Made by a program: the position numbers and the translations under genes
Source: Gammaproteobacteria bacterium 45_16_T64
GTDB taxonomy: Bacteria > Pseudomonadota > Gammaproteobacteria > Pseudomonadales > Ketobacteraceae
Assembly: GCA_002162955.1 (NCBI GenBank)
Contig: MABD01000026.1
Coordinates: forward strand, 1 to 64,000
Reading direction: 5' to 3'
Length of the DNA: 64,000 nucleotides
Shown: piece after piece, positions 1 through 64,000 of the stretch
Layout of the letters: each line of letters begins with the position of its first letter
How positions within the stretch are numbered: position 1 is the first letter of the stretch
Notes under the pieces: generated by a model
Seen by the model: only the letters and a program-made list of their open reading frames with translations
Databases searched by the model: none
Told to the model about the DNA's origin: nothing

Positions 1-52
1 GCCGATGGTAGTGTGGGGCTTCCCCATGTGAGAGTAGGTCATTGTTGGGCAT
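1..52 (+). rRNA. rrf: 5S ribosomal RNA, 3' end (partial)
   Basis: The first ~52 nt match the 3' half of bacterial 5S rRNA: a GATGGTAGTGTGGGG arm, a CCCCATGTGAGAGTAGG arm and a GGGCAT end, the same order as in Escherichia coli 5S. The 5' part lies outside the window, so an rRNA operon ends here. The exact 3' end is uncertain by one or two bases. A strong terminator follows within 10 nt. Confidence 0.93.
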
Positions 53-60
53 TTAATATA

Positions 61-95
61 AAAACCCTGATCAGAAATGGTCAGGGTTTTTTATT
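61..95 (+). terminator. Rho-independent terminator of the rRNA operon
   Basis: AAAACCCTGA (61-70) pairs with TCAGGGTTTT (81-90). The stem can extend inward through G-U, C-G and A-T pairs to a GAAA tetraloop at 74-77. The 3' arm runs into a T tract. It lies directly behind the 5S rRNA and closes that transcript. Confidence 0.9.
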
Positions 96-241
96 GCCTG
101 CGTTTTAATGATTTTCCAGCCTGATCTGCTTATAAAATCCACTTTTTTGTCTATTCTTAAGAGATACGTGTAACTTTGGAGATGGACGATTGCCTTTTGT
201 ATACCCTGTAAGCTTGTATAGTCCTAGAGCGTGATACTACG

Positions 242-1546
242 ATGAATCACGTTAAAGAAGTGCCTGTTGCACATTTAGCAATTGGTATGTACGTCAGTGC
301 GTTAGACCGACCTTGGTTGGAAACCCCTTATCTAATGCAGGGCTTTTTTATCAATAGTCTTGAGGATATTGATAAACTTAGATCTCTATGCGAATACGTT
401 TATGTCGATGTTGAAAGGCAGCGAGGGTCGGCAGCTGTCTCCTCGGTAGGGAGAATGTCCGATTCTAGCAGGCAAGCGTCACCTTTCACTACGTCTCAAA
501 ACTCAGTAACAAGCCTAATCAGTGAGGGGAGAACCAAAAAAGCTCAGCAAAAGCTTGAGCGGATGTTCCCCAATCGAAGTTTGTTAGCATATAAAGATGA
601 ACAGAATGCAAAAGTTGAGATGGAGACCGCTCGGCAGGTATGCCTTGATCTTAATCATTGCGTAAAGAATTTAATTGATGATGTTTCCCACGGCCACAGT
701 ATTGATATATCTACCATAAAGGGATCAGTAAGCCCCATGATAGACAGTGTCCTAAGGAACCCTGACGCTTGCATGTGGTTGGCTAGGTTAAAAAACAAAG
801 ACTCATATACTTATAAGCACTCTATGGGGGCATCGATCTGGGCAGTGGCTTTAGGTCGCCAAATAGGCCTGCCTAAAATAGATCTTATGATTCTTGCGAC
901 AGGTACCTTGTTGTGTGATATCGGCAAGGTCCGTTTACCTGAGGAGCTCTTATCCAAAACGGGTGCATTGAGTGATGAGGAGTTTGCGCAATTTCGCTCA
1001 CATGTAGAGTTAAGTTTGTCGATAATCGATGACGCAGGAAATGTAAATCCTAAAGTACGCCAGCTCGTGGCTTACCATCATGAGAGGCATGATGGATCGG
1101 GATATCCGAACGAGATTCGAGGGTCAGGTATACCTGTTCTTTCTCGTATTGCTGCCATTGCAGACTGCTATGACGCTATGACCAGTGAAAGGGTTTACGC
1201 TAAGGCGATCTCTCCTAGCGTTGCAGTGCGGAAGTTGTTTGAGTGGAGAGGTAAAGCCTTTCAGGCTGAACTGGTAGAAGAGTTTATTCAGGCAGTTGGA
1301 TTGTATCCTGCAGGAACCTTGGTGGAATTGAACTCAGGAGTAGTCGCTATTGTCATTTCAGAATCAAGGACTCGGCGTTTGCGTCCTAAAGTACTATTAC
1401 TCACCGATGAGGACAAAATTCTGCGCACTAAATTCACTTCATTAGACATGATGGAAGATGAGACATGCATTGAAGATGGTCTGTTCATTGAGCAGAGCCT
1501 TAGCCCCGGAAGTTACGGTATCGACCCCGAGAGTATTTACTATTAG
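242..1546 (+). CDS. DUF3391 + HD-GYP domain protein (probable c-di-GMP phosphodiesterase, altered HD motif)
   Basis: This is a 434-residue cytoplasmic protein. Residues ~1-60 look like the DUF3391 domain that often precedes HD-GYP, and ~185-350 form an HD-GYP domain. HD-GYP enzymes hydrolyse cyclic di-GMP with a di- or tri-iron centre. Visible ligand candidates are H193, D226, K229, H254, H279-H280 and D308, and the GYP motif is intact at 287-289. The usual HD pair is Cys-Asp here (C225-D226), so one metal-ligand histidine is missing and activity is uncertain. The ATG at 242 sits downstream of a 190-nt leader with no strong Shine-Dalgarno. A GGDEF-EAL gene follows after 13 nt on the same strand, so both are likely one c-di-GMP signalling operon. 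Confidence 0.88.
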   Translation: MNHVKEVPVAHLAIGMYVSALDRPWLETPYLMQGFFINSLEDIDKLRSLCEYVYVDVERQRGSAAVSSVGRMSDSSRQASPFTTSQNSVTSLISEGRTKKAQQKLERMFPNRSLLAYKDEQNAKVEMETARQVCLDLNHCVKNLIDDVSHGHSIDISTIKGSVSPMIDSVLRNPDACMWLARLKNKDSYTYKHSMGASIWAVALGRQIGLPKIDLMILATGTLLCDIGKVRLPEELLSKTGALSDEEFAQFRSHVELSLSIIDDAGNVNPKVRQLVAYHHERHDGSGYPNEIRGSGIPVLSRIAAIADCYDAMTSERVYAKAISPSVAVRKLFEWRGKAFQAELVEEFIQAVGLYPAGTLVELNSGVVAIVISESRTRRLRPKVLLLTDEDKILRTKFTSLDMMEDETCIEDGLFIEQSLSPGSYGIDPESIYY

Positions 1547-1559
1547 GCAGGAGATCGGC

Positions 1560-2837
1560 GTGACAGCTTTAGAAAAAAACGAATTGCCTCCTATCAATAG
1601 ACACCTTTTTATTCAGTGTGCAGATGAATTGTTTGCAGAGGCGTTAACAGGGATATTGGTAGTTAATATCCGTGATTTTAAGCGAATAAATCACACCTTT
1701 GGTTTTACCGTTGGAGACCACCTGATTGCCGAGATTTTTGAGCGATTAGTGTCTGTAAAACTTAAGCAATCTCGAGTGTTTCGTGTTGGTGGCGACGAAT
1801 TCGGTATAGTGTTGTCATCATTGGTTGATCCTCAATTATTGGTATTGGCTGCGAATAAGGTCGCAAGATTATTGGACGAGCCGATAAAAATAGGGGAACG
1901 TCTGATGCAGGTGAATGTTCATATTGGTTATGCCTCCAATAGTAATGCCGATTATGATGTCGAGAATGTGTTAAGAGAAGCTGAGATTCTTCTAGATGAA
2001 GCGAAAAGGCTTGGGCGTTCCTATGTCCAAATTGATGATGGCAATAGCATAAAGAATTACGACTGGGAGTTAGAAAGTGAGCTGAATCTAGCAATTTTGA
2101 GTAATGAGTTAGAGCTCTATTTTCAGCCCAAAATATCTCTGAATCAATCTGAGAAATTGCATTTTGAGGCACTTGCCCGGTGGCCCCATGAATCTAGGGG
2201 GATGATATCACCCGTTGAATTTATTCCTCTATCAGAGCAAACCGGCGCAATCAGGCCCTTAACTAAGTGGGCGCTTCATTCAGCTCTTCGATCTATGTCA
2301 GAATGGCCTGGGGCCTCTTCCGGATATTCTGTAGCGGTTAATATATCGGTGCAATCGCTGGAGGAGGACGGCTTTTCGGATTTGGTGAAATCTGCGTTGA
2401 ATATTTGGGGTGTTAATGCGGAAGACTTGACTCTCGAGGTGACCGAAAGCGCATTTATCGATGAGGGTGCGAAAGCAGTGGAGTGTTTACACAAACTGAA
2501 GTCGCTTGGAGTATCAATATCAATCGATGATTTTGGTACTGGTTATTCTTGCCTGTCATACTTTAAGAGCTTGCCTGCGGACGAGCTTAAAATTGATAGG
2601 TGTTTTGTAGAGCATTTATTGGATTCAGGTGATGATAAGCATTTGATTCAGTTGATGATAGATTTGGGTCATCGATTTGATATGGAGGTTGTTGCCGAAG
2701 GCATCGAAAATCAGGAAACGTTTGATGTATTAGCGGGAATGGGTTGTGACTATATTCAAGGGTTTTATCTCGCAAAGCCGATGTCCGAAACAAAACTTAT
2801 TGAATGGCTAAAAGTATATCAAAAGAAAAGTGATTGA
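1560..2837 (+). CDS. GGDEF-EAL domain protein (c-di-GMP phosphodiesterase, GGDEF probably degenerate)
   Basis: The start is set at GTG 1560, 7 nt behind an AGGAG; an open frame reaching back to 1458 would overlap the HD-GYP gene by 89 nt. The product is 425 residues. A GGDEF domain comes first with RVGGDEF intact. Its first metal-binding aspartate (family pattern LDID-x-FK) is Asn, in VVNIRDFKRIN, and the following IND is INH. That suggests a regulatory GTP-binding domain rather than a cyclase. The EAL domain is complete: FEALARW, DDFGTGYS and AEGIEN are all present, so hydrolysis of c-di-GMP is likely. No transmembrane segment or sensory domain is visible. It is probably cotranscribed with the upstream HD-GYP gene. 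Confidence 0.88.
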   Translation: MTALEKNELPPINRHLFIQCADELFAEALTGILVVNIRDFKRINHTFGFTVGDHLIAEIFERLVSVKLKQSRVFRVGGDEFGIVLSSLVDPQLLVLAANKVARLLDEPIKIGERLMQVNVHIGYASNSNADYDVENVLREAEILLDEAKRLGRSYVQIDDGNSIKNYDWELESELNLAILSNELELYFQPKISLNQSEKLHFEALARWPHESRGMISPVEFIPLSEQTGAIRPLTKWALHSALRSMSEWPGASSGYSVAVNISVQSLEEDGFSDLVKSALNIWGVNAEDLTLEVTESAFIDEGAKAVECLHKLKSLGVSISIDDFGTGYSCLSYFKSLPADELKIDRCFVEHLLDSGDDKHLIQLMIDLGHRFDMEVVAEGIENQETFDVLAGMGCDYIQGFYLAKPMSETKLIEWLKVYQKKSD

Positions 2838-2839
2838 TT

Positions 2840-2901
2840 GTTTAGCGTTACTCTTGTGTCCCATTCTCTATAAAAAATGAGCTTCTCGTGTAACGCTAAA
2901 C
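2840..2901. terminator. Long inverted repeat between convergent genes, probable bidirectional terminator
   Basis: GTTTAGCGTTAC (2840-2851) and GTAACGCTAAAC (2890-2901) form a perfect 12-bp inverted repeat around a 38-nt interior. It starts right after the stop of the GGDEF-EAL gene and ends 20 nt before the stop of the convergent small membrane gene. No clean T tract follows, so terminator function is inferred from position. Confidence 0.5.
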
Positions 2902-2921
2902 TTCAAGCAACCAGGTGGCGA

Positions 2922-3152
2922 CTACGCTATAAATCGATCGCTGGCACTGTTGATATCACGGGTAAGGTATGTCGCTGTACTGAATAAAGAAGGAACCATC
3001 AACACACCAAATACGACTAGTGTAAAGAATGATGCTTCAATCTGCACTAAACCCCAAATTCCTGCAAAGGTAAGTGATAGGGCGACAACAAATGATAGGC
3101 CATCTACGACCAAACTACGAAAGGTAGTGTTTAAAGCTTGTAAAGTTTTCAT
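2922..3152 (-). CDS. small membrane protein, two TM segments
   Basis: This 76-residue protein has two hydrophobic stretches, roughly residues 13-35 and 41-62, with a short basic N-terminus (MKTLQ...FRSL) and a charged tail. An AGGAG lies 7 nt before the ATG, which supports real translation. The family is not recognised and no catalytic motif is visible. It is convergent with the GGDEF-EAL gene and divergent from the thiolase gene with a wide intergenic region between. It is most likely a monocistronic inner-membrane protein. Confidence 0.62.
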   Translation of the reverse strand: MKTLQALNTTFRSLVVDGLSFVVALSLTFAGIWGLVQIEASFFTLVVFGVLMVPSLFSTATYLTRDINSASDRFIA

Positions 3153-3761
3153 AATTAGAACTCCTGTCTATTACTGCTGGCACTTTACGCCAGTGATTTT
3201 TGATCTAAACAAGCACTTTTATTATTGGAGTTCTAAGTGGTACCTGTTTATGCCGCCTACACTACATAGTGTTTGTGTCAGAGGCATGACCGAGATTGAT
3301 TACAGTGTTAGTCACTGTGAGCAGATAATAAGACATTAAATTAGAATGTTCTGCCTAAATAAGTTTAAAACACAGCATTTACCAACGAGTTCATTATGGT
3401 TGTGGCGGCCCAAATAATCAAGTACACGTGTGCACTCAAATTGTGTGAAATTGTAAATAACAACTGATACCTTTTTTGTGTTAAGAGGCATCTAGTTGAA
3501 AAATATAGGATTCATGAATCCTTTTTGTTGTTGTTCCAATGGTGGATAGATATGTTCTGAAAGCGTAGTTGGTGCTTTTGGTCATAAACCATGATCGGAA
3601 TGGTCATTGCTGGGTTTCATGCAAAAGCAGTAAGGTAAGTATCTCTCTGGTGCCGACCTTAGTCGTTCGCATCGTTGACTGGAGCGAGAGTTTTTAATTG
3701 CTCAAGAATTTCAGTATTCAGGCTAAACAATAGTGCCTATAAAATAAACGAGGAAACGTTA
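3153..3761. other. 609-bp intergenic region upstream of the beta-oxidation operon
   Basis: I see no supportable gene here. Two symmetric elements stand out. AGGATTCATGAATCCT at 3507-3522 is a perfect 16-bp palindrome followed by T5. ACCAT-N7-ATGGT lies at 3588-3604, a 17-bp element of the same length and symmetry class as fatty-acid regulator sites, though its sequence does not match the E. coli FadR consensus. A purine-rich GAGGAA at 3750-3755 is the ribosome binding site of the thiolase. Confidence 0.5.
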
Positions 3762-4973
3762 ATGGCTACAGATGCATATGTGTTTGATGCAATTCGAACA
3801 CCCCGCGGTAAGGGGAAAAAAGATGGTTCCCTGAATGAAGTCAAACCAGTGGACCTGGTCGCTAATCTTATGAAGGCGTTGGAAGAACGTAATCCAGGAT
3901 TAAAAACCAGTGAAATCGATGACATTGTGTTGGGGATAGTATCTCCCGTGGCGGATCAAGGCGCTGTACTACCGAAAACAGCAGCAATGAAAGCTGGCTG
4001 GGACACTAAAGTAGCCGGTGTGCAGATAAATCGTTTTTGTGCGTCAGGTCTTGAAACTGTGAACATGGCAGCTCAAAAGGTCGCGTCAGGATGGGAAGAT
4101 TTAGTGGTATGTGGCGGTGTAGAATCCATGTCTCGTGTGCCTATGGGGTCTGATGGTGGTGCTTGGGCGATGGATCCAAAAACGAATCTTGAAACTGATT
4201 TTATCCCACAAGGTATTGGCGCAGATTTAATCGCAACAATAGAAGGCTTTTCTCGCGAAGACGTTGACACCTATGCAGCCAATTCCCAAAAGAAAGCCGC
4301 TGCCGCTAGAGCTAATGGTTACTTCAACAAGTCTATTGTGCCCGTTAAAGATATGAATGGCTTGACGATTTTGGCAGAAGACGAATTTATCCGAGAGGGA
4401 ACTACAGCAGAGGGACTCTCTGGATTAAATCCATCGTTTCAGATGATGGGAGAGATGGGGTTTAATGCGATTGCTTTGCAGAAGTATCACATGGTAGAGA
4501 AAATCAATCATGTACACACACCAGGTAACTCTTCCGGTATCGTTGATGGGGCTTCATTGCTATTGATTGGCTCAAAATCAAAGGGAGAAGAGCTTGGCCT
4601 TAAGCCTAGAGCACGTATTCTGTCTACTGCTGTGACCAGCACAGATGCAACCATCATGCTGACTGGCCCTGGTCCAGCGTCCGATAAAGCGTTGGCGAAA
4701 GCGGGTTTAACATATGATGATATTGACTTGTTTGAAGTTAATGAAGCGTTCGCTTCTGTGGTCATGCGTTTCATGAAAGATACCGGTGTACCTGAAGAAA
4801 AAATCAACGTAAATGGTGGTTCTATCGCTATGGGGCATCCTCTTGGGGCAACCGGGGGCATCATTGTTGGTACTGTGATCGATGAGCTAGAGCGTCGCGG
4901 TCTTAAGCGTGGGTTATGTACCCTGTGTGTTGGTGGTGGTATGGGTATCGCCACTGTCGTTGAATTGGTTTGA
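3762..4973 (+). CDS. acetyl-CoA C-acyltransferase (thiolase, FadI/FadA-like)
   Basis: The start is ATG 3762, 6 nt after GAGGAA, giving 403 residues; an upstream in-frame extension to 3675 has no homologous look. Thiolase catalysis residues are all visible: nucleophile C93 (RFCASG), H359 (MGHPLGATG) and C389 (CVGGGMG). The enzyme cleaves 3-ketoacyl-CoA to acetyl-CoA and a shortened acyl-CoA, the last step of beta-oxidation. The FadJ-like multifunctional gene follows after 30 nt. The order thiolase-then-hydratase/dehydrogenase resembles fadIJ rather than fadBA. It is a cytoplasmic enzyme and forms a complex with the next gene product in known systems. Confidence 0.94.
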
Positions 4974-5003
4974 TGGGTTAACACAGGAATTCGGAGAAAT
5001 ATA

Positions 5004-7142
5004 ATGTCAGAAGCAATTCGTTACGAGAAAGATAGCGATAATATCGTTTTGTTGACCATGGATATGCCAGGCCAATCTGCCAACACCATGAATGCAACGT
5101 ATGTAGAAGCTATGGGTGCTACCGTCGAGCGGTTAGAGAAAGAAGAGAATCTTGCTGGGGTTGTGTTAACTTCGGCAAAGAGTACTTTCTTTGCCGGCGG
5201 TGATTTAAATGATTTAGTTAAAGTTCAGCAAGAAGATGCAGAAGAGCTTTCTAAAGGTGGTGAGATATTAAAAGGCCAGTTGCGTCGTCTAGAACAGATA
5301 AAAGCACCTGTTGTCGCCGCAGTTAATGGTGCGGCGCTAGGTGGTGGCTACGAAATCTGCTTGGCGACTAACTACCGGATCGCTATTAATAACCCCAAGA
5401 CAAAAATAGGCCTTCCTGAAGTTACCCTAGGCCTGCTACCGGGTGGTGGTGGTGTTGTACGATTGACTCGTCTACTTGGCTTGGAGAAGGCCCTGCCATT
5501 CTTGCTGGAAGGTAAGCAGGTTAATCCAGAGAAGGCAGTTAAAGCTGGGCTTATCGATGCACTTGCCGATGATCAAGAGGATATGATTGCGAAGGCTAGG
5601 CAGTGGTGTAAAGATAACACGTCAGCGCAACAGCCGTGGGATACAAGAGGCTATAAAGTGCCGGGTGGCGTTCCATCTCACCCTGCGTTGGCACAGAAAT
5701 TACCTATTATCCCCGCAATGCTAAAAAGTAAGACTAAAGGCTGTTACCCCGCACCGGAAGCAATATTGAGCGCAGCTGTTGAAGGCCTGCAAGTGGATTT
5801 TGATACTGCAATCAGAATTGAGGGGAGATACTTTGTGAGTTTGGTCACCGGCCAGGTCGCCAAGAATATGATTACCGCTTTCTTTTTTCAGCTCCAAGAT
5901 ATTAGTAAGGGTAAGTCTCGCCCAGAAGGTGTTGAAAAGTCGAAATGTGAGAAGGTGGGAATTCTAGGGGCCGGCATGATGGGTGCTGGTATCGCGTATT
6001 CTTCTGCTATGAGTGGCATTTCAGTTGTACTGAAAGATGTTTCTGCCGAGAATGCAGAGAAAGGGAAAGCGTATAGCGAGAGCTTGCTCAAGAAACGCGT
6101 TTCCCGCGGTCAAATGACTCAAGATAAGGCTGACACGGTATTAGCGCGTATTACGCCTACTGCAAATGCTGAAGATTTGTCAGGTTGTGACCTAGTGATT
6201 GAGGCTGTTTTTGAAAAACGTGAGCTGAAGGCTCAAGTGACTAAAGAAGCTGAAGCGCATATGTTAGAAACTGGTGTAATGGCGTCAAATACGTCAAGTT
6301 TACCGATTTCTGGTCTTGCAGAAGCGTCAGTGCGGCCTAGTAACTTTATTGGTTTACACTTCTTTTCACCGGTAGACAAGATGCCTCTGGTTGAGATTAT
6401 CTGTGGAAAAGAAACCTCTAAAGAAGCGTTGGCTAAGTCTATCGATTACTGTCTACAGATTAAGAAAACGCCGATTGTTGTGAATGATGCTCGTGGGTTC
6501 TTTACTACGCGAGTCATTGGTACTTATGTCAATGAGGGTATTGGCATGTTGGAAGAGGGGTTACATCCTCGTTCAATTGAAACAGCCGCTGAGTTAGCGG
6601 GTTTCCCCGTGAGTACCTTGGCGATTAGCGATGAGTTGAACTTTACTACCATGCGTAATATTCGCTTGGCAGCAGAAGCTGACTTAGCGACAGAAGGTCA
6701 AGAGTTACCTGAGTCGTCATCCACATCTGTATTGAATAAGATGATTGATGACTTTGACCGCTCAGGTAAGTTAGCTGGCAAAGGGTTCTATGATTATCCT
6801 GAGAAAGGTAAGAAAGTTCTCTGGCCAGGTCTCAAGGATGCCTTTGGCGGCGATAAAGAGATCCCGTTCGAAGATATGAAAGAACGCTTCATGTTTGTTC
6901 AATCATTGGAGACGATTCGCTGCATGGATGAGGGTGTTATTGAGTCCATTGCTGATGCAAACATTGGGTCAATCATGGGAATCGGCTTTCCACCATGGAC
7001 AGGTGGTGTTGTTCAATACATTAACGGTTATGGGTTGCGAAAGTTTGTTGCGAGAGCGCAGGAACTAGCGGCTAAATACGGTGATAGATTCTTGCCACCA
7101 GCATCGTTGGTTGAGAAGGCTGAGAACGAAGAAACGTATTGA
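5004..7142 (+). CDS. multifunctional enoyl-CoA hydratase / 3-hydroxyacyl-CoA dehydrogenase (FadJ-like)
   Basis: The 712-residue length matches FadJ (714) closely. Residues ~1-190 form the crotonase domain, with the oxyanion and glutamate motifs AALGGGYEICLAT and GLPEVTLGLLPGGGG. Residues ~315-500 form the NAD-binding 3-hydroxyacyl-CoA dehydrogenase domain, with Rossmann motif GAGMMGAGIA and catalytic HFFSPVDKMPLVEI. A C-terminal HAD domain pair follows. It hydrates 2-enoyl-CoA and oxidises L-3-hydroxyacyl-CoA, feeding the thiolase encoded 30 nt upstream. GGAG lies shortly before the ATG. A hairpin terminator closes the operon. Confidence 0.94.
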   Translation: MSEAIRYEKDSDNIVLLTMDMPGQSANTMNATYVEAMGATVERLEKEENLAGVVLTSAKSTFFAGGDLNDLVKVQQEDAEELSKGGEILKGQLRRLEQIKAPVVAAVNGAALGGGYEICLATNYRIAINNPKTKIGLPEVTLGLLPGGGGVVRLTRLLGLEKALPFLLEGKQVNPEKAVKAGLIDALADDQEDMIAKARQWCKDNTSAQQPWDTRGYKVPGGVPSHPALAQKLPIIPAMLKSKTKGCYPAPEAILSAAVEGLQVDFDTAIRIEGRYFVSLVTGQVAKNMITAFFFQLQDISKGKSRPEGVEKSKCEKVGILGAGMMGAGIAYSSAMSGISVVLKDVSAENAEKGKAYSESLLKKRVSRGQMTQDKADTVLARITPTANAEDLSGCDLVIEAVFEKRELKAQVTKEAEAHMLETGVMASNTSSLPISGLAEASVRPSNFIGLHFFSPVDKMPLVEIICGKETSKEALAKSIDYCLQIKKTPIVVNDARGFFTTRVIGTYVNEGIGMLEEGLHPRSIETAAELAGFPVSTLAISDELNFTTMRNIRLAAEADLATEGQELPESSSTSVLNKMIDDFDRSGKLAGKGFYDYPEKGKKVLWPGLKDAFGGDKEIPFEDMKERFMFVQSLETIRCMDEGVIESIADANIGSIMGIGFPPWTGGVVQYINGYGLRKFVARAQELAAKYGDRFLPPASLVEKAENEETY

Positions 7143-7160
7143 TCGTTATTTTTGTTTGGA

Positions 7161-7187
7161 AAAAGGCTCCCTCGGGAGCCTTTTTTG
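7161..7187 (+). terminator. Rho-independent terminator after the beta-oxidation operon
   Basis: AAAAGGCTCC pairs with GGAGCCTTTT around a CTC loop (7161-7184) and is followed by more T residues. It starts 18 nt after the FadJ-like stop codon. Confidence 0.92.
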
Positions 7188-7275
7188 TGCGCGTCAAAAA
7201 TGAAGCGTAATGGGGTGAATTTTGGGTCATAGGTTATACTTCGAATAATTTCCAACCAAGAGAGTCATTGGCCCT

Positions 7276-8703
7276 ATGCATTCTTTCTGTAAATACCACC
7301 CATTAGAGCCTGCGGTATGGCACCATGAGCGGGTTGACGAATATTATTGTGAAAAGTGTGTGGATAGTGAAGAAAGATCCGGTGGAATGGGTGCTGCAAC
7401 GTCATTTCTCAGTGGCGAGGAATTACGTTTTTTAGGCGGTGCCAATAATGCGGCTCCTTTCTGGGATATTCTTCCTGAAATATTTACCTACCCTCTACAT
7501 AAAAACGGCGGTATTTTTCTTGCCCCAGTGTTCCTTATTGGCGCTCTACTTATGCAAGTGGGAGGGCTGATTCCTTTGGTAACTGCGGTTGTTATCTTCG
7601 CGGTGATGACAAAATATGGCTTCTTAATTATTGCCGCGAGCGCATCTGGAAGTGATGCTCCTCCTGATGGATTTAACGCTATGTTTGGTGGTTTTGATCT
7701 GCTGGGCAAGCAGCTATTAATCCAGCTCGTGTTTATTGGGTTTGTTTATGGCGTCCATATGGCGGACAGCTTCGTATTGGATTTTTTTGCTGTGGCTTTA
7801 GTCGTTGCAGTGTTGCCTGTAAGTGTCATCTGCTTTGTGATGGAGGAAGATGTCGCAAGTGCCTTTAGCCCCCGGGAATTATTCGATCTAATTAGCCGTA
7901 TTGGTTGGGCATATTTTCTTTTGTATGGTTTCCTTCTTCTTATGTCGGGAGTGTGTTTTGGTGTTGCGGGATTATTTTATCAAGAAGTCTCTAGCGCTAA
8001 TTTACTGGTAATTGTACTTGGCGTGACATTGTACGTATTGACGGTGGCGTATCGTTTGATAGGTTATGTGATTTTTCAATATCAAGCTGTTTTGGGGTTT
8101 ATTTCTGAGGATCAAAAAAATAAGGAGCGCCGCAGAAAAAAGATCAATCCAGCGGAGGCCAAAATAGAGGTGTTATTAAAGGAAGGTCGCTTTGATACGG
8201 CGCTGAAACTTCTTTCCAAAGAAGTGAAATCACGTCCGAAAAGCATGCAGCTTCACGAGAACCTCAGTAAATTGTTGTGGGCGATGGGGGAGGTGACGCG
8301 TTATCAGGAGCATGGACATGCTTTTATGAAGACGGTTCATGGGTTTGGTGACGATTCACGTTTGTATTATCTCTACTGTGAGTATCACGATAAAGATAGC
8401 AGCTTTTTACCAGAAGCTCCTGAGGTGAGGCACCGGCTAGCGGAGCAGTTTTATCTCAGAAATAAGCATAAAGAAGCGCTGGGACTATTGGTTAATTTAC
8501 ACAAAGATGCCCCCAACTATCTCGATGTGCCTCACGCTTACTTGCTTATGGCTAAAGTGTTACTGGAAGGTCAGAGCAATCCAGATAAAGCGTTACAGTA
8601 CCTCGGCTTTATTAAGAAAAACTATCCGAAATATCCAGGCTTGGAGGAAGTGGGTGAGCTAATGTTGGTGTGCCGAGCGGCTAAAATACCAAAGGAAAGC
8701 TAA
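7276..8703 (+). CDS. N-terminal zinc-finger-like, multi-TM, C-terminal TPR protein (unknown function)
   Basis: The 475-residue protein has three visible parts. The N-terminus carries C5-x2-H8, H16-H17 and a C25-x2-C28 cluster (CKYHPLEP ... HHER ... YYCEKC) that resembles a B-box-like zinc-binding module. Residues ~78-275 hold about five to six hydrophobic segments. After a very basic linker (KNKERRRKK), residues ~295-470 are helical and look like TPR repeats (FDTALKLLSKE, HKEALGLLVNL, PDKALQYLGF). An inner-membrane scaffold with cytoplasmic zinc and TPR ends is plausible. No enzyme motif is seen. The gene stands alone between a terminator upstream and a convergent SDR gene. Confidence 0.72.
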   Translation: MHSFCKYHPLEPAVWHHERVDEYYCEKCVDSEERSGGMGAATSFLSGEELRFLGGANNAAPFWDILPEIFTYPLHKNGGIFLAPVFLIGALLMQVGGLIPLVTAVVIFAVMTKYGFLIIAASASGSDAPPDGFNAMFGGFDLLGKQLLIQLVFIGFVYGVHMADSFVLDFFAVALVVAVLPVSVICFVMEEDVASAFSPRELFDLISRIGWAYFLLYGFLLLMSGVCFGVAGLFYQEVSSANLLVIVLGVTLYVLTVAYRLIGYVIFQYQAVLGFISEDQKNKERRRKKINPAEAKIEVLLKEGRFDTALKLLSKEVKSRPKSMQLHENLSKLLWAMGEVTRYQEHGHAFMKTVHGFGDDSRLYYLYCEYHDKDSSFLPEAPEVRHRLAEQFYLRNKHKEALGLLVNLHKDAPNYLDVPHAYLLMAKVLLEGQSNPDKALQYLGFIKKNYPKYPGLEEVGELMLVCRAAKIPKES

Positions 8704-8730
8704 GCTGCATTGCTATCCTTTGGTATTTTA
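8682..8730. terminator. 15-bp perfect hairpin, bidirectional terminator
   Basis: TAAAATACCAAAGGA (8682-8696) and TCCTTTGGTATTTTA (8716-8730) are perfect complements. The stem spans the stop codon of the TPR protein gene and ends just before the stop of the convergent SDR gene. T runs lie at both outer edges, which suits termination in both directions. Confidence 0.8.
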
Positions 8731-8734
8731 CTTG

Positions 8735-9541
8735 TTAGAGGAAGAAGTCTGGCATCAACTGGCTGTCTTCCAGTTCAGGATTAACGCGGTATTGGCTGAA
8801 GTCGGTAACACCTTCCTCCCTCAGAAAATCTTCATCTACGTAAAAATTACCTGTTATTGAACGGCTTTCTTTAGTTAAGATGCCGTAGGCAGCGTCAGCC
8901 ATTATTTCTGGTGTGCGGGATGCATTGATGAGTGCTTCACCCCCCATATTATTCTTTACCGCAGCAGTGGCGATGGTTGTTTTTGGCCATAAAGCATTAA
9001 ATGCAATGTTGTCAGATTTGAATTCATCAGCCATTCCGAGCACGCAGAGGCTCATATTGTATTTTGAAATTGTGTAGGCAACATGGCGAGAGAACCACGA
9101 GGGGTCCATGTTGAGGGGAGGAGACAGCGTGAGAACATGGGGGTTGTCAGCTTTTTTAAGGTGAGGAATGGCTTTTTGTGAAACTAGGTAGGTACCTCGG
9201 TAATTAATTTGATTCATCAAATCAAATCGTTTCATCGGGGTCCCTGGGGTTCGCGATAAATTTATTGCACTTGCGTTGTTGATCAATATATCGATACCAC
9301 CAAAGGTTTCGGCAGTCTTGCTAATGGCAGCTTCGACTTGTGCTTCGTCTCTTACGTCAACCACCAAAGGTAGTGCTTTGCCACCGGCCGCTTCGATTTC
9401 TTCAGCTGCGGTATAAATGGTGCCTTCTAGTGTTGGGTGCGGTTCGGTTGTTTTAGCGGCAATCGCAATATTGGCTCCATCTCTTGCGGCCCTAATGGCG
9501 ATGGCCTTGCCAATGCCACGACTGGCGCCTGTAATAAACAA
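8735..9541 (-). CDS. short-chain dehydrogenase/reductase, HSDL2-like, no canonical ATG
   Basis: The ~268-residue product is a classical SDR resembling bacterial homologues of hydroxysteroid dehydrogenase-like 2. It shows FITGASRGIG for NAD(P) binding, NNAS, and YTISK as the catalytic Tyr-Lys. The start is a problem. The homologous frame runs upstream as KHKGKT before LFITGAS, but no ATG or GTG occurs between the in-frame TAG at 9590-9592, which is the stop of the upstream gene, and TTG 9541. AAAGG lies 7 nt before that TTG, so TTG initiation is used here. Residues normally forming the start of strand beta-1 would then be missing. Translational coupling to the upstream membrane gene, a rare ATT start, or a start-site mutation are alternatives. 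Confidence 0.82.
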   Translation of the reverse strand: MFITGASRGIGKAIAIRAARDGANIAIAAKTTEPHPTLEGTIYTAAEEIEAAGGKALPLVVDVRDEAQVEAAISKTAETFGGIDILINNASAINLSRTPGTPMKRFDLMNQINYRGTYLVSQKAIPHLKKADNPHVLTLSPPLNMDPSWFSRHVAYTISKYNMSLCVLGMADEFKSDNIAFNALWPKTTIATAAVKNNMGGEALINASRTPEIMADAAYGILTKESRSITGNFYVDEDFLREEGVTDFSQYRVNPELEDSQLMPDFFL

Positions 9542-9589
9542 GGTTTTACCTTTGTGTTTTGACTGATAAATGAAGAAATATGTGACGAG

Positions 9590-9988
9590 CTAGTGGGCAA
9601 CGTTTTGAGGTGTTCCACTTGAAAGCCCTTTAACCTGTAATAAAGCAAAGACTAAGACAGCGCTGGCGACGAGAATGAGGCTTAACACACCAAAGTCGTT
9701 GAATTGGTTTGGCAATCCAAACAATAGAGCTGCCGTACCCAATACCCAGCCTAAGTCTGCAACTATGATCATCTTAACGAGAGTTGTATTGATGTGTTTT
9801 CTAGTTGCAACCCATGCAAGGTCCACTGACCAAACAATCAACCCTATCCCGACTACCTGCAGGTAAATGGGCTCAATATTGCCAATTAGGCTTGCAACTG
9901 ATTCCGTAAAAAGTAATAGGTCAATGGCACAAAATATGGAGAACACGCTATTGCTGAGTAACACTCTTTTTAGTTGTGGTTGGTTCAT
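9590..9988 (-). CDS. small four-TM membrane protein
   Basis: The 132-residue protein has four hydrophobic segments (about 11-34, 40-60, 71-92, 98-120) and short charged loops. CGAGG lies upstream of the ATG. It is the first gene of a leftward pair: its TAG stop is in frame with, and 48 nt ahead of, the SDR start. The pair diverges from an MmyB-type regulator across a palindrome-rich promoter, so regulation by that protein is likely. The family is not named with confidence and no catalytic residues are visible. Confidence 0.72.
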   Translation of the reverse strand: MNQPQLKRVLLSNSVFSIFCAIDLLLFTESVASLIGNIEPIYLQVVGIGLIVWSVDLAWVATRKHINTTLVKMIIVADLGWVLGTAALLFGLPNQFNDFGVLSLILVASAVLVFALLQVKGLSSGTPQNVAH

Positions 9989-10044
9989 CGATGTAGCCTC
10001 GGGGAAGTGTTGTTAGTGTTAATTGGGTATGGTTAGTGTGCGTG

Positions 10045-10080
10045 AATTGAGGTTATGATCTCAATTACCTCAGAGGTAAT
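10045..10080. promoter_or_regulatory. paired inverted repeats, probable operator of the MmyB-type regulator
   Basis: Two palindromes sit side by side in the divergent promoter. AATTGAG-N8-CTCAATT occupies 10045-10066, and ATTACCTC-A-GAGGTAAT occupies 10064-10080. Their symmetry and their place between the regulator gene and the leftward SDR pair make them operator candidates. Binding by the adjacent XRE-type protein is inferred. Confidence 0.6.
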
Positions 10081-10143
10081 GTTATTGAGATGAATTGGCT
10101 GGTTTAATGGTGCTTGTATCAAGCGCTAGAAAGGGAGGTGTAT

Positions 10144-10944
10144 ATGACAGCATTTGGTTGTGTTTTGAAGGAACTCAGGCAGCAGAAGAGGTTGAGTCAA
10201 ATGTCTTTGGCCCTTGAGGCGGAGGTGTCGTCGCGTCATATTAGCTTTATGGAAAATGGTAGATCGAAACCTAGTAGGGATATGGTTCTGCATCTTTCAA
10301 ATATTCTGGACGTGTCTTCACGGGATGCCAATCTGCTGCTGTCGTCCGCGGGTTTTACTCAGGAATATTCAGAAAGTGAGCTATCGGATGAGAAGCTTAA
10401 AGATGTGAGAAGCGCGTTGTCCTATATGATGGACGCACACGACCCTTATCCGGCAATTGTTGTCGATCGGGAATGGAATCTATTAATGGCGAATCGCACC
10501 TATATGATGCTGACGAACTATTTTCTTCAGCAGGGAGCGAGCTTTCCAGATACAACAAACGTAATGGACGTTTTTTTTCACCCCGATGGTTACCGCTTGT
10601 TTGTCAAAAACTGGGAAGATGTTGCTATATTTCTTTTACGAAGAATTTATAGGGAGCACCTGGCTAGCTTGCAACGCGACATGCCCAACTCGCTGTTGGA
10701 TCGAATCCTGATGATGCCGGGTATTCCCAAAGATTGGAAAGTCCGGCCGTTAGAATTTGCAGCTTTACCGATGGTGAAGGTAGAAATCGAAATCAACTCA
10801 CTGCAGCTGGCGTTATTTTCGACGATATCTACTTTTGGTACGGCGTTAGATGTCACGCTTCAGGATTTGCGTGTTGAGCATTACTTTCCTGGTGATGAGC
10901 ATAGCAAAGCATTTTTTACTAAACTCGCCAGTGAGTATCAATAA
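10144..10944 (+). CDS. XRE-type HTH regulator with MmyB-like ligand-binding domain
   Basis: The start is ATG 10144, behind AGGGAGG, giving 266 residues; a frame open back to 10114 lacks a better site. Residues ~3-62 form an XRE helix-turn-helix (LKELRQQKRLSQMSLALEAE, then SSRHISFMENGRSKPS). The rest matches the MmyB-like domain of PAS-related fold, with DPYPAIVVDREWNLLMAN and the NVMDVFFHPDG signature. Such proteins usually regulate an adjacent divergent dehydrogenase gene in response to a small, often fatty-acyl, ligand. The leftward membrane/SDR pair is the obvious target. Confidence 0.9.
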   Translation: MTAFGCVLKELRQQKRLSQMSLALEAEVSSRHISFMENGRSKPSRDMVLHLSNILDVSSRDANLLLSSAGFTQEYSESELSDEKLKDVRSALSYMMDAHDPYPAIVVDREWNLLMANRTYMMLTNYFLQQGASFPDTTNVMDVFFHPDGYRLFVKNWEDVAIFLLRRIYREHLASLQRDMPNSLLDRILMMPGIPKDWKVRPLEFAALPMVKVEIEINSLQLALFSTISTFGTALDVTLQDLRVEHYFPGDEHSKAFFTKLASEYQ

Positions 10945-11088
10945 AGACGTTGTATGATTCATATAAGCATTTGTTTTTTAAAGATAAGTATCTTTGTTAG
11001 AGTATTTAGGAGTTTCTTCTCTATTGAGTGGGTTTACTGACAGATTGATCTACACTTCAATTAAGGTACGAATAGATCAACTGAAAGC

Positions 11089-11135
11089 AAAAGGCAAACA
11101 GGGCATGGTAGGGCATAGGCTCTGCCTTGCCTTTT
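11089..11135 (+). promoter_or_regulatory. terminator-like hairpin in the leader of the CheW-CZB gene
   Basis: AAAAGGCAA (11089-11097) pairs with TTGCCTTTT (11127-11135), with further pairing of GGGCA and TGCC inside. The 3' arm is T rich and the ribosome binding site GGGAGGA begins 2 nt later. The upstream gene ends 145 nt before the hairpin. It could end the regulator transcript or act as a leader attenuator. The 204-nt gap also holds a palindrome, AAAGATAAGTATCTTT, at 10980-10995. Confidence 0.45.
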
Positions 11136-11148
11136 TGGGAGGAATGGT

Positions 11149-11991
11149 ATGGCAGAGGCAGCAGCGATAGCGCTGGATTTTGGTGTGGACTTATTTGATA
11201 GTACTGGAAAATTAGAAGTGATCACCTTTACAGTTGATCGTGCAAAGTATGCTATTCCGATTTCTCAGGTGCGGTATATTGAACAAGATAACCGAAAGAC
11301 TACACGAGTAGATTCTGCTAATGGCGTGCTCGAGGTTGTGCAATACCAGGGCGAAACAGTACCGATCTGTGAATTTTCCGAGATGGTGAATGTTGAGTCT
11401 GAATATAAAAAGAATGTGGTATTAATTGAGCTTCTAAAAGCCAAGGAACAGGACCATCGAGGGTGGATGCGCTCGTTAGAGGCCTCGATTCGTACTGGAG
11501 CTGCATTTACTAAGGATCGTGACCCACATCAATGTGAATTCGGTCAATGGTATGAGCAATATGAAGCAAATGATGAAGTGCTAGCAGATATTATGGCAAG
11601 GTTTGATGAACCCCATAAATTATTTCATGGTTTGGCAGATACGCTACTCGCGAAAGCCTCTGAAGGAGAAAAGGAGGTTGCGCTAGAACTGTTCGATAAT
11701 GCGGAAAAGTCCGTGTTAAGCTCATTGTTGACGTTATTTCAGCAGGCGATAGATCGGGTTCAAAGCTTGATTCGCCCTGTGTTGGTGTTTGTTGCTAGGC
11801 GTGGTGATAAGCCGTTGGCCGTAAGGCTGAATGCAATTAATGAAATAATCACCTGCAATATCAAGCAATTCGCCCCCTATGAAGCAAATGTAACGGATCT
11901 AGGTAAAGAACTAGAAGTTATTGTAGGTTATCTTCAGGGGGAAGGCGCAGAGGCTCCAACTGTGTTGCTTGATTGGCGATTACACGAATAA
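11149..11991 (+). CDS. CheW-like coupling protein with an inserted zinc-binding CZB domain
   Basis: The 280-residue protein starts as CheW (residues ~20-95, strand-rich, AIPISQVRYIEQ and GETVPICEFSEMV). It is interrupted at ~100-190 by a chemoreceptor zinc-binding domain and resumes CheW-like sequence (LVFVARRGDKPLAVRLNAI to the end). All four CZB zinc ligands are visible: H103, C129 in CEFGQW, H156 and H160 in PHKLFH. CZB domains sense zinc or hypochlorous acid through the cysteine. A fused soluble coupling protein would tune a CheA array or a c-di-GMP pathway. No other chemotaxis gene is in the window. GGAGG lies 6 nt before ATG. A very strong terminator follows. Confidence 0.87.
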   Translation: MAEAAAIALDFGVDLFDSTGKLEVITFTVDRAKYAIPISQVRYIEQDNRKTTRVDSANGVLEVVQYQGETVPICEFSEMVNVESEYKKNVVLIELLKAKEQDHRGWMRSLEASIRTGAAFTKDRDPHQCEFGQWYEQYEANDEVLADIMARFDEPHKLFHGLADTLLAKASEGEKEVALELFDNAEKSVLSSLLTLFQQAIDRVQSLIRPVLVFVARRGDKPLAVRLNAINEIITCNIKQFAPYEANVTDLGKELEVIVGYLQGEGAEAPTVLLDWRLHE

Positions 11992-11998
11992 TATAGAC

Positions 11999-12048
11999 TA
12001 GCTACCACGAAAAAAGCCCTCTTTAGAGGGCTTTTTTCGTGGTAGCTA
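11999..12048. terminator. 24-bp perfect hairpin with 2-nt loop, strong bidirectional terminator
   Basis: Positions 11999-12022 and 12025-12048 are perfect inverted complements; the core AGCCCTCT/AGAGGGCT is flanked by A6/T6. It sits 8 nt behind the CheW-CZB stop codon. The T6 run is inside the stem, as in terminators of the A-tract/T-tract type. The loop of two bases means the inner pairs must open in RNA. Confidence 0.92.
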
Positions 12049-12134
12049 GGTGAGTTCAGCTTTCGTTCAGTTACACGTTGATATGATGTAATCATCAAAC
12101 ATTGATTCATAATAGCGCGTATTGGAGAAGAGCG

Positions 12135-12659
12135 ATGAAAAAGCACATAACCATGATGTTGGGTGTACTCGGAATGTTGGCTGCTTCAGCGGGGTATTCT
12201 GATCCAAACGCACGTGTTGAATACGGTACGGTTATTGAGTCTCATCCAATTATGCAGGTGGTACGCCACCGGGAACCTCGCCAGGAGTGCTGGGACGAGA
12301 CAGTTGTGCATAGAGAAAGGGGGCGTCAATCAGCCACTGGCACGATTCTGGGCGGAATTATAGGTGCAGCTATAGGTAATAAAGTAGGGCACGGGCGAGA
12401 TAATAAACGTATAGGTGCGGTTGCTGGAGCGGTATTAGGTGCATCGATTGGCAACGACGTAAGTCGTAATGGGCGTCATGGTCATCGCTATCAGGCGGTA
12501 GAGCAGCGCTGCCAAACAACCTATGAAGAGATTGAAGAAGAGCGAGTGGTTGGTTATAGAGTTAAATACCGCTATGCAGGCCAAACCTATTCAACTGAAA
12601 CTGACAGAGATCCTGGAAATTCGATTCGATTAAGGGTGTCGGTGGTCCCTGCAGAATAG
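12135..12659 (+). CDS. exported glycine-zipper (2TM) envelope protein
   Basis: The start is ATG 12135, behind GGAGAAGAG, giving 174 residues. A signal peptide (MKKHITMMLGVLGMLAASAG, cleavage near residue 22) is clear, with no lipobox cysteine. Residues ~75-115 form a glycine-zipper 2TM region (GGIIGAAIGNKVG, then GAVAGAVLGASIG), as in the Rickettsia 17-kDa antigen and SlyB-like families. The C-terminal part is polar with paired Cys (C53, C120) that may form a disulfide. A periplasmic or outer-membrane-associated structural role is likely. It is flanked by a strong terminator upstream and the PepSY gene downstream. Confidence 0.83.
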   Translation: MKKHITMMLGVLGMLAASAGYSDPNARVEYGTVIESHPIMQVVRHREPRQECWDETVVHRERGRQSATGTILGGIIGAAIGNKVGHGRDNKRIGAVAGAVLGASIGNDVSRNGRHGHRYQAVEQRCQTTYEEIEEERVVGYRVKYRYAGQTYSTETDRDPGNSIRLRVSVVPAE

Positions 12660-12770
12660 ATAATGGTAGATCATGGGCTAAACCGCTTGCACTTGGATGG
12701 TGATAGGTAGCGATAGGTTGTAAACTTAGCGCCAAGGTTTTTAGCCATACAAGTTAGGTGAGGTAGCATT

Positions 12771-13055
12771 GTGTATAAACGGTGTGTGTTAGTCGGGTTC
12801 TTATTGTTGTCGCTAATCAGCGCAAATGCTAATGCTGAGAATATGCCGGGAAGAGTATTGCTGCTTGCAAAAGCGAGTTATAACGTTGAGCACGCGGTAA
12901 AAAAAGTAAAGAAGCGTTATCAGGGAAAGGTACTAAAGGCAGAAAAAATAAAAAGCAAAGGGCCGGTAGTCTTTAAGGTGAAGGTGCTTATGCCTGGCGG
13001 AAGGATTAAAAATGTGTACGTGGACGGTACAAGTGGCGATGTCTTTGAGCCTTAG
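12771..13055 (+). CDS. PepSY-like periplasmic protein preceding a PhoP/PhoQ-type pair
   Basis: GTG 12771 follows AGGTGAGG, giving 94 residues. A signal peptide (to about ANANA, residue 22) is followed by a PepSY-like region: GRVLLLAKASYNVEHAVKKV, then GKVLKAEKI, and the closing VYVDGTSGDVFEP, which matches the typical end of PepSY domains. It lies 20 nt upstream of the response regulator and is probably the first gene of the three-gene operon. PepSY proteins next to PhoQ-like kinases are thought to modulate the sensor in the periplasm; that role is inferred here from position. Confidence 0.8.
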   Translation: MYKRCVLVGFLLLSLISANANAENMPGRVLLLAKASYNVEHAVKKVKKRYQGKVLKAEKIKSKGPVVFKVKVLMPGGRIKNVYVDGTSGDVFEP

Positions 13056-13075
13056 GTATTGATGAGGGGTTGGTT

Positions 13076-13759
13076 TTGCGGTTATTGGTGGTGGAAGATG
13101 AGCTTGCGATACAGGAGCAGTTAAAGCAGGCGCTAGAAAAGGCAGGGTATAGTGTGGATATTGCCAGTGACGGGGAAGAAGCGTTGTACTTGGGAGTTGA
13201 GCATCCCTATGATTTGGCGTTAGTGGACCTAGGGTTGCCTAAAATCAATGGGGTTGATGTCATTCGCCGTTTAAGAGCTCAACATTGTAATTACCCTGTA
13301 TTGATTTTGACAGCGCGGGGTAATTGGCAGGATAAGGTTGAAGGGCTAGAAGCGGGGGGTGATGATTACGTTGTAAAGCCTTTCCATATGGAAGAGGTAC
13401 TGGCCAGGATTAATGCGTTACTTCGCCGTGCAGTGGGTTTGGCAACATCTACGGTGGCGTTTGGGGCGGTTGAATTGGATACCTCAGCACAACAGCTCAC
13501 GCTGGAGGGTGTCGCGCTTGAACTGACAAGTTATGAGTACAAGGTGATCGAATATTTGATGCTACATCCCAATGAGGTGGTGTCTAAGACGACGTTAACG
13601 GAACATATTTACGATCAAGACTATGATCGAGATAGTAATGTGATCGAAGTGTTTATTGGTCGATTACGAAAAAAAATCGACCCCGGCAACACGCTTAAAC
13701 CGATTGAAACTCTCAGGGGGCGAGGATACCGTTTCACGCTGGCGAGAACGAATACCTAA
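13076..13759 (+). CDS. OmpR/PhoP-family response regulator
   Basis: The product begins MRLLVVEDE when translation starts at TTG 13076, with GAGGGG placed 6-7 nt upstream; TTG 13070 is in frame but too close to that site. The length is 227 residues. The receiver domain (1-115) has phospho-acceptor D51 (LVDLGLP), T79 and K101 (VVKPF). The C-terminal winged helix (~125-222) has the OmpR-type recognition helix SNVIEVFIGRLRKKI and the RGRGYRF wing. It most resembles PhoP. The sensor kinase gene begins 11 nt downstream. Confidence 0.92.
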   Translation: MRLLVVEDELAIQEQLKQALEKAGYSVDIASDGEEALYLGVEHPYDLALVDLGLPKINGVDVIRRLRAQHCNYPVLILTARGNWQDKVEGLEAGGDDYVVKPFHMEEVLARINALLRRAVGLATSTVAFGAVELDTSAQQLTLEGVALELTSYEYKVIEYLMLHPNEVVSKTTLTEHIYDQDYDRDSNVIEVFIGRLRKKIDPGNTLKPIETLRGRGYRFTLARTNT

Positions 13760-13770
13760 AGGACTGTGTC

Positions 13771-15138
13771 ATGTTTTCATCCCTTAGGGGGCGTTTATTT
13801 AGCTCCACTGTTGTGATCTTGATATTATTTCTTGGTGGTACTGGCTGGGGGTTGATTCAGGCTTTTACGAGTAGTATTGAAAAAGGAGCGCAAGAGCAAC
13901 TGCAGTTACATATCTATAGCCTGTTGTCGGCGGCGAACGAATCCGGCGGGCGCCTATTTTTACCCGAAGCGCTACAAGAACCACGGTTTAATGTGCTGAG
14001 CTCTGGATTGTATGGCGCGGTTGCGGATAAGGCTGGCTTTTTATGGCGTTCAGAATCCTCGACGGGAGTGGGTTTGGGAAAGGTTACCTCACTTGATCCA
14101 GGAGCCTCTCATTTTAGTGTCGTGTCGCTAGACAGCGACGCCCAATTTTACCGTTTGGGCTTTGGGATTGTTTGGGAAGGAGAAGGCGGTGTAGAGCACC
14201 GTTATACTTTTATTGTTATGGAGGCTACGGATAGGTACCGCGTTCAACAGACTTCATTCGAAAACGTATTATGGAAATGGTTAGCTGGGTTGGGTGGGAT
14301 CTTACTGATAGCTCAATGGCTTGTGATGCAATGGGGGTTGTCTCCTATGGGGAAATTGGCCCACCAAGTTAGGCTCATTGAGGAAGGTCAGACGCAGCAG
14401 CTGCAAGGGCGTTTTCCTAAAGAGATCTCACCGGTGGTCAATAACCTCAATCAGCTGGTATCACACGAACATCGTCAGCGAGAAAGGTATAAGAATACTT
14501 TAGGGGATCTTGCTCATAGCTTAAAAACACCTCTAGCGGTGCTACGTGGTGCAAGCGATCAAGGGTCTGAGTCGCTATCAGAGATTGTGGAAACACAAGT
14601 TAAAAGGATGGATCAGATTGTTGAATATCAACTTAAGCGAGCAGTGGCGTCTCGGGCTGTGAAGTTAGGGTGCTCGATTCCTGTTGATGAGGTGTGCCAA
14701 AAACTGTTGTCGACGCTGGATAAAGTGTATCGAGATAAAGGCGTTGTCGCGACCATTGAAAGCGACATAGAGACCCAAGCGACACTGCAGTTTGTGGGTG
14801 ATGAAGGGGACTTACTTGAACTGATGGGCAATCTTTTGGACAACGCCTATAAGCACTGCTCTCGCCAGGTACAAGTGACGCTGGGGATGGCGGAAACCGA
14901 GCAAGTTGGCTTTATTCGGGTGGACGATGATGGACTTGGAATTCCAGATGATCTGGGTGAGCAGGTGTTAAATCGGGGGGTGAGGGCAGACACTGAAACA
15001 CCCGGTCAAGGGATTGGCATGGCGGTCGTACAAGATATCGTTAAGGGATACCGAGGCGATATTTCGATCGAACGATCTAGCCAACTTGGCGGTGCAAGTA
15101 TTTGCTTACAGTTACCGTGTCGTTTGGCCGATTCTTGA
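13771..15138 (+). CDS. PhoQ-like sensor histidine kinase
   Basis: The 455-residue kinase has TM1 at ~11-31, a ~135-residue periplasmic domain, TM2 at ~168-190, a HAMP-like linker, HisKA with H in GDLAHSLKTPLAV, and HATPase with N box (LMGNLLDNAYKHC), DDDGLGIP and GQGIGMAVV. This is the family layout of PhoQ-type envelope stress and cation sensors. It is cotranscribed with the regulator and PepSY genes. The stop codon lies only 8 nt from the stop of the convergent hybrid kinase, with no clear terminator between, so transcripts may overlap. Confidence 0.9.
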   Translation: MFSSLRGRLFSSTVVILILFLGGTGWGLIQAFTSSIEKGAQEQLQLHIYSLLSAANESGGRLFLPEALQEPRFNVLSSGLYGAVADKAGFLWRSESSTGVGLGKVTSLDPGASHFSVVSLDSDAQFYRLGFGIVWEGEGGVEHRYTFIVMEATDRYRVQQTSFENVLWKWLAGLGGILLIAQWLVMQWGLSPMGKLAHQVRLIEEGQTQQLQGRFPKEISPVVNNLNQLVSHEHRQRERYKNTLGDLAHSLKTPLAVLRGASDQGSESLSEIVETQVKRMDQIVEYQLKRAVASRAVKLGCSIPVDEVCQKLLSTLDKVYRDKGVVATIESDIETQATLQFVGDEGDLLELMGNLLDNAYKHCSRQVQVTLGMAETEQVGFIRVDDDGLGIPDDLGEQVLNRGVRADTETPGQGIGMAVVQDIVKGYRGDISIERSSQLGGASICLQLPCRLADS

Positions 15139-15146
15139 CGTCGTGA

Positions 15147-17561
15147 TTAGAACCAGCGGCTCATCTTTTCTGCTAATAGTGCGTGAGTTATGGGCTTTTT
15201 AAGGTAGTCGTTCATGCCAGCCTCAAGGCAAAGTAAGTGGTCTCCTGGGTTGGCGTTTGCAGTGACTGCGATAATGGGGACTTGGGTCATTGGCCCCGAT
15301 AGCTTCCTAATGGCTCGGCTCGCCTCATAGCCATCCATAACGGGCATTTGGCAGTCCATTAAAATCAGGTCAACTTCATTTTGTCTTGCAAAATCAACGG
15401 CTTCTTTGCCATTGCTGCAGGTGTGAACGGCTAAATTCATCTTTTTTAGGATTCCTGCGATGACTAGTTTATTAACATAATTGTCTTCGACAACAAGTAC
15501 TCTCTTTCCTGCTTCGATATTCACGGGGGCTCGTAGCTGGGATCTGTCGAGAGCTTGATCTTTAGGGATATTCACCGCTAGATCAACAGTAACGGTGGTG
15601 CCCGTGCCTGGTGTTGATAAAAAATGGAGCTTCCCATTGAGTACATCAACAATACGCTTGCACAGTGCGAGCCCGATACCCAGCCCACCTTGCTTTCGAG
15701 TAAGTGAGGCATCAGCCTGTCTGAAAGAGTCGAATATATAGGCTTGTTGCTCCAGAGGCACGCCACAGCCGGTATCACTGATAATGAAGCGCAACCTCAG
15801 AGAGGTCGATGGGGTGGATGTATTATTGTTGACGTCGAATGTTCTGGTGTAATGAGTTTCGTCTGGATGGGGGATGATTGAAAACGTCACAGTACCATTT
15901 TCGGTAAACTTGATTGCGTTATCTAAAATATGGGAAAGAACGATAACTAGTTTGCTCTCATCGGATGATATGAAGGGCGGGATGCAGTCGTCGATCGTTG
16001 TTTTGTATGTAATGCCCCGTACGGTGCATCGCATCGTAAGGTCGCTGGATAGCTTTTGAACCAATGAGGTCAGCTCGATGGGTTCATCATGCTGATACAA
16101 TGTGCCGGCTTCGCTTTGGGTGAAGGTTAGGATGTCCTCAACCATACTTAGCATGTCGTTACTTGAGCGTTTAATGGTTTTGATGTGATCTTTTTGTTCG
16201 CTGTCTAGATCGGTAAATTCGAGCAATTCGGTCGCGCCATATACCCCGTTCATTGGCGTTCGCAATTCGTGACTTATCACCGATAAGAATTCGTCTTTGA
16301 AGTGGTTGCTACCTGCTAGTAGTCGATTGGATTCTTCAAGCTGCTTTTTAGCGCCGGCTTCTATTTTGTCCTTTTCCTTTCGAATTTGATTGATTCTGTC
16401 GCCCAATGCCATGGAAAGAAGAATTGTCTCTAACGCCGCTCCCGTATGCGCCGACAAGGCTGAATATTCATTGAAGGCAATGACACCTTGCAGTGTGAGT
16501 AACCAAATGACGGAGCCGATAATTAGGCATATCCATGCAATCAAAAAAAACCTGGCTATGGATAGGCGTTGGCGTAGGGCAATAACCCCCGCCGACAATG
16601 CCGTAGACGTGACAAGAAGAGTGAGAATCGTCACGGATGAGTGGAAAGCGTAAGAATCAATTAATAGAATCAAGAGAATATTGGCTGCGCAGAGTAAGAT
16701 AATTCCCCAGAATACTCTATGTATGACCGGCTGATTAAGCCGAGTTTGCAAGAATTGTTGGCAAAATAAAGCACCAAAAATAATAGGCCACATGGCCATG
16801 ATCATGTTGCATCCGTAGCGAATGTTTGCGGGGTCTTGGAATGCAGTGACTTTTCGTAGCACGCCATCTGAAGACAGGGTAAACAAGAATATTGATGAAA
16901 TATAAAAGACATAAAATAAGTAGCTTTTATCTCGCGTGGTGAAAAAAATAAATAGGTTAAATAGTCCCATAACGGCAAATACGCCATAAAACCCACCGTG
17001 AGCATAGGATCGTATCCGCTCGCTACTGAGTAAGTCGTCCGAATCCATGATCATAAGAGGGGTTAGGATCGGTGAGTCACTGGCTATTCGAAAATAAATG
17101 TCTTGTTCATTACCTTGGTTGTGCGATAACGGAAATACGAACCCCTCACTATTGGGTTGATGATCTTTACTGAAAGTAGAATAACCAGACAGTTGCTGAT
17201 GATACGCACCTTGATCATCAAGAGAGAAAAACTGAATAGATTTTAGATGTGGGTAGCTGAGCTGGATATACCAGGGCTTGTCGCTGTTTGGCAGTTTGGC
17301 GGTGATTTTTATCCACCAAGTTGAGCTTCTAGTCCCTAATTTAGGGACATTTTTTTCAAACTGGGCGAACCGTGCACCAAGCACCTGATTAAAGGTCAGC
17401 GAATGATCTGGATCTTCCAAGACCTTTAAATATTGGGTGAGCGGATACCGCTCGCCACTACTCACTGTAATGGTTTCCCCGGTAGAGACATTGCAAAAGA
17501 GGCAAGTCATCAGTAGCAGAATGCAGCGTAATAACGCTATTCGTAACAATTGATAAGGCAT
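15147..17561 (-). CDS. 7TMR-DISM hybrid sensor histidine kinase with receiver domain
   Basis: The 804-residue protein (ATG 17561; TTG 17570 in frame is possible; neither has a good Shine-Dalgarno) has a signal peptide, an extracytoplasmic 7TMR-DISMED2 domain (~35-165), a seven-TM DISM region (~185-395), a coiled linker, HisKA (FLSVISHELRTPMNG), HATPase (DNAIKF, DTGCGVP, GLGIGLALC) and a C-terminal receiver (VLVVEDN, LILMDCQMP, KKP). DISM receptors are thought to bind carbohydrates or other small ligands outside the cell. The hybrid layout needs a downstream phosphotransfer protein that is not in the window. It is monocistronic and convergent with the PhoQ-like gene. Confidence 0.9.
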   Translation of the reverse strand: MPYQLLRIALLRCILLLMTCLFCNVSTGETITVSSGERYPLTQYLKVLEDPDHSLTFNQVLGARFAQFEKNVPKLGTRSSTWWIKITAKLPNSDKPWYIQLSYPHLKSIQFFSLDDQGAYHQQLSGYSTFSKDHQPNSEGFVFPLSHNQGNEQDIYFRIASDSPILTPLMIMDSDDLLSSERIRSYAHGGFYGVFAVMGLFNLFIFFTTRDKSYLFYVFYISSIFLFTLSSDGVLRKVTAFQDPANIRYGCNMIMAMWPIIFGALFCQQFLQTRLNQPVIHRVFWGIILLCAANILLILLIDSYAFHSSVTILTLLVTSTALSAGVIALRQRLSIARFFLIAWICLIIGSVIWLLTLQGVIAFNEYSALSAHTGAALETILLSMALGDRINQIRKEKDKIEAGAKKQLEESNRLLAGSNHFKDEFLSVISHELRTPMNGVYGATELLEFTDLDSEQKDHIKTIKRSSNDMLSMVEDILTFTQSEAGTLYQHDEPIELTSLVQKLSSDLTMRCTVRGITYKTTIDDCIPPFISSDESKLVIVLSHILDNAIKFTENGTVTFSIIPHPDETHYTRTFDVNNNTSTPSTSLRLRFIISDTGCGVPLEQQAYIFDSFRQADASLTRKQGGLGIGLALCKRIVDVLNGKLHFLSTPGTGTTVTVDLAVNIPKDQALDRSQLRAPVNIEAGKRVLVVEDNYVNKLVIAGILKKMNLAVHTCSNGKEAVDFARQNEVDLILMDCQMPVMDGYEASRAIRKLSGPMTQVPIIAVTANANPGDHLLCLEAGMNDYLKKPITHALLAEKMSRWF

Positions 17562-17743
17562 GGTATTCAATCGTTTATTGTTTTTGTGATTTGAAAAATA
17601 TGGTGAAGTAATTTTTCTAGAAACCTTAACAGTTTAGCTAAAGAATGGCTGTATAAGGTGGCAAGTTTGAATATTCTTAGATTGAATCGTTATTATGCTG
17701 TGTCTGTATATGGCCCAGGAAACATAACCTGTAGATATGTTGA

Positions 17744-17760
17744 TGGGGCGCTAAGCCCCA
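17744..17760 (-). terminator. short hairpin at the end of the DUF445 gene
   Basis: TGGGGC (17744-17749) and GCCCCA (17755-17760) form a 6-bp GC-rich stem with a 5-nt loop that overlaps the DUF445 stop codon. No long T tract follows on the minus strand, so this is a weak call. Confidence 0.4.
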
Positions 17761-18998
17761 CCAAATACGGCAAAAAGCTGAATAAAACCAGCGATGAGTC
17801 CTAGTACAGCACCGACCGAGATGAGTTTCCATTCATCTTCTTTAAATGCTGGTCGTAATATTTCTTGGAATTCGGATGAAGATAGAGATTCCATCCGTTC
17901 TCGCAATAGTTTTTCAATGATCTCATGCTGTCCGTCACTGAATGCCTGGTTATGGCTCATCTCTTCTGTAGCAATATTGATGGCTAAATCAGCTGCTCGT
18001 ACTTTTAGGTCAATATAGTTTTGTGTACCCATAAATGCTTTGGTAAGGGGGTTGCCAACGCCGAGAACGCCCCAGCTGGTGGTGTCATCAATGGATTTGC
18101 GAATATGGCCTTGGATGATTTTTTTAGCGCGCTCGGATTTTGGCCCCGTGAGCATTGCGTGAAGAATATTATTGATTGTGATCACTTCCTGTGTCGTGAT
18201 GCGACATAGAACTTGAGCGACTTCTTTTTGGCGTTTTAGAAACAACCCCTGAATTGTGAAAGGACCGATTTTAATGGGCTCTAAGGGTTCAAAGATTACC
18301 TTGAGTGCAATGACGTTAGTGAAGTAACCGACAAAAAGGCCTGCTAACGGGAGGATCCACCAGTGAGGTGCGAAATACCATATTACCATCTGAATTACCC
18401 CGAATGTTGCACCAAGATAAATACCTGATTGGATAATAAAGGAAAACTCTTTTGTGCCCGCTTCCTGGAATATTCGGTTCAGGAGTTCTTTGTTTTGAGT
18501 GAGCTTAGCGACCACCATATCTTCAAGATCAAAGAGATCGTCAATATTGGTGCCAACATCGTTCAATAGTGTTTCCACCATTTCAGGCAGTTGTTTTCTT
18601 ACATTACGATAGATGTTTGTGCGCACATTATTGGGAAGGTTCTCCCACAGTGTTGAGTTCTCTGCCGCCATTAATTCGTCGATATATTCGACAATTCGTT
18701 GATCCATCATTTTGACGAGTTGCTCGGCGAGCAACTCTCTATCAATTTCACCGTATACTTCAGCAACGTTCGCAAGCGCAGAGAGGCCTTTCTCGACAAC
18801 GACTTTAGCCATCTTTTCTGCTTTTGATGGAATAACGCCTTGCCATCCGAGAAGCCAAGGTTGATAGCCCATGAACTCCTTTGGGACAAACATAAGCTGT
18901 ATGGCTAACCAGTTTGTGCTCCAACCGACAAATGCTGCTACGGCAGGTATGCTCACATATTTCAAAAAATCAGGGTGCTGAAAAAGTTCTATAATCAC
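17751..18998 (-). CDS. DUF445 family inner-membrane protein
   Basis: The 415-residue product starts at GTG 18998 with MIIELFQHPDFLKYVSIPAV and no strong ribosome site. Hydrophobic segments lie at the N-terminus (~13-35), in the middle (~198-245) and at the C-terminus (~390-412). Two similar blocks GWSTNWLAIQLMF and GYFTNVIALKVIF with F(V/E)P(K/L)E nearby show the internal duplication typical of DUF445 proteins. The large polar loops are helical. DUF445 function is unknown; envelope roles have been suggested. It stands alone, with 189 nt before the hybrid kinase gene. Confidence 0.88.
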   Translation of the reverse strand: MIIELFQHPDFLKYVSIPAVAAFVGWSTNWLAIQLMFVPKEFMGYQPWLLGWQGVIPSKAEKMAKVVVEKGLSALANVAEVYGEIDRELLAEQLVKMMDQRIVEYIDELMAAENSTLWENLPNNVRTNIYRNVRKQLPEMVETLLNDVGTNIDDLFDLEDMVVAKLTQNKELLNRIFQEAGTKEFSFIIQSGIYLGATFGVIQMVIWYFAPHWWILPLAGLFVGYFTNVIALKVIFEPLEPIKIGPFTIQGLFLKRQKEVAQVLCRITTQEVITINNILHAMLTGPKSERAKKIIQGHIRKSIDDTTSWGVLGVGNPLTKAFMGTQNYIDLKVRAADLAINIATEEMSHNQAFSDGQHEIIEKLLRERMESLSSSEFQEILRPAFKEDEWKLISVGAVLGLIAGFIQLFAVFGGA

Positions 18999-19180
18999 TA
19001 TTGTTTGACTTATATGTTTGTTTTTAGGGTAATTTACATAAGCAAGCGAGTGGCTAACTTGCCGTGTGCTTAGACTATCTTCAATTGAGATTCTACGTCA
19101 AGGTCGCTATTTACGGAATATATTCTAACGATGGTATAAGGGGGAGAGAATTTGTCTGTTTGTTGCGCTTTCGAAATATA

Positions 19181-19210
19181 GGGGGAGGAGGTAACCAGGG
19201 GGGGGAGGGC
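19181..19210 (+). repeat. G-rich tract, possible G-quadruplex
   Basis: The plus strand reads GGGGGAGGAGG, a 6-nt spacer, then GGGGGGGG-A-GGG. It lies between the DUF445 gene and the small membrane protein gene, both leftward, so the transcribed RNA would be C rich. The rest of this 235-bp gap shows nothing I can name. Confidence 0.35.
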
Positions 19211-19233
19211 TTTTGATGAAAGGTTCGGAAAGG

Positions 19234-19569
19234 TTAACTTGTCTTCTGGTGACGTCGAATTGCTGCGGCAAGCAAAATTAATAGTAGAGCGACCAGTGAA
19301 ATAGGAATAGGTGATGGTGCTGACGAGGCCTGTTTAATGGATTCCTGGGGGCTTCGTGTTTGTCCCGTAGGTTGTGTAGATTTCAGCACGCTTGACTGTT
19401 GATAAGCCTTAGGTGGTTTATAGCTTGATAGCGTCGCTGCATTGACGGGATCAGAGTAAGCCATGGTTGAAAATGCGGTAGAGACCAAACTTAGCGATAA
19501 TATGCTCACGCAGAGGAGAATAAGGGGAAAATAGCTGCGACGCTTGATGTTGCTCTTTGTGCTTTTCAC
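19234..19569 (-). CDS. small exported protein with a C-terminal sorting-like TM tail
   Basis: The start is set at GTG 19569, 8 nt after GGGTGAG, giving 111 residues; the frame is open further back without a better site. An N-terminal basic stretch and TM (~13-35) look like a signal peptide. The middle is Ser/Gln/Pro rich. The C-terminus is SPIPIS, then a ~17-residue Leu/Ala helix, then RRHQKTS. That tripartite end resembles CTERM protein-sorting tails. The next gene upstream in the same direction is a protease with a GlyGly-CTERM-type tail. Function is unknown. Confidence 0.6.
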   Translation of the reverse strand: MKSTKSNIKRRSYFPLILLCVSILSLSLVSTAFSTMAYSDPVNAATLSSYKPPKAYQQSSVLKSTQPTGQTRSPQESIKQASSAPSPIPISLVALLLILLAAAIRRHQKTS

Positions 19570-19743
19570 AATCTGCTCACCCTTTGATCTAGTAGACGTT
19601 GTTGGCCGACCTAGATCTCCGCCACACAAGTCGTTGTATGCCTTTTGGCATAGAACATTTGGGAAGAATAAACCATGAAATACGGAACGGTAGATTTTTA
19701 GTGTAAATATGTGAACAGGTTAACCTTAATGAATTGGGTCGCG

Positions 19744-21414
19744 TTATTTATTGGTCAATAAGTGTTTGAAAGGTTCATGAATAAGGCGAATTCGATTCAG
19801 TATTGACCAAACCATAAGCAGTATCAATAGGGGCCAATGCATACTTCCAGCCCCTCCACCACCAGAGCTGGAGTCAGCTTCGTTGTTGGATGAACTAGTC
19901 GATTCGGGCGTTTCAGAAACTTCTGTGGAAGTATTATCTGAAGTCGTTGAAGGGGGTGTCTCACTGGGGGGGGTAATGTTATCCAGACTTCTGGTGAGAG
20001 TATTGTTATTGAAATTTACGTCAATGACATTGTCTGGTGTAATTGTGGTGATGCTGTGTGTGGTTGTGAGTTGCTCGCCAGTGATGAGGAGGGTTGTTAG
20101 TATCTCATTTGTTGTGAGAGGATTGTTGAGATTGCATTGGTAGTTCTGCCCTTCATTTGAGATGTCACAACTATTACCACCGATACTTACGCTGGTGAAT
20201 TCCCCTTCAGAATTATCAACTGAACCGGTAACGGAAAGCATGGTGACTGGCTGAAAAATCGACGTGACGGATAGATCAAATTGATCAGTGATTTCACTGC
20301 CTTGTTCGGCTTCATCAACGTTGGTTTCTGCCTCGGAAATAGATAGATCAACTGCAAAATTCATGCATTGATTGATATCGTCGGTTGCACTTATGGTTGA
20401 TTGCATCGAATCCGTTGAGCAAGTTGAAAACTGGCTGGCTGAGGCATTTAATGACGCGGCCATAATAAAGCCAGTACCGCAACTGTCTTCATCATGATCG
20501 GACCCAAAATTATGTCCTATCTCATGTGCGATAACTAGCGCCGTTAATGGGATGTTATTGCCAATAAGTTGAGATGTGCCTGAACTAAAGCCGTTATTGT
20601 TGCAAATAGTGCCTACGTACGCGACGCCGACAGTGCTTCCGTCAAATTCTCGCCCGGTCACGAGATGAAAGATTGCCCTGTTGTTTTTAATAAAAGGAAG
20701 TTGTTGATTTATTTTCTTAGACTGAATGTCACCGAGTAGCGTGGTGGGGTCAGTGCTGGTACTAAATTGCTCACTGTCTAACAGTTCTGTCGTGATTCTA
20801 TCAAAGCCAATATTGAGGTCGTTGATGTAATATCCTTCGACAATATTGAGAATGGAATCTATTTGAGATTCAGTTTCTGAGGCAAAGGTTTGTTGAAAGG
20901 CCAGATCAAATGCCATCTCTAATTCTGCCATCATGCAAACGCCTTCAAGGGTGCCACTACAAAGGCTGTTGTAATCGATGGTTTGTTGCAGCACTGTTTT
21001 GTTTGATAATGATGACAAGTTGTCGTCCAGTGGGCTAGCGCCGCAACTCATTGGTATATTGCTATTTTTCGCGGCGATAGTGGACACCATCAACGTAGCG
21101 TTATTAAAGGTACTATTACTTGGAGTAATGACATGCAGAGTACCGTAGATCGAGAGCACTCCTTGCCATTGTTCATCAATAAGCGAAAGGCGAGCCCAGC
21201 TCTCCGCGTGTTCTTCTAAGGTGCCGATGAAGTGAGTGCTGCCTTCAGTACTTGAATCATAGTGAGGGTGGATTCGGGGGTTGGGTGACAAGGAAGTCTG
21301 ATAAGTGACACCATCGATATTTATCGTAATGGCGTTGCTATTGGTGGCGTTAGCCAAAGTCGATCCTGCTATGAAAACAGTGAAAATAAACATTCTAATA
21401 AATAAAGTACTCAT
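19744..21414 (-). CDS. secreted reprolysin-like zinc metalloprotease with GlyGly-CTERM-type tail
   Basis: The 556-residue protein has a signal peptide (to ~ANA, residue 23). A pro-domain-like region follows (~30-130) with the TLEEHAESWARLSLIDEQW pattern of M12B propeptides. The catalytic domain has HEIGHNFGSDHD (H297, E298, H301, H307) and a nearby Cys set. Residues ~370-480 look like a CARDB-type beta domain. The C-terminus is SSSGGGGAG, a hydrophobic helix, then NRIRLIHEPFK, which fits the GlyGly-CTERM signal cut by rhombosortase after type II secretion. No rhombosortase is in the window. A surface or secreted protease is the likely product. Confidence 0.9.
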   Translation of the reverse strand: MSTLFIRMFIFTVFIAGSTLANATNSNAITINIDGVTYQTSLSPNPRIHPHYDSSTEGSTHFIGTLEEHAESWARLSLIDEQWQGVLSIYGTLHVITPSNSTFNNATLMVSTIAAKNSNIPMSCGASPLDDNLSSLSNKTVLQQTIDYNSLCSGTLEGVCMMAELEMAFDLAFQQTFASETESQIDSILNIVEGYYINDLNIGFDRITTELLDSEQFSTSTDPTTLLGDIQSKKINQQLPFIKNNRAIFHLVTGREFDGSTVGVAYVGTICNNNGFSSGTSQLIGNNIPLTALVIAHEIGHNFGSDHDEDSCGTGFIMAASLNASASQFSTCSTDSMQSTISATDDINQCMNFAVDLSISEAETNVDEAEQGSEITDQFDLSVTSIFQPVTMLSVTGSVDNSEGEFTSVSIGGNSCDISNEGQNYQCNLNNPLTTNEILTTLLITGEQLTTTHSITTITPDNVIDVNFNNNTLTRSLDNITPPSETPPSTTSDNTSTEVSETPESTSSSNNEADSSSGGGGAGSMHWPLLILLMVWSILNRIRLIHEPFKHLLTNK

Positions 21415-21495
21415 AAGAAAAACACCGTTAAAGCCGTTATAGATAAGCGTTTTCTTATAATCATAAGCACCCTTTACAGCTGGAGTATTAAGTGA

Positions 21496-21523
21496 ACAAC
21501 ATAGTGATTGTTAACTATGTTGT
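21496..21523. terminator. 10-bp hairpin between the response-regulator operon and the protease gene
   Basis: ACAACATAGT (21496-21505) and ACTATGTTGT (21514-21523) pair perfectly around an 8-nt loop. It lies 70 nt past the stop of the response-regulator gene and 82 nt before the protease start. It may end the upstream operon or act as an operator. No T tract follows on the minus strand. Confidence 0.45.
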
Positions 21524-21592
21524 CCTATTTTCGGCAACTGTGATAGCTACCGGGTCGCAATTTAGACATTGCTGATTTGAATAGTTCAAGAA

Positions 21593-22843
21593 TTAGAAGA
21601 GCTCAACATCGGAACTGTCTATTGAGTCATTATCGTTATCATCTTCGTCATCAATCCGGGTAAAGATGATGTCGAGAATTTCGTGTTGTCGATCAGATAG
21701 ATGTTGTAGTAGTCGTGTGACGGTTTCGAAAGATCTATAGATATTTGTTGCTTGATCACTGAGGTCGATAGATTGGTGGACAGCCAAGTCAATACGGTCA
21801 AGCAGGTAGGTTTCTTGATCATCTTCTAATCCCATTGAGGGAAGGGTGTCTGCTAACTCAGCTAGCATGTCCTTCATCACAACAATGACATCTTCTTGGG
21901 CACTATTGAGTGATTGAGATAGATTGGTAAGAGTAGAATTAACGACATCGAAGGATGCTCCGAGTGATTGTCCTTGTTGGATTAGGGCGTTCTCAGTATC
22001 AATCGATTTTACCTTAGAGTTTGTTGAACTTAGTAGGGATGGCAGAAGATCTTTATAGCGCCCATAGACTTCCATATTATCCAAAGGCATGTTTTTTATG
22101 AGTAAAGAAACTCTCGGATAATTGATTTGTGTTCTGCATCCAAAATCATGGAAACGGTTTCCTTCCTCAAATAAGGCTAACATTAACTCCTTTTCAAGTG
22201 GTGTGACTTCACCTAGCGAAGAATGAAATACGTTTCCTGTAGCGCTGCAGAAATAGAGGCAGCAATTCAATGATAAGGTTCTTGTAACTTGAAAGAGCGC
22301 CTCGGATAATTGAGAAAACGTGGCGACATTAGCTGATTGTTCCATGAATTGGATAACTCTTCCAAGTTCTCCACTTCCCGCAATAGCAGCGTGGGCAGTA
22401 CCTGAAACACTTTCAATTATGTTCTCTAACGATTCTTTGTTTTTCTTCTGTATGCAATGCACATTTATTTTTGCAAGAAGCTCTTCTTTTTCACAGGGTT
22501 TCGTCAGAAAATCAACAGCTCCTGCTTCATAACCGATTAAACGTTCCCTGATAGATGATTTCCCTGATAGAAAAATAACGGGAATGTCACTGGTGACAGG
22601 GTCAAGCCTCAATTTATCACATACTTCATAGCCGTTTAAACCGGGCATTTCAACATCGAGTAGTATTACGTCAGGGTGTGATTCCTTGGCTATCTCAATG
22701 CCCTCTTGTCCATTGTCGGCACATAGGGGGGTGTATTTTCCTGTCATGGCGCGAGAAAGGAATTTTTGAATAAATCGGTCATCGTCAATTATCAGAATTG
22801 TGTGAACGGTTTGGTCGTCTTCCTCCTCTATGTTTGTGCTCAT
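21593..22843 (-). CDS. response regulator with a long C-terminal unknown domain
   Basis: The 416-residue protein begins with a receiver domain (residues ~14-130): acidic pocket DDD at 20-22, phospho-acceptor D63 (LLDVEMP), S/T in FLSGKSS and K in LTKP. The remaining ~280 residues are mostly helical with no recognised output fold; the middle has a CC/C patch (LNCCLYFCS) and the end is very acidic (DDEDDNDNDS). No DNA-binding or cyclase motif is seen. It lies 14 nt behind a 7TMR-DISM receptor that lacks a kinase domain, so the two probably share a pathway needing an outside kinase. Confidence 0.82.
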   Translation of the reverse strand: MSTNIEEEDDQTVHTILIIDDDRFIQKFLSRAMTGKYTPLCADNGQEGIEIAKESHPDVILLDVEMPGLNGYEVCDKLRLDPVTSDIPVIFLSGKSSIRERLIGYEAGAVDFLTKPCEKEELLAKINVHCIQKKNKESLENIIESVSGTAHAAIAGSGELGRVIQFMEQSANVATFSQLSEALFQVTRTLSLNCCLYFCSATGNVFHSSLGEVTPLEKELMLALFEEGNRFHDFGCRTQINYPRVSLLIKNMPLDNMEVYGRYKDLLPSLLSSTNSKVKSIDTENALIQQGQSLGASFDVVNSTLTNLSQSLNSAQEDVIVVMKDMLAELADTLPSMGLEDDQETYLLDRIDLAVHQSIDLSDQATNIYRSFETVTRLLQHLSDRQHEILDIIFTRIDDEDDNDNDSIDSSDVELF

Positions 22844-22857
22844 AATAATTAGACTCT

Positions 22858-24132
22858 TTAATGGCAGGGTGGCGTAGCGCTATGAATGGGGCTCTCGCTT
22901 ACTCTCTGCAGTCTTTGTTGTATTTTTTTTTTGGCTAATAAGGATGCTCGAGTTGTTGTTGCAAGTTGAGCCCAAAAAAGACTGAAAGCATAAAGAAAAA
23001 ATCCTATTTGCAAAGGCGTTTCTATAACAGGGAATGCTGGGATGGTGTCTGTGATAGCCAATACGAAGATCAAGCAGCTGAGCACTAACCAGTTGAAACC
23101 GAGAAGCGTAATTTTCTTAGGTCTCGCTATTTTGTGCCAGTAGCGGACGGACATATAAAGGAGCGTGATACTGTAGGTGATAGCCGATACTAAGCCAAGA
23201 ATAAGTACTACGCTGTATTCAAATATGATGGGTGCAAAGAGGAGAAGGATATTGATTATGGCCAGTGAAACAAGCATATCTAGCGTCTTGATGTTAGGTG
23301 TGGTTTGGTAAAATATTATATGGAGGTATAAACATAAAAAGGCCAATGACCCTGGGATCAACGTCGCTAGTCCGGTCTGATTCCACTCCGGGTTGTCCGG
23401 CCAGAGGTATTGAAAGCCGTATCCTTCAATGGTAAGTAACGCAAGTAGGGGGGTAACAATCATACCGGAAAAAACATAACGACGAATACGCGGCCGTGGT
23501 GATAAACGGTAGAGCGGGTAAGCCATAAGTGCGAGAAGTAAGGTGAAATATACAAAATTCAACTGATTTTCGAATTGGCTAACCTTCCAAAATGCCTCGA
23601 TACTCCATAAAGTCATGGGGACATGTAACGAATGATTCCCCGTCACGCGAAGAAAGATGGTGCTACTGGCATCTGCAGGCAAGGTTAAGGGGATGATGAA
23701 ATTGTGGTGAGCGATGGGGCGTGAGCTAAAATGTTGAGCGCTTCCCATAATGTAATTCGCAAGAAGTCTTCCTTGATTGTTGATATGGTAAAATTCGACG
23801 TTATCGATAAGCGAGTAGGGTAATTCGATAAGACGTTTGGCGTTGAACGGTGTTGGGTTTTGCACATTGATAGAAAGCCAAATCGCAGCATCAGAAAAAC
23901 CAAAATTGAGTTGTTGATTATGGGTTTTCGTCCAGGGTAGGTCGTTCCCTGCCGTTATGTCCGCTATTTCTAATAGTTTGTTGGTATCTACATAGTAACT
24001 GACATAGGGGGTCAGTTTTTGTTGCTCGGCGACAGAAGATAGCGTTACTTCTGTCGCGTGGCTCAGTTGTACCGAAATCAGTTGTGCTAAAAGTAGCGCA
24101 ACAAGCAAAAGAGAAGAGAGGGTGTCCTTCAA
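22858..24132 (-). CDS. 7TMR-DISM receptor without transmitter domain
   Basis: The 424-residue product starts at TTG 24132 with AAGGA ~12 nt upstream. It has a signal peptide (residues 1-26), an extracytoplasmic DISMED2 domain (~35-165, with DAAIWLSINVQNPT) and seven TM segments (~185-395), then a ~30-residue basic tail. The same extracytoplasmic and 7TM layout is seen in the hybrid kinase at 15.1-17.6 kb, but no HisKA, HATPase, GGDEF or other output follows. The response regulator gene lies 14 nt downstream, and the alpha/beta hydrolase gene ends 12 nt upstream. It may signal by protein contact. Confidence 0.85.
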   Translation of the reverse strand: MKDTLSSLLLVALLLAQLISVQLSHATEVTLSSVAEQQKLTPYVSYYVDTNKLLEIADITAGNDLPWTKTHNQQLNFGFSDAAIWLSINVQNPTPFNAKRLIELPYSLIDNVEFYHINNQGRLLANYIMGSAQHFSSRPIAHHNFIIPLTLPADASSTIFLRVTGNHSLHVPMTLWSIEAFWKVSQFENQLNFVYFTLLLALMAYPLYRLSPRPRIRRYVFSGMIVTPLLALLTIEGYGFQYLWPDNPEWNQTGLATLIPGSLAFLCLYLHIIFYQTTPNIKTLDMLVSLAIINILLLFAPIIFEYSVVLILGLVSAITYSITLLYMSVRYWHKIARPKKITLLGFNWLVLSCLIFVLAITDTIPAFPVIETPLQIGFFLYAFSLFWAQLATTTRASLLAKKKIQQRLQRVSESPIHSATPPCH

Positions 24133-24144
24133 AACCTATATTCC

Positions 24145-25086
24145 TTATGATGCCAATTGTTTTCTATGGGCGTTCAAATGTGTTACTGACGCGAGAGGGC
24201 TAATGTGTTCCCCCGATTTTTTCAATAGTTCTCTCATTTCTTCCGAGACAACATAAGGGGCATCTTCCGCTACAAAGTGTCCTACGCCTTGGATGAATCG
24301 AAGGTGTGCACCGTCTATGGCTTGTGCTAGAACTGTCGCATTGGCGGGCTTGCAGTAAGAGTCTGAAGAGCCGAATAGGATACTACACGGGGTTTGAAGT
24401 CGTTTAAGTTCACTTCGCAAGTGGTGCAGGTGTGATACCGCTGACGGGAACTGATGAAGAACATTGGTAAGCGCTTCTCTAGCGTTGGGATCTTCGTAAG
24501 GTGCGCAATAGTGGCCTATATCTTCACTGCATACCGGCGATGAAAACTCATGCTGCCAGATACGCTTAAGACGTTCACCTTGCATCGTCCAATCAATGAT
24601 CTTATTCCCGACTTGAGGTAACGCGCCAGCAATTGCTATCAGTGGGGGGCGAAAATGCTCAACATAAATTGAGGTATTAAGCAGTAACAGGGACTTGATG
24701 CGGTTTTTATGCTGAACGGACCAGCTCAAACCGATTGGTCCACCGATATCATGAAGTATTAGGTGAAAACGTTGATCCAGACCAATAACTTGATCAATAA
24801 ATTCTTCTAGCCATAAGGTGTAAGAATCTAGGTTTAGATTCCATGAACAGTGTTTTTGCGAGTGACCAAATCCAGGTAAATCTGGTGCAATAATGCGTGC
24901 GTTAAATGCTAAGTCATCAATAACATTACGATACATAAAGTTAGATGTGGCTAAACCATGCAAGCAAATAACGATAGGGGTATTTGAGGGCGCGTCAGGA
25001 TTTGTATCTATGTAGGCTGTATGGCAACCGCGAGCGATAACACTATGGAGGGTTTGTTCATGGTGAACTGGATGGCCATTTTGCAT
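24145..25086 (-). CDS. alpha/beta hydrolase with Asp nucleophile, haloalkane dehalogenase/epoxide hydrolase-like
   Basis: The start is set at ATG 25086 because AGAGGT lies 6 nt before it; GTG 25140 would add 18 residues. The 313-residue protein has the oxyanion HGLATSNFMYRNV, the strand/turn PDLPGFGHSQK, and the nucleophile elbow LILHDIGGPIGL, with Asp (D113) where lipases have Ser. The base is in GVGHFVAEDAP. An Asp elbow with PDLPGFG and GGPIGL is typical of haloalkane dehalogenases and epoxide hydrolases. The halide-stabilising Trp next to the nucleophile in HDWGG is Ile here, which weakens a dehalogenase call. It is in one leftward run with the acyltransferase and DISM genes. Confidence 0.82.
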   Translation of the reverse strand: MQNGHPVHHEQTLHSVIARGCHTAYIDTNPDAPSNTPIVICLHGLATSNFMYRNVIDDLAFNARIIAPDLPGFGHSQKHCSWNLNLDSYTLWLEEFIDQVIGLDQRFHLILHDIGGPIGLSWSVQHKNRIKSLLLLNTSIYVEHFRPPLIAIAGALPQVGNKIIDWTMQGERLKRIWQHEFSSPVCSEDIGHYCAPYEDPNAREALTNVLHQFPSAVSHLHHLRSELKRLQTPCSILFGSSDSYCKPANATVLAQAIDGAHLRFIQGVGHFVAEDAPYVVSEEMRELLKKSGEHISPLASVTHLNAHRKQLAS

Positions 25087-25152
25087 TACTTTACCTCTAG
25101 ATGCCCAAATAAAATCATGAGTACCATCAAAGTAAAGCACAATTGCTGAGGT

Positions 25153-26277
25153 TTACTGTGTTCCCGGATCGAAAGAATCGAACAATTTACGCCTAAAGCT
25201 CCCTGACTTATTGCGGATTAGAATAACGCCAAAGCCAATCATGACGAGTGAAATAACGAGTAGTGTTGTTTGCCAGCCAGTGGTGGGTTTGACTCCTGAT
25301 ATCTCTAAGACCCCTAATAACAGTAGGTGTAGGACATAGATAAGTAAGGCATGCTGCCCAATAGTGTTGAGCACCTGCGTCCATCGATTGTTATAGCGTG
25401 TAAATATCACTACCAGTAGCGCTAGCACCAAAGTTAACGTGCCCGTAACCCGTAATGCAAAAATGGAGGAATGGTTCCAGAATTGAACTCTGACTTTGGT
25501 GGGCGTGACATCACCTAGTCCTAGTGCGTATTGAAAGGAGTGAATCACAGAGCTAACAGGGTCCCCTGGAAATAGCTGGAATTGGCTTTTTACCGTAAAA
25601 ATCCAGGGATAGGATTGGATCATTGTTAATATTCCAACAAAGCACCCGATAGCAGCGCTAATGAATAACCCCCTAGTGCCATGGCGCTGAAAAATAATAC
25701 CAATAATGGCCCCAATAAAGGTCATACAAAGTAGTGGGATTGCGCCACCTGCGCCAGCATTGAGGCCGATGATGCTGGTTTTTGACTGCTCTAAATAATA
25801 GGCCAACAGCAACGTGACAATAGTGGCAACTGTTAGACTGAAGATTGGCTTCGGGCCAGTGAGTAGTATGCCACTGATGGCCATTGAGACAGCAATGATG
25901 GAAAGTATTCCTGACGATACAAATAGGTCGGGAAATTGCAGCCCATTATCACCCACAAAAAATAGGACAGAAATACCATAAAGAAGGAATAACTTTGTAG
26001 GCAAAGCGAGCAACCAGCGGCGCTTGTGGGCGGAGGATAGATTCGAGCTTTGTTTAAATAGTGATAACGTGAGACTGAAGCCTGAAATAAACAAAAATTG
26101 AGCGGAAATGATGGGTTCGATATGAATAAAGAAGAGCAAGCATTGATCCCATAGGGATGCCGTATGGGGGGCTCGCATGAGTGCCGTAAAATTACTTTGG
26201 ATACGAATGCTGTGCGCAATGATCATCATAATAACGGCAATGGCACGAAATATATTCAAACCGGTAATTGAAGGCAT
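25153..26277 (-). CDS. multi-TM acyltransferase-like membrane protein (DUF1624/YeiB-like)
   Basis: The 374-residue protein has about ten hydrophobic segments. The N-terminus carries the signature of membrane O-/N-acetyltransferases of the heparan-glucosaminide type: GLNIFRAIAVIMMIIAHSIRI, with the conserved R and H, and a later FLFISGFSLTLS. No soluble domain is present. It may acetylate an envelope polymer. It starts a leftward run that continues into the hydrolase, 66 nt away. The 129-nt stretch upstream (26278-26406) has no gene. Confidence 0.75.
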   Translation of the reverse strand: MPSITGLNIFRAIAVIMMIIAHSIRIQSNFTALMRAPHTASLWDQCLLFFIHIEPIISAQFLFISGFSLTLSLFKQSSNLSSAHKRRWLLALPTKLFLLYGISVLFFVGDNGLQFPDLFVSSGILSIIAVSMAISGILLTGPKPIFSLTVATIVTLLLAYYLEQSKTSIIGLNAGAGGAIPLLCMTFIGAIIGIIFQRHGTRGLFISAAIGCFVGILTMIQSYPWIFTVKSQFQLFPGDPVSSVIHSFQYALGLGDVTPTKVRVQFWNHSSIFALRVTGTLTLVLALLVVIFTRYNNRWTQVLNTIGQHALLIYVLHLLLLGVLEISGVKPTTGWQTTLLVISLVMIGFGVILIRNKSGSFRRKLFDSFDPGTQ

Positions 26278-26406
26278 AAAGTGAGCGAGTTACGTTATCA
26301 GTGGTAATGACAGGCGCTGTTAGATACGGGCGCCGAATGCAGCCATTGAAGCGACTAATTCCGCAAGAGTCAATGGCGTGCAGGCAGAAATGGCGTAAAT
26401 GAGAAC

Positions 26407-27369
26407 TTAGGTTAGTTGATTCAGTACTTGGAGTGTGGCGTGCTCTTTACCGCCTGCCCTGGCGGTATCTAGGTAGTTCTTCATATACAGTTTAGTTTGG
26501 TCTTTTACCTTCGTGAAATGCGCTTCAAAGTAGGTTTCGATATCCATTGGCATTACATGGGGGGCCAGGCGTAACAATGCCTTTATCACCGCAGGAGAAA
26601 TTAACCGCAGTGGAAAAGGTCGCCTTACCTGATGTTGAGCTTCTAAAGAAGCAAATATCTCCTGAATAGACTGCGTTAATTGCTTTAGCAGCGGAGCATC
26701 TTTAGTTAACGAATCAAATTTCCATTGGCTAGATTCCAAAGCAGTTAAGAACGCCATTAAAAATGCGGTGGGGAATAAAGATTGTTCACCCACACTCTTT
26801 GACGATTTTGCTGCGATCTGACTTTCCAAAAAGGTCTTGATGACCTCTTGGCGCCGATTCATTTGGCCAGAGAATGGCGTGGGCATGAAAGGCGGGAGCC
26901 AGTAGGCGATACCGGGAATGTCAACATTTTCAGTCGCAAGTGGTGCACCATAGCTAATCAGTGTAATCATGCCTTCTACAATTTGTTCCTTAGGAAAGGT
27001 CTCTCGTAGGCGCTCCAAATCCTGCACACTAGGTTGCAGCATAATAACGGTGGGTTTCCCTTGGAGAGCCTCCTGAAACCCACTGAAGTCGAAAGACTGC
27101 AGTGCGGTCGAAGATATGCACAGGTAAACCTGATCCCAATTGTGCTGGTGCACCTCTTCGTAAGTCGAAATCAGGGAATATTGAGTAAAACGTATTGGCC
27201 TGTTAAGGCTCTTATCTTGATTAAGGTGGTAGAGAATAGACCCTTTTGACATCTCATCTAGGTATTTTTCTCGAACAAAAAACGTTACCTGATGCCCAGC
27301 ATCAGCAAAGTGTTTACCGTAAACAAGGCCTACTGCGCCAGCACCAATAATGAGTATCTCTTTTTTCAT
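26407..27369 (-). CDS. ketopantoate reductase (PanE/ApbA)-like oxidoreductase
   Basis: The 320-residue protein starts at ATG 27369 behind AAGGA. The N-terminus is a Rossmann fold with GAGAVGLVYGKHFADAGHQV, then strand VTFFVRE, as in ApbA/PanE. The C-terminal half is helical and diverges from true PanE; the catalytic Lys/Asn/Glu pattern is not clear. It is 29 nt behind an SDR gene in the same direction, so both probably act on one carbonyl substrate. It may be a homologue with another substrate rather than a pantothenate enzyme. Confidence 0.82.
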   Translation of the reverse strand: MKKEILIIGAGAVGLVYGKHFADAGHQVTFFVREKYLDEMSKGSILYHLNQDKSLNRPIRFTQYSLISTYEEVHQHNWDQVYLCISSTALQSFDFSGFQEALQGKPTVIMLQPSVQDLERLRETFPKEQIVEGMITLISYGAPLATENVDIPGIAYWLPPFMPTPFSGQMNRRQEVIKTFLESQIAAKSSKSVGEQSLFPTAFLMAFLTALESSQWKFDSLTKDAPLLKQLTQSIQEIFASLEAQHQVRRPFPLRLISPAVIKALLRLAPHVMPMDIETYFEAHFTKVKDQTKLYMKNYLDTARAGGKEHATLQVLNQLT

Positions 27370-27398
27370 TGTATTGTCCTTTCTTCTTAATACCCAGA

Positions 27399-28181
27399 CT
27401 ATTTAGTGGCTGCTTCACCGATGAGAGCTTGTAAATTACGCGGTACTACCCTCAGGCCTGCCATGGATAATTTATATAATATCCCGGGCACGTTTACCGC
27501 ATTACCTTTGGCCATTGCTCGCAGACCTGATTTTGCGACAGCATCACTGGTCATTATGGCGTGACGTCGCATGCCTGAGATTTCTTGCCCGGATATGTCC
27601 ATAAATTCGGTGGCGGTGCCGCCGGGACATAGGGTGGTCACATTAATTCCAAACGCGGATAGCTCTTTGTTAAGAGATTCGCCCAAGCTGAGTACGAATG
27701 CTTTGGACGCAGCATACGTTGAAAACTGTGGGATAGGCATAAAGCCAGCAATTGATGCGACGAGTAATACGTAACCAGAGCCCTTTTGCTTCATGTCTGC
27801 TGTGTAGAGGTAAGTCAGCTCTGTAAAGGTTGTGGTTAACAGGTGCATCATATGTAGGTGGGTTTCCAGGGGAGTATCATGGAAAGGACCGTGTTTTGCG
27901 TAACCTGCATTATTGATAAGGATGTCTACATGAAGGTGTAGCGCTTTAGTTTTTTCATAGAGTGCTTGGCCTGAGCCATCCACCGCCAAATCATGACTAA
28001 TAACCGTGACGGTGATGCCGAATTCTGGCTCTAACGTGTCTTTTAGTATTTGCAGCTTATCTTCCCGTCTAGCGACTAAGATAAGGTTGGCACCTGCTTT
28101 TGCTAATTGATGGGTGATTGATTCGCCAATGCCGCTGGATGCCCCAGTGATTAGGGCGGTTTTACCTGCAAATTTGTTCAT
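27399..28181 (-). CDS. short-chain dehydrogenase/reductase
   Basis: The start is ATG 28181, behind AAAAGG, giving 260 residues; an upstream open stretch to 28319 is not coding-like. It has TALITGASSGIG (cofactor loop), NNAGYAKHG, serine in VASIAGF, and YAASK as the catalytic Tyr-Lys. LVARREDKL suggests NADP preference. The SDR type resembles the YqjQ/DltE-like short-chain group. It is the first gene of a leftward pair with a PanE-like gene, and it diverges from an ArsR-type regulator across a perfect palindrome, suggesting control by that regulator. Confidence 0.88.
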   Translation of the reverse strand: MNKFAGKTALITGASSGIGESITHQLAKAGANLILVARREDKLQILKDTLEPEFGITVTVISHDLAVDGSGQALYEKTKALHLHVDILINNAGYAKHGPFHDTPLETHLHMMHLLTTTFTELTYLYTADMKQKGSGYVLLVASIAGFMPIPQFSTYAASKAFVLSLGESLNKELSAFGINVTTLCPGGTATEFMDISGQEISGMRRHAIMTSDAVAKSGLRAMAKGNAVNVPGILYKLSMAGLRVVPRNLQALIGEAATK

Positions 28182-28245
28182 TATGGACCTTTTATTTTGC
28201 TCTGAATGAAATATAATCAATTCGATGGTTGTAAAAATATCGTTC

Positions 28246-28265
28246 AGTTTGATGAATGTCAAACT
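28246..28265. promoter_or_regulatory. AGTTTGA-N6-TCAAACT palindrome, probable ArsR-type operator
   Basis: AGTTTGA (28246-28252) and TCAAACT (28259-28265) form a perfect 20-bp dyad in the divergent promoter between the SDR gene and the ArsR-type gene. Size and position suit a dimeric winged-helix regulator. It lies 65 nt from the SDR start and 91 nt from the regulator start. Confidence 0.6.
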
Positions 28266-28356
28266 ATATGTTTGAGAGAATGCCCATTCCCCTTTAGAAT
28301 GGCGCCTCATTGTGTCCATGTGAACAAATCTGGGCTAAGAGTATTAGGATTCTTGT

Positions 28357-28710
28357 ATGTGCGAAGTAACTGTGGCTAAACTAAAACGAATGGCGAAAGC
28401 TTTTAAGGCGCTATCTAATCCCAACCGATTGCAGATCTACTTAGAGATTATTGATCAGCGTAGTAAGCGGGTAGAAGGGCAATTGGAAGCAGGGTGTGGT
28501 ATTGCGGAGTGTATTGCCAAACTGAACATTGGTGCACCCACGGTGTCTCATCATGTGAAAGAGCTAGTGAATGCCGATCTTATATCGGTGGAGCGTAACG
28601 GTAAATTTATGACCTGTTTTTTAAATGAATCCATGTACAACGAATTGAGAGAGTTTTTTGATGGGAAAACCCTCTTTAAAGGGTCAGGCCTTTTATCAAC
28701 AAGCCGCTAA
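28357..28710 (+). CDS. ArsR/SmtB-family winged-helix regulator
   Basis: The 117-residue protein starts at ATG 28357 behind AGGA. It shows the ArsR pattern FKALSNPNRLQIYLEII, a helix-turn-helix (GAPTVSHHVKELVNADLI) and a wing (SVERNGKFMTCFL). Cysteines C2, C47 and C51 (GCGIAEC) replace the classic CVC metal site, so it may sense an organic or redox signal rather than arsenic. It is divergent from an SDR/PanE-like pair, the likely target. The end overlaps the 5' region of the YdbH-like reading frame. Confidence 0.88.
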   Translation: MCEVTVAKLKRMAKAFKALSNPNRLQIYLEIIDQRSKRVEGQLEAGCGIAECIAKLNIGAPTVSHHVKELVNADLISVERNGKFMTCFLNESMYNELREFFDGKTLFKGSGLLSTSR

Positions 28711-28766
28711 ACAGAGGACGCTCTACATTAACCCCCCTTGTCGTTATCACGATCATTGTTGCTGGA

Positions 28767-30710
28767 TTGGTTGGCATTACGCAGTGGTCGAAAACAAAAA
28801 TACTTTCCGAAATAACACATGAGCTTGCCCAGCTTGATGTGTTTAATCCCCAGTTAAGAGGGGTCTCTTTGCGTATGATTGGCGCTCATATCGATGAGTT
28901 GTCCTTTGATGTTGAGCGCAACAATAAGCGTTATTCAGTGGTATTCCAAGATGTAAGTGTGCTGAGTTCGATGGCATCTATCCGCTTGCGCCGGATTGAT
29001 ACAATGGGGGTTGGTCATGCGAGTATACGTATAGAGCCTCTAGAGATGCTTACTGCGATACCTTCCAGTACAGCGGATTTACAGGTTAGCGATGTTCCAA
29101 TACCGTCCGATCTTTTTGTGATGTTACCTGTTGCTGAGGTTGATATTCGACACTATGAAATCGATGTTGCTCAGCATCAATTGAAAATCGAGAGCACCTC
29201 AAACCTCACGATTGACCGCAACGCACTCGAGACCTCGATCCGGATGACGGCACCTTCGGTTCCCATCATTGAAATCGGCATCAGGTTAACCGAGAGCAAT
29301 CAATTGCATCTGACTGGAAAAGTCTTGTTAAGTGGCGATAGTGATGATCAACAACCTTTAAGGATTGTTGTGGACTGCCAAGTTGCAGGGCATTATCAAG
29401 CGTTAGACATCACACTTAATGGTGATATTAACATTGCTCAATTACGGTCCTTATTATTGCTTCCTGCCGTCGAGCAATATATGGCCAAATTACCGGGATA
29501 TGATAAGTGGCAAGGCGTTCTTGATGACGGTAAAGGGCAGGCTGTTTTTTCTCTGGAAACATCACTTCCCTTGTCGACGGTGCCTATTCCTCGCGCTAAG
29601 AATCGCGAATTACTAGAGACCATCTGGGCAACAGGAAGCCTTAAAGGACGTACGGATATTCATTTTTCGAATGCCTCTAAAGGAGTTGAACTCAAGGCGC
29701 ATGCGGATTTAACGACGGTAAATGGCCTTGTGATAGGTATTGAACAATTGTCTCTTGATTCAGGCTATATTCAGCAACAAGCGGATACACTGGTTAGCAA
29801 TCCTGTTATTTTCGATCAAGGTTCATTACTTATGTCTGCAACGTTTACGTTGGCCAGCGATTCATTAATCAATTGGTCTTCACTGAAGAACCCGATAGCG
29901 GCGGTTAATGGCGTAGGTCGTGTTCAGCTCAACAGTGCTGATATTGCTCTTGAAGAAGTTGCAATTATGGGAGTTGAGGGCGATATGTCGATTAGCAAGC
30001 AAGGAACACTGGTGTCTTTTTCCACTAAGCCGGTATCAATTGAGACAGTTGACTTTGGGATGCAGGCAAGCAAGGTTGTGAGTGGCATTGCGGGAGAAAT
30101 GGATATCACCAGCGGTCAGTATTCTATCCGTGTTGCGGATACATCGTTAGAACTATTGGGTGGTCAGATCTCAATTGCGCCATTTCCAGTCACCGGGCCG
30201 ACGTTGAAAACCTCCATGAAGGTGACATTAGAGGCAATTGATTTGGCGAAAGTGTTGGAATTACAAGGATCAAGTGAGTTACATGGTGAAGGAGTATTAG
30301 GTGGTGTGTTGCCGATATCGATCAATGCTGGAGCGGTTGAAATATTGGGTGGCGAGCTATCTAGCGGCGATATAAACGGCAGTTTACCCGCAGGTCGTAT
30401 TCAATATCAACGCAATGCGGGCGCTGATGCGGTTGCTCAATCAGACCCTTCTCAACAAGTAGATTTCTTATTACAGGCGATGGAAGATTTTCAATATACG
30501 TCTCTGCTCACTGAAGTCACTCTGTATGCACCAGATAATTTGTTACTAGGCGTTAGCCTTAGAGGATCCAACTCAAAGGTTGAGAACGGCAGAGCTATCC
30601 ACTTAAACTTAAATTTAGAACAGAACATAAACCCATTGATTCGGACGCTGATTCTGCAAAGTCAGCTTAACAATAACCTTTTGAACCAATACCAAGAGCA
30701 ACATAAATAG
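28767..30710 (+). CDS. ydbH: YdbH-like intermembrane lipid-transport protein (5' end unresolved)
   Basis: The ~647-residue product is identified by its size, its long beta-strand-rich repetitive body and the two genes behind it, which are YnbE- and YdbL-like. YdbH is an AsmA/TamB-like bridge carrying phospholipids from inner to outer membrane. The coordinate given is the first standard start, TTG 28767, but the expected membrane anchor lies upstream in the same frame (PLVVITIIVAGLVGITQW, from ~28734), where no ATG/GTG/TTG exists back to the stop at 28677. An ATG at 28661 in another frame would join this frame if the C6 run at 28732-28737 had one base less. Possible explanations are a sequence error, a frameshift or an ATC start at 28695. 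Confidence 0.83.
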   Translation: MVGITQWSKTKILSEITHELAQLDVFNPQLRGVSLRMIGAHIDELSFDVERNNKRYSVVFQDVSVLSSMASIRLRRIDTMGVGHASIRIEPLEMLTAIPSSTADLQVSDVPIPSDLFVMLPVAEVDIRHYEIDVAQHQLKIESTSNLTIDRNALETSIRMTAPSVPIIEIGIRLTESNQLHLTGKVLLSGDSDDQQPLRIVVDCQVAGHYQALDITLNGDINIAQLRSLLLLPAVEQYMAKLPGYDKWQGVLDDGKGQAVFSLETSLPLSTVPIPRAKNRELLETIWATGSLKGRTDIHFSNASKGVELKAHADLTTVNGLVIGIEQLSLDSGYIQQQADTLVSNPVIFDQGSLLMSATFTLASDSLINWSSLKNPIAAVNGVGRVQLNSADIALEEVAIMGVEGDMSISKQGTLVSFSTKPVSIETVDFGMQASKVVSGIAGEMDITSGQYSIRVADTSLELLGGQISIAPFPVTGPTLKTSMKVTLEAIDLAKVLELQGSSELHGEGVLGGVLPISINAGAVEILGGELSSGDINGSLPAGRIQYQRNAGADAVAQSDPSQQVDFLLQAMEDFQYTSLLTEVTLYAPDNLLLGVSLRGSNSKVENGRAIHLNLNLEQNINPLIRTLILQSQLNNNLLNQYQEQHK

Positions 30711-30720
30711 GAAATAAGTC

Positions 30721-30906
30721 ATGAAAAAACGATGGCTATATAGTGTTTTACTTATAGTTTCCGTGTCAGCCTGTACCCCAACAGTGAGAGTTGCGGCGGA
30801 CAAACCGATTACTATCAATCTAAACGTGAAGATTGAGCACGAGATCCGCGTGAAAGTAGATAAAGAGCTAGATGATCTGTTTGCAAATGATAGCGAACTT
30901 TTTTGA
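30721..30906 (+). CDS. ynbE: YnbE-like outer-membrane lipoprotein
   Basis: The 61-residue lipoprotein has a signal peptide with lipobox VSAC (Cys 19), then PTVRVAADKPITINLNVKIEHEIRVKV, the signature of YnbE. The family forms the outer-membrane partner of YdbH in E. coli, with beta-strand augmentation. Residues after the lipobox are short and polar. It starts 10 nt behind the YdbH-like gene and 21 nt before the YdbL-like gene, which fits the known three-gene operon. The ATG has an AGGAAATAAG site upstream. Confidence 0.88.
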   Translation: MKKRWLYSVLLIVSVSACTPTVRVAADKPITINLNVKIEHEIRVKVDKELDDLFANDSELF

Positions 30907-30927
30907 TTTTAGAGAGGAGGCAATACC

Positions 30928-31215
30928 ATGAACAATACACTCAAAATGATAAAACACGGTGCCGCAGTGATGGCCTTAATTGCTGTTACCTCAAGCGCAT
31001 GGGCGCTTGATCTAAAAGACGCAAAAGCCAGCGGAGCAGTGAAAGAAAAAGGTAATGGTTACCTGGTTGTTGTCAGTGAGACGAATAAAGATGCAGTAGC
31101 CTTAGTTAAGGATGTTAACGGTAAACGAAAGGCGAAGTATGCTGATATTGCAAAGAGAAATAATATTTCGTTAGGGTCAGTTGAAAAACAGGCCGCAAAA
31201 AAGCTTAGCCAGTAG
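30928..31215 (+). CDS. ydbL: YdbL-like periplasmic protein (DUF1318)
   Basis: The 95-residue protein has a signal peptide ending at SSAWA (residue 26). The DUF1318 sequence follows: LKDAKASGAVKEKGNGYLVV, then VALVKDVNGKRKAKYADIAKRNN. YdbL is a periplasmic factor that modulates the YdbH-YnbE bridge. It follows AGAGAGGAGG, a strong ribosome site. It closes the operon; the 303-nt gap after it has no clear terminator, although T-rich stretches occur from 31250. Confidence 0.9.
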   Translation: MNNTLKMIKHGAAVMALIAVTSSAWALDLKDAKASGAVKEKGNGYLVVVSETNKDAVALVKDVNGKRKAKYADIAKRNNISLGSVEKQAAKKLSQ

Positions 31216-31518
31216 ATCTTAGGGCGTTTCAACAATTCTTTACATTGGAACGCTCGTGCTTTTCTTGCGAGTGCTTTTGACGATGTTCGTTTCATTTTAT
31301 CGTACTTTTAGTGTCATTTTTACGACACTTTCGCATTGCTTGTGCAAATTAATTGCGTAACACGCTTAATTCATTGATTTTTGTCCAATTAATTACTTTT
31401 CATTTTCTTGCAATAATAAAACTTCCCCCATATATTTAAATGACCACTGAGTCGAATGTAGCCTTTCTAGGTTAGGCGAAAAAACTCTGAGTAGATGCGA
31501 AACGTGTGAGGTTACTCA
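31216..31518. other. 303-bp intergenic region, AT rich
   Basis: I find no gene here. It is strongly AT rich from 31290 to 31445, with runs such as TTAATTACTTTTCATTTTC, and probably holds the promoter of the serine-hydrolase gene. No operator of the TAGTCA-TGACC type seen further right was found. Confidence 0.5.
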
Positions 31519-32769
31519 ATGATAAAAGGGCATGTAGATCCTAATTTCTCAAAAGTTGCGAGTTTATTTGAAAAGCTGATTCCCCAGCGAAACCCTGGTG
31601 GAGCCGCGCTTTGTGTTTATCACTGTGGCAAGCCAGTTGTCGATATTTGGGCTGGCACAAAAAATAAGGTAGGTGACGCATTTGACGAGAACACGTTAGC
31701 GCTTTCATTTTCGACCACCAAAGGTATTGCCTCGACGGTTTTGCATATCCTCGCGGACCGGGGGTTGATTGATTACGACGCGCCTATTGCAACGTACTGG
31801 AGGGAGTTTGGTCAGGCGGGAAAACATGACATAACCGTTCGTCATTTGCTCTGTCATGAGTCCGGTATGTACGACATACATAGTTTACTTGACCACTCTA
31901 GCCAAATGCACAATTGGGATACAGTGATCAAAAAAATTGAAGTGAGCAGGCCTGCGCATAAACCTGGCGTGCGTAACGGTTACCATGGTTTGACCTATGG
32001 TTATTTGGTAGGGGAACTTATTCAGAGAGTGACGGGTAAATCTTTTGCTCAAGTGTTAAAGGAAGAGTTGGCGGACCCGTTAGAACTAGATGGGCTATTT
32101 GTGGGGGTGCCGAATGAGGAATTATATCGTCGGGCAGATTTGATTAGCCATATTATTCCTGAGAAAACCGTTTCCAAAGCATCAAAATTTAATGCCGCTA
32201 AATCATTAAATTTGAAATCCATTATTCTTAAACAAGTCATCGCGGGCGCAATTAGATTAACGGGTGCTAATCCAAATGACATTCGTGCGGGCTTACTTCC
32301 GAAAGGTATGTCGACGTTTGATTTTAATTCAGTGGCGACAGCCCAGTCCTGTATGCCATCTATGAATGGTATGTTTACCGCGCGATCTTTAGCCGCAGTC
32401 TACAGTATGTTGGCAAACCAAGGCGTAGCCAATGGGCATCGTTTTATGTCGGAGTCAACGATACGTAAGGCGGCAACGATTCAGAATATTCGACGAGATA
32501 GCGTTGTGCCAATTCCTATGCGGTGGCGTTTGGGTTATCACCGTGTGTTTACCACTGGACCTAAAACTCCCCATGCTTTTGGCCATTTTGGTTATGGAGG
32601 TTCGGGCGCTTGGTGTGATCCTAGTCGTCAGCTGGCGGTGGCGATGACCGTCAATAGTGGACTTGGGACACCGTTCGGAGACTCGCGTTTAGCAAGGGTT
32701 AACGGTGTTGTGATTCGTGCAGCAGAAAAATTAGCTCATAATAAATCAACGGTATTGGGATATAACTAA
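31519..32769 (+). CDS. beta-lactamase-fold serine hydrolase (class C-like esterase)
   Basis: The 416-residue protein has no signal peptide. It belongs to the serine beta-lactamase/EstB esterase family: S65-T-T-K68 (SFSTTKG) is the SxxK motif, YGYLVGELIQRVTG holds the Tyr base region, and HFGYGGSGAWCDP is the C-terminal HxG-type motif. The AVAMTVNSG strand closes the active-site sheet. Most cytoplasmic members cleave short esters or lactones rather than beta-lactams. It points to the convergent SDR gene across a 12-bp hairpin, and may contribute to the neighbouring catabolic locus, but it has no copy of the shared operator. Confidence 0.85.
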   Translation: MIKGHVDPNFSKVASLFEKLIPQRNPGGAALCVYHCGKPVVDIWAGTKNKVGDAFDENTLALSFSTTKGIASTVLHILADRGLIDYDAPIATYWREFGQAGKHDITVRHLLCHESGMYDIHSLLDHSSQMHNWDTVIKKIEVSRPAHKPGVRNGYHGLTYGYLVGELIQRVTGKSFAQVLKEELADPLELDGLFVGVPNEELYRRADLISHIIPEKTVSKASKFNAAKSLNLKSIILKQVIAGAIRLTGANPNDIRAGLLPKGMSTFDFNSVATAQSCMPSMNGMFTARSLAAVYSMLANQGVANGHRFMSESTIRKAATIQNIRRDSVVPIPMRWRLGYHRVFTTGPKTPHAFGHFGYGGSGAWCDPSRQLAVAMTVNSGLGTPFGDSRLARVNGVVIRAAEKLAHNKSTVLGYN

Positions 32770-32780
32770 TCCCAATACCG
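32750..32780. terminator. 12-bp hairpin between convergent genes
   Basis: CGGTATTGGGAT (32750-32761) and ATCCCAATACCG (32769-32780) pair perfectly. The stop of the hydrolase gene lies in the loop, and the SDR stop is 10 nt away. The minus-strand side is followed by TTGATTTATTATG. It probably works as a bidirectional terminator. Confidence 0.65.
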
Positions 32781-32789
32781 TAATAACAA

Positions 32790-33578
32790 TTAGAGAAACG
32801 GTGCAGGTTTGACGCTTGTGCCGCCATCTAGATTAATAATGTTTCCTGTTAGATAGCTGCCAGCAGGTGAGCAAAGAAAAATAACCAACCCTTCCATATC
32901 TTCTTGGCTACCAAGTCGCCCTAGCGGTACGGCATCTGCTTGTTGCTTCGCGATAGCGTCATTCTCAAGCACGAACTTAGTCATCTTACTTGGGAACACG
33001 CCTGGCGCGATGGCGTTAACCGTAATTTGTTTGGCCGCTAGTTCGTTGGCTAATATTTGTGTTAGATGATTTAACGCGGCTTTACTTGGACCGTAGGCGT
33101 AGGCCTGCATGCTGCCGGTGAGTTTACCTGCGACGGAGGTGATATTAATCACCCGTGCTGGATCTACTGCAGAGGCGTTTTTTTCTAGCATAGGCAGTAA
33201 TTTTTTTGTCATCGTGAAAGCTGCTTTGACATTGAGGTTGTTTATTTTATCCCACGCCTTATCTGGGTATTCTTCAAGCGGAGCACCCCAGGTTAACCCT
33301 GCGTTATTCACCAATATATCGAGGCAATCTTCGTTTTTTTTCAACGCCTTCACAAGTGCGTCACAACCGTCTTCAGTCGATAGGTCGGCAACGATTGCGG
33401 TGCATTGACCCTGGGCAGATAGTGTGTGCTGTGTATCATCACAAGCCTGTTGTTTACGGGAAGCAACATAGACTTTTGCTCCAGCATTAACGAGGCCTTG
33501 TGCGATCATAAAACCGATACCACTGGTACCGCCCGTAACTAAAGCGACTTTATCTTTGACTGAAAATAGTTGTGACAC
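32790..33578 (-). CDS. short-chain dehydrogenase (RhlG/3-ketoacyl reductase-like)
   Basis: The 262-residue SDR has VALVTGGTSGIG, NNAGLTWGAP, ITSVAGK and YAYGPSK as the catalytic Ser-Tyr-Lys set; VASRKQQ suggests NADP. The C-terminus GNIINLDGG is a typical classical SDR end. It is the last gene of a leftward operon VOC protein - alpha/beta hydrolase - SDR, with gaps of 10 and 25 nt, driven from the promoter that carries the 35525-35543 palindrome. It probably oxidises or reduces an alcohol/ketone intermediate of the catabolic locus. Confidence 0.87.
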   Translation of the reverse strand: MSQLFSVKDKVALVTGGTSGIGFMIAQGLVNAGAKVYVASRKQQACDDTQHTLSAQGQCTAIVADLSTEDGCDALVKALKKNEDCLDILVNNAGLTWGAPLEEYPDKAWDKINNLNVKAAFTMTKKLLPMLEKNASAVDPARVINITSVAGKLTGSMQAYAYGPSKAALNHLTQILANELAAKQITVNAIAPGVFPSKMTKFVLENDAIAKQQADAVPLGRLGSQEDMEGLVIFLCSPAGSYLTGNIINLDGGTSVKPAPFL

Positions 33579-33603
33579 GGTTGTTTACCTCTAAGTGATG
33601 AAT

Positions 33604-34785
33604 TTATTGATCAATGAGTGCGGACTCCCTTAACCAGCGTGCGCAATGATCGACAGCCTCTTTCATTTGTTCCGGTTGACCAAAGTAGTAGTGATTAGCG
33701 CCTTTAATTTCATGCAGTTCTTTGTTGTTATGAGCAATCGCTTGATATAAACGATGAGTATGGCTAGGAGTGCAGGCGTCGTCCGCGCTATTCCCAATCA
33801 CGATGGCGGGAATGCTAATATGTTTGGCGCATTCTACACCATCGGCATGAGAATCGTCATAGCTCCATTGTGACAACCAGGCACGAAGTGTATTAAATCG
33901 AGCGAGTCCTACGGGGCCGTTGTTGACTGTCTTAGGGTTGCCAAGATAGCACCAACCTGCAGGTCGGTCATTGGCATCTAAGCCGGGGTCTAAGAACCGG
34001 GGATCTGCCATGGTTCCGTGCACTACAAACGCAAATTCTTCATGCTCTAAGCCATCGTTCTTAAATTCATCGAGCCGTAGCTTTACCCGCTGAGTGATGC
34101 GTCGGTTGCGCGCTATCTGGGCTTCGCGATAGCGATGTACAAAATCGTCTGTGTAGGGTGGTTGATTGGGGTTGTCTGGGTTATATATATCTAACTCGGG
34201 GTCTTTGTTCGTAGGATTGTCTTCATCTAAGATTGAAGCGTCGAGCCACTCTGTCATCGTGCCTGCTCGGCTTATATGGGCGGCTAGCAACATAATGCCG
34301 TCGGCAGGTATTAGGTTCGCCTGGGTAAGATTTGGAGGGTCTCCAGCGGGGGTACAGGTTACCGTGGGGTTTTCTGCTTGGCTTTGATAATACAGCGATA
34401 AGGAGCCGCCTCCGCTCCATCCTGCCAATATCACTTTTTCATAGCCTAATCGTTGCTTTGCATCCTTGATACAGGCCGCCAGATCGATGACAACTTTTTC
34501 CATGATTAATGCGCTATCAGTACCTCTATAGCGACTATTGCAATAGATTACATGTAACCCTTTTTTGGCTAATGCTGACACCATGGGGAGATAGGCACCA
34601 CCGCCTATGGGATGCATAAAAACAATGACTGTTTTTGACGGTACTTCTTGAGGGCGAAGCAGGTGGGACTCTAATGCTACAAATTCGGATGGCCCTGCGT
34701 AGGTATCCTTAAACGCTGATTTTTCTTGAAACGCAACCATGTAGGGTATGCGGTCATAGGTAAAACTCTTGTTGGCGGTACTCAT
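33604..34785 (-). CDS. alpha/beta hydrolase, serine nucleophile
   Basis: The 393-residue cytoplasmic protein has the serine elbow GWSGGGSLSLYYQ, the oxyanion-side strand VIVFMHPIGGGAYLPMV, and late SIPAIVIGNSADDACTP and GANHYYFGQPEQM motifs that give the Asp and His. It is longer than typical esterases, with an insert of about 100 residues between strands 6 and 7 (region TEWLDASIL to LKLRLDEF). It may cleave an ester or thioester or a carbon-carbon bond. It is the middle gene of the operon with the VOC protein upstream and the SDR downstream. Confidence 0.82.
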   Translation of the reverse strand: MSTANKSFTYDRIPYMVAFQEKSAFKDTYAGPSEFVALESHLLRPQEVPSKTVIVFMHPIGGGAYLPMVSALAKKGLHVIYCNSRYRGTDSALIMEKVVIDLAACIKDAKQRLGYEKVILAGWSGGGSLSLYYQSQAENPTVTCTPAGDPPNLTQANLIPADGIMLLAAHISRAGTMTEWLDASILDEDNPTNKDPELDIYNPDNPNQPPYTDDFVHRYREAQIARNRRITQRVKLRLDEFKNDGLEHEEFAFVVHGTMADPRFLDPGLDANDRPAGWCYLGNPKTVNNGPVGLARFNTLRAWLSQWSYDDSHADGVECAKHISIPAIVIGNSADDACTPSHTHRLYQAIAHNNKELHEIKGANHYYFGQPEQMKEAVDHCARWLRESALIDQ

Positions 34786-34795
34786 GCTGTTGTCC

Positions 34796-35422
34796 TTATT
34801 TTTCTGCTTTTTCAGTCGTATTCTTTGTCATATTGCTCATGTCGATTTTTTGCATATCAATGCCGCGTAGGTCCACCGCGCTCGCACCACACTGTGATAC
34901 TTTTCTTTCTCGGGTTTTTTCTGTCCATTGTCGTAACACGTCATGAGCGCTGGCAGCATCATCTGCCATGATTTCATCATAGCGAGTGTCTTTTGTGGTG
35001 ATTTCGACCTGTATGCCATTGGGGTCATACATATAGATAGAATGGATGAACCCATGATCAATGGGCCCAAAGCATGGACGGCCAGCCTTGTTTATTTTTT
35101 TTCTCCATGCTTTTAGCTCTAGCATGGTATCAACCTCGAAAGCCAGGTGTTGATCAAACCCATGACGAGCAATGAACATTTTTTCATTGACGTCATCGGG
35201 CACATCAAAGAATGCCACAAAATTACCGTCTCCCATTTGAAAGAATAAATGCATATAGTCGATCTTTTTATTGCTGCCGGGTTCTTCGTCGAAAACCATG
35301 GCGGCGCTTAGGGAAAAGCCCAGTACGTCTTCGTAAAACCATCGTGTTTGTTCCGCATCACGACAGCGAAAAGCCATGTGATGAATATGATGTAGTGGGG
35401 TGAGATTCGTTATGGCTGTCAT
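34796..35422 (-). CDS. VOC-superfamily protein (extradiol dioxygenase/glyoxalase-like)
   Basis: The 208-residue product starts at ATG 35422 behind AGGGAGA. It has two VOC modules in ~140 residues: LHHIHHMAFRCRDAEQTRWF, then QHLAFEVDTM, and the metal-binding end MYDPNGIQVEITT. Metal ligands His, His and Glu of the type I extradiol dioxygenase/glyoxalase pattern are visible. The last ~65 residues are unusual and polar. It is the first gene of the leftward operon and sits 103 nt from the shared palindrome at 35525-35543. It may open a ring or isomerise a thiol or ketone adduct; which one is not visible. Confidence 0.8.
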   Translation of the reverse strand: MTAITNLTPLHHIHHMAFRCRDAEQTRWFYEDVLGFSLSAAMVFDEEPGSNKKIDYMHLFFQMGDGNFVAFFDVPDDVNEKMFIARHGFDQHLAFEVDTMLELKAWRKKINKAGRPCFGPIDHGFIHSIYMYDPNGIQVEITTKDTRYDEIMADDAASAHDVLRQWTEKTRERKVSQCGASAVDLRGIDMQKIDMSNMTKNTTEKAEK

Positions 35423-35524
35423 TAATGTTCTCCCTAAAAAGCGTTCGGTACTCTTGTCGTATCTTGAGCGAAGTAAATTTATAAGAATTAAGTTTGCATA
35501 CCATCCTATTGCTGGTTAGATTAA

Positions 35525-35543
35525 TAGTCAATCTATGTTGACC
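35525..35543. promoter_or_regulatory. operator 1 of the catabolic regulon (TAGTCA-N8-TGACC)
   Basis: TAGTCAATCTATGTTGACC lies between the divergent VOC operon and CaiB-type gene, 103 and 54 nt from their starts. It matches the palindromes at 36821, 39763, 40989 and 42485. Binding by the MarR-type protein at 39.9-40.4 kb is inferred. Confidence 0.7.
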
Positions 35544-35596
35544 AAAAAAGATGGTTCAGTGGAGAATTTAAATTTACACATTATTGTGAGGATATT

Positions 35597-36796
35597 ATGC
35601 GAGCACTAGAACACATCACAATTCTTGATTTAACTCACATGTTATCAGGACCTTACGCAACACAGCTGCTAGCTGACATGGGTGCGAATACGATCAAGGT
35701 GGAACCTCCAGGGAAAGGAGAGGCGACGCGACAATTACTGGCAGAAAGTAAACTCTATGGGACCCAAGGTATGGGGGCGTATTTTTTGACGTTGTGTCGC
35801 AACAAAAAAAGTATCGCGATCGACTTAAAAAGTCACGAAGGGGTGGAGATATTTTATCAGTTGGTTGAGCATGCCGATGTGGTGGTAAACAATTTTGGGG
35901 AAGGCGTTCCAGCACGATTAGGCATTGATTTTAATACCCTCAAACAGCGCAACCCCAATATCATTACCTGCTCGATTACAGGTTTCGGTGAAACGGGGCC
36001 TGAGCGAGCCCGCCCCGCATTTGATTTGGTTGCGCAAGGGGTGGGGGGCGGTATGTCTATTACGGGAGAGGAAGGGGGCGCTCCACTACGATCAGGAATT
36101 CCTATTGGTGATCTAGGTGGCGGGATGTTTGCAGCGATCGGTATATTGGGTGCACTGAGCGCAAGAACACAAACGGGTAAGGGGCAGCATATCGATATAT
36201 CGATGCAAGACTGCCAAGTATCGATGCTGAATTATATGGCCACCATGTATTTAATGAGTGGTGTGCAGCCACCGGCTGTGGGTAACGGTCACTTTGTCCA
36301 TGTGCCTTATGGGACTTTTAATACAAAAACTCGACATATTATTGTGGCGTGTATGGGAGATGCATTTTTTATCAAGTTAGCGGCATTGCTAGAGGATCCT
36401 GAATTGCTAGACGAAAAATTTTCTACGCAACCCGAACGTTGGAATCAACGCCATCATATTAATCATCGAGTACAAGTGTGTTTCGAAAAGGAAAGCTGTG
36501 AGTATTGGTTGGAGCTGCTGCGGGAGCATAGAATCCCCGCCGCTCCGGTCAATGACTTTTCTCACGCATTAACCGATGCTCAAATCGTTTACCGAGATAT
36601 GGTCGTACCAGTTGAGTTGAGTGATGGAGAGATTGTGAACCAGCCGGGGAACCCGATTAAATATTCGGATACCTATGAGGATATTTTTTCTGCTCCACCA
36701 ACACTAGGTCAGCAAACGGATGAGGTGATGACAAGTTTACTTAATTACGAGATAAGTCAGGTGATTGATCTAAAAAACAAAGGAATCCTTTCTTAG
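35597..36796 (+). CDS. CaiB/BaiF-type CoA-transferase (family III)
   Basis: The 399-residue protein starts at ATG 35597 behind GAGGA. It shows the family III pattern: ILDLTHMLSGPYATQLLADMGA at the N-terminus, RNKKSIAIDLKS, and ITGFGETGPE. The catalytic aspartate is D172 (IGDLGGGMF). It moves CoA between an acyl-CoA and a free acid, so it could activate or recycle the locus's acid substrate. A palindrome like that at 35525 is found both upstream and downstream of the gene. It is monocistronic or the first gene of a short run. Confidence 0.9.
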   Translation: MRALEHITILDLTHMLSGPYATQLLADMGANTIKVEPPGKGEATRQLLAESKLYGTQGMGAYFLTLCRNKKSIAIDLKSHEGVEIFYQLVEHADVVVNNFGEGVPARLGIDFNTLKQRNPNIITCSITGFGETGPERARPAFDLVAQGVGGGMSITGEEGGAPLRSGIPIGDLGGGMFAAIGILGALSARTQTGKGQHIDISMQDCQVSMLNYMATMYLMSGVQPPAVGNGHFVHVPYGTFNTKTRHIIVACMGDAFFIKLAALLEDPELLDEKFSTQPERWNQRHHINHRVQVCFEKESCEYWLELLREHRIPAAPVNDFSHALTDAQIVYRDMVVPVELSDGEIVNQPGNPIKYSDTYEDIFSAPPTLGQQTDEVMTSLLNYEISQVIDLKNKGILS

Positions 36797-36820
36797 GAAG
36801 ACAATACGCGCAAAATGTAA

Positions 36821-36839
36821 GGTCAACATAGTTGACTAG
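36821..36839. promoter_or_regulatory. operator 2 of the catabolic regulon (perfect GTCAAC-ATA-GTTGAC core)
   Basis: GGTCAACATAGTTGACTAG lies 25 nt after the CaiB stop and 151 nt before the FadL start. The core GTCAAC-ATA-GTTGAC at 36822-36836 is a perfect dyad and the best copy of the set, so it is the most likely high-affinity site. Confidence 0.75.
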
Positions 36840-36990
36840 GTTGGTGGATGGATTATACCGTAAGGGAAATGGAATAAAAGGAAAGAAAAATTACTACGCT
36901 GTCGAAACCATCAAGGCTTCGATCCATAGCGGGGCGCTGTTTTCCTAATTCTTTTTGCTCAACCTAACAATAATAAGAAAGGATGACGTC

Positions 36991-38631
36991 ATGATGGAAT
37001 ATCGAATGCGCGGTCTTCACTATTCTATACCTACAGTTATTGTGATATCTATCTTGAATGCTAGGGAGGCACAAGGTGCATTGATTGAAAATCTGACCGT
37101 TGGAAATGCCAAGGCTCTGGCATTAGGTCATGCGGTGACGGCGGATCCCCCCGGGATTGATTCGGTTCATTTTAATCCGGCAGGGCTAGCAAAACTTAGC
37201 GGTGAACAGCGGCAGATAAAATTGATTGTGGGCAGTTTTGATATTCGCGTAGATTTTGGTGAGCACGATCCCATTGTGGATCAATATTTTAGTGATGCTT
37301 ATGCGGCTGACGCAGTGCCCGCTGGAACGTTTGATGATCCGGTGGTGAATACCACCAGTCGAACTTCGGGGGCTGCGTTTGTGTTACCTGGGGAAGGCTT
37401 GGTAAAGTTGCCCGCTATTGTTGCGCCTTTAGGGGGAGCTTCTTATCAAGCCCCGGGCTCTAAGGTCACCTTTGCTACTAATGTGTATAGTCCAACCGCA
37501 GCAGGGTATTATCGTGACAAGGATGATCCCGGTCGATTCTTGGGGGAGGAGGTCTCTTTTTCCCGTATTACTTACTTCTCTCCTTCTGTGGGTGTTCAAG
37601 TTACCGATACTTTGAGTGTTGGGGCGTCTCTGGGGTTTTCGTACCAAGGGGTTGGTGTGGGGATGACCTTGCGGGTGCCTAACGTGGGTTTGGTTTTTGC
37701 CGAAGGGCTTGCCAAAGCGGTATGCGAACAAGATGTCCCCGCGATTAATTTTTGTGGTGGGCATGTTGGACCTTATACCGAAGTGTCCGGGCTGGAATTA
37801 GAAGCGGAAGAAGTACTGTCGACAACCTTTAATTTAGGTGTGTTATGGGAGCCAACGGCTTGGTTGGCGCTGGGGTTTACTTATCAAAGCGGTGCTACTG
37901 ATACACTGAAGGGCAGTTATAAGGTGTCATACGATAGTAATTGGTCTGGTATGTGGCAGCAGTTACGTCAAGATAACGCAGGAGCGGTGCTAACGGACCT
38001 GACAGCAGCGCTAGGGTTTCCGTTACCCTATGGGGAAACTGTCGAGAAAGGCGATGTAGAGGTTGAATTACCGACTCCAGCGCACTATGCGGTGGGTATT
38101 AGTGTTCAGTTAACACCGGCTATTAAGGTCAATGTTGATTATAAGATGTCGGATTGGCAGGTATGGGAAGATTTAGAGATAACCTTTGATCAGGATGTGG
38201 ATTTTTTGCAATTGGCACGAATCGTTCAGCCTTCGGCAGCGGAGATGCGGGTGTTAAGGATGCCAATGCAATTTGAAAATGTGTGGAATTGGGGAGTTGG
38301 CATTGAATACCAATATTCAGATAATCTGGCGCTGAGATTGGGTTATGAGCCGCGGCCTTCTTCGATTCCTGAGGATAAACATACGGTATTGCTACCGGTT
38401 GGTGATGGTGAACTGTATGCAACAGGTCTTAGCTACCAGTTTGATGCTAATGAGACGTTGGATCTGTCACTTGCCTATTTTAGTGCAACACGCTCAACCG
38501 CCGCGGGAAAGAGTGATACGTCTAACAGTTTGAATCAGTACTTGTTTATCTATAATCCTTATATGGGCACGGATTACGATTCTGACGTTACAGCGATTAT
38601 CTTTGCCTTAAGTTATCAGTCGAAATTTTAG
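36991..38631 (+). CDS. FadL/TodX-family outer-membrane hydrophobic-compound transporter
   Basis: The start is ATG 36991, behind AAAGGA, giving 546 residues; an upstream frame to 36955 is not needed. A signal peptide to about AQG (residue 31) is followed by the FadL hallmark: ENLTVGNAKALALGHAVTADPPGIDSVHFNPAGLAKL. The rest is aromatic-rich beta-barrel ending in Phe. FadL proteins pass long-chain fatty acids, alkanes or aromatics into the cell. An operator-like palindrome lies upstream, so uptake is probably coregulated with the CoA-transferase and hydrolases. Confidence 0.92.
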   Translation: MMEYRMRGLHYSIPTVIVISILNAREAQGALIENLTVGNAKALALGHAVTADPPGIDSVHFNPAGLAKLSGEQRQIKLIVGSFDIRVDFGEHDPIVDQYFSDAYAADAVPAGTFDDPVVNTTSRTSGAAFVLPGEGLVKLPAIVAPLGGASYQAPGSKVTFATNVYSPTAAGYYRDKDDPGRFLGEEVSFSRITYFSPSVGVQVTDTLSVGASLGFSYQGVGVGMTLRVPNVGLVFAEGLAKAVCEQDVPAINFCGGHVGPYTEVSGLELEAEEVLSTTFNLGVLWEPTAWLALGFTYQSGATDTLKGSYKVSYDSNWSGMWQQLRQDNAGAVLTDLTAALGFPLPYGETVEKGDVEVELPTPAHYAVGISVQLTPAIKVNVDYKMSDWQVWEDLEITFDQDVDFLQLARIVQPSAAEMRVLRMPMQFENVWNWGVGIEYQYSDNLALRLGYEPRPSSIPEDKHTVLLPVGDGELYATGLSYQFDANETLDLSLAYFSATRSTAAGKSDTSNSLNQYLFIYNPYMGTDYDSDVTAIIFALSYQSKF

Positions 38632-38646
38632 TGGTTGAAAAGGGGG

Positions 38647-38674
38647 GCTGCCATCACCGTTCATGGGAGGCAGC
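38647..38674. terminator. weak hairpin between convergent genes
   Basis: GCTGCC (38647-38652) and GGCAGC (38669-38674) form a 6-bp stem with a 16-nt loop between the FadL and CrtC-like stop codons. No T tract is present, so this is a tentative call. Confidence 0.35.
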
Positions 38675-38690
38675 ACTGAAGGTTAGTGAC

Positions 38691-39734
38691 TTAGCAGGTA
38701 ATGCCGACGGGTTTGCCGTCGACCATCTGATCCAAGTACTCAGACATGCCGTAACCTTGTTGACCATCGCAATGAAATACACTCATGGCTTCCGTGATAC
38801 GTGTGTTGAGAAAGTTACCATCGGGTAATGTGCGTCGGTTACGCAAGGGGATAAGAGACAGAGATTTACCACTCACCGTATATTCCCGCTCGTGAGTCTT
38901 TAGCCATATTTCTTGGCCGATTGCTTGATTCTGGGCATCGAGAGTTGAGGTGATAGTGGCATCTTCGATAAGTACATAATCTTTGTCACCATATTCGTCC
39001 ATGCGTAACACCATGCCCCACACATATTGCTTGCCTGTTGCCATGGTGACGACGGAGATATTCATCGCAAAATCTTCTGAGAAACACATGGGTAGCCAAC
39101 GGTACCAATAAAGGTTTTGCCAGTATCGAGGCCCCCAGGAATGATCGCGCATACCCAACCCATTAATAGGGTAATGCTCGGCACCTATTTGAATAACACC
39201 TTCGGCTTTCATATGCTGCTCATAGTGAGCACGGGCAAAAGATTCTTCGGGGGCTTCTTCGATAGGCTTACCGTTATCATCCACCATTTCTCCGCCATAG
39301 ACGGGGGCGATATTAAAAAAATCGATGGATATTTTTGTATTTACTTTGGGATTTGCGGAGAACGCTTGTTTGGGGTTATCCATATCCTGGGGGGTGTTCA
39401 AAACGCACAGCTCACCTTCATAAGTCACTCTAAGGTGTTTGAACGGGGATATAACCGAAAATTTCATCCCTCCGCTGTCAAGAGCCTCGTTATGGGTTAA
39501 TGTTGGACGCTGAAACATAAACCCAACGCGTCCGTCTGGCAGATAAACGCAACAGGACATTTCAGCATGCCCCTCATTGGGACGGTTACCGACACGAAAC
39601 CAGCCTCCCATTTTTGTTTCGTGGTCAAAACAATTGATATACATGCTTTCATTGAAATTACTGACATCTTCAATAGGATGCATATATTCATCATGCGGAT
39701 TGAGGCGAATATTGGTGTTGTTACCTAGGTCCAT
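38691..39734 (-). CDS. CrtC/AttH-like lipocalin-fold protein of unknown function (DUF7064-like)
   Basis: The 347-residue cytoplasmic protein is strand rich. The pattern GLGMRDHSWGPRYWQ and repeated Trp-rich strands recall the two-domain lipocalin fold of carotenoid hydratase CrtC and AttH, and of proteins called DUF7064/7065. Those proteins bind hydrophobic polyenes or terpenoids. No signal peptide is visible. The gene lies 29 nt from the palindrome at 39763, immediately divergent from the MarR-type gene, and convergent with FadL. An intracellular carrier, hydratase or isomerase of a hydrophobic substrate is possible. Confidence 0.75.
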   Translation of the reverse strand: MDLGNNTNIRLNPHDEYMHPIEDVSNFNESMYINCFDHETKMGGWFRVGNRPNEGHAEMSCCVYLPDGRVGFMFQRPTLTHNEALDSGGMKFSVISPFKHLRVTYEGELCVLNTPQDMDNPKQAFSANPKVNTKISIDFFNIAPVYGGEMVDDNGKPIEEAPEESFARAHYEQHMKAEGVIQIGAEHYPINGLGMRDHSWGPRYWQNLYWYRWLPMCFSEDFAMNISVVTMATGKQYVWGMVLRMDEYGDKDYVLIEDATITSTLDAQNQAIGQEIWLKTHEREYTVSGKSLSLIPLRNRRTLPDGNFLNTRITEAMSVFHCDGQQGYGMSEYLDQMVDGKPVGITC

Positions 39735-39762
39735 GACGTATTCTCGTGTAATATTTATATAA

Positions 39763-39781
39763 GGTCAACATTGATGACTAG
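39763..39781. promoter_or_regulatory. operator 3 of the catabolic regulon
   Basis: GGTCAACATTGATGACTAG lies 29 nt upstream of the CrtC-like start and 121 nt from the MarR start. It differs from the perfect copy at 36821 by two bases. Direct TTGAC half sites also occur near 39845 and 39856, closer to the MarR gene, which suggests autoregulation. Confidence 0.7.
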
Positions 39782-39901
39782 TTGTTCACGTTAACATAGT
39801 TTATTTGCTCTGTGTATAGGTAATGAAGTGGCAAATTCTATTAATTGACCGGAAATTGACTTAAAATCGTGCTCATTCATCCGCGGTAGAATTGTAAAAT
39901 T

Positions 39902-40405
39902 ATGAGTAAACAAGCATCTTCGAAAGCAAATGGAGCCACCGGCATCGATAAGGAATATGACCAGTGGTTAGAAGGCAGTGGGTACAACATGATGGAGCTG
40001 CTGCTGAATGCCTATTATTGGTTTGATGAGAGTTTACAGAACCTGATTGATGAAAAAGGCTGGCCGCCAGTGACACGCTCTCAGTCGGTAATATTTGTCC
40101 ATCTAAGCCAGGGGCGAAATAGAACAGTCGATATTGCCAAGCATATGGGGGTGAGTAAGCAGGCAGTCAATCGCTCGGTAAATGAATTGGTTAGTCTTGG
40201 GTTGTTAAAGCTGTCTACCGATCCTACGGATAAACGTGCGAAGATCGTGACGCCCTCTGCAAAGGGCAAACAAATTGCTGAGTATGCGTTGAAGGCACTG
40301 GTCAGGATTGAAAAGGAAATGAATGCCCGCATTGGAGCCAATGCAGGCAATGAATTAAGAAATCTATTGGGCCGCGATTGGGGCGAACCTTTAGACAAGT
40401 ATTAG
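39902..40405 (+). CDS. MarR-family transcriptional regulator, likely regulator of the locus
   Basis: The 167-residue protein has a helical dimer arm, then TRSQSVIFVHLSQGRNRTVDIAKHMG with the winged-helix reading head SKQAVNRSVNELVSLGLL. The wing DPTDKRAKIVTPSAKG matches the MarR DxRxxx pattern. An N-terminal extension of ~50 residues precedes the canonical domain. Five similar palindromes lie in promoters around it, so it is the best candidate to bind them and to sense an aromatic or acyl-CoA ligand. The gene is convergent with a membrane protein gene; their ends overlap by 4 nt. Confidence 0.9.
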   Translation: MSKQASSKANGATGIDKEYDQWLEGSGYNMMELLLNAYYWFDESLQNLIDEKGWPPVTRSQSVIFVHLSQGRNRTVDIAKHMGVSKQAVNRSVNELVSLGLLKLSTDPTDKRAKIVTPSAKGKQIAEYALKALVRIEKEMNARIGANAGNELRNLLGRDWGEPLDKY

Positions 40406-40926
40406 AACGGTTTTACTATCGCAAGAAATAAGACAGTGGGTACCGAGTATTGAATGACAGGAGTGGTTAGTTGAAAGAATCGCCAATGAATATGGATAAA
40501 GCGCTCATATTTTTCAGGTTGATTGCTTTTTCTTATGGTGTATTTGTTACCGCCGAAATGTGATAAGTAATAGTCCGCAATTTCTATCGGAATAAACAGC
40601 AGTAAAACGATGCTCAGTTTTACCATTAGCCAATTGGCGTCCATGTTCCAATTCCCTAACCAGTAAAGTAATGGCCCAGTGATCATGATGATCGGGAATG
40701 CGGTATGTTCAATTACCGCGCCACGGTCAAATTGCTCAAATGCCCAATTTCTACGTCTTACAAGTTCTTCGTTCTCTGGATGTTTTTTCCATTTTAGATA
40801 CGCCGCTTTTGCAAACCATAGGTAAGCGACAGTTGTGCTCCAAGACCACATCATCACAAAGAACAAATGAATAAATTTAATGTAAATATAATAAGGCGTG
40901 AGTAATTCTCTAACGAGCTCTGTCAT
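40402..40926 (-). CDS. four-TM membrane protein with basic loops
   Basis: The 174-residue protein has hydrophobic segments at ~13-38, 75-92, 101-120 and 150-170. Conserved-looking histidines (FIHLFFVMMW, IEHTAFPII, IHIHWRFFQL) recall small haem-binding or copper-type membrane proteins such as CopD/DUF2269, but no family is assigned. GGAG lies ~10 nt before the ATG. A 28-bp palindrome of the locus's operator type lies 63 nt upstream at 40989-41016. It may supply electrons to an oxygenase of the pathway. Confidence 0.7.
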   Translation of the reverse strand: MTELVRELLTPYYIYIKFIHLFFVMMWSWSTTVAYLWFAKAAYLKWKKHPENEELVRRRNWAFEQFDRGAVIEHTAFPIIMITGPLLYWLGNWNMDANWLMVKLSIVLLLFIPIEIADYYLSHFGGNKYTIRKSNQPEKYERFIHIHWRFFQLTTPVIQYSVPTVLFLAIVKPF

Positions 40927-40988
40927 GATAAGACTGACTCCATCGGCTACGATTCATGATTGATGAAGTTAATGCTACGCTGTTTTCA

Positions 40989-41016
40989 GATATAGTCAAC
41001 GATAGGTGACTATATC
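40989..41016. promoter_or_regulatory. operator 5 of the catabolic regulon, 10-bp perfect arms
   Basis: GATATAGTCA (40989-40998), an 8-nt spacer and TGACTATATC (41007-41016) form a perfect dyad. It contains TAGTCA and TGACTA as in the other operators. It overlaps the DUF6285 stop codon and lies 63 nt upstream of the membrane protein gene. A role as a terminator is less likely because no T tract follows. Confidence 0.65.
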
Positions 41017-41417
41017 TTTGTCGCATCTTCTTGTGCGTTATACAGCTGTTTGTAGGTGCTGTATTTGGGGTTGTCCACGGATAGTTTCCCAAGGGTTGTT
41101 TGTTGTAAGTGTCGCTGTAAATCTGGATCGTCATAGGCGATGCGATTTTCCCGTATTGCCAGTGTTAACCATTGGTTGAGTTCTGCCAGTGTTCCTTGTC
41201 GGTCTAATAAGTGTTGTAAACGCAAGTTTTCTTGTTGATTCAACGCATTACCTAAGGTGAGTTCACGCTCAACGATTTTTAGAATATTCGATGCGATGCG
41301 CATGTTAAGCGTAGCGGCGCCATTGGCTTTTTCTGAGTCCGTAACGTGAATGCAGTCTTGCAGGTATTCTTGTGTCGATTGGATGAGCTCAATCGTAGTG
41401 GGGCGGTCAAATGGCAT
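41010..41417 (-). CDS. DUF6285-like small protein, partner of the APH-type kinase
   Basis: The 135-residue helical protein starts at ATG 41417, inside the last codons of the kinase gene (11-nt overlap), a sign of translational coupling. It shows FDRPTTIELIQSTQEYLQD, then LNMRIASNILKIVERELTL and helical repeats to LAIRENRIAYDDPDLQRHL, the DUF6285 pattern. Small proteins of this kind sit beside acyl-CoA-linked phosphotransferases. In Pseudomonas putida levulinate catabolism a small protein (LvaB) is needed with the kinase LvaA. A similar accessory role is inferred. Confidence 0.8.
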   Translation of the reverse strand: MPFDRPTTIELIQSTQEYLQDCIHVTDSEKANGAATLNMRIASNILKIVERELTLGNALNQQENLRLQHLLDRQGTLAELNQWLTLAIRENRIAYDDPDLQRHLQQTTLGKLSVDNPKYSTYKQLYNAQEDATKI

Positions 41418-42432
41418 GAGACATATCCTTGCTGGTTGTTTTGCCTGTAGCGTTTACTAGCTGAAGTAAGTCAATTTCTGTTTCGGATACACGCCTGCCG
41501 ATTGCCGCGCGTTCCATGGAACGTATTTTTCCGGTAAGGTGACTAAAGCACTGGAAAAGACAAATAACGCCCCATTTTAACGTGCCAAATATCTCCCAAA
41601 AGTGAATGGCCGCCTCATCTATCTCAACGTCGTTTTGTTTCCGGTAGGTTTGGTAGAACTCGTCTCTTTTACCGAACCCACCTATGGGATTGTGGGGGTT
41701 GCCAAAGCGCCAGGAATTGACACATAACCAGCCGATATCTTCCATTGGGTCACCTATATGCGTGAGCTCCCAATCAAGTATTCCGCAAATACCTTGTCTA
41801 TCCACCATGAAATTCCCATGTCGGAAATCACCGTGAACCAGGGCGGGAGTGACCGAGCGGGGAATGTGCTCTCTTAACCAGCAAAAGGCGACGTCAAAGA
41901 CAGGTTGGTATTGCTCATAAGAACGGTAGAGATTAAAGAGCTCTTCTACCTGAGCTGTGGCGGTAAGGTTAGGCAAAGGGGGCAGGGTATCAAGCGGTGT
42001 TGTATGGATGCGTGCTAGTAACGTGCCACACTGCGCGGTCATATGTTCTCGTGCCACCGAAAAGGTATCTTGTTTTAGGATTTTCTGAGGAATACTCTCG
42101 CCCTCGATTCGATCCATTACATAGCCATGTCCAAGCTGATCGATCTCCTCCAAAATGAAACGCACTCTTGGTGCGATAACACCGTTAGCCACCGCTGCTT
42201 GCTGCACTAATGCTTCGGTCTTTTTGGAGACGGCGGTTGAAATGTTCTCATCCAGGGCAAGTCGCCGCAAAATGAGCGGTTGTTCCCCCTGCTCAGTGAT
42301 GACGTCAAATTTCCACGTGTCAGCGGATGAACCGGCAGTAAGGGGTTGTAGATCACGAATAGATGCTGTGGGGTGAAGGTATCGCCGAACGCTGGAAGTT
42401 AATGATGCTTTGAAGGTAGAGGAGTGTGGCAT
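41407..42432 (-). CDS. APH-family phosphotransferase (ACAD10/LvaA-like hydroxyacyl-CoA kinase candidate)
   Basis: The 341-residue protein has the aminoglycoside phosphotransferase/ACAD10 fold: a nucleotide-binding lobe with LILRRLALDENI, GYVMDRIEGESIPQ, and the catalytic loop LVHGDFRHGNFMVD followed by ILDWELTHIGDPMEDIGWL. HGD(x)4N and DWE are the catalytic and magnesium sites. Members near acyl-CoA genes phosphorylate 4-hydroxyacyl-CoA. The DUF6285 gene overlaps its end. A 14-bp hairpin covers its start codon and an operator of the locus lies 53 nt upstream. No acyl-CoA dehydrogenase partner is encoded nearby. Confidence 0.88.
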   Translation of the reverse strand: MPHSSTFKASLTSSVRRYLHPTASIRDLQPLTAGSSADTWKFDVITEQGEQPLILRRLALDENISTAVSKKTEALVQQAAVANGVIAPRVRFILEEIDQLGHGYVMDRIEGESIPQKILKQDTFSVAREHMTAQCGTLLARIHTTPLDTLPPLPNLTATAQVEELFNLYRSYEQYQPVFDVAFCWLREHIPRSVTPALVHGDFRHGNFMVDRQGICGILDWELTHIGDPMEDIGWLCVNSWRFGNPHNPIGGFGKRDEFYQTYRKQNDVEIDEAAIHFWEIFGTLKWGVICLFQCFSHLTGKIRSMERAAIGRRVSETEIDLLQLVNATGKTTSKDMSHAI

Positions 42433-42466
42433 GTTGAGATTTTCCGTCGGGAGAAAATCTCAACAT
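42431..42466 (-). promoter_or_regulatory. 14-bp leader hairpin overlapping the kinase start codon
   Basis: ATGTTGAGATTTTC (42431-42444) and GAAAATCTCAACAT (42453-42466) are perfect complements with an 8-nt loop. On the minus-strand mRNA the AU of the AUG start closes the stem, and no Shine-Dalgarno is free between. It could restrain translation of the kinase or define a very short leader. The sequence shows the structure; function is inferred. Confidence 0.6.
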
Positions 42467-42484
42467 AGCATGGCCCCTGATCAA

Positions 42485-42503
42485 GGACAACAATGTTGAC
42501 TAA
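42485..42503. promoter_or_regulatory. operator 4 of the catabolic regulon
   Basis: GGACAACAATGTTGACTAA lies 53 nt upstream of the kinase start. It matches the copy at 36821 at 15 of 19 positions, with one change in the dyad core (GACAAC-AAT-GTTGAC). It probably controls the kinase/DUF6285 operon. Confidence 0.65.
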
Positions 42504-42576
42504 TTGTGAGTGGGTGTAATACTTGCCGTTCCGACGGTTTTGTCGCGTTTTTAATAATAATTTCTGTATTAGAACG

Positions 42577-42954
42577 CTAGCCAATCAATTGCCGAGCAAG
42601 TACGCCGCAGCCTAGTACCATAAGCAAGTAGGTGACGGCGGCAGTGACCTGACGTAGCTTGAAGAGTAAGCCAATCATGCTCCAGGCATGGGCAATACGT
42701 ACGAGTATAAAATTGAAGGCAAGAAATGCCACTAGCCCTTTGTCTGTGTCACCAAGATCTAAGGCGAGCACGAGGAGGGCAAAAGGTATAACAAATTCCA
42801 ATGCGTTACCATGGGATCGTATTGCTGCACGTAAGGTTTTACTACCACCGTCCCCATTACCTATTTTTTCTGTCATACGCACACGTGAGACGTTCATTGC
42901 TAGGATAGTAAGCAAGAGCACACAGCAAATAACGTAAAGATTAAAGATGACCAT
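42577..42954 (-). CDS. MAPEG-family membrane protein
   Basis: The 125-residue protein has four hydrophobic segments and the MAPEG pattern: an N-terminal helix, VRMTEKIGNGDGG, then LRAAIRSHGNALEFVIPFAL and AHAWSMIG. Small bacterial MAPEG proteins (YecN-like) are of unclear function; eukaryotic members conjugate glutathione to hydrophobic electrophiles. It lies upstream of the kinase operon in the same direction, but with 144 nt including an operator between. It has no copy of the palindrome directly upstream. Confidence 0.85.
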   Translation of the reverse strand: MVIFNLYVICCVLLLTILAMNVSRVRMTEKIGNGDGGSKTLRAAIRSHGNALEFVIPFALLVLALDLGDTDKGLVAFLAFNFILVRIAHAWSMIGLLFKLRQVTAAVTYLLMVLGCGVLARQLIG

Positions 42955-43086
42955 GGAGGGGTTCCTATGCTGTTAGTGTTGAGGTAAAGAGCATAGTAGA
43001 GCGATGTGGCTAGATGCACCAGAGCTTAAAAAGTCAGCTGGCGGTTCCAAATACGACAAAATGGTCATAATGTTAGGTCAAGCGAT

Positions 43087-43110
43087 AGGCGGCTCTCAGA
43101 GGAGCCGCCT
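43087..43110 (-). terminator. 9-bp GC-rich hairpin, terminator of the leftward envelope operon
   Basis: AGGCGGCTC (43087-43095) and GAGCCGCCT (43102-43110) pair perfectly around a 6-nt loop, 10 nt past the stop of the leftward Tat protein gene. The minus strand has no long T tract after it, so efficiency is uncertain. Confidence 0.6.
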
Positions 43111-43120
43111 TTATGGGCAT

Positions 43121-44752
43121 TTAGGTAATGATAGATTCAAAAACAGCTAAGTCATCAATGACGGCGCTGGAACCTAAATCTGAGATGCTGCTGTCATTAC
43201 CAAAATAGGCAGAATCAAAGAAATTACCTTCTTCACCGTGTAATGCCATGTAGTTCAGCACAATGGTTTGAGATAACAGGTTTACGTTATTGGCTGCAAC
43301 ACTGGAGCTGGTTTGTACCGCACCGTTGGCATCCATATATCCGATTTGTAAGTTTTGTAGCGTACCGTTGGGATCTGCTTGCCTTGGTACAGGTTTGCCG
43401 TTCGGGTTATAGACGAGGAAAAATGCGCCTCCGGTTGATGAGTTATCGCCGGTCCAGACGCCTTTGTTACGCCCAGCATCTGAGGTGTCGATGGTGCCAT
43501 TACTCGATAGTGAACCATCGGAGTAAACATACATCATCAATGGTTTACCCGCTTGACGAGCGTACTCCAAACAGGCCCCCATACAGCGTCCGGCGCGTTC
43601 ATCTCGAATCTCTCCAGTGGCACGCTCCCCGGTGTGGTAGTCGTATCCGCCCATTGTCACGGTGCCTGCACCAGCCCGGCCGTCGATGACTAACTTCATG
43701 ACCGAGCCGGTTTTTCTAAATTCGCTATCGCTATCCCATTCGGCTTGACTGAATATACCGCTGTCACCCACGATACGCTCATCTTGTGAGGGGTCCAGTA
43801 CAGATGGGCCGTCTTGGAAGTCATCAGCAACAACGGCACTTTTCAGGTAGCTACAGTAGACTTTTGATTGGGATTCGCTGGTAATCAACCGTGACGCCGG
43901 ATTGTAATTATAGAGGCCGTCTAACTTGGCCTTACTTAAACGGGTGATGCTTTCCATTACCGCAACGGCATCGCCACCAAGAAGTTCGGTTAATTGGCCG
44001 GTATCCACTAGGCCTGTCGCGTCAGAAGGTCGGTCAATTTTGGTTGGGCGTAATACAGGTACCTCCAGGTTTGCCGCCAATTCAATCATCTTGCTGGGAG
44101 CCATGGAGTTCCCCCCAGACTCGCTGCTTCGGGAGCCGATGTTAGCTAATAGTGACCCCCGAGCCCCCGCCACCCCAATACCGTACATTGGGTTGTGTGG
44201 GTTGTTACCCGTATCATTATCTGATCGAGAGGGGATAACCGCGCCGTTAACATTGTCTGCAGTGCCAGCAGTCAAGCTCTGATTAATGCCTCGTAGAAAG
44301 CCACTGTCTGAATGAAACGCTAATCCCAACGATTGATCGATAGAATCGGTTGAGTTGTTAATGGCATCGGGTAGGCCAGGAATACGGTCCCCTGGCAGGC
44401 CATGACGGCTATAACCCGAAGTATTAAGTAGGTCGAGTTGTCCGCCCTGCTTGCCGATGAGTACGTTAGAGCCTGAAATATTGGCTCCTCCGGCTAAATC
44501 AAAACAGATAAAGGGGATCTTGCCCGTACCATCCTGGATATTACACAGGCCAGTGGTGTCGGCTTCGAGGTCGTTGGCCAATTGTGCAATAACATTTTCC
44601 GGGGTGAACATATTTAATGTCGACGCGCCAATTACAGTTCCGGCACCAGCCATAAAGCCCTGACTGATAAACTCTCGACGGGTGCGAGGACGTCTATGAT
44701 CTGGGTGGAACAATGGAGCGTCTGGTGATAAAGGTTGATTAGTTTTTTTCAT
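43121..44752 (-). CDS. Tat-exported DUF1501-like protein
   Basis: The 543-residue protein starts at ATG 44752 behind GAGG. A twin-arginine signal (R25-R26 in TRREFISQG, then a hydrophobic GFMAGAGTVIGASTL) predicts export of a folded protein. The body has Gly-rich strands (FICFDLAGGANISGSNVLIGK, MGGYDYHTGE) that fit the alkaline-phosphatase-like DUF1501 family, though a clear metal set was not recognised. It is the third gene of a leftward operon with the CxxCH protein and the LamG cytochrome lipoprotein. DUF1501 genes of this kind often pair with DUF1800/heme genes in other bacteria. Confidence 0.8.
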   Translation of the reverse strand: MKKTNQPLSPDAPLFHPDHRRPRTRREFISQGFMAGAGTVIGASTLNMFTPENVIAQLANDLEADTTGLCNIQDGTGKIPFICFDLAGGANISGSNVLIGKQGGQLDLLNTSGYSRHGLPGDRIPGLPDAINNSTDSIDQSLGLAFHSDSGFLRGINQSLTAGTADNVNGAVIPSRSDNDTGNNPHNPMYGIGVAGARGSLLANIGSRSSESGGNSMAPSKMIELAANLEVPVLRPTKIDRPSDATGLVDTGQLTELLGGDAVAVMESITRLSKAKLDGLYNYNPASRLITSESQSKVYCSYLKSAVVADDFQDGPSVLDPSQDERIVGDSGIFSQAEWDSDSEFRKTGSVMKLVIDGRAGAGTVTMGGYDYHTGERATGEIRDERAGRCMGACLEYARQAGKPLMMYVYSDGSLSSNGTIDTSDAGRNKGVWTGDNSSTGGAFFLVYNPNGKPVPRQADPNGTLQNLQIGYMDANGAVQTSSSVAANNVNLLSQTIVLNYMALHGEEGNFFDSAYFGNDSSISDLGSSAVIDDLAVFESIIT

Positions 44753-44784
44753 CTTAATTGCCTCAATATTTCTCAGTCGCTCAA

Positions 44785-47403
44785 TTATTGGATTAGCATC
44801 GCAGCGCTAGCAGCGGTCGATGCACACATAGCTTTGACGATAGTTTCTGTTCGCGTGGTACTGCAGTCGCTGCTGCAGTCGATTAGTCCACTACGACCAG
44901 TGACGCCATCCAATAGTTCTCCCAAAGAGGTTGATAGATCTGCTGCGGTGAGGTTCGTGTCGTCGCTTGTATCAGACATATGATTCAAAAGGGGCACATA
45001 TATAGCGTCCCGTTTTGCTGTGCTATCAAATGCATCGTCTGGCGTTTCGTTAAAGTTAAATGCGGGGAAATAGGCGTCGCGTTTAGCGGTGTCATCGACT
45101 AATTCACTGCAGTACAGCATGGCTAATTGTGCAATTGCCATTTGTTGAGCAGCAACAAAGTCCGTAATTGCCTCATCAACGGGTAGTTGTTGTTTCACCG
45201 TGTCATAGAGTGCAGCAATAGAGCTGGTCGTAGAGGGAACGGTTGTCATTGTTTCCAATGATGCATTGATTTCTTCAAATGTACGTACTCCTGATAGTTC
45301 GCTTATCGTGCTAGCAATAGGGTCAGCAAGCGTGAGAGATGTAGGGTCAGTGTAAACCCCTGGATTACCTGCTAGCTCACCAAATGCTAAGAAGAATTGA
45401 TCCGAATCAGGCCCGTTCTGCTGATTAATGATCGTACCAATATTCGATAGAATTTGGCGATCAGCGGTGACGGTAGTGTCCAGTTTCTGGAAGCCTTGGC
45501 CTGTTGCTGCCACTTCTCCATTAATGCCAAGTCGCATATCTTTTAAACTGAAAGAAAAAGTACTGGGCGTAGGCGCTGTTTCTGCCGTACAAGCTTCTGC
45601 TACACCAGCCCCTGCCGCCTTTTGTTCGTACAAACGTGCGAAGTAAGGTTGGTTAAATAGGTAGCTATAACTATCATATTCTGCCGCCTCAAAGACAACA
45701 AAGCTATCCCAACAATCATCTAAACCCACTAGGTCGGTAACATTGAAGAGCAGCAAGAATTTTTGTCCCACACCGGCTTCAAAGTTCTGCGTAATCTCCT
45801 CCTGAGACAAGGCTTGATTATGAATAGTAACCATCCTCACAACACCCAACCACGTGAAATCCACATCGGCGGTACCTAGAATAAACTGATAGCTGTTGCT
45901 CCAGTCGTTAATTGAGGTACCAGGTGCAGGATCTACATCGGTGGTGTATTCACCATTAACATAAATTCTTCTGCCATTGGTTTGATCGTAGGTGACAACG
46001 ATATGCTGAAGAGTGGCTTGTAAGCGCTCATCGGCATCCGCTGTTGAGAGCGCAGGGCTACCAGTTTCATTGCTATTTTCACTACGATGGAGGAAGTCAT
46101 AATTATATTGGGTTTGGCCCAATAAGAAGTTGGCATTATCATCACCCGCAGAATAGCTGATAATACGCGCTGGACCTTCTTGAGTGACATTGTTTGGCGC
46201 TAGCCAAGCTTCGATACTGTATTGGGCTGTATCTGCGATCTTGTTATAGAGTTTGCTACTGCTGCTCGTCGTTGCTTGGGCTCGGCCTCCGGCGAGGTTG
46301 ATTCCCCAGCCTCCAACCCAGCTGACATCGCCAGCAAATTGCAAATCCATCAGTGGTTCAATACCGCTGGTGTCTCTAGAGGATGATCCAGAGCCTTCTT
46401 TAAATTCCCAGCGTGCAATCATTGCTGTTTCATGGCGGCCGCCCGTATTAGCAGGCAAACCATCAACACCAAGTTGTACACCTTTACTGATTTCAAGGGC
46501 TGGGTCTACCTCTTGTGCGACGATACCTGTGGCAATTGTCTTAATTGCATTCAACAAGTCGGTTGCATCTGAAGTACAGCTGGCGGACCAGCAATTATGA
46601 CTCTCACTGCGCAAACGAACCACGATTCTTGATAGGGCTGCGTTGAGGCTACGGTCTTCATCTTCTAAGTCGATTTTGCTTCTTATGGCATCGTAGGAAT
46701 CTGCTTCTGATGCTACGGCAAAAAATGGTGACTGTGCATCATCTGCGGTTTCTATATGACAGCCAGCACAGTTATCGGTTAATAACGTGTGTAGCGTCGA
46801 ATAGCCAGTGGGAATAGAATCGGTAGGCAGTATTTTTGCATCGTCGACTTCGTGAACTTCCGGGGCGACAAGCTGCACAACGTTACTAACGGATCCGTTA
46901 CTGGCAGTAGCCCAGTTGGTAATCCATTGTGTCATATCTGCGGCACAGTCGTCAGGAGAGTCGGTCCAACAGTTATGCCCACTTTGGACTTGTGTAACCA
47001 TTAGAGAGCTACTGGGGGATTCAAGGTTTCTTACCCCTAGGGCTGCATTGTAAGCAAGGTTGACATCGTCGTCGCGGGCAAACATCGGCGAGTTACCTAC
47101 ACCGGGGCTATGACAGCTTCCACACCGATCTTCATCGACAACATTGGCCCATACGTTATTCATAAAGGCTCTAACATCGTCATTCGCGGGCTGCGGTTTT
47201 GATTCTGATGTATTGTATTGTTGGAGCGATGAGAGTTCATCTTCCTGACCAGTGGACCCGTTGTTAGAGCCACCGTCACCTTCGGTTGTGTCTTCTCCAG
47301 TACCACCGCTACCACAGGCGGCAAGAAAGAGACTGAATACCACGATCGTCAAAGAACGCAGTAGCGAGGATAATGCTGGGTTATTGTGTAGAGTAATCAT
47401 CAT
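44785..47403 (-). CDS. LamG-domain lipoprotein with two c-type heme motifs
   Basis: The start is set at ATG 47403, 4 nt past the stop of the upstream gene and with GGAG ahead, giving 872 residues; a longer frame to 47496 overlaps that gene. The lipobox is LAAC (C30). Two CxxCH motifs follow, CGSCH (94-98) and CAGCH (212-216), in heme-type repeats with CW...C pairs nearby. Residues ~330-530 form a LamG/concanavalin-like domain (ARWEFKEGSG, YSIEAWLAPNN, TLQHIVVTYDQTNGRRIYVNG). The C-terminal ~330 residues are helical and unknown. It would be surface exposed or periplasmic and carry two hemes. Confidence 0.83.
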   Translation of the reverse strand: MMITLHNNPALSSLLRSLTIVVFSLFLAACGSGGTGEDTTEGDGGSNNGSTGQEDELSSLQQYNTSESKPQPANDDVRAFMNNVWANVVDEDRCGSCHSPGVGNSPMFARDDDVNLAYNAALGVRNLESPSSSLMVTQVQSGHNCWTDSPDDCAADMTQWITNWATASNGSVSNVVQLVAPEVHEVDDAKILPTDSIPTGYSTLHTLLTDNCAGCHIETADDAQSPFFAVASEADSYDAIRSKIDLEDEDRSLNAALSRIVVRLRSESHNCWSASCTSDATDLLNAIKTIATGIVAQEVDPALEISKGVQLGVDGLPANTGGRHETAMIARWEFKEGSGSSSRDTSGIEPLMDLQFAGDVSWVGGWGINLAGGRAQATTSSSSKLYNKIADTAQYSIEAWLAPNNVTQEGPARIISYSAGDDNANFLLGQTQYNYDFLHRSENSNETGSPALSTADADERLQATLQHIVVTYDQTNGRRIYVNGEYTTDVDPAPGTSINDWSNSYQFILGTADVDFTWLGVVRMVTIHNQALSQEEITQNFEAGVGQKFLLLFNVTDLVGLDDCWDSFVVFEAAEYDSYSYLFNQPYFARLYEQKAAGAGVAEACTAETAPTPSTFSFSLKDMRLGINGEVAATGQGFQKLDTTVTADRQILSNIGTIINQQNGPDSDQFFLAFGELAGNPGVYTDPTSLTLADPIASTISELSGVRTFEEINASLETMTTVPSTTSSIAALYDTVKQQLPVDEAITDFVAAQQMAIAQLAMLYCSELVDDTAKRDAYFPAFNFNETPDDAFDSTAKRDAIYVPLLNHMSDTSDDTNLTAADLSTSLGELLDGVTGRSGLIDCSSDCSTTRTETIVKAMCASTAASAAMLIQ

Positions 47404-47407
47404 TAGC

Positions 47408-48604
47408 CTACTCCTCATCCATACAGTACTGCGCAGAATCTGCGAATACATTTTTAATATTATGACTTGTCTTAAAACTGTCGACGAAGGTATCAAACTG
47501 GGTAAAATCGTCGGTAGTTGTCGGTTCTCGTAAGCAGACAGTCTTGAATACTTTCTTTACCTGGCATTGAGCAAATGCATCTGAGTGCGCAAGCTCAGTA
47601 TTCATGCTACTCGCACCAACACCTTCACCTGGTAAATCGGGGTCCCAACCAACCCAGCCATTGGGGCCTTCGCGCCAAAAATTGGTCCAATTATTGTTGG
47701 GAGTAATATAGCCGTAGGGGAAGTTATTAGCATTGATATGGTATTTAGCTTGCACTGAATCTTGGGTGTATTCGAGATGACCCTCTTCAGTACCTTCTTC
47801 TCCTGTCCATTCGTAATAGGCATAGGCTTGTGCCATGGGGTCCATGCCCGAGTGACAACCTAAGCAACCGTTCATAAAGAGTCGGCTATCACCACCTGGG
47901 CTTCGCGAGACGTCTTGACGGATGCGGCTGGGTGGGCGAGTGGTATCCTTTAGCTGCTCCATATCGTTGCAGAGGAAATTCAGTACAGTAAAACGAAACA
48001 TAGCTCTATTGGTGCCGGCGACAAAAAAGGCTTTGGCCGCGGCACGAGTTGTTAATACACCCGAGGTTGCGTTTGACGGCAAACCGGTAACGCTCGATTG
48101 TGTTGTGGAAGCAAACTTAGCTTCATCGGAGAGATCGATACCTTGGCTTTCTAGCGCTTCGTAATGTGCATTATCGTCATTGGAATAAGCTGGAAGTCCA
48201 TCGGCGGGGTCGATGCCGCGATAAATAATGTCTTCGGAAAGTACTCCCCGAAAATCCCTGTCGTCACGGATCATGCCGATCATTGTGGCGGTGAAATCGT
48301 TTAACGGCGCAAACACCGTTTGCTCCTCGTTAGTCCACGGCGTATACATATTCTTAAGCGTAACGTTATAGAAATTCTTATTGGTTAACGGAACAGCAAG
48401 TGCTGCGTCACGTAAACCGCTACTCGAGCCAGAAATGATCCCCACCATAGTAGCCAGTTCGGCTTCTGTAGGGGGAACACCTGCGATTCTATCGTGTATA
48501 CGTTTTGCTTGTTCTGATGGGCCCGCCATTGCGAGTGGGGGTGTCGCTAATGCGGATAGTAGTCCGATAGCGGCAAAGGTCTTAAAAGTTAAGGGCATGC
48601 TCAT
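47408..48604 (-). CDS. exported single-CxxCH protein
   Basis: The start is ATG 48604, 8 nt after AGGA, giving 398 residues; a frame open to 48676 is longer but has no site. A signal peptide ends near AMA (residue 27). The only heme motif is CLGCH (247-251) in GCLGCHSGMDPMAQAYAYYEW, the same pattern seen in planctomycete DUF1588/DUF1592 and related cytochrome domains. Other cysteines form possible disulfides (C212, C375, C385, C395). It is the first gene of the leftward three-gene operon. Function is unknown. Confidence 0.78.
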   Translation of the reverse strand: MSMPLTFKTFAAIGLLSALATPPLAMAGPSEQAKRIHDRIAGVPPTEAELATMVGIISGSSSGLRDAALAVPLTNKNFYNVTLKNMYTPWTNEEQTVFAPLNDFTATMIGMIRDDRDFRGVLSEDIIYRGIDPADGLPAYSNDDNAHYEALESQGIDLSDEAKFASTTQSSVTGLPSNATSGVLTTRAAAKAFFVAGTNRAMFRFTVLNFLCNDMEQLKDTTRPPSRIRQDVSRSPGGDSRLFMNGCLGCHSGMDPMAQAYAYYEWTGEEGTEEGHLEYTQDSVQAKYHINANNFPYGYITPNNNWTNFWREGPNGWVGWDPDLPGEGVGASSMNTELAHSDAFAQCQVKKVFKTVCLREPTTTDDFTQFDTFVDSFKTSHNIKNVFADSAQYCMDEE

Positions 48605-48965
48605 AATTAGAGTCCTGCATTTATTGCTAAACCTATTGATTAAGCCTGGGTCAAAGGTTGCTTTTTGTAGAGTCACGAATGCCTATTGTTTACATCAGTT
48701 CAGTCTAACATTCATTGTTATTAGAACTAACGTAAGGTTTTGGTTGAGGAGCCTCTCTCACAAGCCCATTGCAAAAACAATGAAGGAGTTAATTATTGAA
48801 GTTTCATCGTAATTTGCTGTACTCAACGTAATGCACACGAAGCGTCATGACATTGAGTACTAGTCTACCAATTGCTAAATAATGGTTTCGTGATTGTGAC
48901 CACAGAATAGACAGGCAATTTAAAGGGATAATCAGACCTGTGTTGCAAAAAAAGAGAAAAGGCCC
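48605..48965. other. 361-bp divergent promoter region of the redox cluster
   Basis: No gene is supported here. It lies between the leftward CxxCH-protein operon and the rightward hydrazine-synthase-alpha-like gene, so it must carry both promoters. The best symmetric element is GTACTCAA (48819-48826) with TTGAGTAC (48853-48860), an 8-bp dyad 26 nt apart. Confidence 0.5.
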
Positions 48966-51896
48966 ATGTTGAAGTCGTTGTATATGAAATTTACAGTTCT
49001 GTTACCTGCCATTGCATGGTTGGCCGCGTGTGGTGGAGGAGGTCCCGGAATTGATGAAGAAGGCAGTGGTGCCGGTGGTGCTGATATAGCGATTGCTTAT
49101 ATTAAACGCACGTTACCAACGAATCCAGAATTGTCCGCTCCCACAGAATCGCTGATGGATTTTGAATCATTCCGAGAAGGCAGTGCGGGAGTATTTATTC
49201 GTAATACCGCAGGTGAGCATCGCATTACTCCTGCAACGGGTGATTATGACATTCGACAGTTGACCGTTAATTATGACGCCTCATCGTTATTATTTGCAAT
49301 GCGTGGGCCTCTATTACCATTAGCAACAGAAGAAGGGGAAGATGACCCTGTACAACCTGCGTGGGGATTATGGGAATACGCTGTCGATACGCAAAGTTTA
49401 GTGCAGATTACTACCGGTGATTCGGTTAACCATATTCACGATATTGACCCAGTCTATTTGTCAGATAATCGAATTCTATTTTCTTCCTCGCGCCAAGAAA
49501 CGACCATGAGAACATTGGGTGATGAAGGGAAAGTACAATACCGTCATTTACCTGATGATGTTAATGACGATGACGAAGGTGAAAGAACCTTTAATTTACA
49601 TATCCTGGGAACCAGTCGAAATATCGATTTTGCAAAGCAGGTAACGTTTAACCAAAGTCATGATTTTAACCCCTCCATGATGGCGGATGGACGAGTGCTC
49701 TTTAGTCGTTGGGATAAAAATGATGCAGACGCGGTCAGCGTTTATCGGATGAACCCAGACGGTAGCGGCGTAGAACTATTATTTGGCCATAACAGCCCCA
49801 ATGTGGGTTTAAAAGTGGATGCGGAAGCAGACCCCGCAACCCGTTACGCGCGGCCAAAAGAACTTGCTGACGGACGAATACTGGTGGAGCTGAAATTTGA
49901 TAATGAAGTGGACCAGTCTTATCCTCAGTATGCGATTTTGAACGTGGAAAACTATATCGATGAGACCGTTGCGGTGCCGGGTGGTGGTGGCACGGCGGTT
50001 GAATTAGGCTATTTGGGGTATAACCAGACTTTGCCTTCTGTGCCGAATATTGCTGGGCGCCTCAGTAGCGCGGTACCAACAGATGATGGCACCGGGCGCA
50101 ATGTTATTAGTCTAAATCTGTGTCATGTGCTGGTTGGTGGTGAGCTGCAAGTGTGTACCAATGATAATTTGAGTGGTGACAATGTCGTTCAAGCGGATCT
50201 ACGTTATCAGCTATTTATGGAAGACCCTGCTAATAATACACGATCTGTATTGTTAGATAATCCAGAAGAGGGGGTGTATTACAAGGACCTTGTTGTCGTA
50301 AAAGCATCGACCTCGCCGAGCTTTATTGCAGAGACGGTAGATACTGGGGATGCTGACTTGGTCGCTGATGGCTGGGGGTTGTTACATATTCGGAGTGTTT
50401 ATAATCTTGATGGTACTTTTGGTGGAGGCGCAGCTGCTGCAACAACACTGGCGGATATGAAGGATCCAACTATTGTTGGCGTTGATGAGCGTCCCGCACG
50501 TTTCTTACGAATATCCCGCCGTGTACCGCAATGGGACGAAAATACCCGAGAAGTCGACAATGACTTTTTACAGGGTGATGGCTCAGGGATGAAAGAAATA
50601 TTGGGCTACGCAGAGATTGAGCCTGATGGTTCTGTCATGACGCGTGTTCCGGCAGATGTTGCATTTTCATTTAGCATGGTTGATGCACAAGGAGTTCGCA
50701 TCAGCTTTGGTGGAAGAAGTGCGAGACATGATAACTGGGTTCATGTAAGACCCGGCGAAACACTAACTTGTACCGGTTGCCATAATAATGGTGATGCAGT
50801 CGCTCATGGTCGCTCTGGCGCGCTTGATACCGTCAATACCGGAGCTCCCGCGAGTGGTTATCCAAATACCGATCCAGCGATGGCAACTGAATTTGCTGAA
50901 ACCATGGCGCAAACCCGTGCGCGTTTGGATAATACCTACACTACGCTGTCTGCAGATTTCGTGTTTGATGATGTGTGGGGAGAGCCTGGTAGTAAAGTCA
51001 CAGGCTTTAGTTATACCTTAAGTGATATGGTGGCGTCATTTGATGCTGAAGATATTAGTTACTTGCCGCCAGTAAACTTCCAATCTTGTGTAGATGAGTG
51101 GCGTTCTAATTGCCGGATGATTATTAATTATGAGACCCATATCCACCCTATCTGGAGTAAGCCTCGATTAGTATTGGATCCTATGGACTCTGCGGTGGTG
51201 TTGGAAGATCACACCTGTGTTAGCTGCCACAACCATCAGCCGGATCCAGCTAATGCCGATGACCCGAGGACAGCCGGCAATTCCCATGATCTAGAAATAC
51301 CGGATGATAATTCGCCTCCGATTCAGCAGCTCTATCTTGGGGATGATGGTGATATAGCAGCGGTCTTGAGTGTTAATAACAACAATGATCGATATGAAGC
51401 GTACGACTTCCTTCGAGCAAATCATCCCCGTGGCGTTGTTGCTGGGGGTGCGCTAATGGCTCAAATATCTGATGATATTGTGTTTAGCCCAATTCAGGCA
51501 GTGGATGGTGACGGTGCACCTATTTTTGATGAGGATGGTGCTCCGGTGTTTACTGACGTTTGTGAACAAGACGACGCGACTGCCGCTCGAGCATTGCTGT
51601 TACGCGGTTCGCTGACCGCCGGTAATGCAGGAGGTACCCGTGTATCAATGATTCAGAGGGGGCTGAATAATGACCCTTGTGCTGCCTATTATACTGTTGA
51701 CCCCCTTGCTGCCTCCTACAATGTGGCGAGAAGTTTCTTCACCAAGATGGAAAGCGCCCCTAATGCGGATTTTGCCACCAATCCTGAGCTCGACCATCGG
51801 GATTGGTTAACGGGAACAGAGTTGAAATTACTACGTGAGTGGATGGATATGGGGGGGCAATATTTCAACAATCCGTTTGATGCACCTTCGGATTAG
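48966..51896 (+). CDS. hydrazine-synthase-alpha-like c-heme lipoprotein with beta-propeller
   Basis: The 976-residue lipoprotein starts at ATG 48966 behind AAAAGG; M7 is an alternative. The lipobox is LAAC (C22), followed by a Gly/Ser linker. Residues ~60-340 hold TolB/PD40-like propeller strands, for example IHDIDPVYLSDNRILFSSSR and FNPSMMADGRVLFSRWDKN, with a RMNPDGSG segment. Two CxxCH motifs are CTGCH (602-606) and CVSCH (751-755). The layout of propeller plus two hemes resembles the alpha subunit of hydrazine synthase; such HzsA-related proteins occur outside anammox bacteria with unknown roles. No beta/gamma subunits are seen. Confidence 0.78.
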   Translation: MLKSLYMKFTVLLPAIAWLAACGGGGPGIDEEGSGAGGADIAIAYIKRTLPTNPELSAPTESLMDFESFREGSAGVFIRNTAGEHRITPATGDYDIRQLTVNYDASSLLFAMRGPLLPLATEEGEDDPVQPAWGLWEYAVDTQSLVQITTGDSVNHIHDIDPVYLSDNRILFSSSRQETTMRTLGDEGKVQYRHLPDDVNDDDEGERTFNLHILGTSRNIDFAKQVTFNQSHDFNPSMMADGRVLFSRWDKNDADAVSVYRMNPDGSGVELLFGHNSPNVGLKVDAEADPATRYARPKELADGRILVELKFDNEVDQSYPQYAILNVENYIDETVAVPGGGGTAVELGYLGYNQTLPSVPNIAGRLSSAVPTDDGTGRNVISLNLCHVLVGGELQVCTNDNLSGDNVVQADLRYQLFMEDPANNTRSVLLDNPEEGVYYKDLVVVKASTSPSFIAETVDTGDADLVADGWGLLHIRSVYNLDGTFGGGAAAATTLADMKDPTIVGVDERPARFLRISRRVPQWDENTREVDNDFLQGDGSGMKEILGYAEIEPDGSVMTRVPADVAFSFSMVDAQGVRISFGGRSARHDNWVHVRPGETLTCTGCHNNGDAVAHGRSGALDTVNTGAPASGYPNTDPAMATEFAETMAQTRARLDNTYTTLSADFVFDDVWGEPGSKVTGFSYTLSDMVASFDAEDISYLPPVNFQSCVDEWRSNCRMIINYETHIHPIWSKPRLVLDPMDSAVVLEDHTCVSCHNHQPDPANADDPRTAGNSHDLEIPDDNSPPIQQLYLGDDGDIAAVLSVNNNNDRYEAYDFLRANHPRGVVAGGALMAQISDDIVFSPIQAVDGDGAPIFDEDGAPVFTDVCEQDDATAARALLLRGSLTAGNAGGTRVSMIQRGLNNDPCAAYYTVDPLAASYNVARSFFTKMESAPNADFATNPELDHRDWLTGTELKLLREWMDMGGQYFNNPFDAPSD

Positions 51897-51931
51897 GGTT
51901 AACACCTAAGCGGGTATTGATTTCACTTGCC

Positions 51932-51966
51932 AGTCCCTGGGTATGGTCGTACCATGCGTAGGGACT
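51932..51966 (+). promoter_or_regulatory. imperfect hairpin between the heme lipoprotein and SH3-barrel genes
   Basis: AGTCCCT (51932-51938) pairs with AGGGACT (51960-51966), with an inner ATGGT/ACCAT stem (51943-51947 and 51951-51955). It lies in the 123-nt gap and has no T tract, so it may be a weak terminator, processing site or leader element. Confidence 0.4.
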
Positions 51967-52019
51967 AACAATAATTAATAAAATATCTCCCTTGCCACTA
52001 TTTTAGAAGTCTACTTATT

Positions 52020-52787
52020 TTGCAGCCTATATTGAGTTCACTTAGATTATTCCTAGCGTTTTTTGTTATTTGTTCCTGCTTATTATTCAATCAGGCGCGT
52101 GCCGAGGGTATTGCCGCGGCGACAAAAATAGCTGACCCCTATATTGACGTACGTACTGGCCCTGGTCGGGGTTATCCTATCTTTTACGTAAGTGAAAGAG
52201 GGGATTGGATAGAGATCATTATTCGAAAAACCGATTGGTTTAAGATCAAGACCCCACGAGGGGTTGAGGGTTGGGTACATAAACGCCAGTTGATTCGAAC
52301 GCTAAACTCCCAAGACGACGTTGTAGAATTAAAAGATCCGAGTTTTGATGATTTCTCCAGCCGTATTGGCGAAGTGGGTGTAATGGCTGGCGATTATGCC
52401 GGAGGAACCATTGTCTCTGCCTTCGTGGGTAAGTCGCTTACGGAGAATCTATCTCTTGAGCTTGAGGCCGGCACTGTCATTGGTGATGAGTTTACTAGCA
52501 CGGTGTATTCACTCAGTGTACTCAACCAACCGTTTCCGCTATGGAAAGTATCGCCCTATGCTTTGCTTGCTGTTGGGGAGCTAACAGTGGAGAAAAAAGA
52601 CACTGCAATTAATGATGACTCTGGAGATGAGAAAGATAAACTCGTCGGCGTTGGGGGTGGGGTGAAGATTCATTTTAGCCGCCAATTTATGCTGAGAGTC
52701 GAATATCGAAACAGTGTGAGATTAACTGATAATGAAAGTAACCGAGAGATTGAAGAATGGAAAGCTGGATTAGCCGTATTTTTCTAA
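52020..52787 (+). CDS. exported SH3-domain plus outer-membrane beta-barrel protein
   Basis: The 255-residue protein starts at TTG 52020 with a poor ribosome site. A signal peptide ends at ARA (residue 28). An SH3b domain follows (~33-95): YIDVRTGPGRGYPIFYV, WIEIIIRKTDWFKIKTPRG, EGWVHKRQLI. Residues ~115-255 are beta-barrel strands ending in aromatic VFF. It overlaps the next gene by 31 nt. A small outer-membrane porin-like product with an SH3 plug is inferred. Genes of this type lie ahead of TlpA-DUF4266-DUF3570 sets. Confidence 0.8.
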   Translation: MQPILSSLRLFLAFFVICSCLLFNQARAEGIAAATKIADPYIDVRTGPGRGYPIFYVSERGDWIEIIIRKTDWFKIKTPRGVEGWVHKRQLIRTLNSQDDVVELKDPSFDDFSSRIGEVGVMAGDYAGGTIVSAFVGKSLTENLSLELEAGTVIGDEFTSTVYSLSVLNQPFPLWKVSPYALLAVGELTVEKKDTAINDDSGDEKDKLVGVGGGVKIHFSRQFMLRVEYRNSVRLTDNESNREIEEWKAGLAVFF

Positions 52788-53434
52788 AGGCAGTTGCCTG
52801 TTTGCTAGTGTTTGGTGCGGCAACAGGTTACGCCGAGAATAGTGCAGACAATAGTGCAGACAATAGCGTTGAATCGATAAACTCTGCGCCTATCATTGAG
52901 CCGTTTGTGATGCGGGAAGATTTGAAAGAAGCTGATATTGATACGGAGAATTTTGAGGTTGGAATTTATATTGGCCAGTTGTCAGTGGAAGAGTTGACAG
53001 CGATAACGTTGGTTGGAACAAGCCTGACCTTCCATGCGACGGAAGATCTGTTTATAGAGGCGAACTACGCAGTTGGTACTTTAGAAGAGACAAGCTCGGC
53101 GTCTAATGTGACTAATGTGAACAGCTTCACCGATGACAAGTTGGTTATGTACAATTTGTCATTAGGTTTTAACCTGTTTCCTGGGGAAGTTTTTATCGGT
53201 GAGGACTGGGCATTTAATTCGGCGTTATATGTTATTGGTGGCGCAGGTGTGACCCAGTTTAATGGTAAGGATGAGTTCACGGTTAATTTTGGTGTTGGGT
53301 ATCGCTTTATAATTACGGATTGGCTTGCCTATCACATCGACTTTAGGGATCACATTTTTTCACGAGAAGTATCCCAAGCAACGAAAAAATCGCAAAATTT
53401 CGACTTCCATACTGGCGTAACATTCTTCTTTTGA
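52757..53434 (+). CDS. outer-membrane beta-barrel protein
   Basis: The 225-residue protein starts at ATG 52757 inside the end of the previous gene (31-nt overlap), which suggests translational coupling. It has a signal peptide to about GYA (residue 26), an Asn/Ser/Ala/Asp repeat (NSADNSADNS) coded by a 12-bp tandem repeat, and barrel strands ending in TGVTFFF. It resembles the previous gene product's barrel half without the SH3 domain; the two may be a duplicated pair. It lies 10 nt before the TlpA gene. Confidence 0.8.
   Translation: MESWISRIFLKAVACLLVFGAATGYAENSADNSADNSVESINSAPIIEPFVMREDLKEADIDTENFEVGIYIGQLSVEELTAITLVGTSLTFHATEDLFIEANYAVGTLEETSSASNVTNVNSFTDDKLVMYNLSLGFNLFPGEVFIGEDWAFNSALYVIGGAGVTQFNGKDEFTVNFGVGYRFIITDWLAYHIDFRDHIFSREVSQATKKSQNFDFHTGVTFFF
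52838..52867 (+). repeat. 12-bp tandem repeat, 2.5 copies, in frame
   Basis: AATAGTGCAGAC occurs at 52838-52849 and 52850-52861 and partly at 52862-52867. It encodes NSAD repeats just after the signal peptide of the barrel protein. Copy-number change would keep the frame. Confidence 0.8.
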
Positions 53435-53444
53435 GGTGCTGAAT

Positions 53445-53984
53445 ATGTCTAATAATCAATCTACATCTATCAATAAATCCCGCTTCTTTCGAGCGGTAGT
53501 TGCTTGTTCACTGTCACTGGGGTTGTTGATGGGCAGCGCGGCGCAGGCGAAAGACATCGAGCTTAGCGGTAAAGCGGCAGATTTCAGTTTGCCGAGTAAT
53601 CTGAATAAAACGCTTAAATTATCTGATTTTCGCGGCGAAGTTGTGATGGTGAACTTCTGGGCGTCATGGTGTGGGCCTTGTCGACAAGAGATGCCCTTGC
53701 TTGATGATTTACAAAAACGCTTTAAGAAAATTGGCTTTACGGTACTGGGGGTTAATATTGATGAAGATGTGGCTGATGCTAAAAATCTATTAAAAGAGAT
53801 CCCGGTTTCTTTTCCGGTGGTATTTGATAGCAAGAATAAAGTAAGTGAGATATATCAGTTGGATTCTATGCCAACGACGGTAATGGTTGACCGTAAGGGT
53901 AATAAGCGCTTTTTGCACCGAGGCTATAAACCTGGGTTTGAAGTGGATTATGAGCGCCAGATTCGCGCATTATTGAGGGAATGA
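53445..53984 (+). CDS. TlpA/ResA-type thioredoxin-like protein
   Basis: The start is ATG 53445, 8 nt after GAGG, giving 179 residues; GTG 53436 is in frame but lacks space. A signal peptide to AQA (residue 35) is followed by a thioredoxin fold with active-site CGPC (WASWCGPCRQEMP) and cis-Pro MPTT. Such proteins reduce periplasmic disulfides, often in c-type heme apoproteins. The neighbours include five-CxxCH heme proteins and the DUF4266 lipoprotein with its Cys-rich end, which are likely clients. The stop lies 2 nt before the DUF4266 start. Confidence 0.9.
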   Translation: MSNNQSTSINKSRFFRAVVACSLSLGLLMGSAAQAKDIELSGKAADFSLPSNLNKTLKLSDFRGEVVMVNFWASWCGPCRQEMPLLDDLQKRFKKIGFTVLGVNIDEDVADAKNLLKEIPVSFPVVFDSKNKVSEIYQLDSMPTTVMVDRKGNKRFLHRGYKPGFEVDYERQIRALLRE

Positions 53985-53986
53985 TC

Positions 53987-54223
53987 ATGACTAGGGTGTG
54001 TTCATGGGGAATCCTCGTTGTTGTACTACTGTCATCTACGCTAACCGCTGGATGTACCATTAAGCCATGGGTGAAGCCCTATGAGAGGACCAATCTGGCA
54101 GACCCTATCATGCGCTTTGGCCGAGATCCTGTAGCCGAAACCTATATGCACCATGTTTATCAAGCCCGGGAAGGGGCAAAAGGTGCAGAAGGTGGCGCTG
54201 GCGGCGGCTGTGGGTGTAATTAA
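53987..54223 (+). CDS. DUF4266 small lipoprotein with GGGCGCN end
   Basis: The start is ATG 53987, 8 nt after GAGG, giving 78 residues; ATG 53981 is too close. The signal peptide has lipobox TAGC (C23). The mature part reads WVKPYERTNLADPIMRFGRD, then HHVYQAREGAKG and ends GGGCGCN, the DUF4266 pattern. A terminal Cys-Gly-Cys in a Gly-rich tail suggests a metal or thiol site, or a modified peptide end. It sits between the TlpA thioredoxin and the DUF3570 gene (overlap 1 nt). The three are a known gene set of unknown role. Confidence 0.88.
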   Translation: MTRVCSWGILVVVLLSSTLTAGCTIKPWVKPYERTNLADPIMRFGRDPVAETYMHHVYQAREGAKGAEGGAGGGCGCN

Positions 54224-55392
54224 TGTTAAACCAATCGGGTAGTTGTTACGTGTTTCGTATTGTTTGTGTTTTGTTGATTTCGTTAACAGGTACGTTTAGT
54301 ACCTTGAAGGCAGCGGTATTGCCGGAAGATAGGGCTGATGTCATGTTTCACTCCTATGATGGTGGCGGGGTGACTATTGAAGGGCCGTCTGTTTTAGTTC
54401 GAAAGAGCTTTTTGGACAAATTTTCGGTCTCCGCCAATTATTATGTGGATAACATCTCGGGGGCGTCCATTGATGTAGAGGTGTTGGCGAGCGAATATAA
54501 AGAAGAGCGTACTGAGTACTCTTTGGGCCTGGATTACCTGTTTAATAAAACCATTATGAGCGTTGGCTTTACCAACAGTTCTGAGAATGACTACGAAGCA
54601 AACACTGCTTACGGCTCCATAAGTCAGGACTTTTTCGGTGATCTAACGAATGTCAGTTTGTCATACGCTCAAGGTTGGGATGAAGTCAGTAAAACAGCAG
54701 ACGCAGATTTCGGTACACAGGACGCGGGCCATCAGAAGTATATTCTGTCGATTTCTCAGGTGATCTCTAAGAGCTGGATTGTGAATATTGTTGCGCAGAC
54801 AGACGTTGACGACGGCCTTTTACGTAACCCATACCGTCAATACAGCTTTTTGAATGGTGCGTCGAGGGATTTCGCTGATGAAATATACCCAGAAACGCGA
54901 ACCAGTGATGCGATTGCGGCTCGCTTTAAACATTTTTTGCCTTACCGTGCGGCACTGGGTTTTGAGTACCGTATATATCAAGATTCTTGGGGTATTGATG
55001 CTTGGAATTTTGACATTAATTACACTCACCCCTGGGGTGAACACTGGGTGTTTGATATTCATCACCGTTGGTATTCTCAAACCAAGGCGGATTTTTATAG
55101 CGATCTATTTGATGAAAATAACACGCAGAACTTTAAGGCCAGGGATAAAGAGCTGAGTACGTATAAAGATACTACCATTGGAGTGGGGGTGACGTTTGAG
55201 TATGAGCCGGAAGGTTGGGGCTTTATGGAAAAGATGTCTGTTTCTCTCTTGTATGATCGTATCGAGTTTGTCTACGACGACTTTAGAGATGCTCGTGAGA
55301 GTGTTAAATATCAAACTGCAACAGCAGGCAACGAATCAACATATAGTATCGAAGCTGATGTTATTCGGTTGTTTTTTTCGATGTGGTACTAA
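54223..55392 (+). CDS. DUF3570 outer-membrane beta-barrel protein
   Basis: The 389-residue product starts at ATG 54223, sharing one base with the DUF4266 stop. A signal peptide ends near LKA (residue 29). DUF3570 strands follow: RADVMFHSYDGGGVTIEGPSVLVRK, YYVDNISGASIDV, with aromatic, alternating strands to a C-terminal Tyr. The family forms an outer-membrane channel and always travels with DUF4266 and often TlpA. A role in metal or redox chemistry at the envelope is plausible. A bidirectional hairpin closes the operon. Confidence 0.9.
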   Translation: MLNQSGSCYVFRIVCVLLISLTGTFSTLKAAVLPEDRADVMFHSYDGGGVTIEGPSVLVRKSFLDKFSVSANYYVDNISGASIDVEVLASEYKEERTEYSLGLDYLFNKTIMSVGFTNSSENDYEANTAYGSISQDFFGDLTNVSLSYAQGWDEVSKTADADFGTQDAGHQKYILSISQVISKSWIVNIVAQTDVDDGLLRNPYRQYSFLNGASRDFADEIYPETRTSDAIAARFKHFLPYRAALGFEYRIYQDSWGIDAWNFDINYTHPWGEHWVFDIHHRWYSQTKADFYSDLFDENNTQNFKARDKELSTYKDTTIGVGVTFEYEPEGWGFMEKMSVSLLYDRIEFVYDDFRDARESVKYQTATAGNESTYSIEADVIRLFFSMWY

Positions 55393-55398
55393 GCGAGA

Positions 55399-55433
55399 TT
55401 ATTGCTCTAGCTATTGTATCGCTAGAGCAATAA
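55399..55433. terminator. 13-bp hairpin, bidirectional terminator
   Basis: TTATTGCTCTAGC (55399-55411) and GCTAGAGCAATAA (55421-55433) pair perfectly around a 9-nt loop, starting 6 nt after the DUF3570 stop. The arm overlaps the FHA gene stop codon at 55411. It likely ends both convergent transcripts. Confidence 0.75.
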
Positions 55434-56472
55434 CAAGTGTCACCGCGACAAGAACTGAAATTCCCACGGTTACAATAAGGCCTTTGTTGTAACCTTCTTC
55501 TTGCGGCAAGTCATAGATTGATTCGGCAGGCGGTTCACCTTCATCTGTCATAAACGCTAATTCTATACGGCCCAGTCGTACTCTGTCGTTATGGCTGAGG
55601 AATGCGCGAGTGACGGATAAGCCATTCACCATAACGCCATTCTTGGCGCTAGCAGTGCTAATGAGCCATCCATTCGGCGTGTTGATGACTTTTGCATGGT
55701 GATGGGAAATCGTCTTGTCTTCTAGGGATATTTCAACATCTTGGCTTCTACCTATATCCCACTGGCGCCCGATAGGGGCATCCTGCATGAGTGGGAATAC
55801 TTTCCCTCTGATAGGTGCCGTTAGTATCACAAACCGTGGGCCATTCCCGATGGATACGCTGGCTTGAGACTTTCGACTGCGTTCTGCAAGAGATTGTAAC
55901 TCATGCATGCTAAGCAAGCTGGTTTTGTCCCCTTCATCCTCACCAACATTTTTCAGCACTGGGCGATTAATGGCACGTCGCTCCTCCTGAGGTCGGGATG
56001 GGGATATATCTGGCTGAGCAGGCGCCTCTATTGTTTTTGATTCTGCAGTAGCGGCGGGTTGGGTTATTTGTGGCTGGGTATTTTCCCCGACTTGTTCAAA
56101 ACTTGTGAGTAGTGTCGCGTCAGCATCGCCGGACTCAGCTGAAGCCAAGCGAAATTGCTGGTCATGAAACCGAATGTCATCGCCAATACCAATCGTTTGA
56201 CGACCCACCACTCGTTTACCATTGATAAAGGTACCATTGGTTGACTGCAAGTCTTCAATATAAGCGGTGTGGTTGGTTAGGGTTATCTTTGCGTGGTATC
56301 TAGATACGTGGCCCGCTCTAAGGGGAATCTGGCACTCTACTTCTCGGCCAATGAGTATCTCCTTGCCGCTCAAGGGGTATTCCGTCCCCTCGTCGAGAGA
56401 ACGCAAAGTTAATTGCATCGCCACAGATTGTACCAATGTAGCGTCGTCAATGTTATGTCCTGTGTTGGCCAT
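55411..56472 (-). CDS. double FHA-domain, single-TM protein
   Basis: The 353-residue protein has two forkhead-associated domains. FHA1 (~20-108) shows IGREVECQIPL, VSRYHAKI, STNGTFING. FHA2 (~205-290) shows IGRQWDIGRSQDVEISLED, ISHHHAKV and SAKNGVMVNG. A single TM helix (IVTVGISVLVAVTLVIALA) is near the C-terminus. FHA1 carries the canonical GR, SxxH and NG phospho-threonine binding residues; FHA2 is nearly canonical. A membrane-tethered phosphothreonine reader is predicted. No Ser/Thr kinase is in the window. The small gene at 56.7 kb lies upstream in the same direction. Confidence 0.9.
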   Translation of the reverse strand: MANTGHNIDDATLVQSVAMQLTLRSLDEGTEYPLSGKEILIGREVECQIPLRAGHVSRYHAKITLTNHTAYIEDLQSTNGTFINGKRVVGRQTIGIGDDIRFHDQQFRLASAESGDADATLLTSFEQVGENTQPQITQPAATAESKTIEAPAQPDISPSRPQEERRAINRPVLKNVGEDEGDKTSLLSMHELQSLAERSRKSQASVSIGNGPRFVILTAPIRGKVFPLMQDAPIGRQWDIGRSQDVEISLEDKTISHHHAKVINTPNGWLISTASAKNGVMVNGLSVTRAFLSHNDRVRLGRIELAFMTDEGEPPAESIYDLPQEEGYNKGLIVTVGISVLVAVTLVIALAIQ

Positions 56473-56641
56473 GATTACCTATCGTGCAAAGGGAAAACAA
56501 ATACCCTATAAAAATAATAACAGCAAATCAGCGGTTTGCTTAATTTTATCATGGTCTAATAAATGTACTGTAGGGTCAAGGGGCAGGGCTCGGAGTGTGA
56601 ATAAGTCACAAAATTGGAGAGGGGGGGGCTAGGCGACATGG

Positions 56642-56667
56642 AAAAGGGCCAGAAACCTGGCCCTTTT
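56642..56667. terminator. 11-bp hairpin terminator
   Basis: AAAAGGGCCAG (56642-56652) and CTGGCCCTTTT (56657-56667) pair around AAAC, and T6 completes the plus-strand side. It lies just past the stop of the leftward 115-residue gene, and works for leftward transcription by its A/T flanks. Confidence 0.88.
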
Positions 56668-56671
56668 TTCA

Positions 56672-57019
56672 TTAAAATGCAGAGCTAAGCGCCCATTTCA
56701 CGCTAACGTTATTGGGTGCAGAGGGGGTGTTTGCAGAGCTGTGTTCTGAAGGTAGTGATACTTGCTTGCCTGTATGCTTGTCATAGAGCTTTTTTTCGAC
56801 CACGTTTGCGTTTTGCAACCAAGACATTACAGAGAAACAGTCGTTAACATTGATATGGTGGTCTGCACTAAAAGCTTCGACTTCTTGCATGGAGATATCG
56901 TCTTTCGAATGTTGTAAAAAATAGTAGAGCATTTGCTCCGCTATGCTTGCTGAGCGATACCCCAGCGATTGAGATGCAAGATCGATCGTAGCGTGTACTT
57001 CATTGATGTTCTTTGGCAT
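56672..57019 (-). CDS. small helical protein of unknown function
   Basis: The 115-residue protein starts at ATG 57019 behind GGGAG, which supports it. The first ~85 residues are helical with IDLASQSLGYRSASIAEQMLYYFLQH and DISMQEVEAFSADHHINVNDCFSVMSWLQNANVVEKK, like a small winged helix or other DNA/protein-binding domain. The C-terminal tail is low complexity (SSANTPSAPNNVS). No family is recognised. It lies 199 nt upstream of the FHA gene in the same direction, but a terminator separates them. Confidence 0.6.
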   Translation of the reverse strand: MPKNINEVHATIDLASQSLGYRSASIAEQMLYYFLQHSKDDISMQEVEAFSADHHINVNDCFSVMSWLQNANVVEKKLYDKHTGKQVSLPSEHSSANTPSAPNNVSVKWALSSAF

Positions 57020-57332
57020 CGGTGACTCCCTTTTTATACATGAAGGCCACAGATAAAAGAGTTAGGTCTTATACGTGGATACATGCCATACATACTGTTG
57101 TTAGAATTATGTCCGTGTTATTACACATAACCTATGTCTAAAAATAACTGGGAGTGGGAGAAATACAAGGCGATATGATCATTTTTTCTATCCCGGCAGG
57201 GAGCGGTCGAGATTGATCTAAAAACAGGGGTTGTATTTCGCTTGGTTTCTGGAGTGGTTTTTTTTGAGGGGGCGTAGGGTATTGTTAATGTTATAAAAAG
57301 AGAAAGTATGAGTTGGGAGAAACTGATAGATA
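57020..57332. other. 313-bp intergenic stretch with no supported gene
   Basis: It lies between the small gene and the DmsBC-like operon terminator. It contains A/T-rich runs and isolated purine blocks. A possible 75-codon frame on the minus strand (57121-57348) has no ribosome site and overlaps the terminator; I do not count it as a gene. Confidence 0.55.
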
Positions 57333-57381
57333 AATAAATAAAAGCCACAATTCATTGAGAAAATTGTGGCTTTTATTTATT
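57333..57381 (-). terminator. 20-bp perfect hairpin ending the DmsBC/Nas-type operon
   Basis: Positions 57333-57352 and 57362-57381 are perfect complements around a 9-nt loop; the core is AAAGCCACAATT/AATTGTGGCTTT. The 3' arm on the minus strand is T rich. It starts 6 nt past the stop of the DmsBC-like gene. Confidence 0.9.
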
Positions 57382-57386
57382 GGATT

Positions 57387-59348
57387 TTAGTGTAGGTCAG
57401 GTGCTACGCCGGTTTGCGGACGATTAGCCAAACCAATGTCACGTGCGTGTTGTTCGAAGGCTTTGTTCTTCCAGAAAAATGCACCAGGCATTGTGGTTGG
57501 AATAACAAGTACATAGAACAACGCTCTACCAATAAGGCTGCTAAACAGAACTGAGGCGGCAACTATTGCCCAAAGTGCGTATGCTAATAGCCCATCTATT
57601 CCGCTGTATGCAAGCATAATTACGGCCGCAATATTAATGGCGATAAGACAATTACGTAGCATATATGTTTTACCGAACGTGGTTTTTTGGATGTAGTGAG
57701 ATGCAGCGGCTTCACTCGTTTCTGCGTTAAGGTAGCGAGCATGGAAGTATAATCCGATACCTTCAATGGCTAGACCATTCACCAACAAGATGCTAAGCAA
57801 TATTGCTAGGCTATTCCAAGACTCGCCCATGATCGCAAGCGCAGGGATAAACACAAGCCCTGTGAGCACGGCACCGAGGCTGATAACGCTGCCGCCAAAA
57901 GCGGTAGCAACCTGCCAATGGTTCCAGAACGGTCGTGCAGGGATACGGTAGATACGGTTCATAAAATAGATACCGATCACTGCCGCGACAATACCGAACA
58001 TTCCGAACCCTTGGGCCAGGCCTTCAGTTAATGACACAGGAACCCAGGGCACTAAGTTAGCAACGGCATTTTCATCCCACCAGTTAAATACGCCATGATC
58101 GAACAGGCTGAAAAAAGCGTGACCTGCCATACCGGCAAAGAACATGGCAACACCTAATGCTTCTCGGCTTAGCGGAGAATAGCGCAGATTGTTAAACCCA
58201 CGATAGAAGCGAATAGGCTTTCCTAAGTGGATTGTTGACATAAACAACCCAAGCGCTTCTATACCGATAAGCAAGCCTATCATTGGAAGGTACAAGCTGG
58301 ATTCGGTGAGTTGAGTGATCACCGGTAGCTGGAACATGTCACCAAGAAATAGCAAAATGAAGGCACCGATAACGGCTTGAGTACCTAATGTGAAAAGTAC
58401 TAGAGGGTTTTCTCTAGAGCTCAGACGGTCAAGGTTCCAGAATGCCTCATGATCTTGCTTTTCGTCCACGATTGTTTGGAAATCGCCGTGCTCATCTTTT
58501 CGATATTTGATGGGCATAGAGTCAGTACGGTTAACTTCGTCCGGCATATCGTCAATTTGTTGGAAGCGAATATTCGGGTGGGTGATTTCTGTTGTCGGGA
58601 AGCCCGGAATCGTTGTTTGGGTTTGTTCTCTTTGATCCGGTGTGTTTTCTATGACGCCAAAGTTCAGCGCGTTGCCTAGACAGGCGGAAACACAGGCGGG
58701 TTTTAGCCCAACTTCTAGGCGGTCAACGCACATGTTGCACTTAGAAACTTGTCCTTTTACAGGATCTAGCTGTGGAGCGTTGTAAGGGCAGACCCATGTA
58801 CAATAGCCGCAACCAAAACAGGTTTCAGGGTCTTGTAGAACAGCACCATATTCCGCGTGCTTGGTGTAGGCGCGAGTAGGGCAGCCTTTCAGGCAGACTG
58901 GGTCATCGCAGTGGTTACACGCCATGGATATGTTCATGCGCTTATAGGCGGGGTAGGTACCGCCTTCGACATAACCTACAGAACGGAAGCTGATATGTGG
59001 AGGTAGGTCATTTTTTTCGCTACAAGCCGATTCACAGGCGTGACACCCAATGCAGTTGTCCGCCGTGAAGTGAAAACCGTGCTGTTTGTTTCGGTTGGGG
59101 TTGGTGCCAACTTCAGGGTTGTCGTTGATATACATGGATCTGTTAACAGGAAGTTCTCCTGATACTAGATCAATCATGTCTATTTTTTGCCCGTATCGGT
59201 TGCTGTCGTGAATGTCGTTATCCGATAGCAGAGCATATTCTTGTTCATCTGGACGCATAGCAAAGATGGTGCTGCCATCGGCTTGCTTGGTTTCTTTGAC
59301 GTTTTGTGATTTTAGGGCATCAATTGATTTGTTGTTTGGGCTATTCAT
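57387..59348 (-). CDS. fused DmsB/DmsC-like Fe-S and membrane subunit
   Basis: The 653-residue protein joins a ferredoxin-type electron carrier to a membrane anchor. Four 4Fe-4S sites are visible: CIGCHACESAC, CNHCDDPVCLKGCP, CFGCGYCTWVCP and CNMCVD with CVSAC. The second half (~310-640) has eight or so TM segments, like DmsC (VLFTLGTQAVIGAFILLFLG), which oxidises quinol. The catalytic subunit is encoded 11 nt upstream. DmsB and DmsC are separate in E. coli, so the fusion is noteworthy. It starts at ATG 59348 behind AGGG. It transfers electrons from the quinol pool to the molybdoenzyme. Confidence 0.9.
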   Translation of the reverse strand: MNSPNNKSIDALKSQNVKETKQADGSTIFAMRPDEQEYALLSDNDIHDSNRYGQKIDMIDLVSGELPVNRSMYINDNPEVGTNPNRNKQHGFHFTADNCIGCHACESACSEKNDLPPHISFRSVGYVEGGTYPAYKRMNISMACNHCDDPVCLKGCPTRAYTKHAEYGAVLQDPETCFGCGYCTWVCPYNAPQLDPVKGQVSKCNMCVDRLEVGLKPACVSACLGNALNFGVIENTPDQREQTQTTIPGFPTTEITHPNIRFQQIDDMPDEVNRTDSMPIKYRKDEHGDFQTIVDEKQDHEAFWNLDRLSSRENPLVLFTLGTQAVIGAFILLFLGDMFQLPVITQLTESSLYLPMIGLLIGIEALGLFMSTIHLGKPIRFYRGFNNLRYSPLSREALGVAMFFAGMAGHAFFSLFDHGVFNWWDENAVANLVPWVPVSLTEGLAQGFGMFGIVAAVIGIYFMNRIYRIPARPFWNHWQVATAFGGSVISLGAVLTGLVFIPALAIMGESWNSLAILLSILLVNGLAIEGIGLYFHARYLNAETSEAAASHYIQKTTFGKTYMLRNCLIAINIAAVIMLAYSGIDGLLAYALWAIVAASVLFSSLIGRALFYVLVIPTTMPGAFFWKNKAFEQHARDIGLANRPQTGVAPDLH

Positions 59349-59359
59349 GATCTGTTTCC

Positions 59360-61549
59360 CTAGTATTCACGACGTTGTAGGTTAAGTTGTGCAGCTTGAT
59401 CCTGATCGATTGGTTCGATCCTCACAGCACACTGCTTAAAGGCAGGCTGGCGAGAATGCGGATCAAGTAAACCTAGTGATACACGGTTAGCGCAATCGTA
59501 ATAGTGCATGGGCACAAAGACCATGTTATTGGGGAGTCGCTGAGTAAGCTGAACCATAACGACAGCATCACCGCGCCGCGATACTATTCTTACGTAACTT
59601 TGGTGTTTAATATTAAGCTCCGCAGCAATATCTGGGTTCATTTCCATATAGGGCGTTGGGCTAAATTTGTTTTGATTACCAATTTTCCCGGTTCGTGTTC
59701 GAGTATGGAAATGCTCTACTACTCGGCCAGTGTTAAACCAGAATGGGAACTTATCACAAGGCACTTCATTGTTATCAATGAAGGGTAACGGGATTAATTT
59801 GGCTTTGCCGCCAGGGTAGGCGAACTTACCGTCGGCATATAAACGTGGGGTTCCTTTATCGCCGGTATCACCTTCTCGGTAAGGCCATTGCAAGCCGAAG
59901 CTAGCCTTGATTTTTTCATGGGTCATACCAGAGATATCCAAATTCCGCTCGGTACCTTTGGATAGGTATTTCATTTCTTCGAATGCATCGGAGACATTAT
60001 CTGGGAAGTTGATCTTAGCACCATTAGGAAAGCGCTTAGCCATCTCATTGAAGATCCAGAAGTCAGCCTTTGAATCGCCTATCGGTTCTTTAACCTGGGT
60101 GGTGAAGTTCACACGCCTTTCGGTGTTAGTGAAACAACCTTCTTTTTCGGCCCACAAAGCGGCGGGGAAAAATACGTGAGCGTATTGTGTTGTCTCTACA
60201 TCTTGGTATGCATCTTGAACCACCAAGAACTCCAGCTTCTGTAGAATCTTGCGCGTTCGGGTGGTGTTTGGCATTGAGGTCATAGGGTTAGTTGCAACCA
60301 ACCACAAGCCTTTGATTTCACCGGTTTCAATGGCAGAAAAAATATCCGTTTGCGCTAGGCCGCGCTTCTTCGGGAAGAAAGATTCATCAATCCCCCAATA
60401 GTCGGCAATTTCTTGTCTGTGTTCGGGTTTTTCTAGCTGGCGATATCCTGGCAAACCTGAGCAGGAGGACCACTCTCGAGTACCCATGGCATTACACTGC
60501 CCAGTAATAGATAGGCTAGTGCCACCTGGCTTACCAATGTTGCCGGTGATTAGTGCAAGGCTGTTGATTCCAACAACACCATCGGAGCCATGAGTGCTCT
60601 GGTTGATGCCCATGGTCCAAATACCCATTGCCGCAGGGGCTTTTGCATAGATACGAGCAACGGTGCGGATGGTGTCTTCGTCGATACCACATATTTTAGA
60701 GGCAGTGACTGGATCATAACCCTTAACGAGCTCTTCCACTTCATCAATGCCGGTGGTATGAGCATTGATGTAGTCTCGGTCTTCTAGGCCTTCTGCCAGA
60801 ATAACGTGCATCAATGAGTTCTGAAGTACAACGTCGGTACCTGGCGTGATAGGTAGGTGGATGTCAGCAAACTGGGCTAGCATCGTTACCCGTGGGTCTA
60901 CGACGATCAGCGGGAATTTACGTTTTTCCATCGCTTCTTTCAAGCGCCAGTAAATAATAGGGTGCTGTTCAGGAAGGTTTGAACCCCAAGCGATCAAACA
61001 ATGCGTGTGCTCAAAATCTTCGTAGCATCCTGGAGGACCATCAGAGCCAAAAGATCGCTTATAGCCTGATACTGCTGATGCCATACATAGTGTCGTGTTG
61101 CCATCGTAATTGTTGGTGCCGATACAGCCTCGAGCGAGCTTACCCAGCGTGTAAAACTCTTCGGTTAATAACTGCCCAGTGGACACGATGGCAAACGCAT
61201 CTTTACCGTAACTTTCTTGAATACGCTTGATTTCGGATGCGGTCTTGTCAAAAGCCTGGTCCCAGCTTGTTTCCTGGTAATCTTCATAGCTCTTGTTACG
61301 CATAATCGGCTTATTACCACGGCCTGCAGCGTCAAACATTTCGTATTCGAAAATACCTTTAATACAGAGCTTGCCTCGGTTCACATCGGCGCCGGCCGCA
61401 CCACGGCAAGACACAGCTTCGCCTTCCGCGTTGATCCCTACTTCGATGGAGCATCCCGTGGAGCAGTAGCCACAGGTCGTGTATTTCCACTCTTTGACAT
61501 GTTTGTCTGCAATAGTGATCGGTTTTCTGTTTTTTCGGCCGAAAATCAT
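59360..61549 (-). CDS. Nas/Nap-type molybdopterin oxidoreductase catalytic subunit
   Basis: The 729-residue enzyme has an N-terminal 4Fe-4S site (C26, C29, C33, C62). Its molybdenum ligand is probably C155, in NTTLCMASAVSGYKR, followed by GSDGPPGCYEDFEHTHC. This pattern matches assimilatory (NasA/NarB) and periplasmic (NapA) nitrate reductases. No Tat signal is present, so it is cytoplasmic as in Nas. A C-terminal molydopterin-dinucleotide-binding domain is present (FPFWFNTGRVVEHFHTRTRTG). Its membrane partner is fused DmsBC-like, rather than a NasB/ferredoxin. AGGAA precedes the ATG. Nitrate is the likely, but not proven, substrate. Confidence 0.88.
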   Translation of the reverse strand: MIFGRKNRKPITIADKHVKEWKYTTCGYCSTGCSIEVGINAEGEAVSCRGAAGADVNRGKLCIKGIFEYEMFDAAGRGNKPIMRNKSYEDYQETSWDQAFDKTASEIKRIQESYGKDAFAIVSTGQLLTEEFYTLGKLARGCIGTNNYDGNTTLCMASAVSGYKRSFGSDGPPGCYEDFEHTHCLIAWGSNLPEQHPIIYWRLKEAMEKRKFPLIVVDPRVTMLAQFADIHLPITPGTDVVLQNSLMHVILAEGLEDRDYINAHTTGIDEVEELVKGYDPVTASKICGIDEDTIRTVARIYAKAPAAMGIWTMGINQSTHGSDGVVGINSLALITGNIGKPGGTSLSITGQCNAMGTREWSSCSGLPGYRQLEKPEHRQEIADYWGIDESFFPKKRGLAQTDIFSAIETGEIKGLWLVATNPMTSMPNTTRTRKILQKLEFLVVQDAYQDVETTQYAHVFFPAALWAEKEGCFTNTERRVNFTTQVKEPIGDSKADFWIFNEMAKRFPNGAKINFPDNVSDAFEEMKYLSKGTERNLDISGMTHEKIKASFGLQWPYREGDTGDKGTPRLYADGKFAYPGGKAKLIPLPFIDNNEVPCDKFPFWFNTGRVVEHFHTRTRTGKIGNQNKFSPTPYMEMNPDIAAELNIKHQSYVRIVSRRGDAVVMVQLTQRLPNNMVFVPMHYYDCANRVSLGLLDPHSRQPAFKQCAVRIEPIDQDQAAQLNLQRREY

Positions 61550-61808
61550 TGTTGATTCCTGTGCTAAATAGTTGCGCTCTGTTTTGGTGCGTTTTTATCG
61601 GTGGTTGCGCTGAGCTTATGCAAAAACCTTTAAAAACAGGACCAATAGATGCCTCATTACGGTGTAATTCTCTCTGCGTTAATTCATGGCAAAAGTCATA
61701 CCTGAAAATTAGTATGGTTATTTGTGAATACGCTTAGGGCGAATGGAGTTCGACAGTTTTCAAGGCCTTGTCTATGCTAAAAACTAGTCACGGGAGGAAG
61801 TACCAGCC

Positions 61809-62633
61809 ATGAATGTAGAGACCCTATTCGCAGAAATATCTAATCTGCCTAATATACCAAAAGTTGTCCAAGAATTAATCGAAAGTTTTAAAAATGATGA
61901 TGTGAACAGTGAGGAGCTGGCGACAAAAATAGCGATGGATCAAGTGCTTAGCGCAAAAGTCCTGAGAATGGCAAATTCAGCACACTTTGGTGTTTCACGC
62001 ACTATTTCATCGACTAATGACGCTGTTGTTCTGTTGGGCTTTAATGCTCTTCGGACATTGGTACTTGCGTCCGGTCTTACCGGGGCATTTAAGGCGCCGA
62101 CGGGCTTTAATATTGAAGAGTTTTGGAAAATAAGTTTTAGAACGGGGGCGGTGTCAAAATGGTTAGCGAAAGGGCTTGCGGTTGATCCTGAGACCGCATT
62201 CACCTGTGGCATGTTGCATAATGTGGGTAGTGTTTTGATTCACTTGGGGGCACCAGAGCAGGCTGTGAGCGTGGACAAATCTGTAGAGTTAGGTGCCGAC
62301 CGAGTTGAGCTTGAGATGTCTCAAATTGGTGTCAGCTATCCTCAAGTGGGTGAAGAACTAGCGCTACGCTGGAAATTCCCGGAAGAAATATCCCGTGCAA
62401 TCGGTGAACAAACTGACCCGCTGGGTGTTGATGAGTTCTCTGCGCTTGCCGGTGTTTTGCATGTGGCCAAATACCTTGTCGAATGTAATCGTAGTCAGAT
62501 GAGCGAAGAAGAGATTATTGCTGACTTCCCCTCTGAGGTGGCTCGAGCAGCCGGAATGGAACCGAGCCAGTTGTTTGATGCATTGGGTGAAACAGCGGAT
62601 CTTGGTGCTGAGTTTGACCAAATATTGCATTAG
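61809..62633 (+). CDS. HDOD-domain protein
   Basis: The 274-residue protein consists of an HDOD domain (~1-200): NLPNIPKVVQELIESFKND, MDQVLSAKVLRMANSAHFG, AVVLLGFNALRTLVLASGL. The HD core is degenerate (GMLHNVGSVLI, with Asn in place of Asp), as usual for HDOD. HDOD proteins act in signalling with GGDEF/EAL or chemotaxis elements and have no known catalysis. It begins behind GGGAGGAAG. A ~260-nt gap separates it from the divergent molybdoenzyme operon. Confidence 0.9.
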   Translation: MNVETLFAEISNLPNIPKVVQELIESFKNDDVNSEELATKIAMDQVLSAKVLRMANSAHFGVSRTISSTNDAVVLLGFNALRTLVLASGLTGAFKAPTGFNIEEFWKISFRTGAVSKWLAKGLAVDPETAFTCGMLHNVGSVLIHLGAPEQAVSVDKSVELGADRVELEMSQIGVSYPQVGEELALRWKFPEEISRAIGEQTDPLGVDEFSALAGVLHVAKYLVECNRSQMSEEEIIADFPSEVARAAGMEPSQLFDALGETADLGAEFDQILH

Positions 62634-62641
62634 TATTGCAG

Positions 62642-62675
62642 ACACCACTCTATAAGAGGGTCTTTAGGGTGGTGT
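62642..62675 (+). terminator. imperfect hairpin after the HDOD gene
   Basis: ACACCAC (62642-62648) and GTGGTGT (62669-62675) form the outer stem, with CT/AG pairs inside, 8 nt after the HDOD stop. It lies between convergent genes. The stem is loose and is followed by TTTA only. Confidence 0.5.
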
Positions 62676-62689
62676 GTTTAACAGTATTG

Positions 62690-63484
62690 CTATTGTGAAG
62701 GGCCTGGTATTTCAATTTCACCTATGAGGTAGGTGTGTGCTGAACCCGTGATAAGGACGCGATCTTCAGCTAATTGGCAATCCAGCCTTCCCCCTCTAGA
62801 AGATAGTTGTCTTGCAGTGAGCTTCGTTTTAGCGAGTCGATGTGCCCAGTAAGGGGTGAGTAGGCAGTGTGCTGACCCTGTGACGGGATCTTCGCTAATG
62901 CCGGCATTTGGGGCAAAAAAACGGCTAACAAAGTCGACGTCATTTCCTGGTGCGGTCGCTATTACTCCTCGTCTGTCCAAACGACCCAAGATACTGACAT
63001 CAGGTGTTAGGTCTACAATATCTTGTTCGCGTTCAAATATGGCTATGTAATCGTCACCTGCATATGTAGATATCGGTATTTTTCCAAGACCTAGACTGAG
63101 TGATTGAGGAGGCTCAATTTCTGAGTAATCCAGGGCTGGGAAGTTAAGCGTCAATTGGCTGCCATTGGTGTTGACTCTTAATTCTCCGCTACGGGATGAG
63201 AATATGATGCTGTGGCGATTATCCCCTAAGTGCTGAGTGATTACATGGGCCGCGGCAAGGGTGGCGTGTCCGCATAGGTCCACCTCGCAGAGAGGAGTAA
63301 ACCAGCGTATGTGATAGCCAGCCTCAGTTGGAATAGTAAACGCTGTTTCTGACAAGTTGTTTTCTTCTGCAATGGACTGCATGAGGGCAGTGTCTAACCA
63401 AGTGTCCAGTGGGCAGATAGCTGCTGGGTTACCATTGAAGGGTTGGTGCGCGAATGCGTCGACTTGGTAAATGGGTAATTTCAT
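62690..63484 (-). CDS. PhzF-family isomerase/epimerase-like protein
   Basis: The 264-residue product starts at ATG 63484 with the family opening LPIYQVDAFAHQPFNGNPAAICPL. The catalytic Glu region NNLSETAFTIP, then RWFTPLCEVDLCGHATLAAAHVI, and the second-half SEDPVTGSAHCLLTPYWA are all present. PhzF-like proteins are diaminopimelate-epimerase-fold isomerases; only some act in phenazine synthesis, which is not suggested by any neighbour. It lies 30 nt after the GST gene in the same direction. Confidence 0.93.
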   Translation of the reverse strand: MKLPIYQVDAFAHQPFNGNPAAICPLDTWLDTALMQSIAEENNLSETAFTIPTEAGYHIRWFTPLCEVDLCGHATLAAAHVITQHLGDNRHSIIFSSRSGELRVNTNGSQLTLNFPALDYSEIEPPQSLSLGLGKIPISTYAGDDYIAIFEREQDIVDLTPDVSILGRLDRRGVIATAPGNDVDFVSRFFAPNAGISEDPVTGSAHCLLTPYWAHRLAKTKLTARQLSSRGGRLDCQLAEDRVLITGSAHTYLIGEIEIPGPSQ

Positions 63485-63514
63485 CCTTGGTTTCCAATAT
63501 CTATGTGATAGATG

Positions 63515-64000
63515 TTATTTATAACGAGTGCGCATACGATCACAGTAAGCGACAAGTTTTGGCTTTTTCTTTATATGCTGTTTAAGTGGTGTGTCTGCTT
63601 CTGGATAAAGGGCGTTGGCGAGGAACGCGTACACGGTTGCATCATGCACGCACGGTTCTGAGCCTATAATAAAATCATTATCATGAAGTATTGTGTCTAC
63701 TGTATTTATGTCGTCAATGCCTAGTTGATAGATTTTTGTTTCGTTATGCCGGCTTGTGCCTTGTTGAAATATTTGGGATTTGACTTTCCCTTTTGCTACG
63801 GACGGGATAAATAGCTGTAAAGGTAATGGCAAATTGCCAAAAAAAGCCTTTTTTGTCGTCGGCCAGAAACGTTCATCGATCCATCGGCTATAGGTGAGTG
63901 ACCAGTAGTAGTGCTCCTCTAGCATTTTTGCAACAGCATCGCCTATTGCCAGCTGTTGAGGCGAGTAGTCACCATTAAGGTCAATAGAGTGCTTATAAGT
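63515..64000 (-). CDS. glutathione S-transferase family protein (FaxC/metaxin-like), partial
   Basis: The reading frame runs off the right edge, so the N-terminus is missing. The visible part is 161 residues. It is open through an internal Met (63925) to the window end with homologous sequence DYSPQQLAIGDAVAKMLEEHYYW, so the Met is not the start. The C-terminal alpha-helical GST domain shows GSEPCVHDATVYAFLANALY, which fits the failed-axon-connections/metaxin GST branch. The thioredoxin-fold half should lie to the right. It is transcribed toward the PhzF gene. Confidence 0.83.
   Translation of the reverse strand, partial: TYKHSIDLNGDYSPQQLAIGDAVAKMLEEHYYWSLTYSRWIDERFWPTTKKAFFGNLPLPLQLFIPSVAKGKVKSQIFQQGTSRHNETKIYQLGIDDINTVDTILHDNDFIIGSEPCVHDATVYAFLANALYPEADTPLKQHIKKKPKLVAYCDRMRTRYK

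Follow-up and report, generated by a model that had tools for sequence, protein, structure and literature searches.

Related palindromes stand in the promoter regions of a gene cluster in Gammaproteobacteria bacterium 45_16_T64, and the question is whether they are operators of the MarR-family regulator encoded among these genes and what pathway such a regulon would serve. The window analyzed here is the whole stretch of 64,000 nucleotides at the start of contig MABD01000026.1, and the cluster comprises the following genes.

32790..33578, minus strand: SDR oxidoreductase, gene 3 of the VOC operon (Pfam PF13561)
33604..34785, minus strand: alpha/beta hydrolase, 393 aa (Pfam PF12146/PF00561)
34796..35422, minus strand: VOC (glyoxalase/dioxygenase superfamily) protein, 208 aa (Pfam PF00903; PDB 9u42, E 1.8e-28)
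35597..36796, plus strand: CaiB-type family III CoA-transferase (Pfam PF02515)
36991..38631, plus strand: FadL/OmpP1-type outer-membrane transporter (Pfam PF03349; start at the chosen ATG, the mechanical ORF starting at 36955)
38691..39734, minus strand: DUF7064/DUF7065 protein, possible phospho-lyase (Pfam; AttH/CrtC-like fold; profile)
39902..40405, plus strand: MarR-family regulator, 167 aa (Pfam PF12802/PF01047)
40402..40926, minus strand: mem174, protein of four predicted helices, probably in the membrane (weak resemblance to HemJ/UPF0093 that stays under the cut-off)
41010..41417, minus strand: DUF6285 protein, probable kinase partner (Pfam PF19802)
41407..42432, minus strand: APH-type kinase (Pfam PF01636; ACAD11 and relatives in PDB)

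Dyads in the promoter gaps

Rescanning of the window recovered the five dyads of the initial annotation within 1 to 4 bases of the places it had given, and the perfect GTCAAC-ATA-GTTGAC exactly where it had been put, at 36822-36836. The TAGTCA/TGACC pattern by which these sites had been described, searched here with a spacer of 6 to 9 nucleotides, fits three of the five, against 0.06 expected by shuffling, and does not fit the other two. A common form, TAGTCAAC-N3/N4-GTTGACTA, describes all of them in the promoter gaps of 35.4 to 42.6 kb, with 1 to 3 mismatches of 16 per site.

Dyad 1, 35525..35544: TAGTCAATCTATGTTGACCA, N4; 102 nt from the VOC start (minus strand) and 52 nt from the CaiB start (plus strand); identical in G002, a genome of the same genus
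Dyad 2, 36820..36838: AGGTCAACATAGTTGACTA, N3; FadL 152 nt downstream
Dyad 3, 39762..39780: AGGTCAACATTGATGACTA, N3; DUF7064 gene 27 nt and MarR 121 nt downstream, in opposite directions
Dyad 4, 40993..41012: TAGTCAACGATAGGTGACTA, N4 (N3 in G002); mem174 66 nt downstream; reaches the DUF6285 stop codon (41010-41012)
Dyad 5, 42484..42502: AGGACAACAATGTTGACTA, N3; APH kinase 51 nt downstream

When the 12-base core was allowed at most one mismatch and a spacer of 3 or 4, the window contained six sites versus 1.18 expected from mononucleotide shuffles; these are dyads 1 to 5 and one site at 20020-20034, inside the gene at 19744-21414. De novo, with no motif supplied, the half-site GTCAAC was common to all five gaps and each other half to one. 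The maximum number of gaps sharing a half in 2000 dinucleotide shuffles was 0 once, 1 in 1844 cases, 2 in 154, and 3 once.

Overlap with predicted -35 boxes

Predicted promoters for the six transcription units place every -35 box within a dyad.

35503..35531, minus strand: VOC operon promoter, TTGACT-17-TAGGAT, -35 in dyad 1
35538..35567, plus strand: CaiB promoter, TTGACC-18-GAGAAT, -35 in dyad 1
36832..36859, plus strand: FadL promoter, TTGACT-16-TATACC, -35 in dyad 2 (missed by the consensus scan)
39740..39768, minus strand: DUF7064 gene promoter, TTGACC-17-GAGAAT, -35 in dyad 3
40972..40999, minus strand: mem174 promoter, TTGACT-16-TAGCAT, -35 in dyad 4
42462..42490, minus strand: APH-DUF6285 promoter, TTGTCC-17-TATGTT, -35 in dyad 5 (missed by the consensus scan)

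A consensus promoter scan was not above shuffles (21 versus 18.8) and listed four of these six promoters. Measured from the dyads, 14 of 17 promoters have a 4/6 match to the -10 box at a distance of 16 to 18 nt from the TTGAC-type half, and the mean -10 match over the 17 is 3.76 of 6 at that distance, compared with 2.63 at control distances. This spacing makes occlusion of the -35 box the best model of repression, and we regard it as likely that repression acts there. The TTGAC half of the dyad 2 type is a -35 consensus on its own, and position and motif are therefore not independent. The operator map and the overlap with predicted -35 boxes are what the sequence shows; MarR binding, repression, and a releasing ligand are inferred from them.

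Distribution of the dyad across the genome

With up to three mismatches, the whole genome contains 41 sites with the N3 spacer (43 for a backward-pattern control) and 14 with N4 (36 for the control). Genome-wide density thus equals background, yet 5 of the 55 sites are packed into one 7-kb stretch, a count that is circular if taken alone, as the consensus was derived from the five sites themselves. The initial annotation had held that a motif spread randomly at the same density across the genome would speak against a regulon; such an even spread was not what we found.

Matrices built from other genomes gave an external ranking. A matrix of nine such sites places dyads 1 to 5 at ranks 1 to 5 among all 55 genome hits (20.8 to 24.4 bits; next hit, 18.5 bits), and a matrix of four sites from another genus gives them the same five ranks within the window. 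The sixth-ranked hit (18.5 bits; contig 38, position 172789), before a FadL paralog whose family has 18 matches in the genome, was considered as a further operator and rejected, being missing from the best relatives in three genomes (G001, G002, and G003). Eleven further hits exceeded 16 bits, and eight of them were opened (all except L011, L121, and L140): five are internal to a long ORF (L134, L020, L026, L016, and L122) and three are not (L128, L036, and L010). A second dyad pattern (at most two mismatches) yields 25 and 29 extra hits in this genome, the matrix scoring having covered the 55 hits of the first pattern; for some other genomes the hits listed are a subset.

Conservation and the probable regulator

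In G002, the genes from SDR through APH and all five dyads are kept. Substitutions between the window and G002 affect 1 of 79 half-site positions, 6 of 16 spacer positions, and 123 of 547 flanking positions (Fisher p 2.4e-7). It is very improbable, in our view, that the repeated element is mainly a -35 box (TTGAC) whose mirror half is due to chance or forms a hairpin. Dyad 2 does score as a weak terminator-like hairpin, and the position of one half at -35 distance in 14 of 17 promoters is what such a box would show; against this, both halves are conserved, the full dyad occurs in all five gaps, and a bare promoter box would not give dyads limited to the cluster and to the promoters of mem174 and a DoxX-like gene.

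Across genomes, the dyad follows the clade of the regulator. All six genomes with a MarR of the window clade (support 99/96) have the dyad before mem174, and the TAGTCAAC form adjoins marR in all six. Another genus has it before both mem174 and the DoxX-like gene in all four genomes with a window-clade MarR, and in three genomes (G007, G011, and G012) TRGTCAAY-N4-RTTGACYA, searched genome-wide with at most one mismatch, matches only the mem174 and DoxX promoters. On the other side of the balance, the dyad before mem174 is absent at 4 of 12 mem174 loci (G009, L084, L085, and L086); there, MarR belongs to another clade in G009 and L086, and none was detected at L084 and L085. Upstream of genes in G009 (L073), Solimonas (L086), and L084, a search for inverted repeats gave nothing convincing.

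The local protein has the MarR domain by both Pfam models (PF12802, 42.6 bits, cut-off 27; PF01047, 27.3 bits, cut-off 24.6), and palindromic sites are present in target promoters beside its gene. MarR repressors of catabolic clusters are typically small winged-helix proteins encoded near their targets, with palindromic sites over the -35 box and catabolic genes under their control. The cluster resembles them in its small winged-helix protein beside the presumed targets, in palindromes over predicted -35 boxes, and in its catabolic genes; it differs in having two dyad spacings, six transcription units of one cluster, and no clear autoregulation. A text search of the literature for a comparable MarR system returned one unrelated paper. 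The presence of both spacers, 3 and 4, is unusual for a rigid dimer and counts against reading the dyads as MarR operators.

The dyads might instead serve another regulator, such as the MarR paralog on contig 29 (42% identical to the local MarR) or an unseen protein, with the local MarR a bystander or sharing the sites. The two proteins have similar recognition helices. Moreover, two genomes (G008 and G010) have a variant dyad between mem174 and DoxX, either TGTCAAT-N3-ATTGACA itself or a form that differs in a single end base; no window-clade MarR was found in these genomes, and their MarR matches are paralog-type or weak. Scanning eight genomes for this variant gave a few hits, and of eight hits opened most were inside ORFs. 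Yet the core dyad (at most one mismatch) occurs in none of 15 stretches around paralogs (97.7 kb summed; two lie within two others, and L051 carries a MarR outside the paralog clade), and the association with marR in all six window-clade genomes likewise argues for the local protein, so that another regulator appears improbable. Conservation in the sister species, tracking of the MarR clade in another genus, and absence around the paralogs examined agree with the original proposal of one regulon with MarR as its likeliest regulator; judged from sequence, we hold it quite probable that the cluster, with its predicted operators, is such a regulon. Autoregulation, also implied by that proposal, is not well supported: dyad 3 stands 121 nt away from MarR but 27 nt away from DUF7064, the gene that diverges from it, and at L069-L072 in the other genus no dyad is strong except that before mem174.

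Predicted uptake and degradation genes

Judged by protein family, the genes plausibly serve to take up a hydrophobic compound (FadL), activate it with CoA (CaiB), and degrade it. Its class may be terpenoid, steroid, or aryl, an assignment that we offer very tentatively; literature text searches on the compound found nothing relevant. The alpha/beta hydrolase had no PDB match at 1e-3. The VOC protein falls below the NCBIfam equivalog cut-off for catechol 2,3-dioxygenase (TIGR03211, 25.8 bits against 320.2). Assignment of mem174 as HemJ was rejected (UPF0093; Pfam PF03653, 15.6 bits against 34.2, and no NCBIfam match). No PDB fold match for mem174 was found at E 0.001; designed helical bundles top its Z list, which also contains heme-b proteins, at values common for helical bundles.

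A VOC gene neighbors a homologous alpha/beta hydrolase gene on plasmids of Neorhizobium, Variovorax, and Bosea. These stretches differ from the cluster in that CaiB, FadL, and kinase are not annotated there; Neorhizobium and Bosea have other regulators, and Variovorax has a distant MarR and no convincing dyad. In three of four plasmid regions opened, VOC and hydrolase adjoin and a FAD-dependent monooxygenase or oxidoreductase is encoded no more than a few kilobases away; in the fourth (pJE1) one gene separates them. Because the pair recurs near FAD-dependent oxygenase-type genes, ring cleavage is no less likely than the ester or lactone hydrolysis first suggested.

A candidate kinase-lyase pair

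The APH kinase has an intact catalytic motif (HGDFRHGN...LDWE) and the DUF6285 gene next door; its PDB search matched 9fsg at E 0.0021. The DUF7064 protein had been labeled CrtC-like, which holds for its AttH/CrtC-type fold, but its only PDB sequence match, a weak one, is to 25-phosphosteroid lyase, and it goes with the kinase. With a model of mean pLDDT 61, Foldseek returned this lyase at ranks 1, 2, 4, 5, and 6 (best E 9.2e-9) and a pericyclase at rank 3 (2.5e-8). By Z score, a hydratase and pericyclases (14.5 to 12.8, headed by kievitone hydratase) exceed the lyase (12.4 to 12.1), the first unrelated row being at 7.6. The modeled protein thus has the lyase fold, one also found in hydratases and pericyclases. 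A three-sequence DUF7064 profile searched against PDB had the lyase as its sole match below E 0.1 (6.8e-5 and 2.1e-4), a weak match with a best domain i-Evalue of 0.003. The two proteins share a G-x-R-D-x-S-W-G-x-R stretch, and their overall identity is low (18%).

All 14 plasmid stretches with a DUF7064 homolog also have a relative of the window kinase nearby (gap of 17 to 7599 bases), compared with 1 of 34 control stretches, and the two genes are adjacent in L084. For DUF6285, Pfam identifies genes in the window and also in Variovorax VAI-C and Thermus; BLAST adds L084, L086, Variovorax PDNC026, and two Cupriavidus records, with a weak match in Embleya (E 4e-5). In Sulfitobacter and Pseudonocardia, the kinase has small neighboring proteins that Pfam does not assign to DUF6285. 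The lone PDB hit for DUF6285 (E 0.012) has an unrelated name. The APH-DUF6285 pair also occurs in Variovorax and on Thermus pTT27, the latter alongside acyl-CoA dehydrogenase, SDR, and histidine phosphatase.

LvaB of Pseudomonas putida is presumably a DUF6285 member. The lva operon encodes the kinase LvaA with LvaB and LvaC (PMC6692424, PMC12440821) and resembles the cluster in its kinase with a small partner protein and CoA-bound catabolism; the cluster genes, however, include no LvaC-type acyl-CoA dehydrogenase or LvaE-type ligase and comprise CaiB, VOC, hydrolase, and DUF7064 instead. In Sterolibacterium denitrificans, excerpts describe a phosphotransferase-type 25-hydroxysteroid kinase and a separate C-O lyase that together achieve ATP-dependent dehydration (PMC8449060, PMC11061730; PDB entries of the system, 9fzn, 9g2i, and 9g4c). 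They describe this two-enzyme dehydration for steroid side chains, and one other ATP-dependent dehydration, that of hydrated NAD(P)H by a single enzyme (PMC8449060, PMC11061730); the surroundings of the kinase gene in S. denitrificans contain no lyase candidate (PMC8449060). Here, in contrast, the kinase and DUF7064 genes share dyads and are adjacent in L084, there is a DUF6285 partner, and the molybdenum C25 hydroxylase is missing among the cluster genes.

Kinase, DUF6285, and lyase may therefore form an ATP-dependent dehydration module, and we give the kinase-lyase step, a prediction based on the fold, the weak match by profile, and the pairing of the genes, a little under an even chance. 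A competing and rather unlikely account keeps the regulon and changes the chemistry: VOC and hydrolase would perform aromatic meta-cleavage, the kinase and DUF6285 would act in an lva-like manner on a 4-hydroxyacyl-CoA, and DUF7064 would be a hydratase or isomerase on an unphosphorylated compound. The oxygenase-type genes near the plasmid VOC-hydrolase pairs, an HsaA/HpaH-like monooxygenase between MarR and VOC in G619, the ACAD11 match of the kinase, the Thermus gene neighborhood, and the leading place of kievitone hydratase all favor it, whereas the absence of an acyl-CoA dehydrogenase from the cluster and the proximity of DUF7064 homologs to a kinase gene on all 14 plasmid records and in L084 weigh toward phosphorylation followed by elimination.

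Proposed mechanism and implications

We propose that the dyads are operators of the MarR protein. A dimer bound at each promoter would mask its -35 box, and VOC-hydrolase-SDR, CaiB, FadL, DUF7064, mem174, and kinase-DUF6285 would stay silent until a compound of the pathway dislodges the repressor. FadL would then take up the hydrophobic compound, VOC and hydrolase would open it oxidatively, and CaiB would tag it with CoA; the APH kinase with DUF6285 would phosphorylate a hydroxyl, and the DUF7064 protein would eliminate the phosphate. As a whole, this scheme of operators over -35 boxes, uptake and degradation genes, and kinase-lyase dehydration seems to us fairly likely.

The work provides a predicted operator map with cross-species support for a so-far unstudied MarR protein, directly testable at the bench, and gives DUF7064/7065 and DUF6285, listed as of unknown function, a concrete hypothesis, alcohol dehydration by kinase and lyase. 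Should this hypothesis hold, one step could be assigned in catabolic clusters of Rhodococcus, Variovorax, Cupriavidus, and Sulfitobacter. More doubtfully, we speculate that DUF7064/DUF7065 proteins are phospho-lyases paired with an APH kinase, often with DUF6285, in a widespread ATP-dependent alcohol-dehydration module found from Proteobacteria to Actinomycetota. In this bacterial family, the module would have been drawn into a MarR regulon with an older core of two small membrane proteins, mem174 and a DoxX-like protein, which as a pair may deliver electrons to the oxygenase.

Palindromes shared by the promoter gaps

The initial annotation described five related palindromes in promoter gaps of the catabolic cluster (35.4 to 42.6 kb) and proposed a single MarR regulon; the palindromes are real. 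In a search with no motif given beforehand, GTCAAC was recovered as a half-site, paired at a spacing of 3 or 4 (≤1 mismatch), from 5/5 gaps, which were picked because that annotation had named them, whereas the best sharing in 2000 dinucleotide shuffles was 0, 1, 2, and 3 gaps in 1, 1844, 154, and 1 cases, respectively. No other half-site was common to two of the five gaps in the same search.

Across the whole genome (6.49 Mb; the window is bases 1 to 64000 of its contig 22), there was no excess of the motif at ≤3 mismatches, with 41 and 14 sites (counts that include the five window dyads) versus 43 and 36 for backward-pattern controls. The window dyads ranked 1 to 5 among these 55 matches by a matrix from nine sites outside the genome, and they also ranked 1 to 5 within the window when scored with a matrix built on four sites from a different genus. 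The latter is the cleaner test because five of the nine sites in the larger matrix are orthologous sites in a sister species; the four sites were originally picked up by a scan with the window's motif, at a score expected ~0.1 times per 20 kb.

All five dyads are present in G002, a genome of the same genus (the contig appears again as CAJXXT010000095.1 and is counted a single time). In a comparison of all five gaps, with the far end of two cut back, changes relative to the window affected 1/79 half-site, 6/16 spacer, and 123/547 flanking positions (P = 2.4e-7). Protein identity was 94% for MarR, 89 to 95% for SDR, hydrolase, VOC, CaiB, FadL, DUF7064, and mem174 (a predicted four-helix, probably membrane, protein), 75% for DUF6285, and 73% for the APH kinase. 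Dyad 4 (40993 to 41012, before mem174) has a spacer of 3 nucleotides in G002, against 4 in the window, and therefore both spacings seem to be tolerated.

The gene-proximal half of the dyad contains TTGAC or a similar sequence in 17 promoters, of which six are from the window, eight are from the other genus, and three carry a GTCAAT-type variant dyad. The best −10 match at 16 to 18 nt averaged 3.76/6, versus 2.63 at control distances, and reached 4/6 in 14 of the 17, the remaining three being the variant sites; a consensus promoter scan alone did not rise above shuffles. Because of the position of the dyad relative to the −10 match, we propose that a MarR dimer bound to the dyad would hide the −35 box.

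Association of the dyad with MarR and mem174

MarR (39902 to 40405) and mem174 (40402 to 40926) also adjoin tail to tail in four genomes of one other genus (G007, G011, G012, and G014), with identities of 45 to 48% and 57 to 62%, respectively, and the dyad precedes mem174 in all four. The sole other window-cluster protein matched in these 19-kb stretches is FadL (35 to 37%); genes for a 3-beta-HSD-like epimerase and a cytochrome P450 are found nearby. In G007, G011, and G012, the only spacer-4 matches genome-wide (≤1 mismatch) lie before mem174 and ~50 nt before a DoxX_2 gene, and the two loci examined among the matches listed for G014 were again the mem174 and DoxX_2 promoters. A DoxX-like gene adjoins mem174 itself in L084 (a locus discussed below), G008, and G010, the G008 match containing a stop codon.

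In a tree in which some deep branches are unsure, a single clade (support, 99/96) groups the six MarR proteins that are accompanied by TAGTCAAC-type dyads. The dyad is present at six of twelve mem174 loci; G008 and G010 carry the GTCAAT variant but no MarR of the window clade, and in G009, L084, L085, and L086 no dyad stands in front of mem174. In G009, of the same genus as G007, an other-clade MarR, mem174, and a DoxX-like gene are grouped without such a dyad; G013 has no DoxX match, and its sole MarR match is of the paralog type. No core dyad was found in 15 stretches around MarR paralogs.

Two further dyads were observed. At L085 (14389 to 14407), where no window-type MarR was detected, a strong dyad, TAGTCAACACAGTTGATTA, lies ~140 nt before a 947-amino-acid open reading frame (ORF), 4 kb from mem174. 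A second copy of the G010 variant dyad, AGTCAATATAATTGACA, lies just before a 276-codon ORF (G010:C78:11510; L236).

Enzyme genes and related clusters

The VOC, hydrolase, SDR, CaiB, FadL, kinase, and DUF6285 assignments are Pfam based. A similar set is grouped in L084, from a metagenome-assembled genome titled Pedobacter (hydrolase-VOC, SRPBCC-CaiB-DUF7064-APH-DUF6285, DoxX, and mem174), and in Solimonas terrae, where the order is APH-DUF6285-hydrolase-MarR-VOC-mem174. The L084 cluster proteins (contig JAVHYE010000117.1) are 31 to 71% identical to the gammaproteobacterial ones of the window, and the Pedobacter title is possibly a binning error. Hydrolase homologs are uncommon, occurring in 4/369 genomes of the class at an E value of 1e-20 and in 13/398 genomes of the phylum at 1e-40, the window's own genome included in both counts. 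In G619, an alphaproteobacterium-like genome of the same phylum but another class, MarR is followed in order by an HsaA/HpaH-like monooxygenase on the opposite strand, a core dyad, and VOC. VOC adjoins the hydrolase in 3/4 plasmid regions opened, from 39 records with a hydrolase match.

The window's genome also carries a second, distant VOC-hydrolase pair (L095, 9200 to 11043, on contig C53; 27% and 31% identity). The FadL/FilD-type family is strongly expanded there, with 18 matches at an E value of 1e-30; sister genomes G001, G002, and G003 have 16, 16, and 19, and the less complete G004 has 4. Elsewhere in the window, a 976-amino-acid protein (48966 to 51896) matches the hydrazine synthase alpha middle domain (Pfam PF18582, 53.3 bits; cutoff, 26.6), with an NCBIfam score of 43.6 bits, far under 800. 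Nearby are uncharacterized 543- and 903-amino-acid proteins, the latter with a laminin-G-like domain and, below cutoff, c-type cytochrome matches. At 57387 to 61549, a molybdopterin oxidoreductase gene adjoins one for a protein fusing 4Fe-4S and DmsC-like domains.

A candidate kinase-lyase pair

The DUF7064/7065 protein (38691 to 39734) falls by Z score among AttH/CrtC-fold hydratases, pericyclases, and a lyase (12.1 to 14.5; next row, 7.6). That lyase, 25-phosphosteroid lyase, accounts for five of the first six Foldseek rows and for the sole PDB sequence relatives below an E value of 0.1; it ranks below several of these other proteins by Z score yet has the highest identity (18%). Its G-S-R-D-R-S-W-G-V-R matches the G-x-R-D-x-S-W-G-x-R kept in all five DUF7064 homologs checked.

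DUF7064 homologs occurred at 15 places in 14 plasmid records. Taking the best place per record and the window kinase as sole query, we found a relative in 14/14 stretches. The nearest kinase match lay 17 to 7599 bases from the DUF7064 gene. The independent cases number about nine, because the 14 records include several near-duplicates (two from Pseudonocardia, two from Cupriavidus, and four close ones from Rhodococcus). A kinase match occurred in 1/34 control stretches of 17 to 21 kb (L086, itself a relative of the window cluster), a nonrandom set fetched for other purposes in which three places occur twice and one stretch (L110) contains, according to Pfam, an APH-family gene missed by the window-kinase query. 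An intact kinase motif is present in the kinases of the window, L084, Variovorax, and Pseudonocardia. The kinase and lyase of Sterolibacterium denitrificans are the subject of PMC8449060 and PMC11061730, and the former describes that kinase as little similar to known phosphotransferases; LvaA/LvaB/LvaC and ACAD10/11 are the subject of PMC6692424 and PMC12440821.

Overall, the probable MarR catabolic regulon is of an ordinary kind and has unusually good support for a case built from sequence alone. ATP-dependent dehydration by the kinase and a putative DUF7064 lyase may be put forward as a specific new enzymatic hypothesis.
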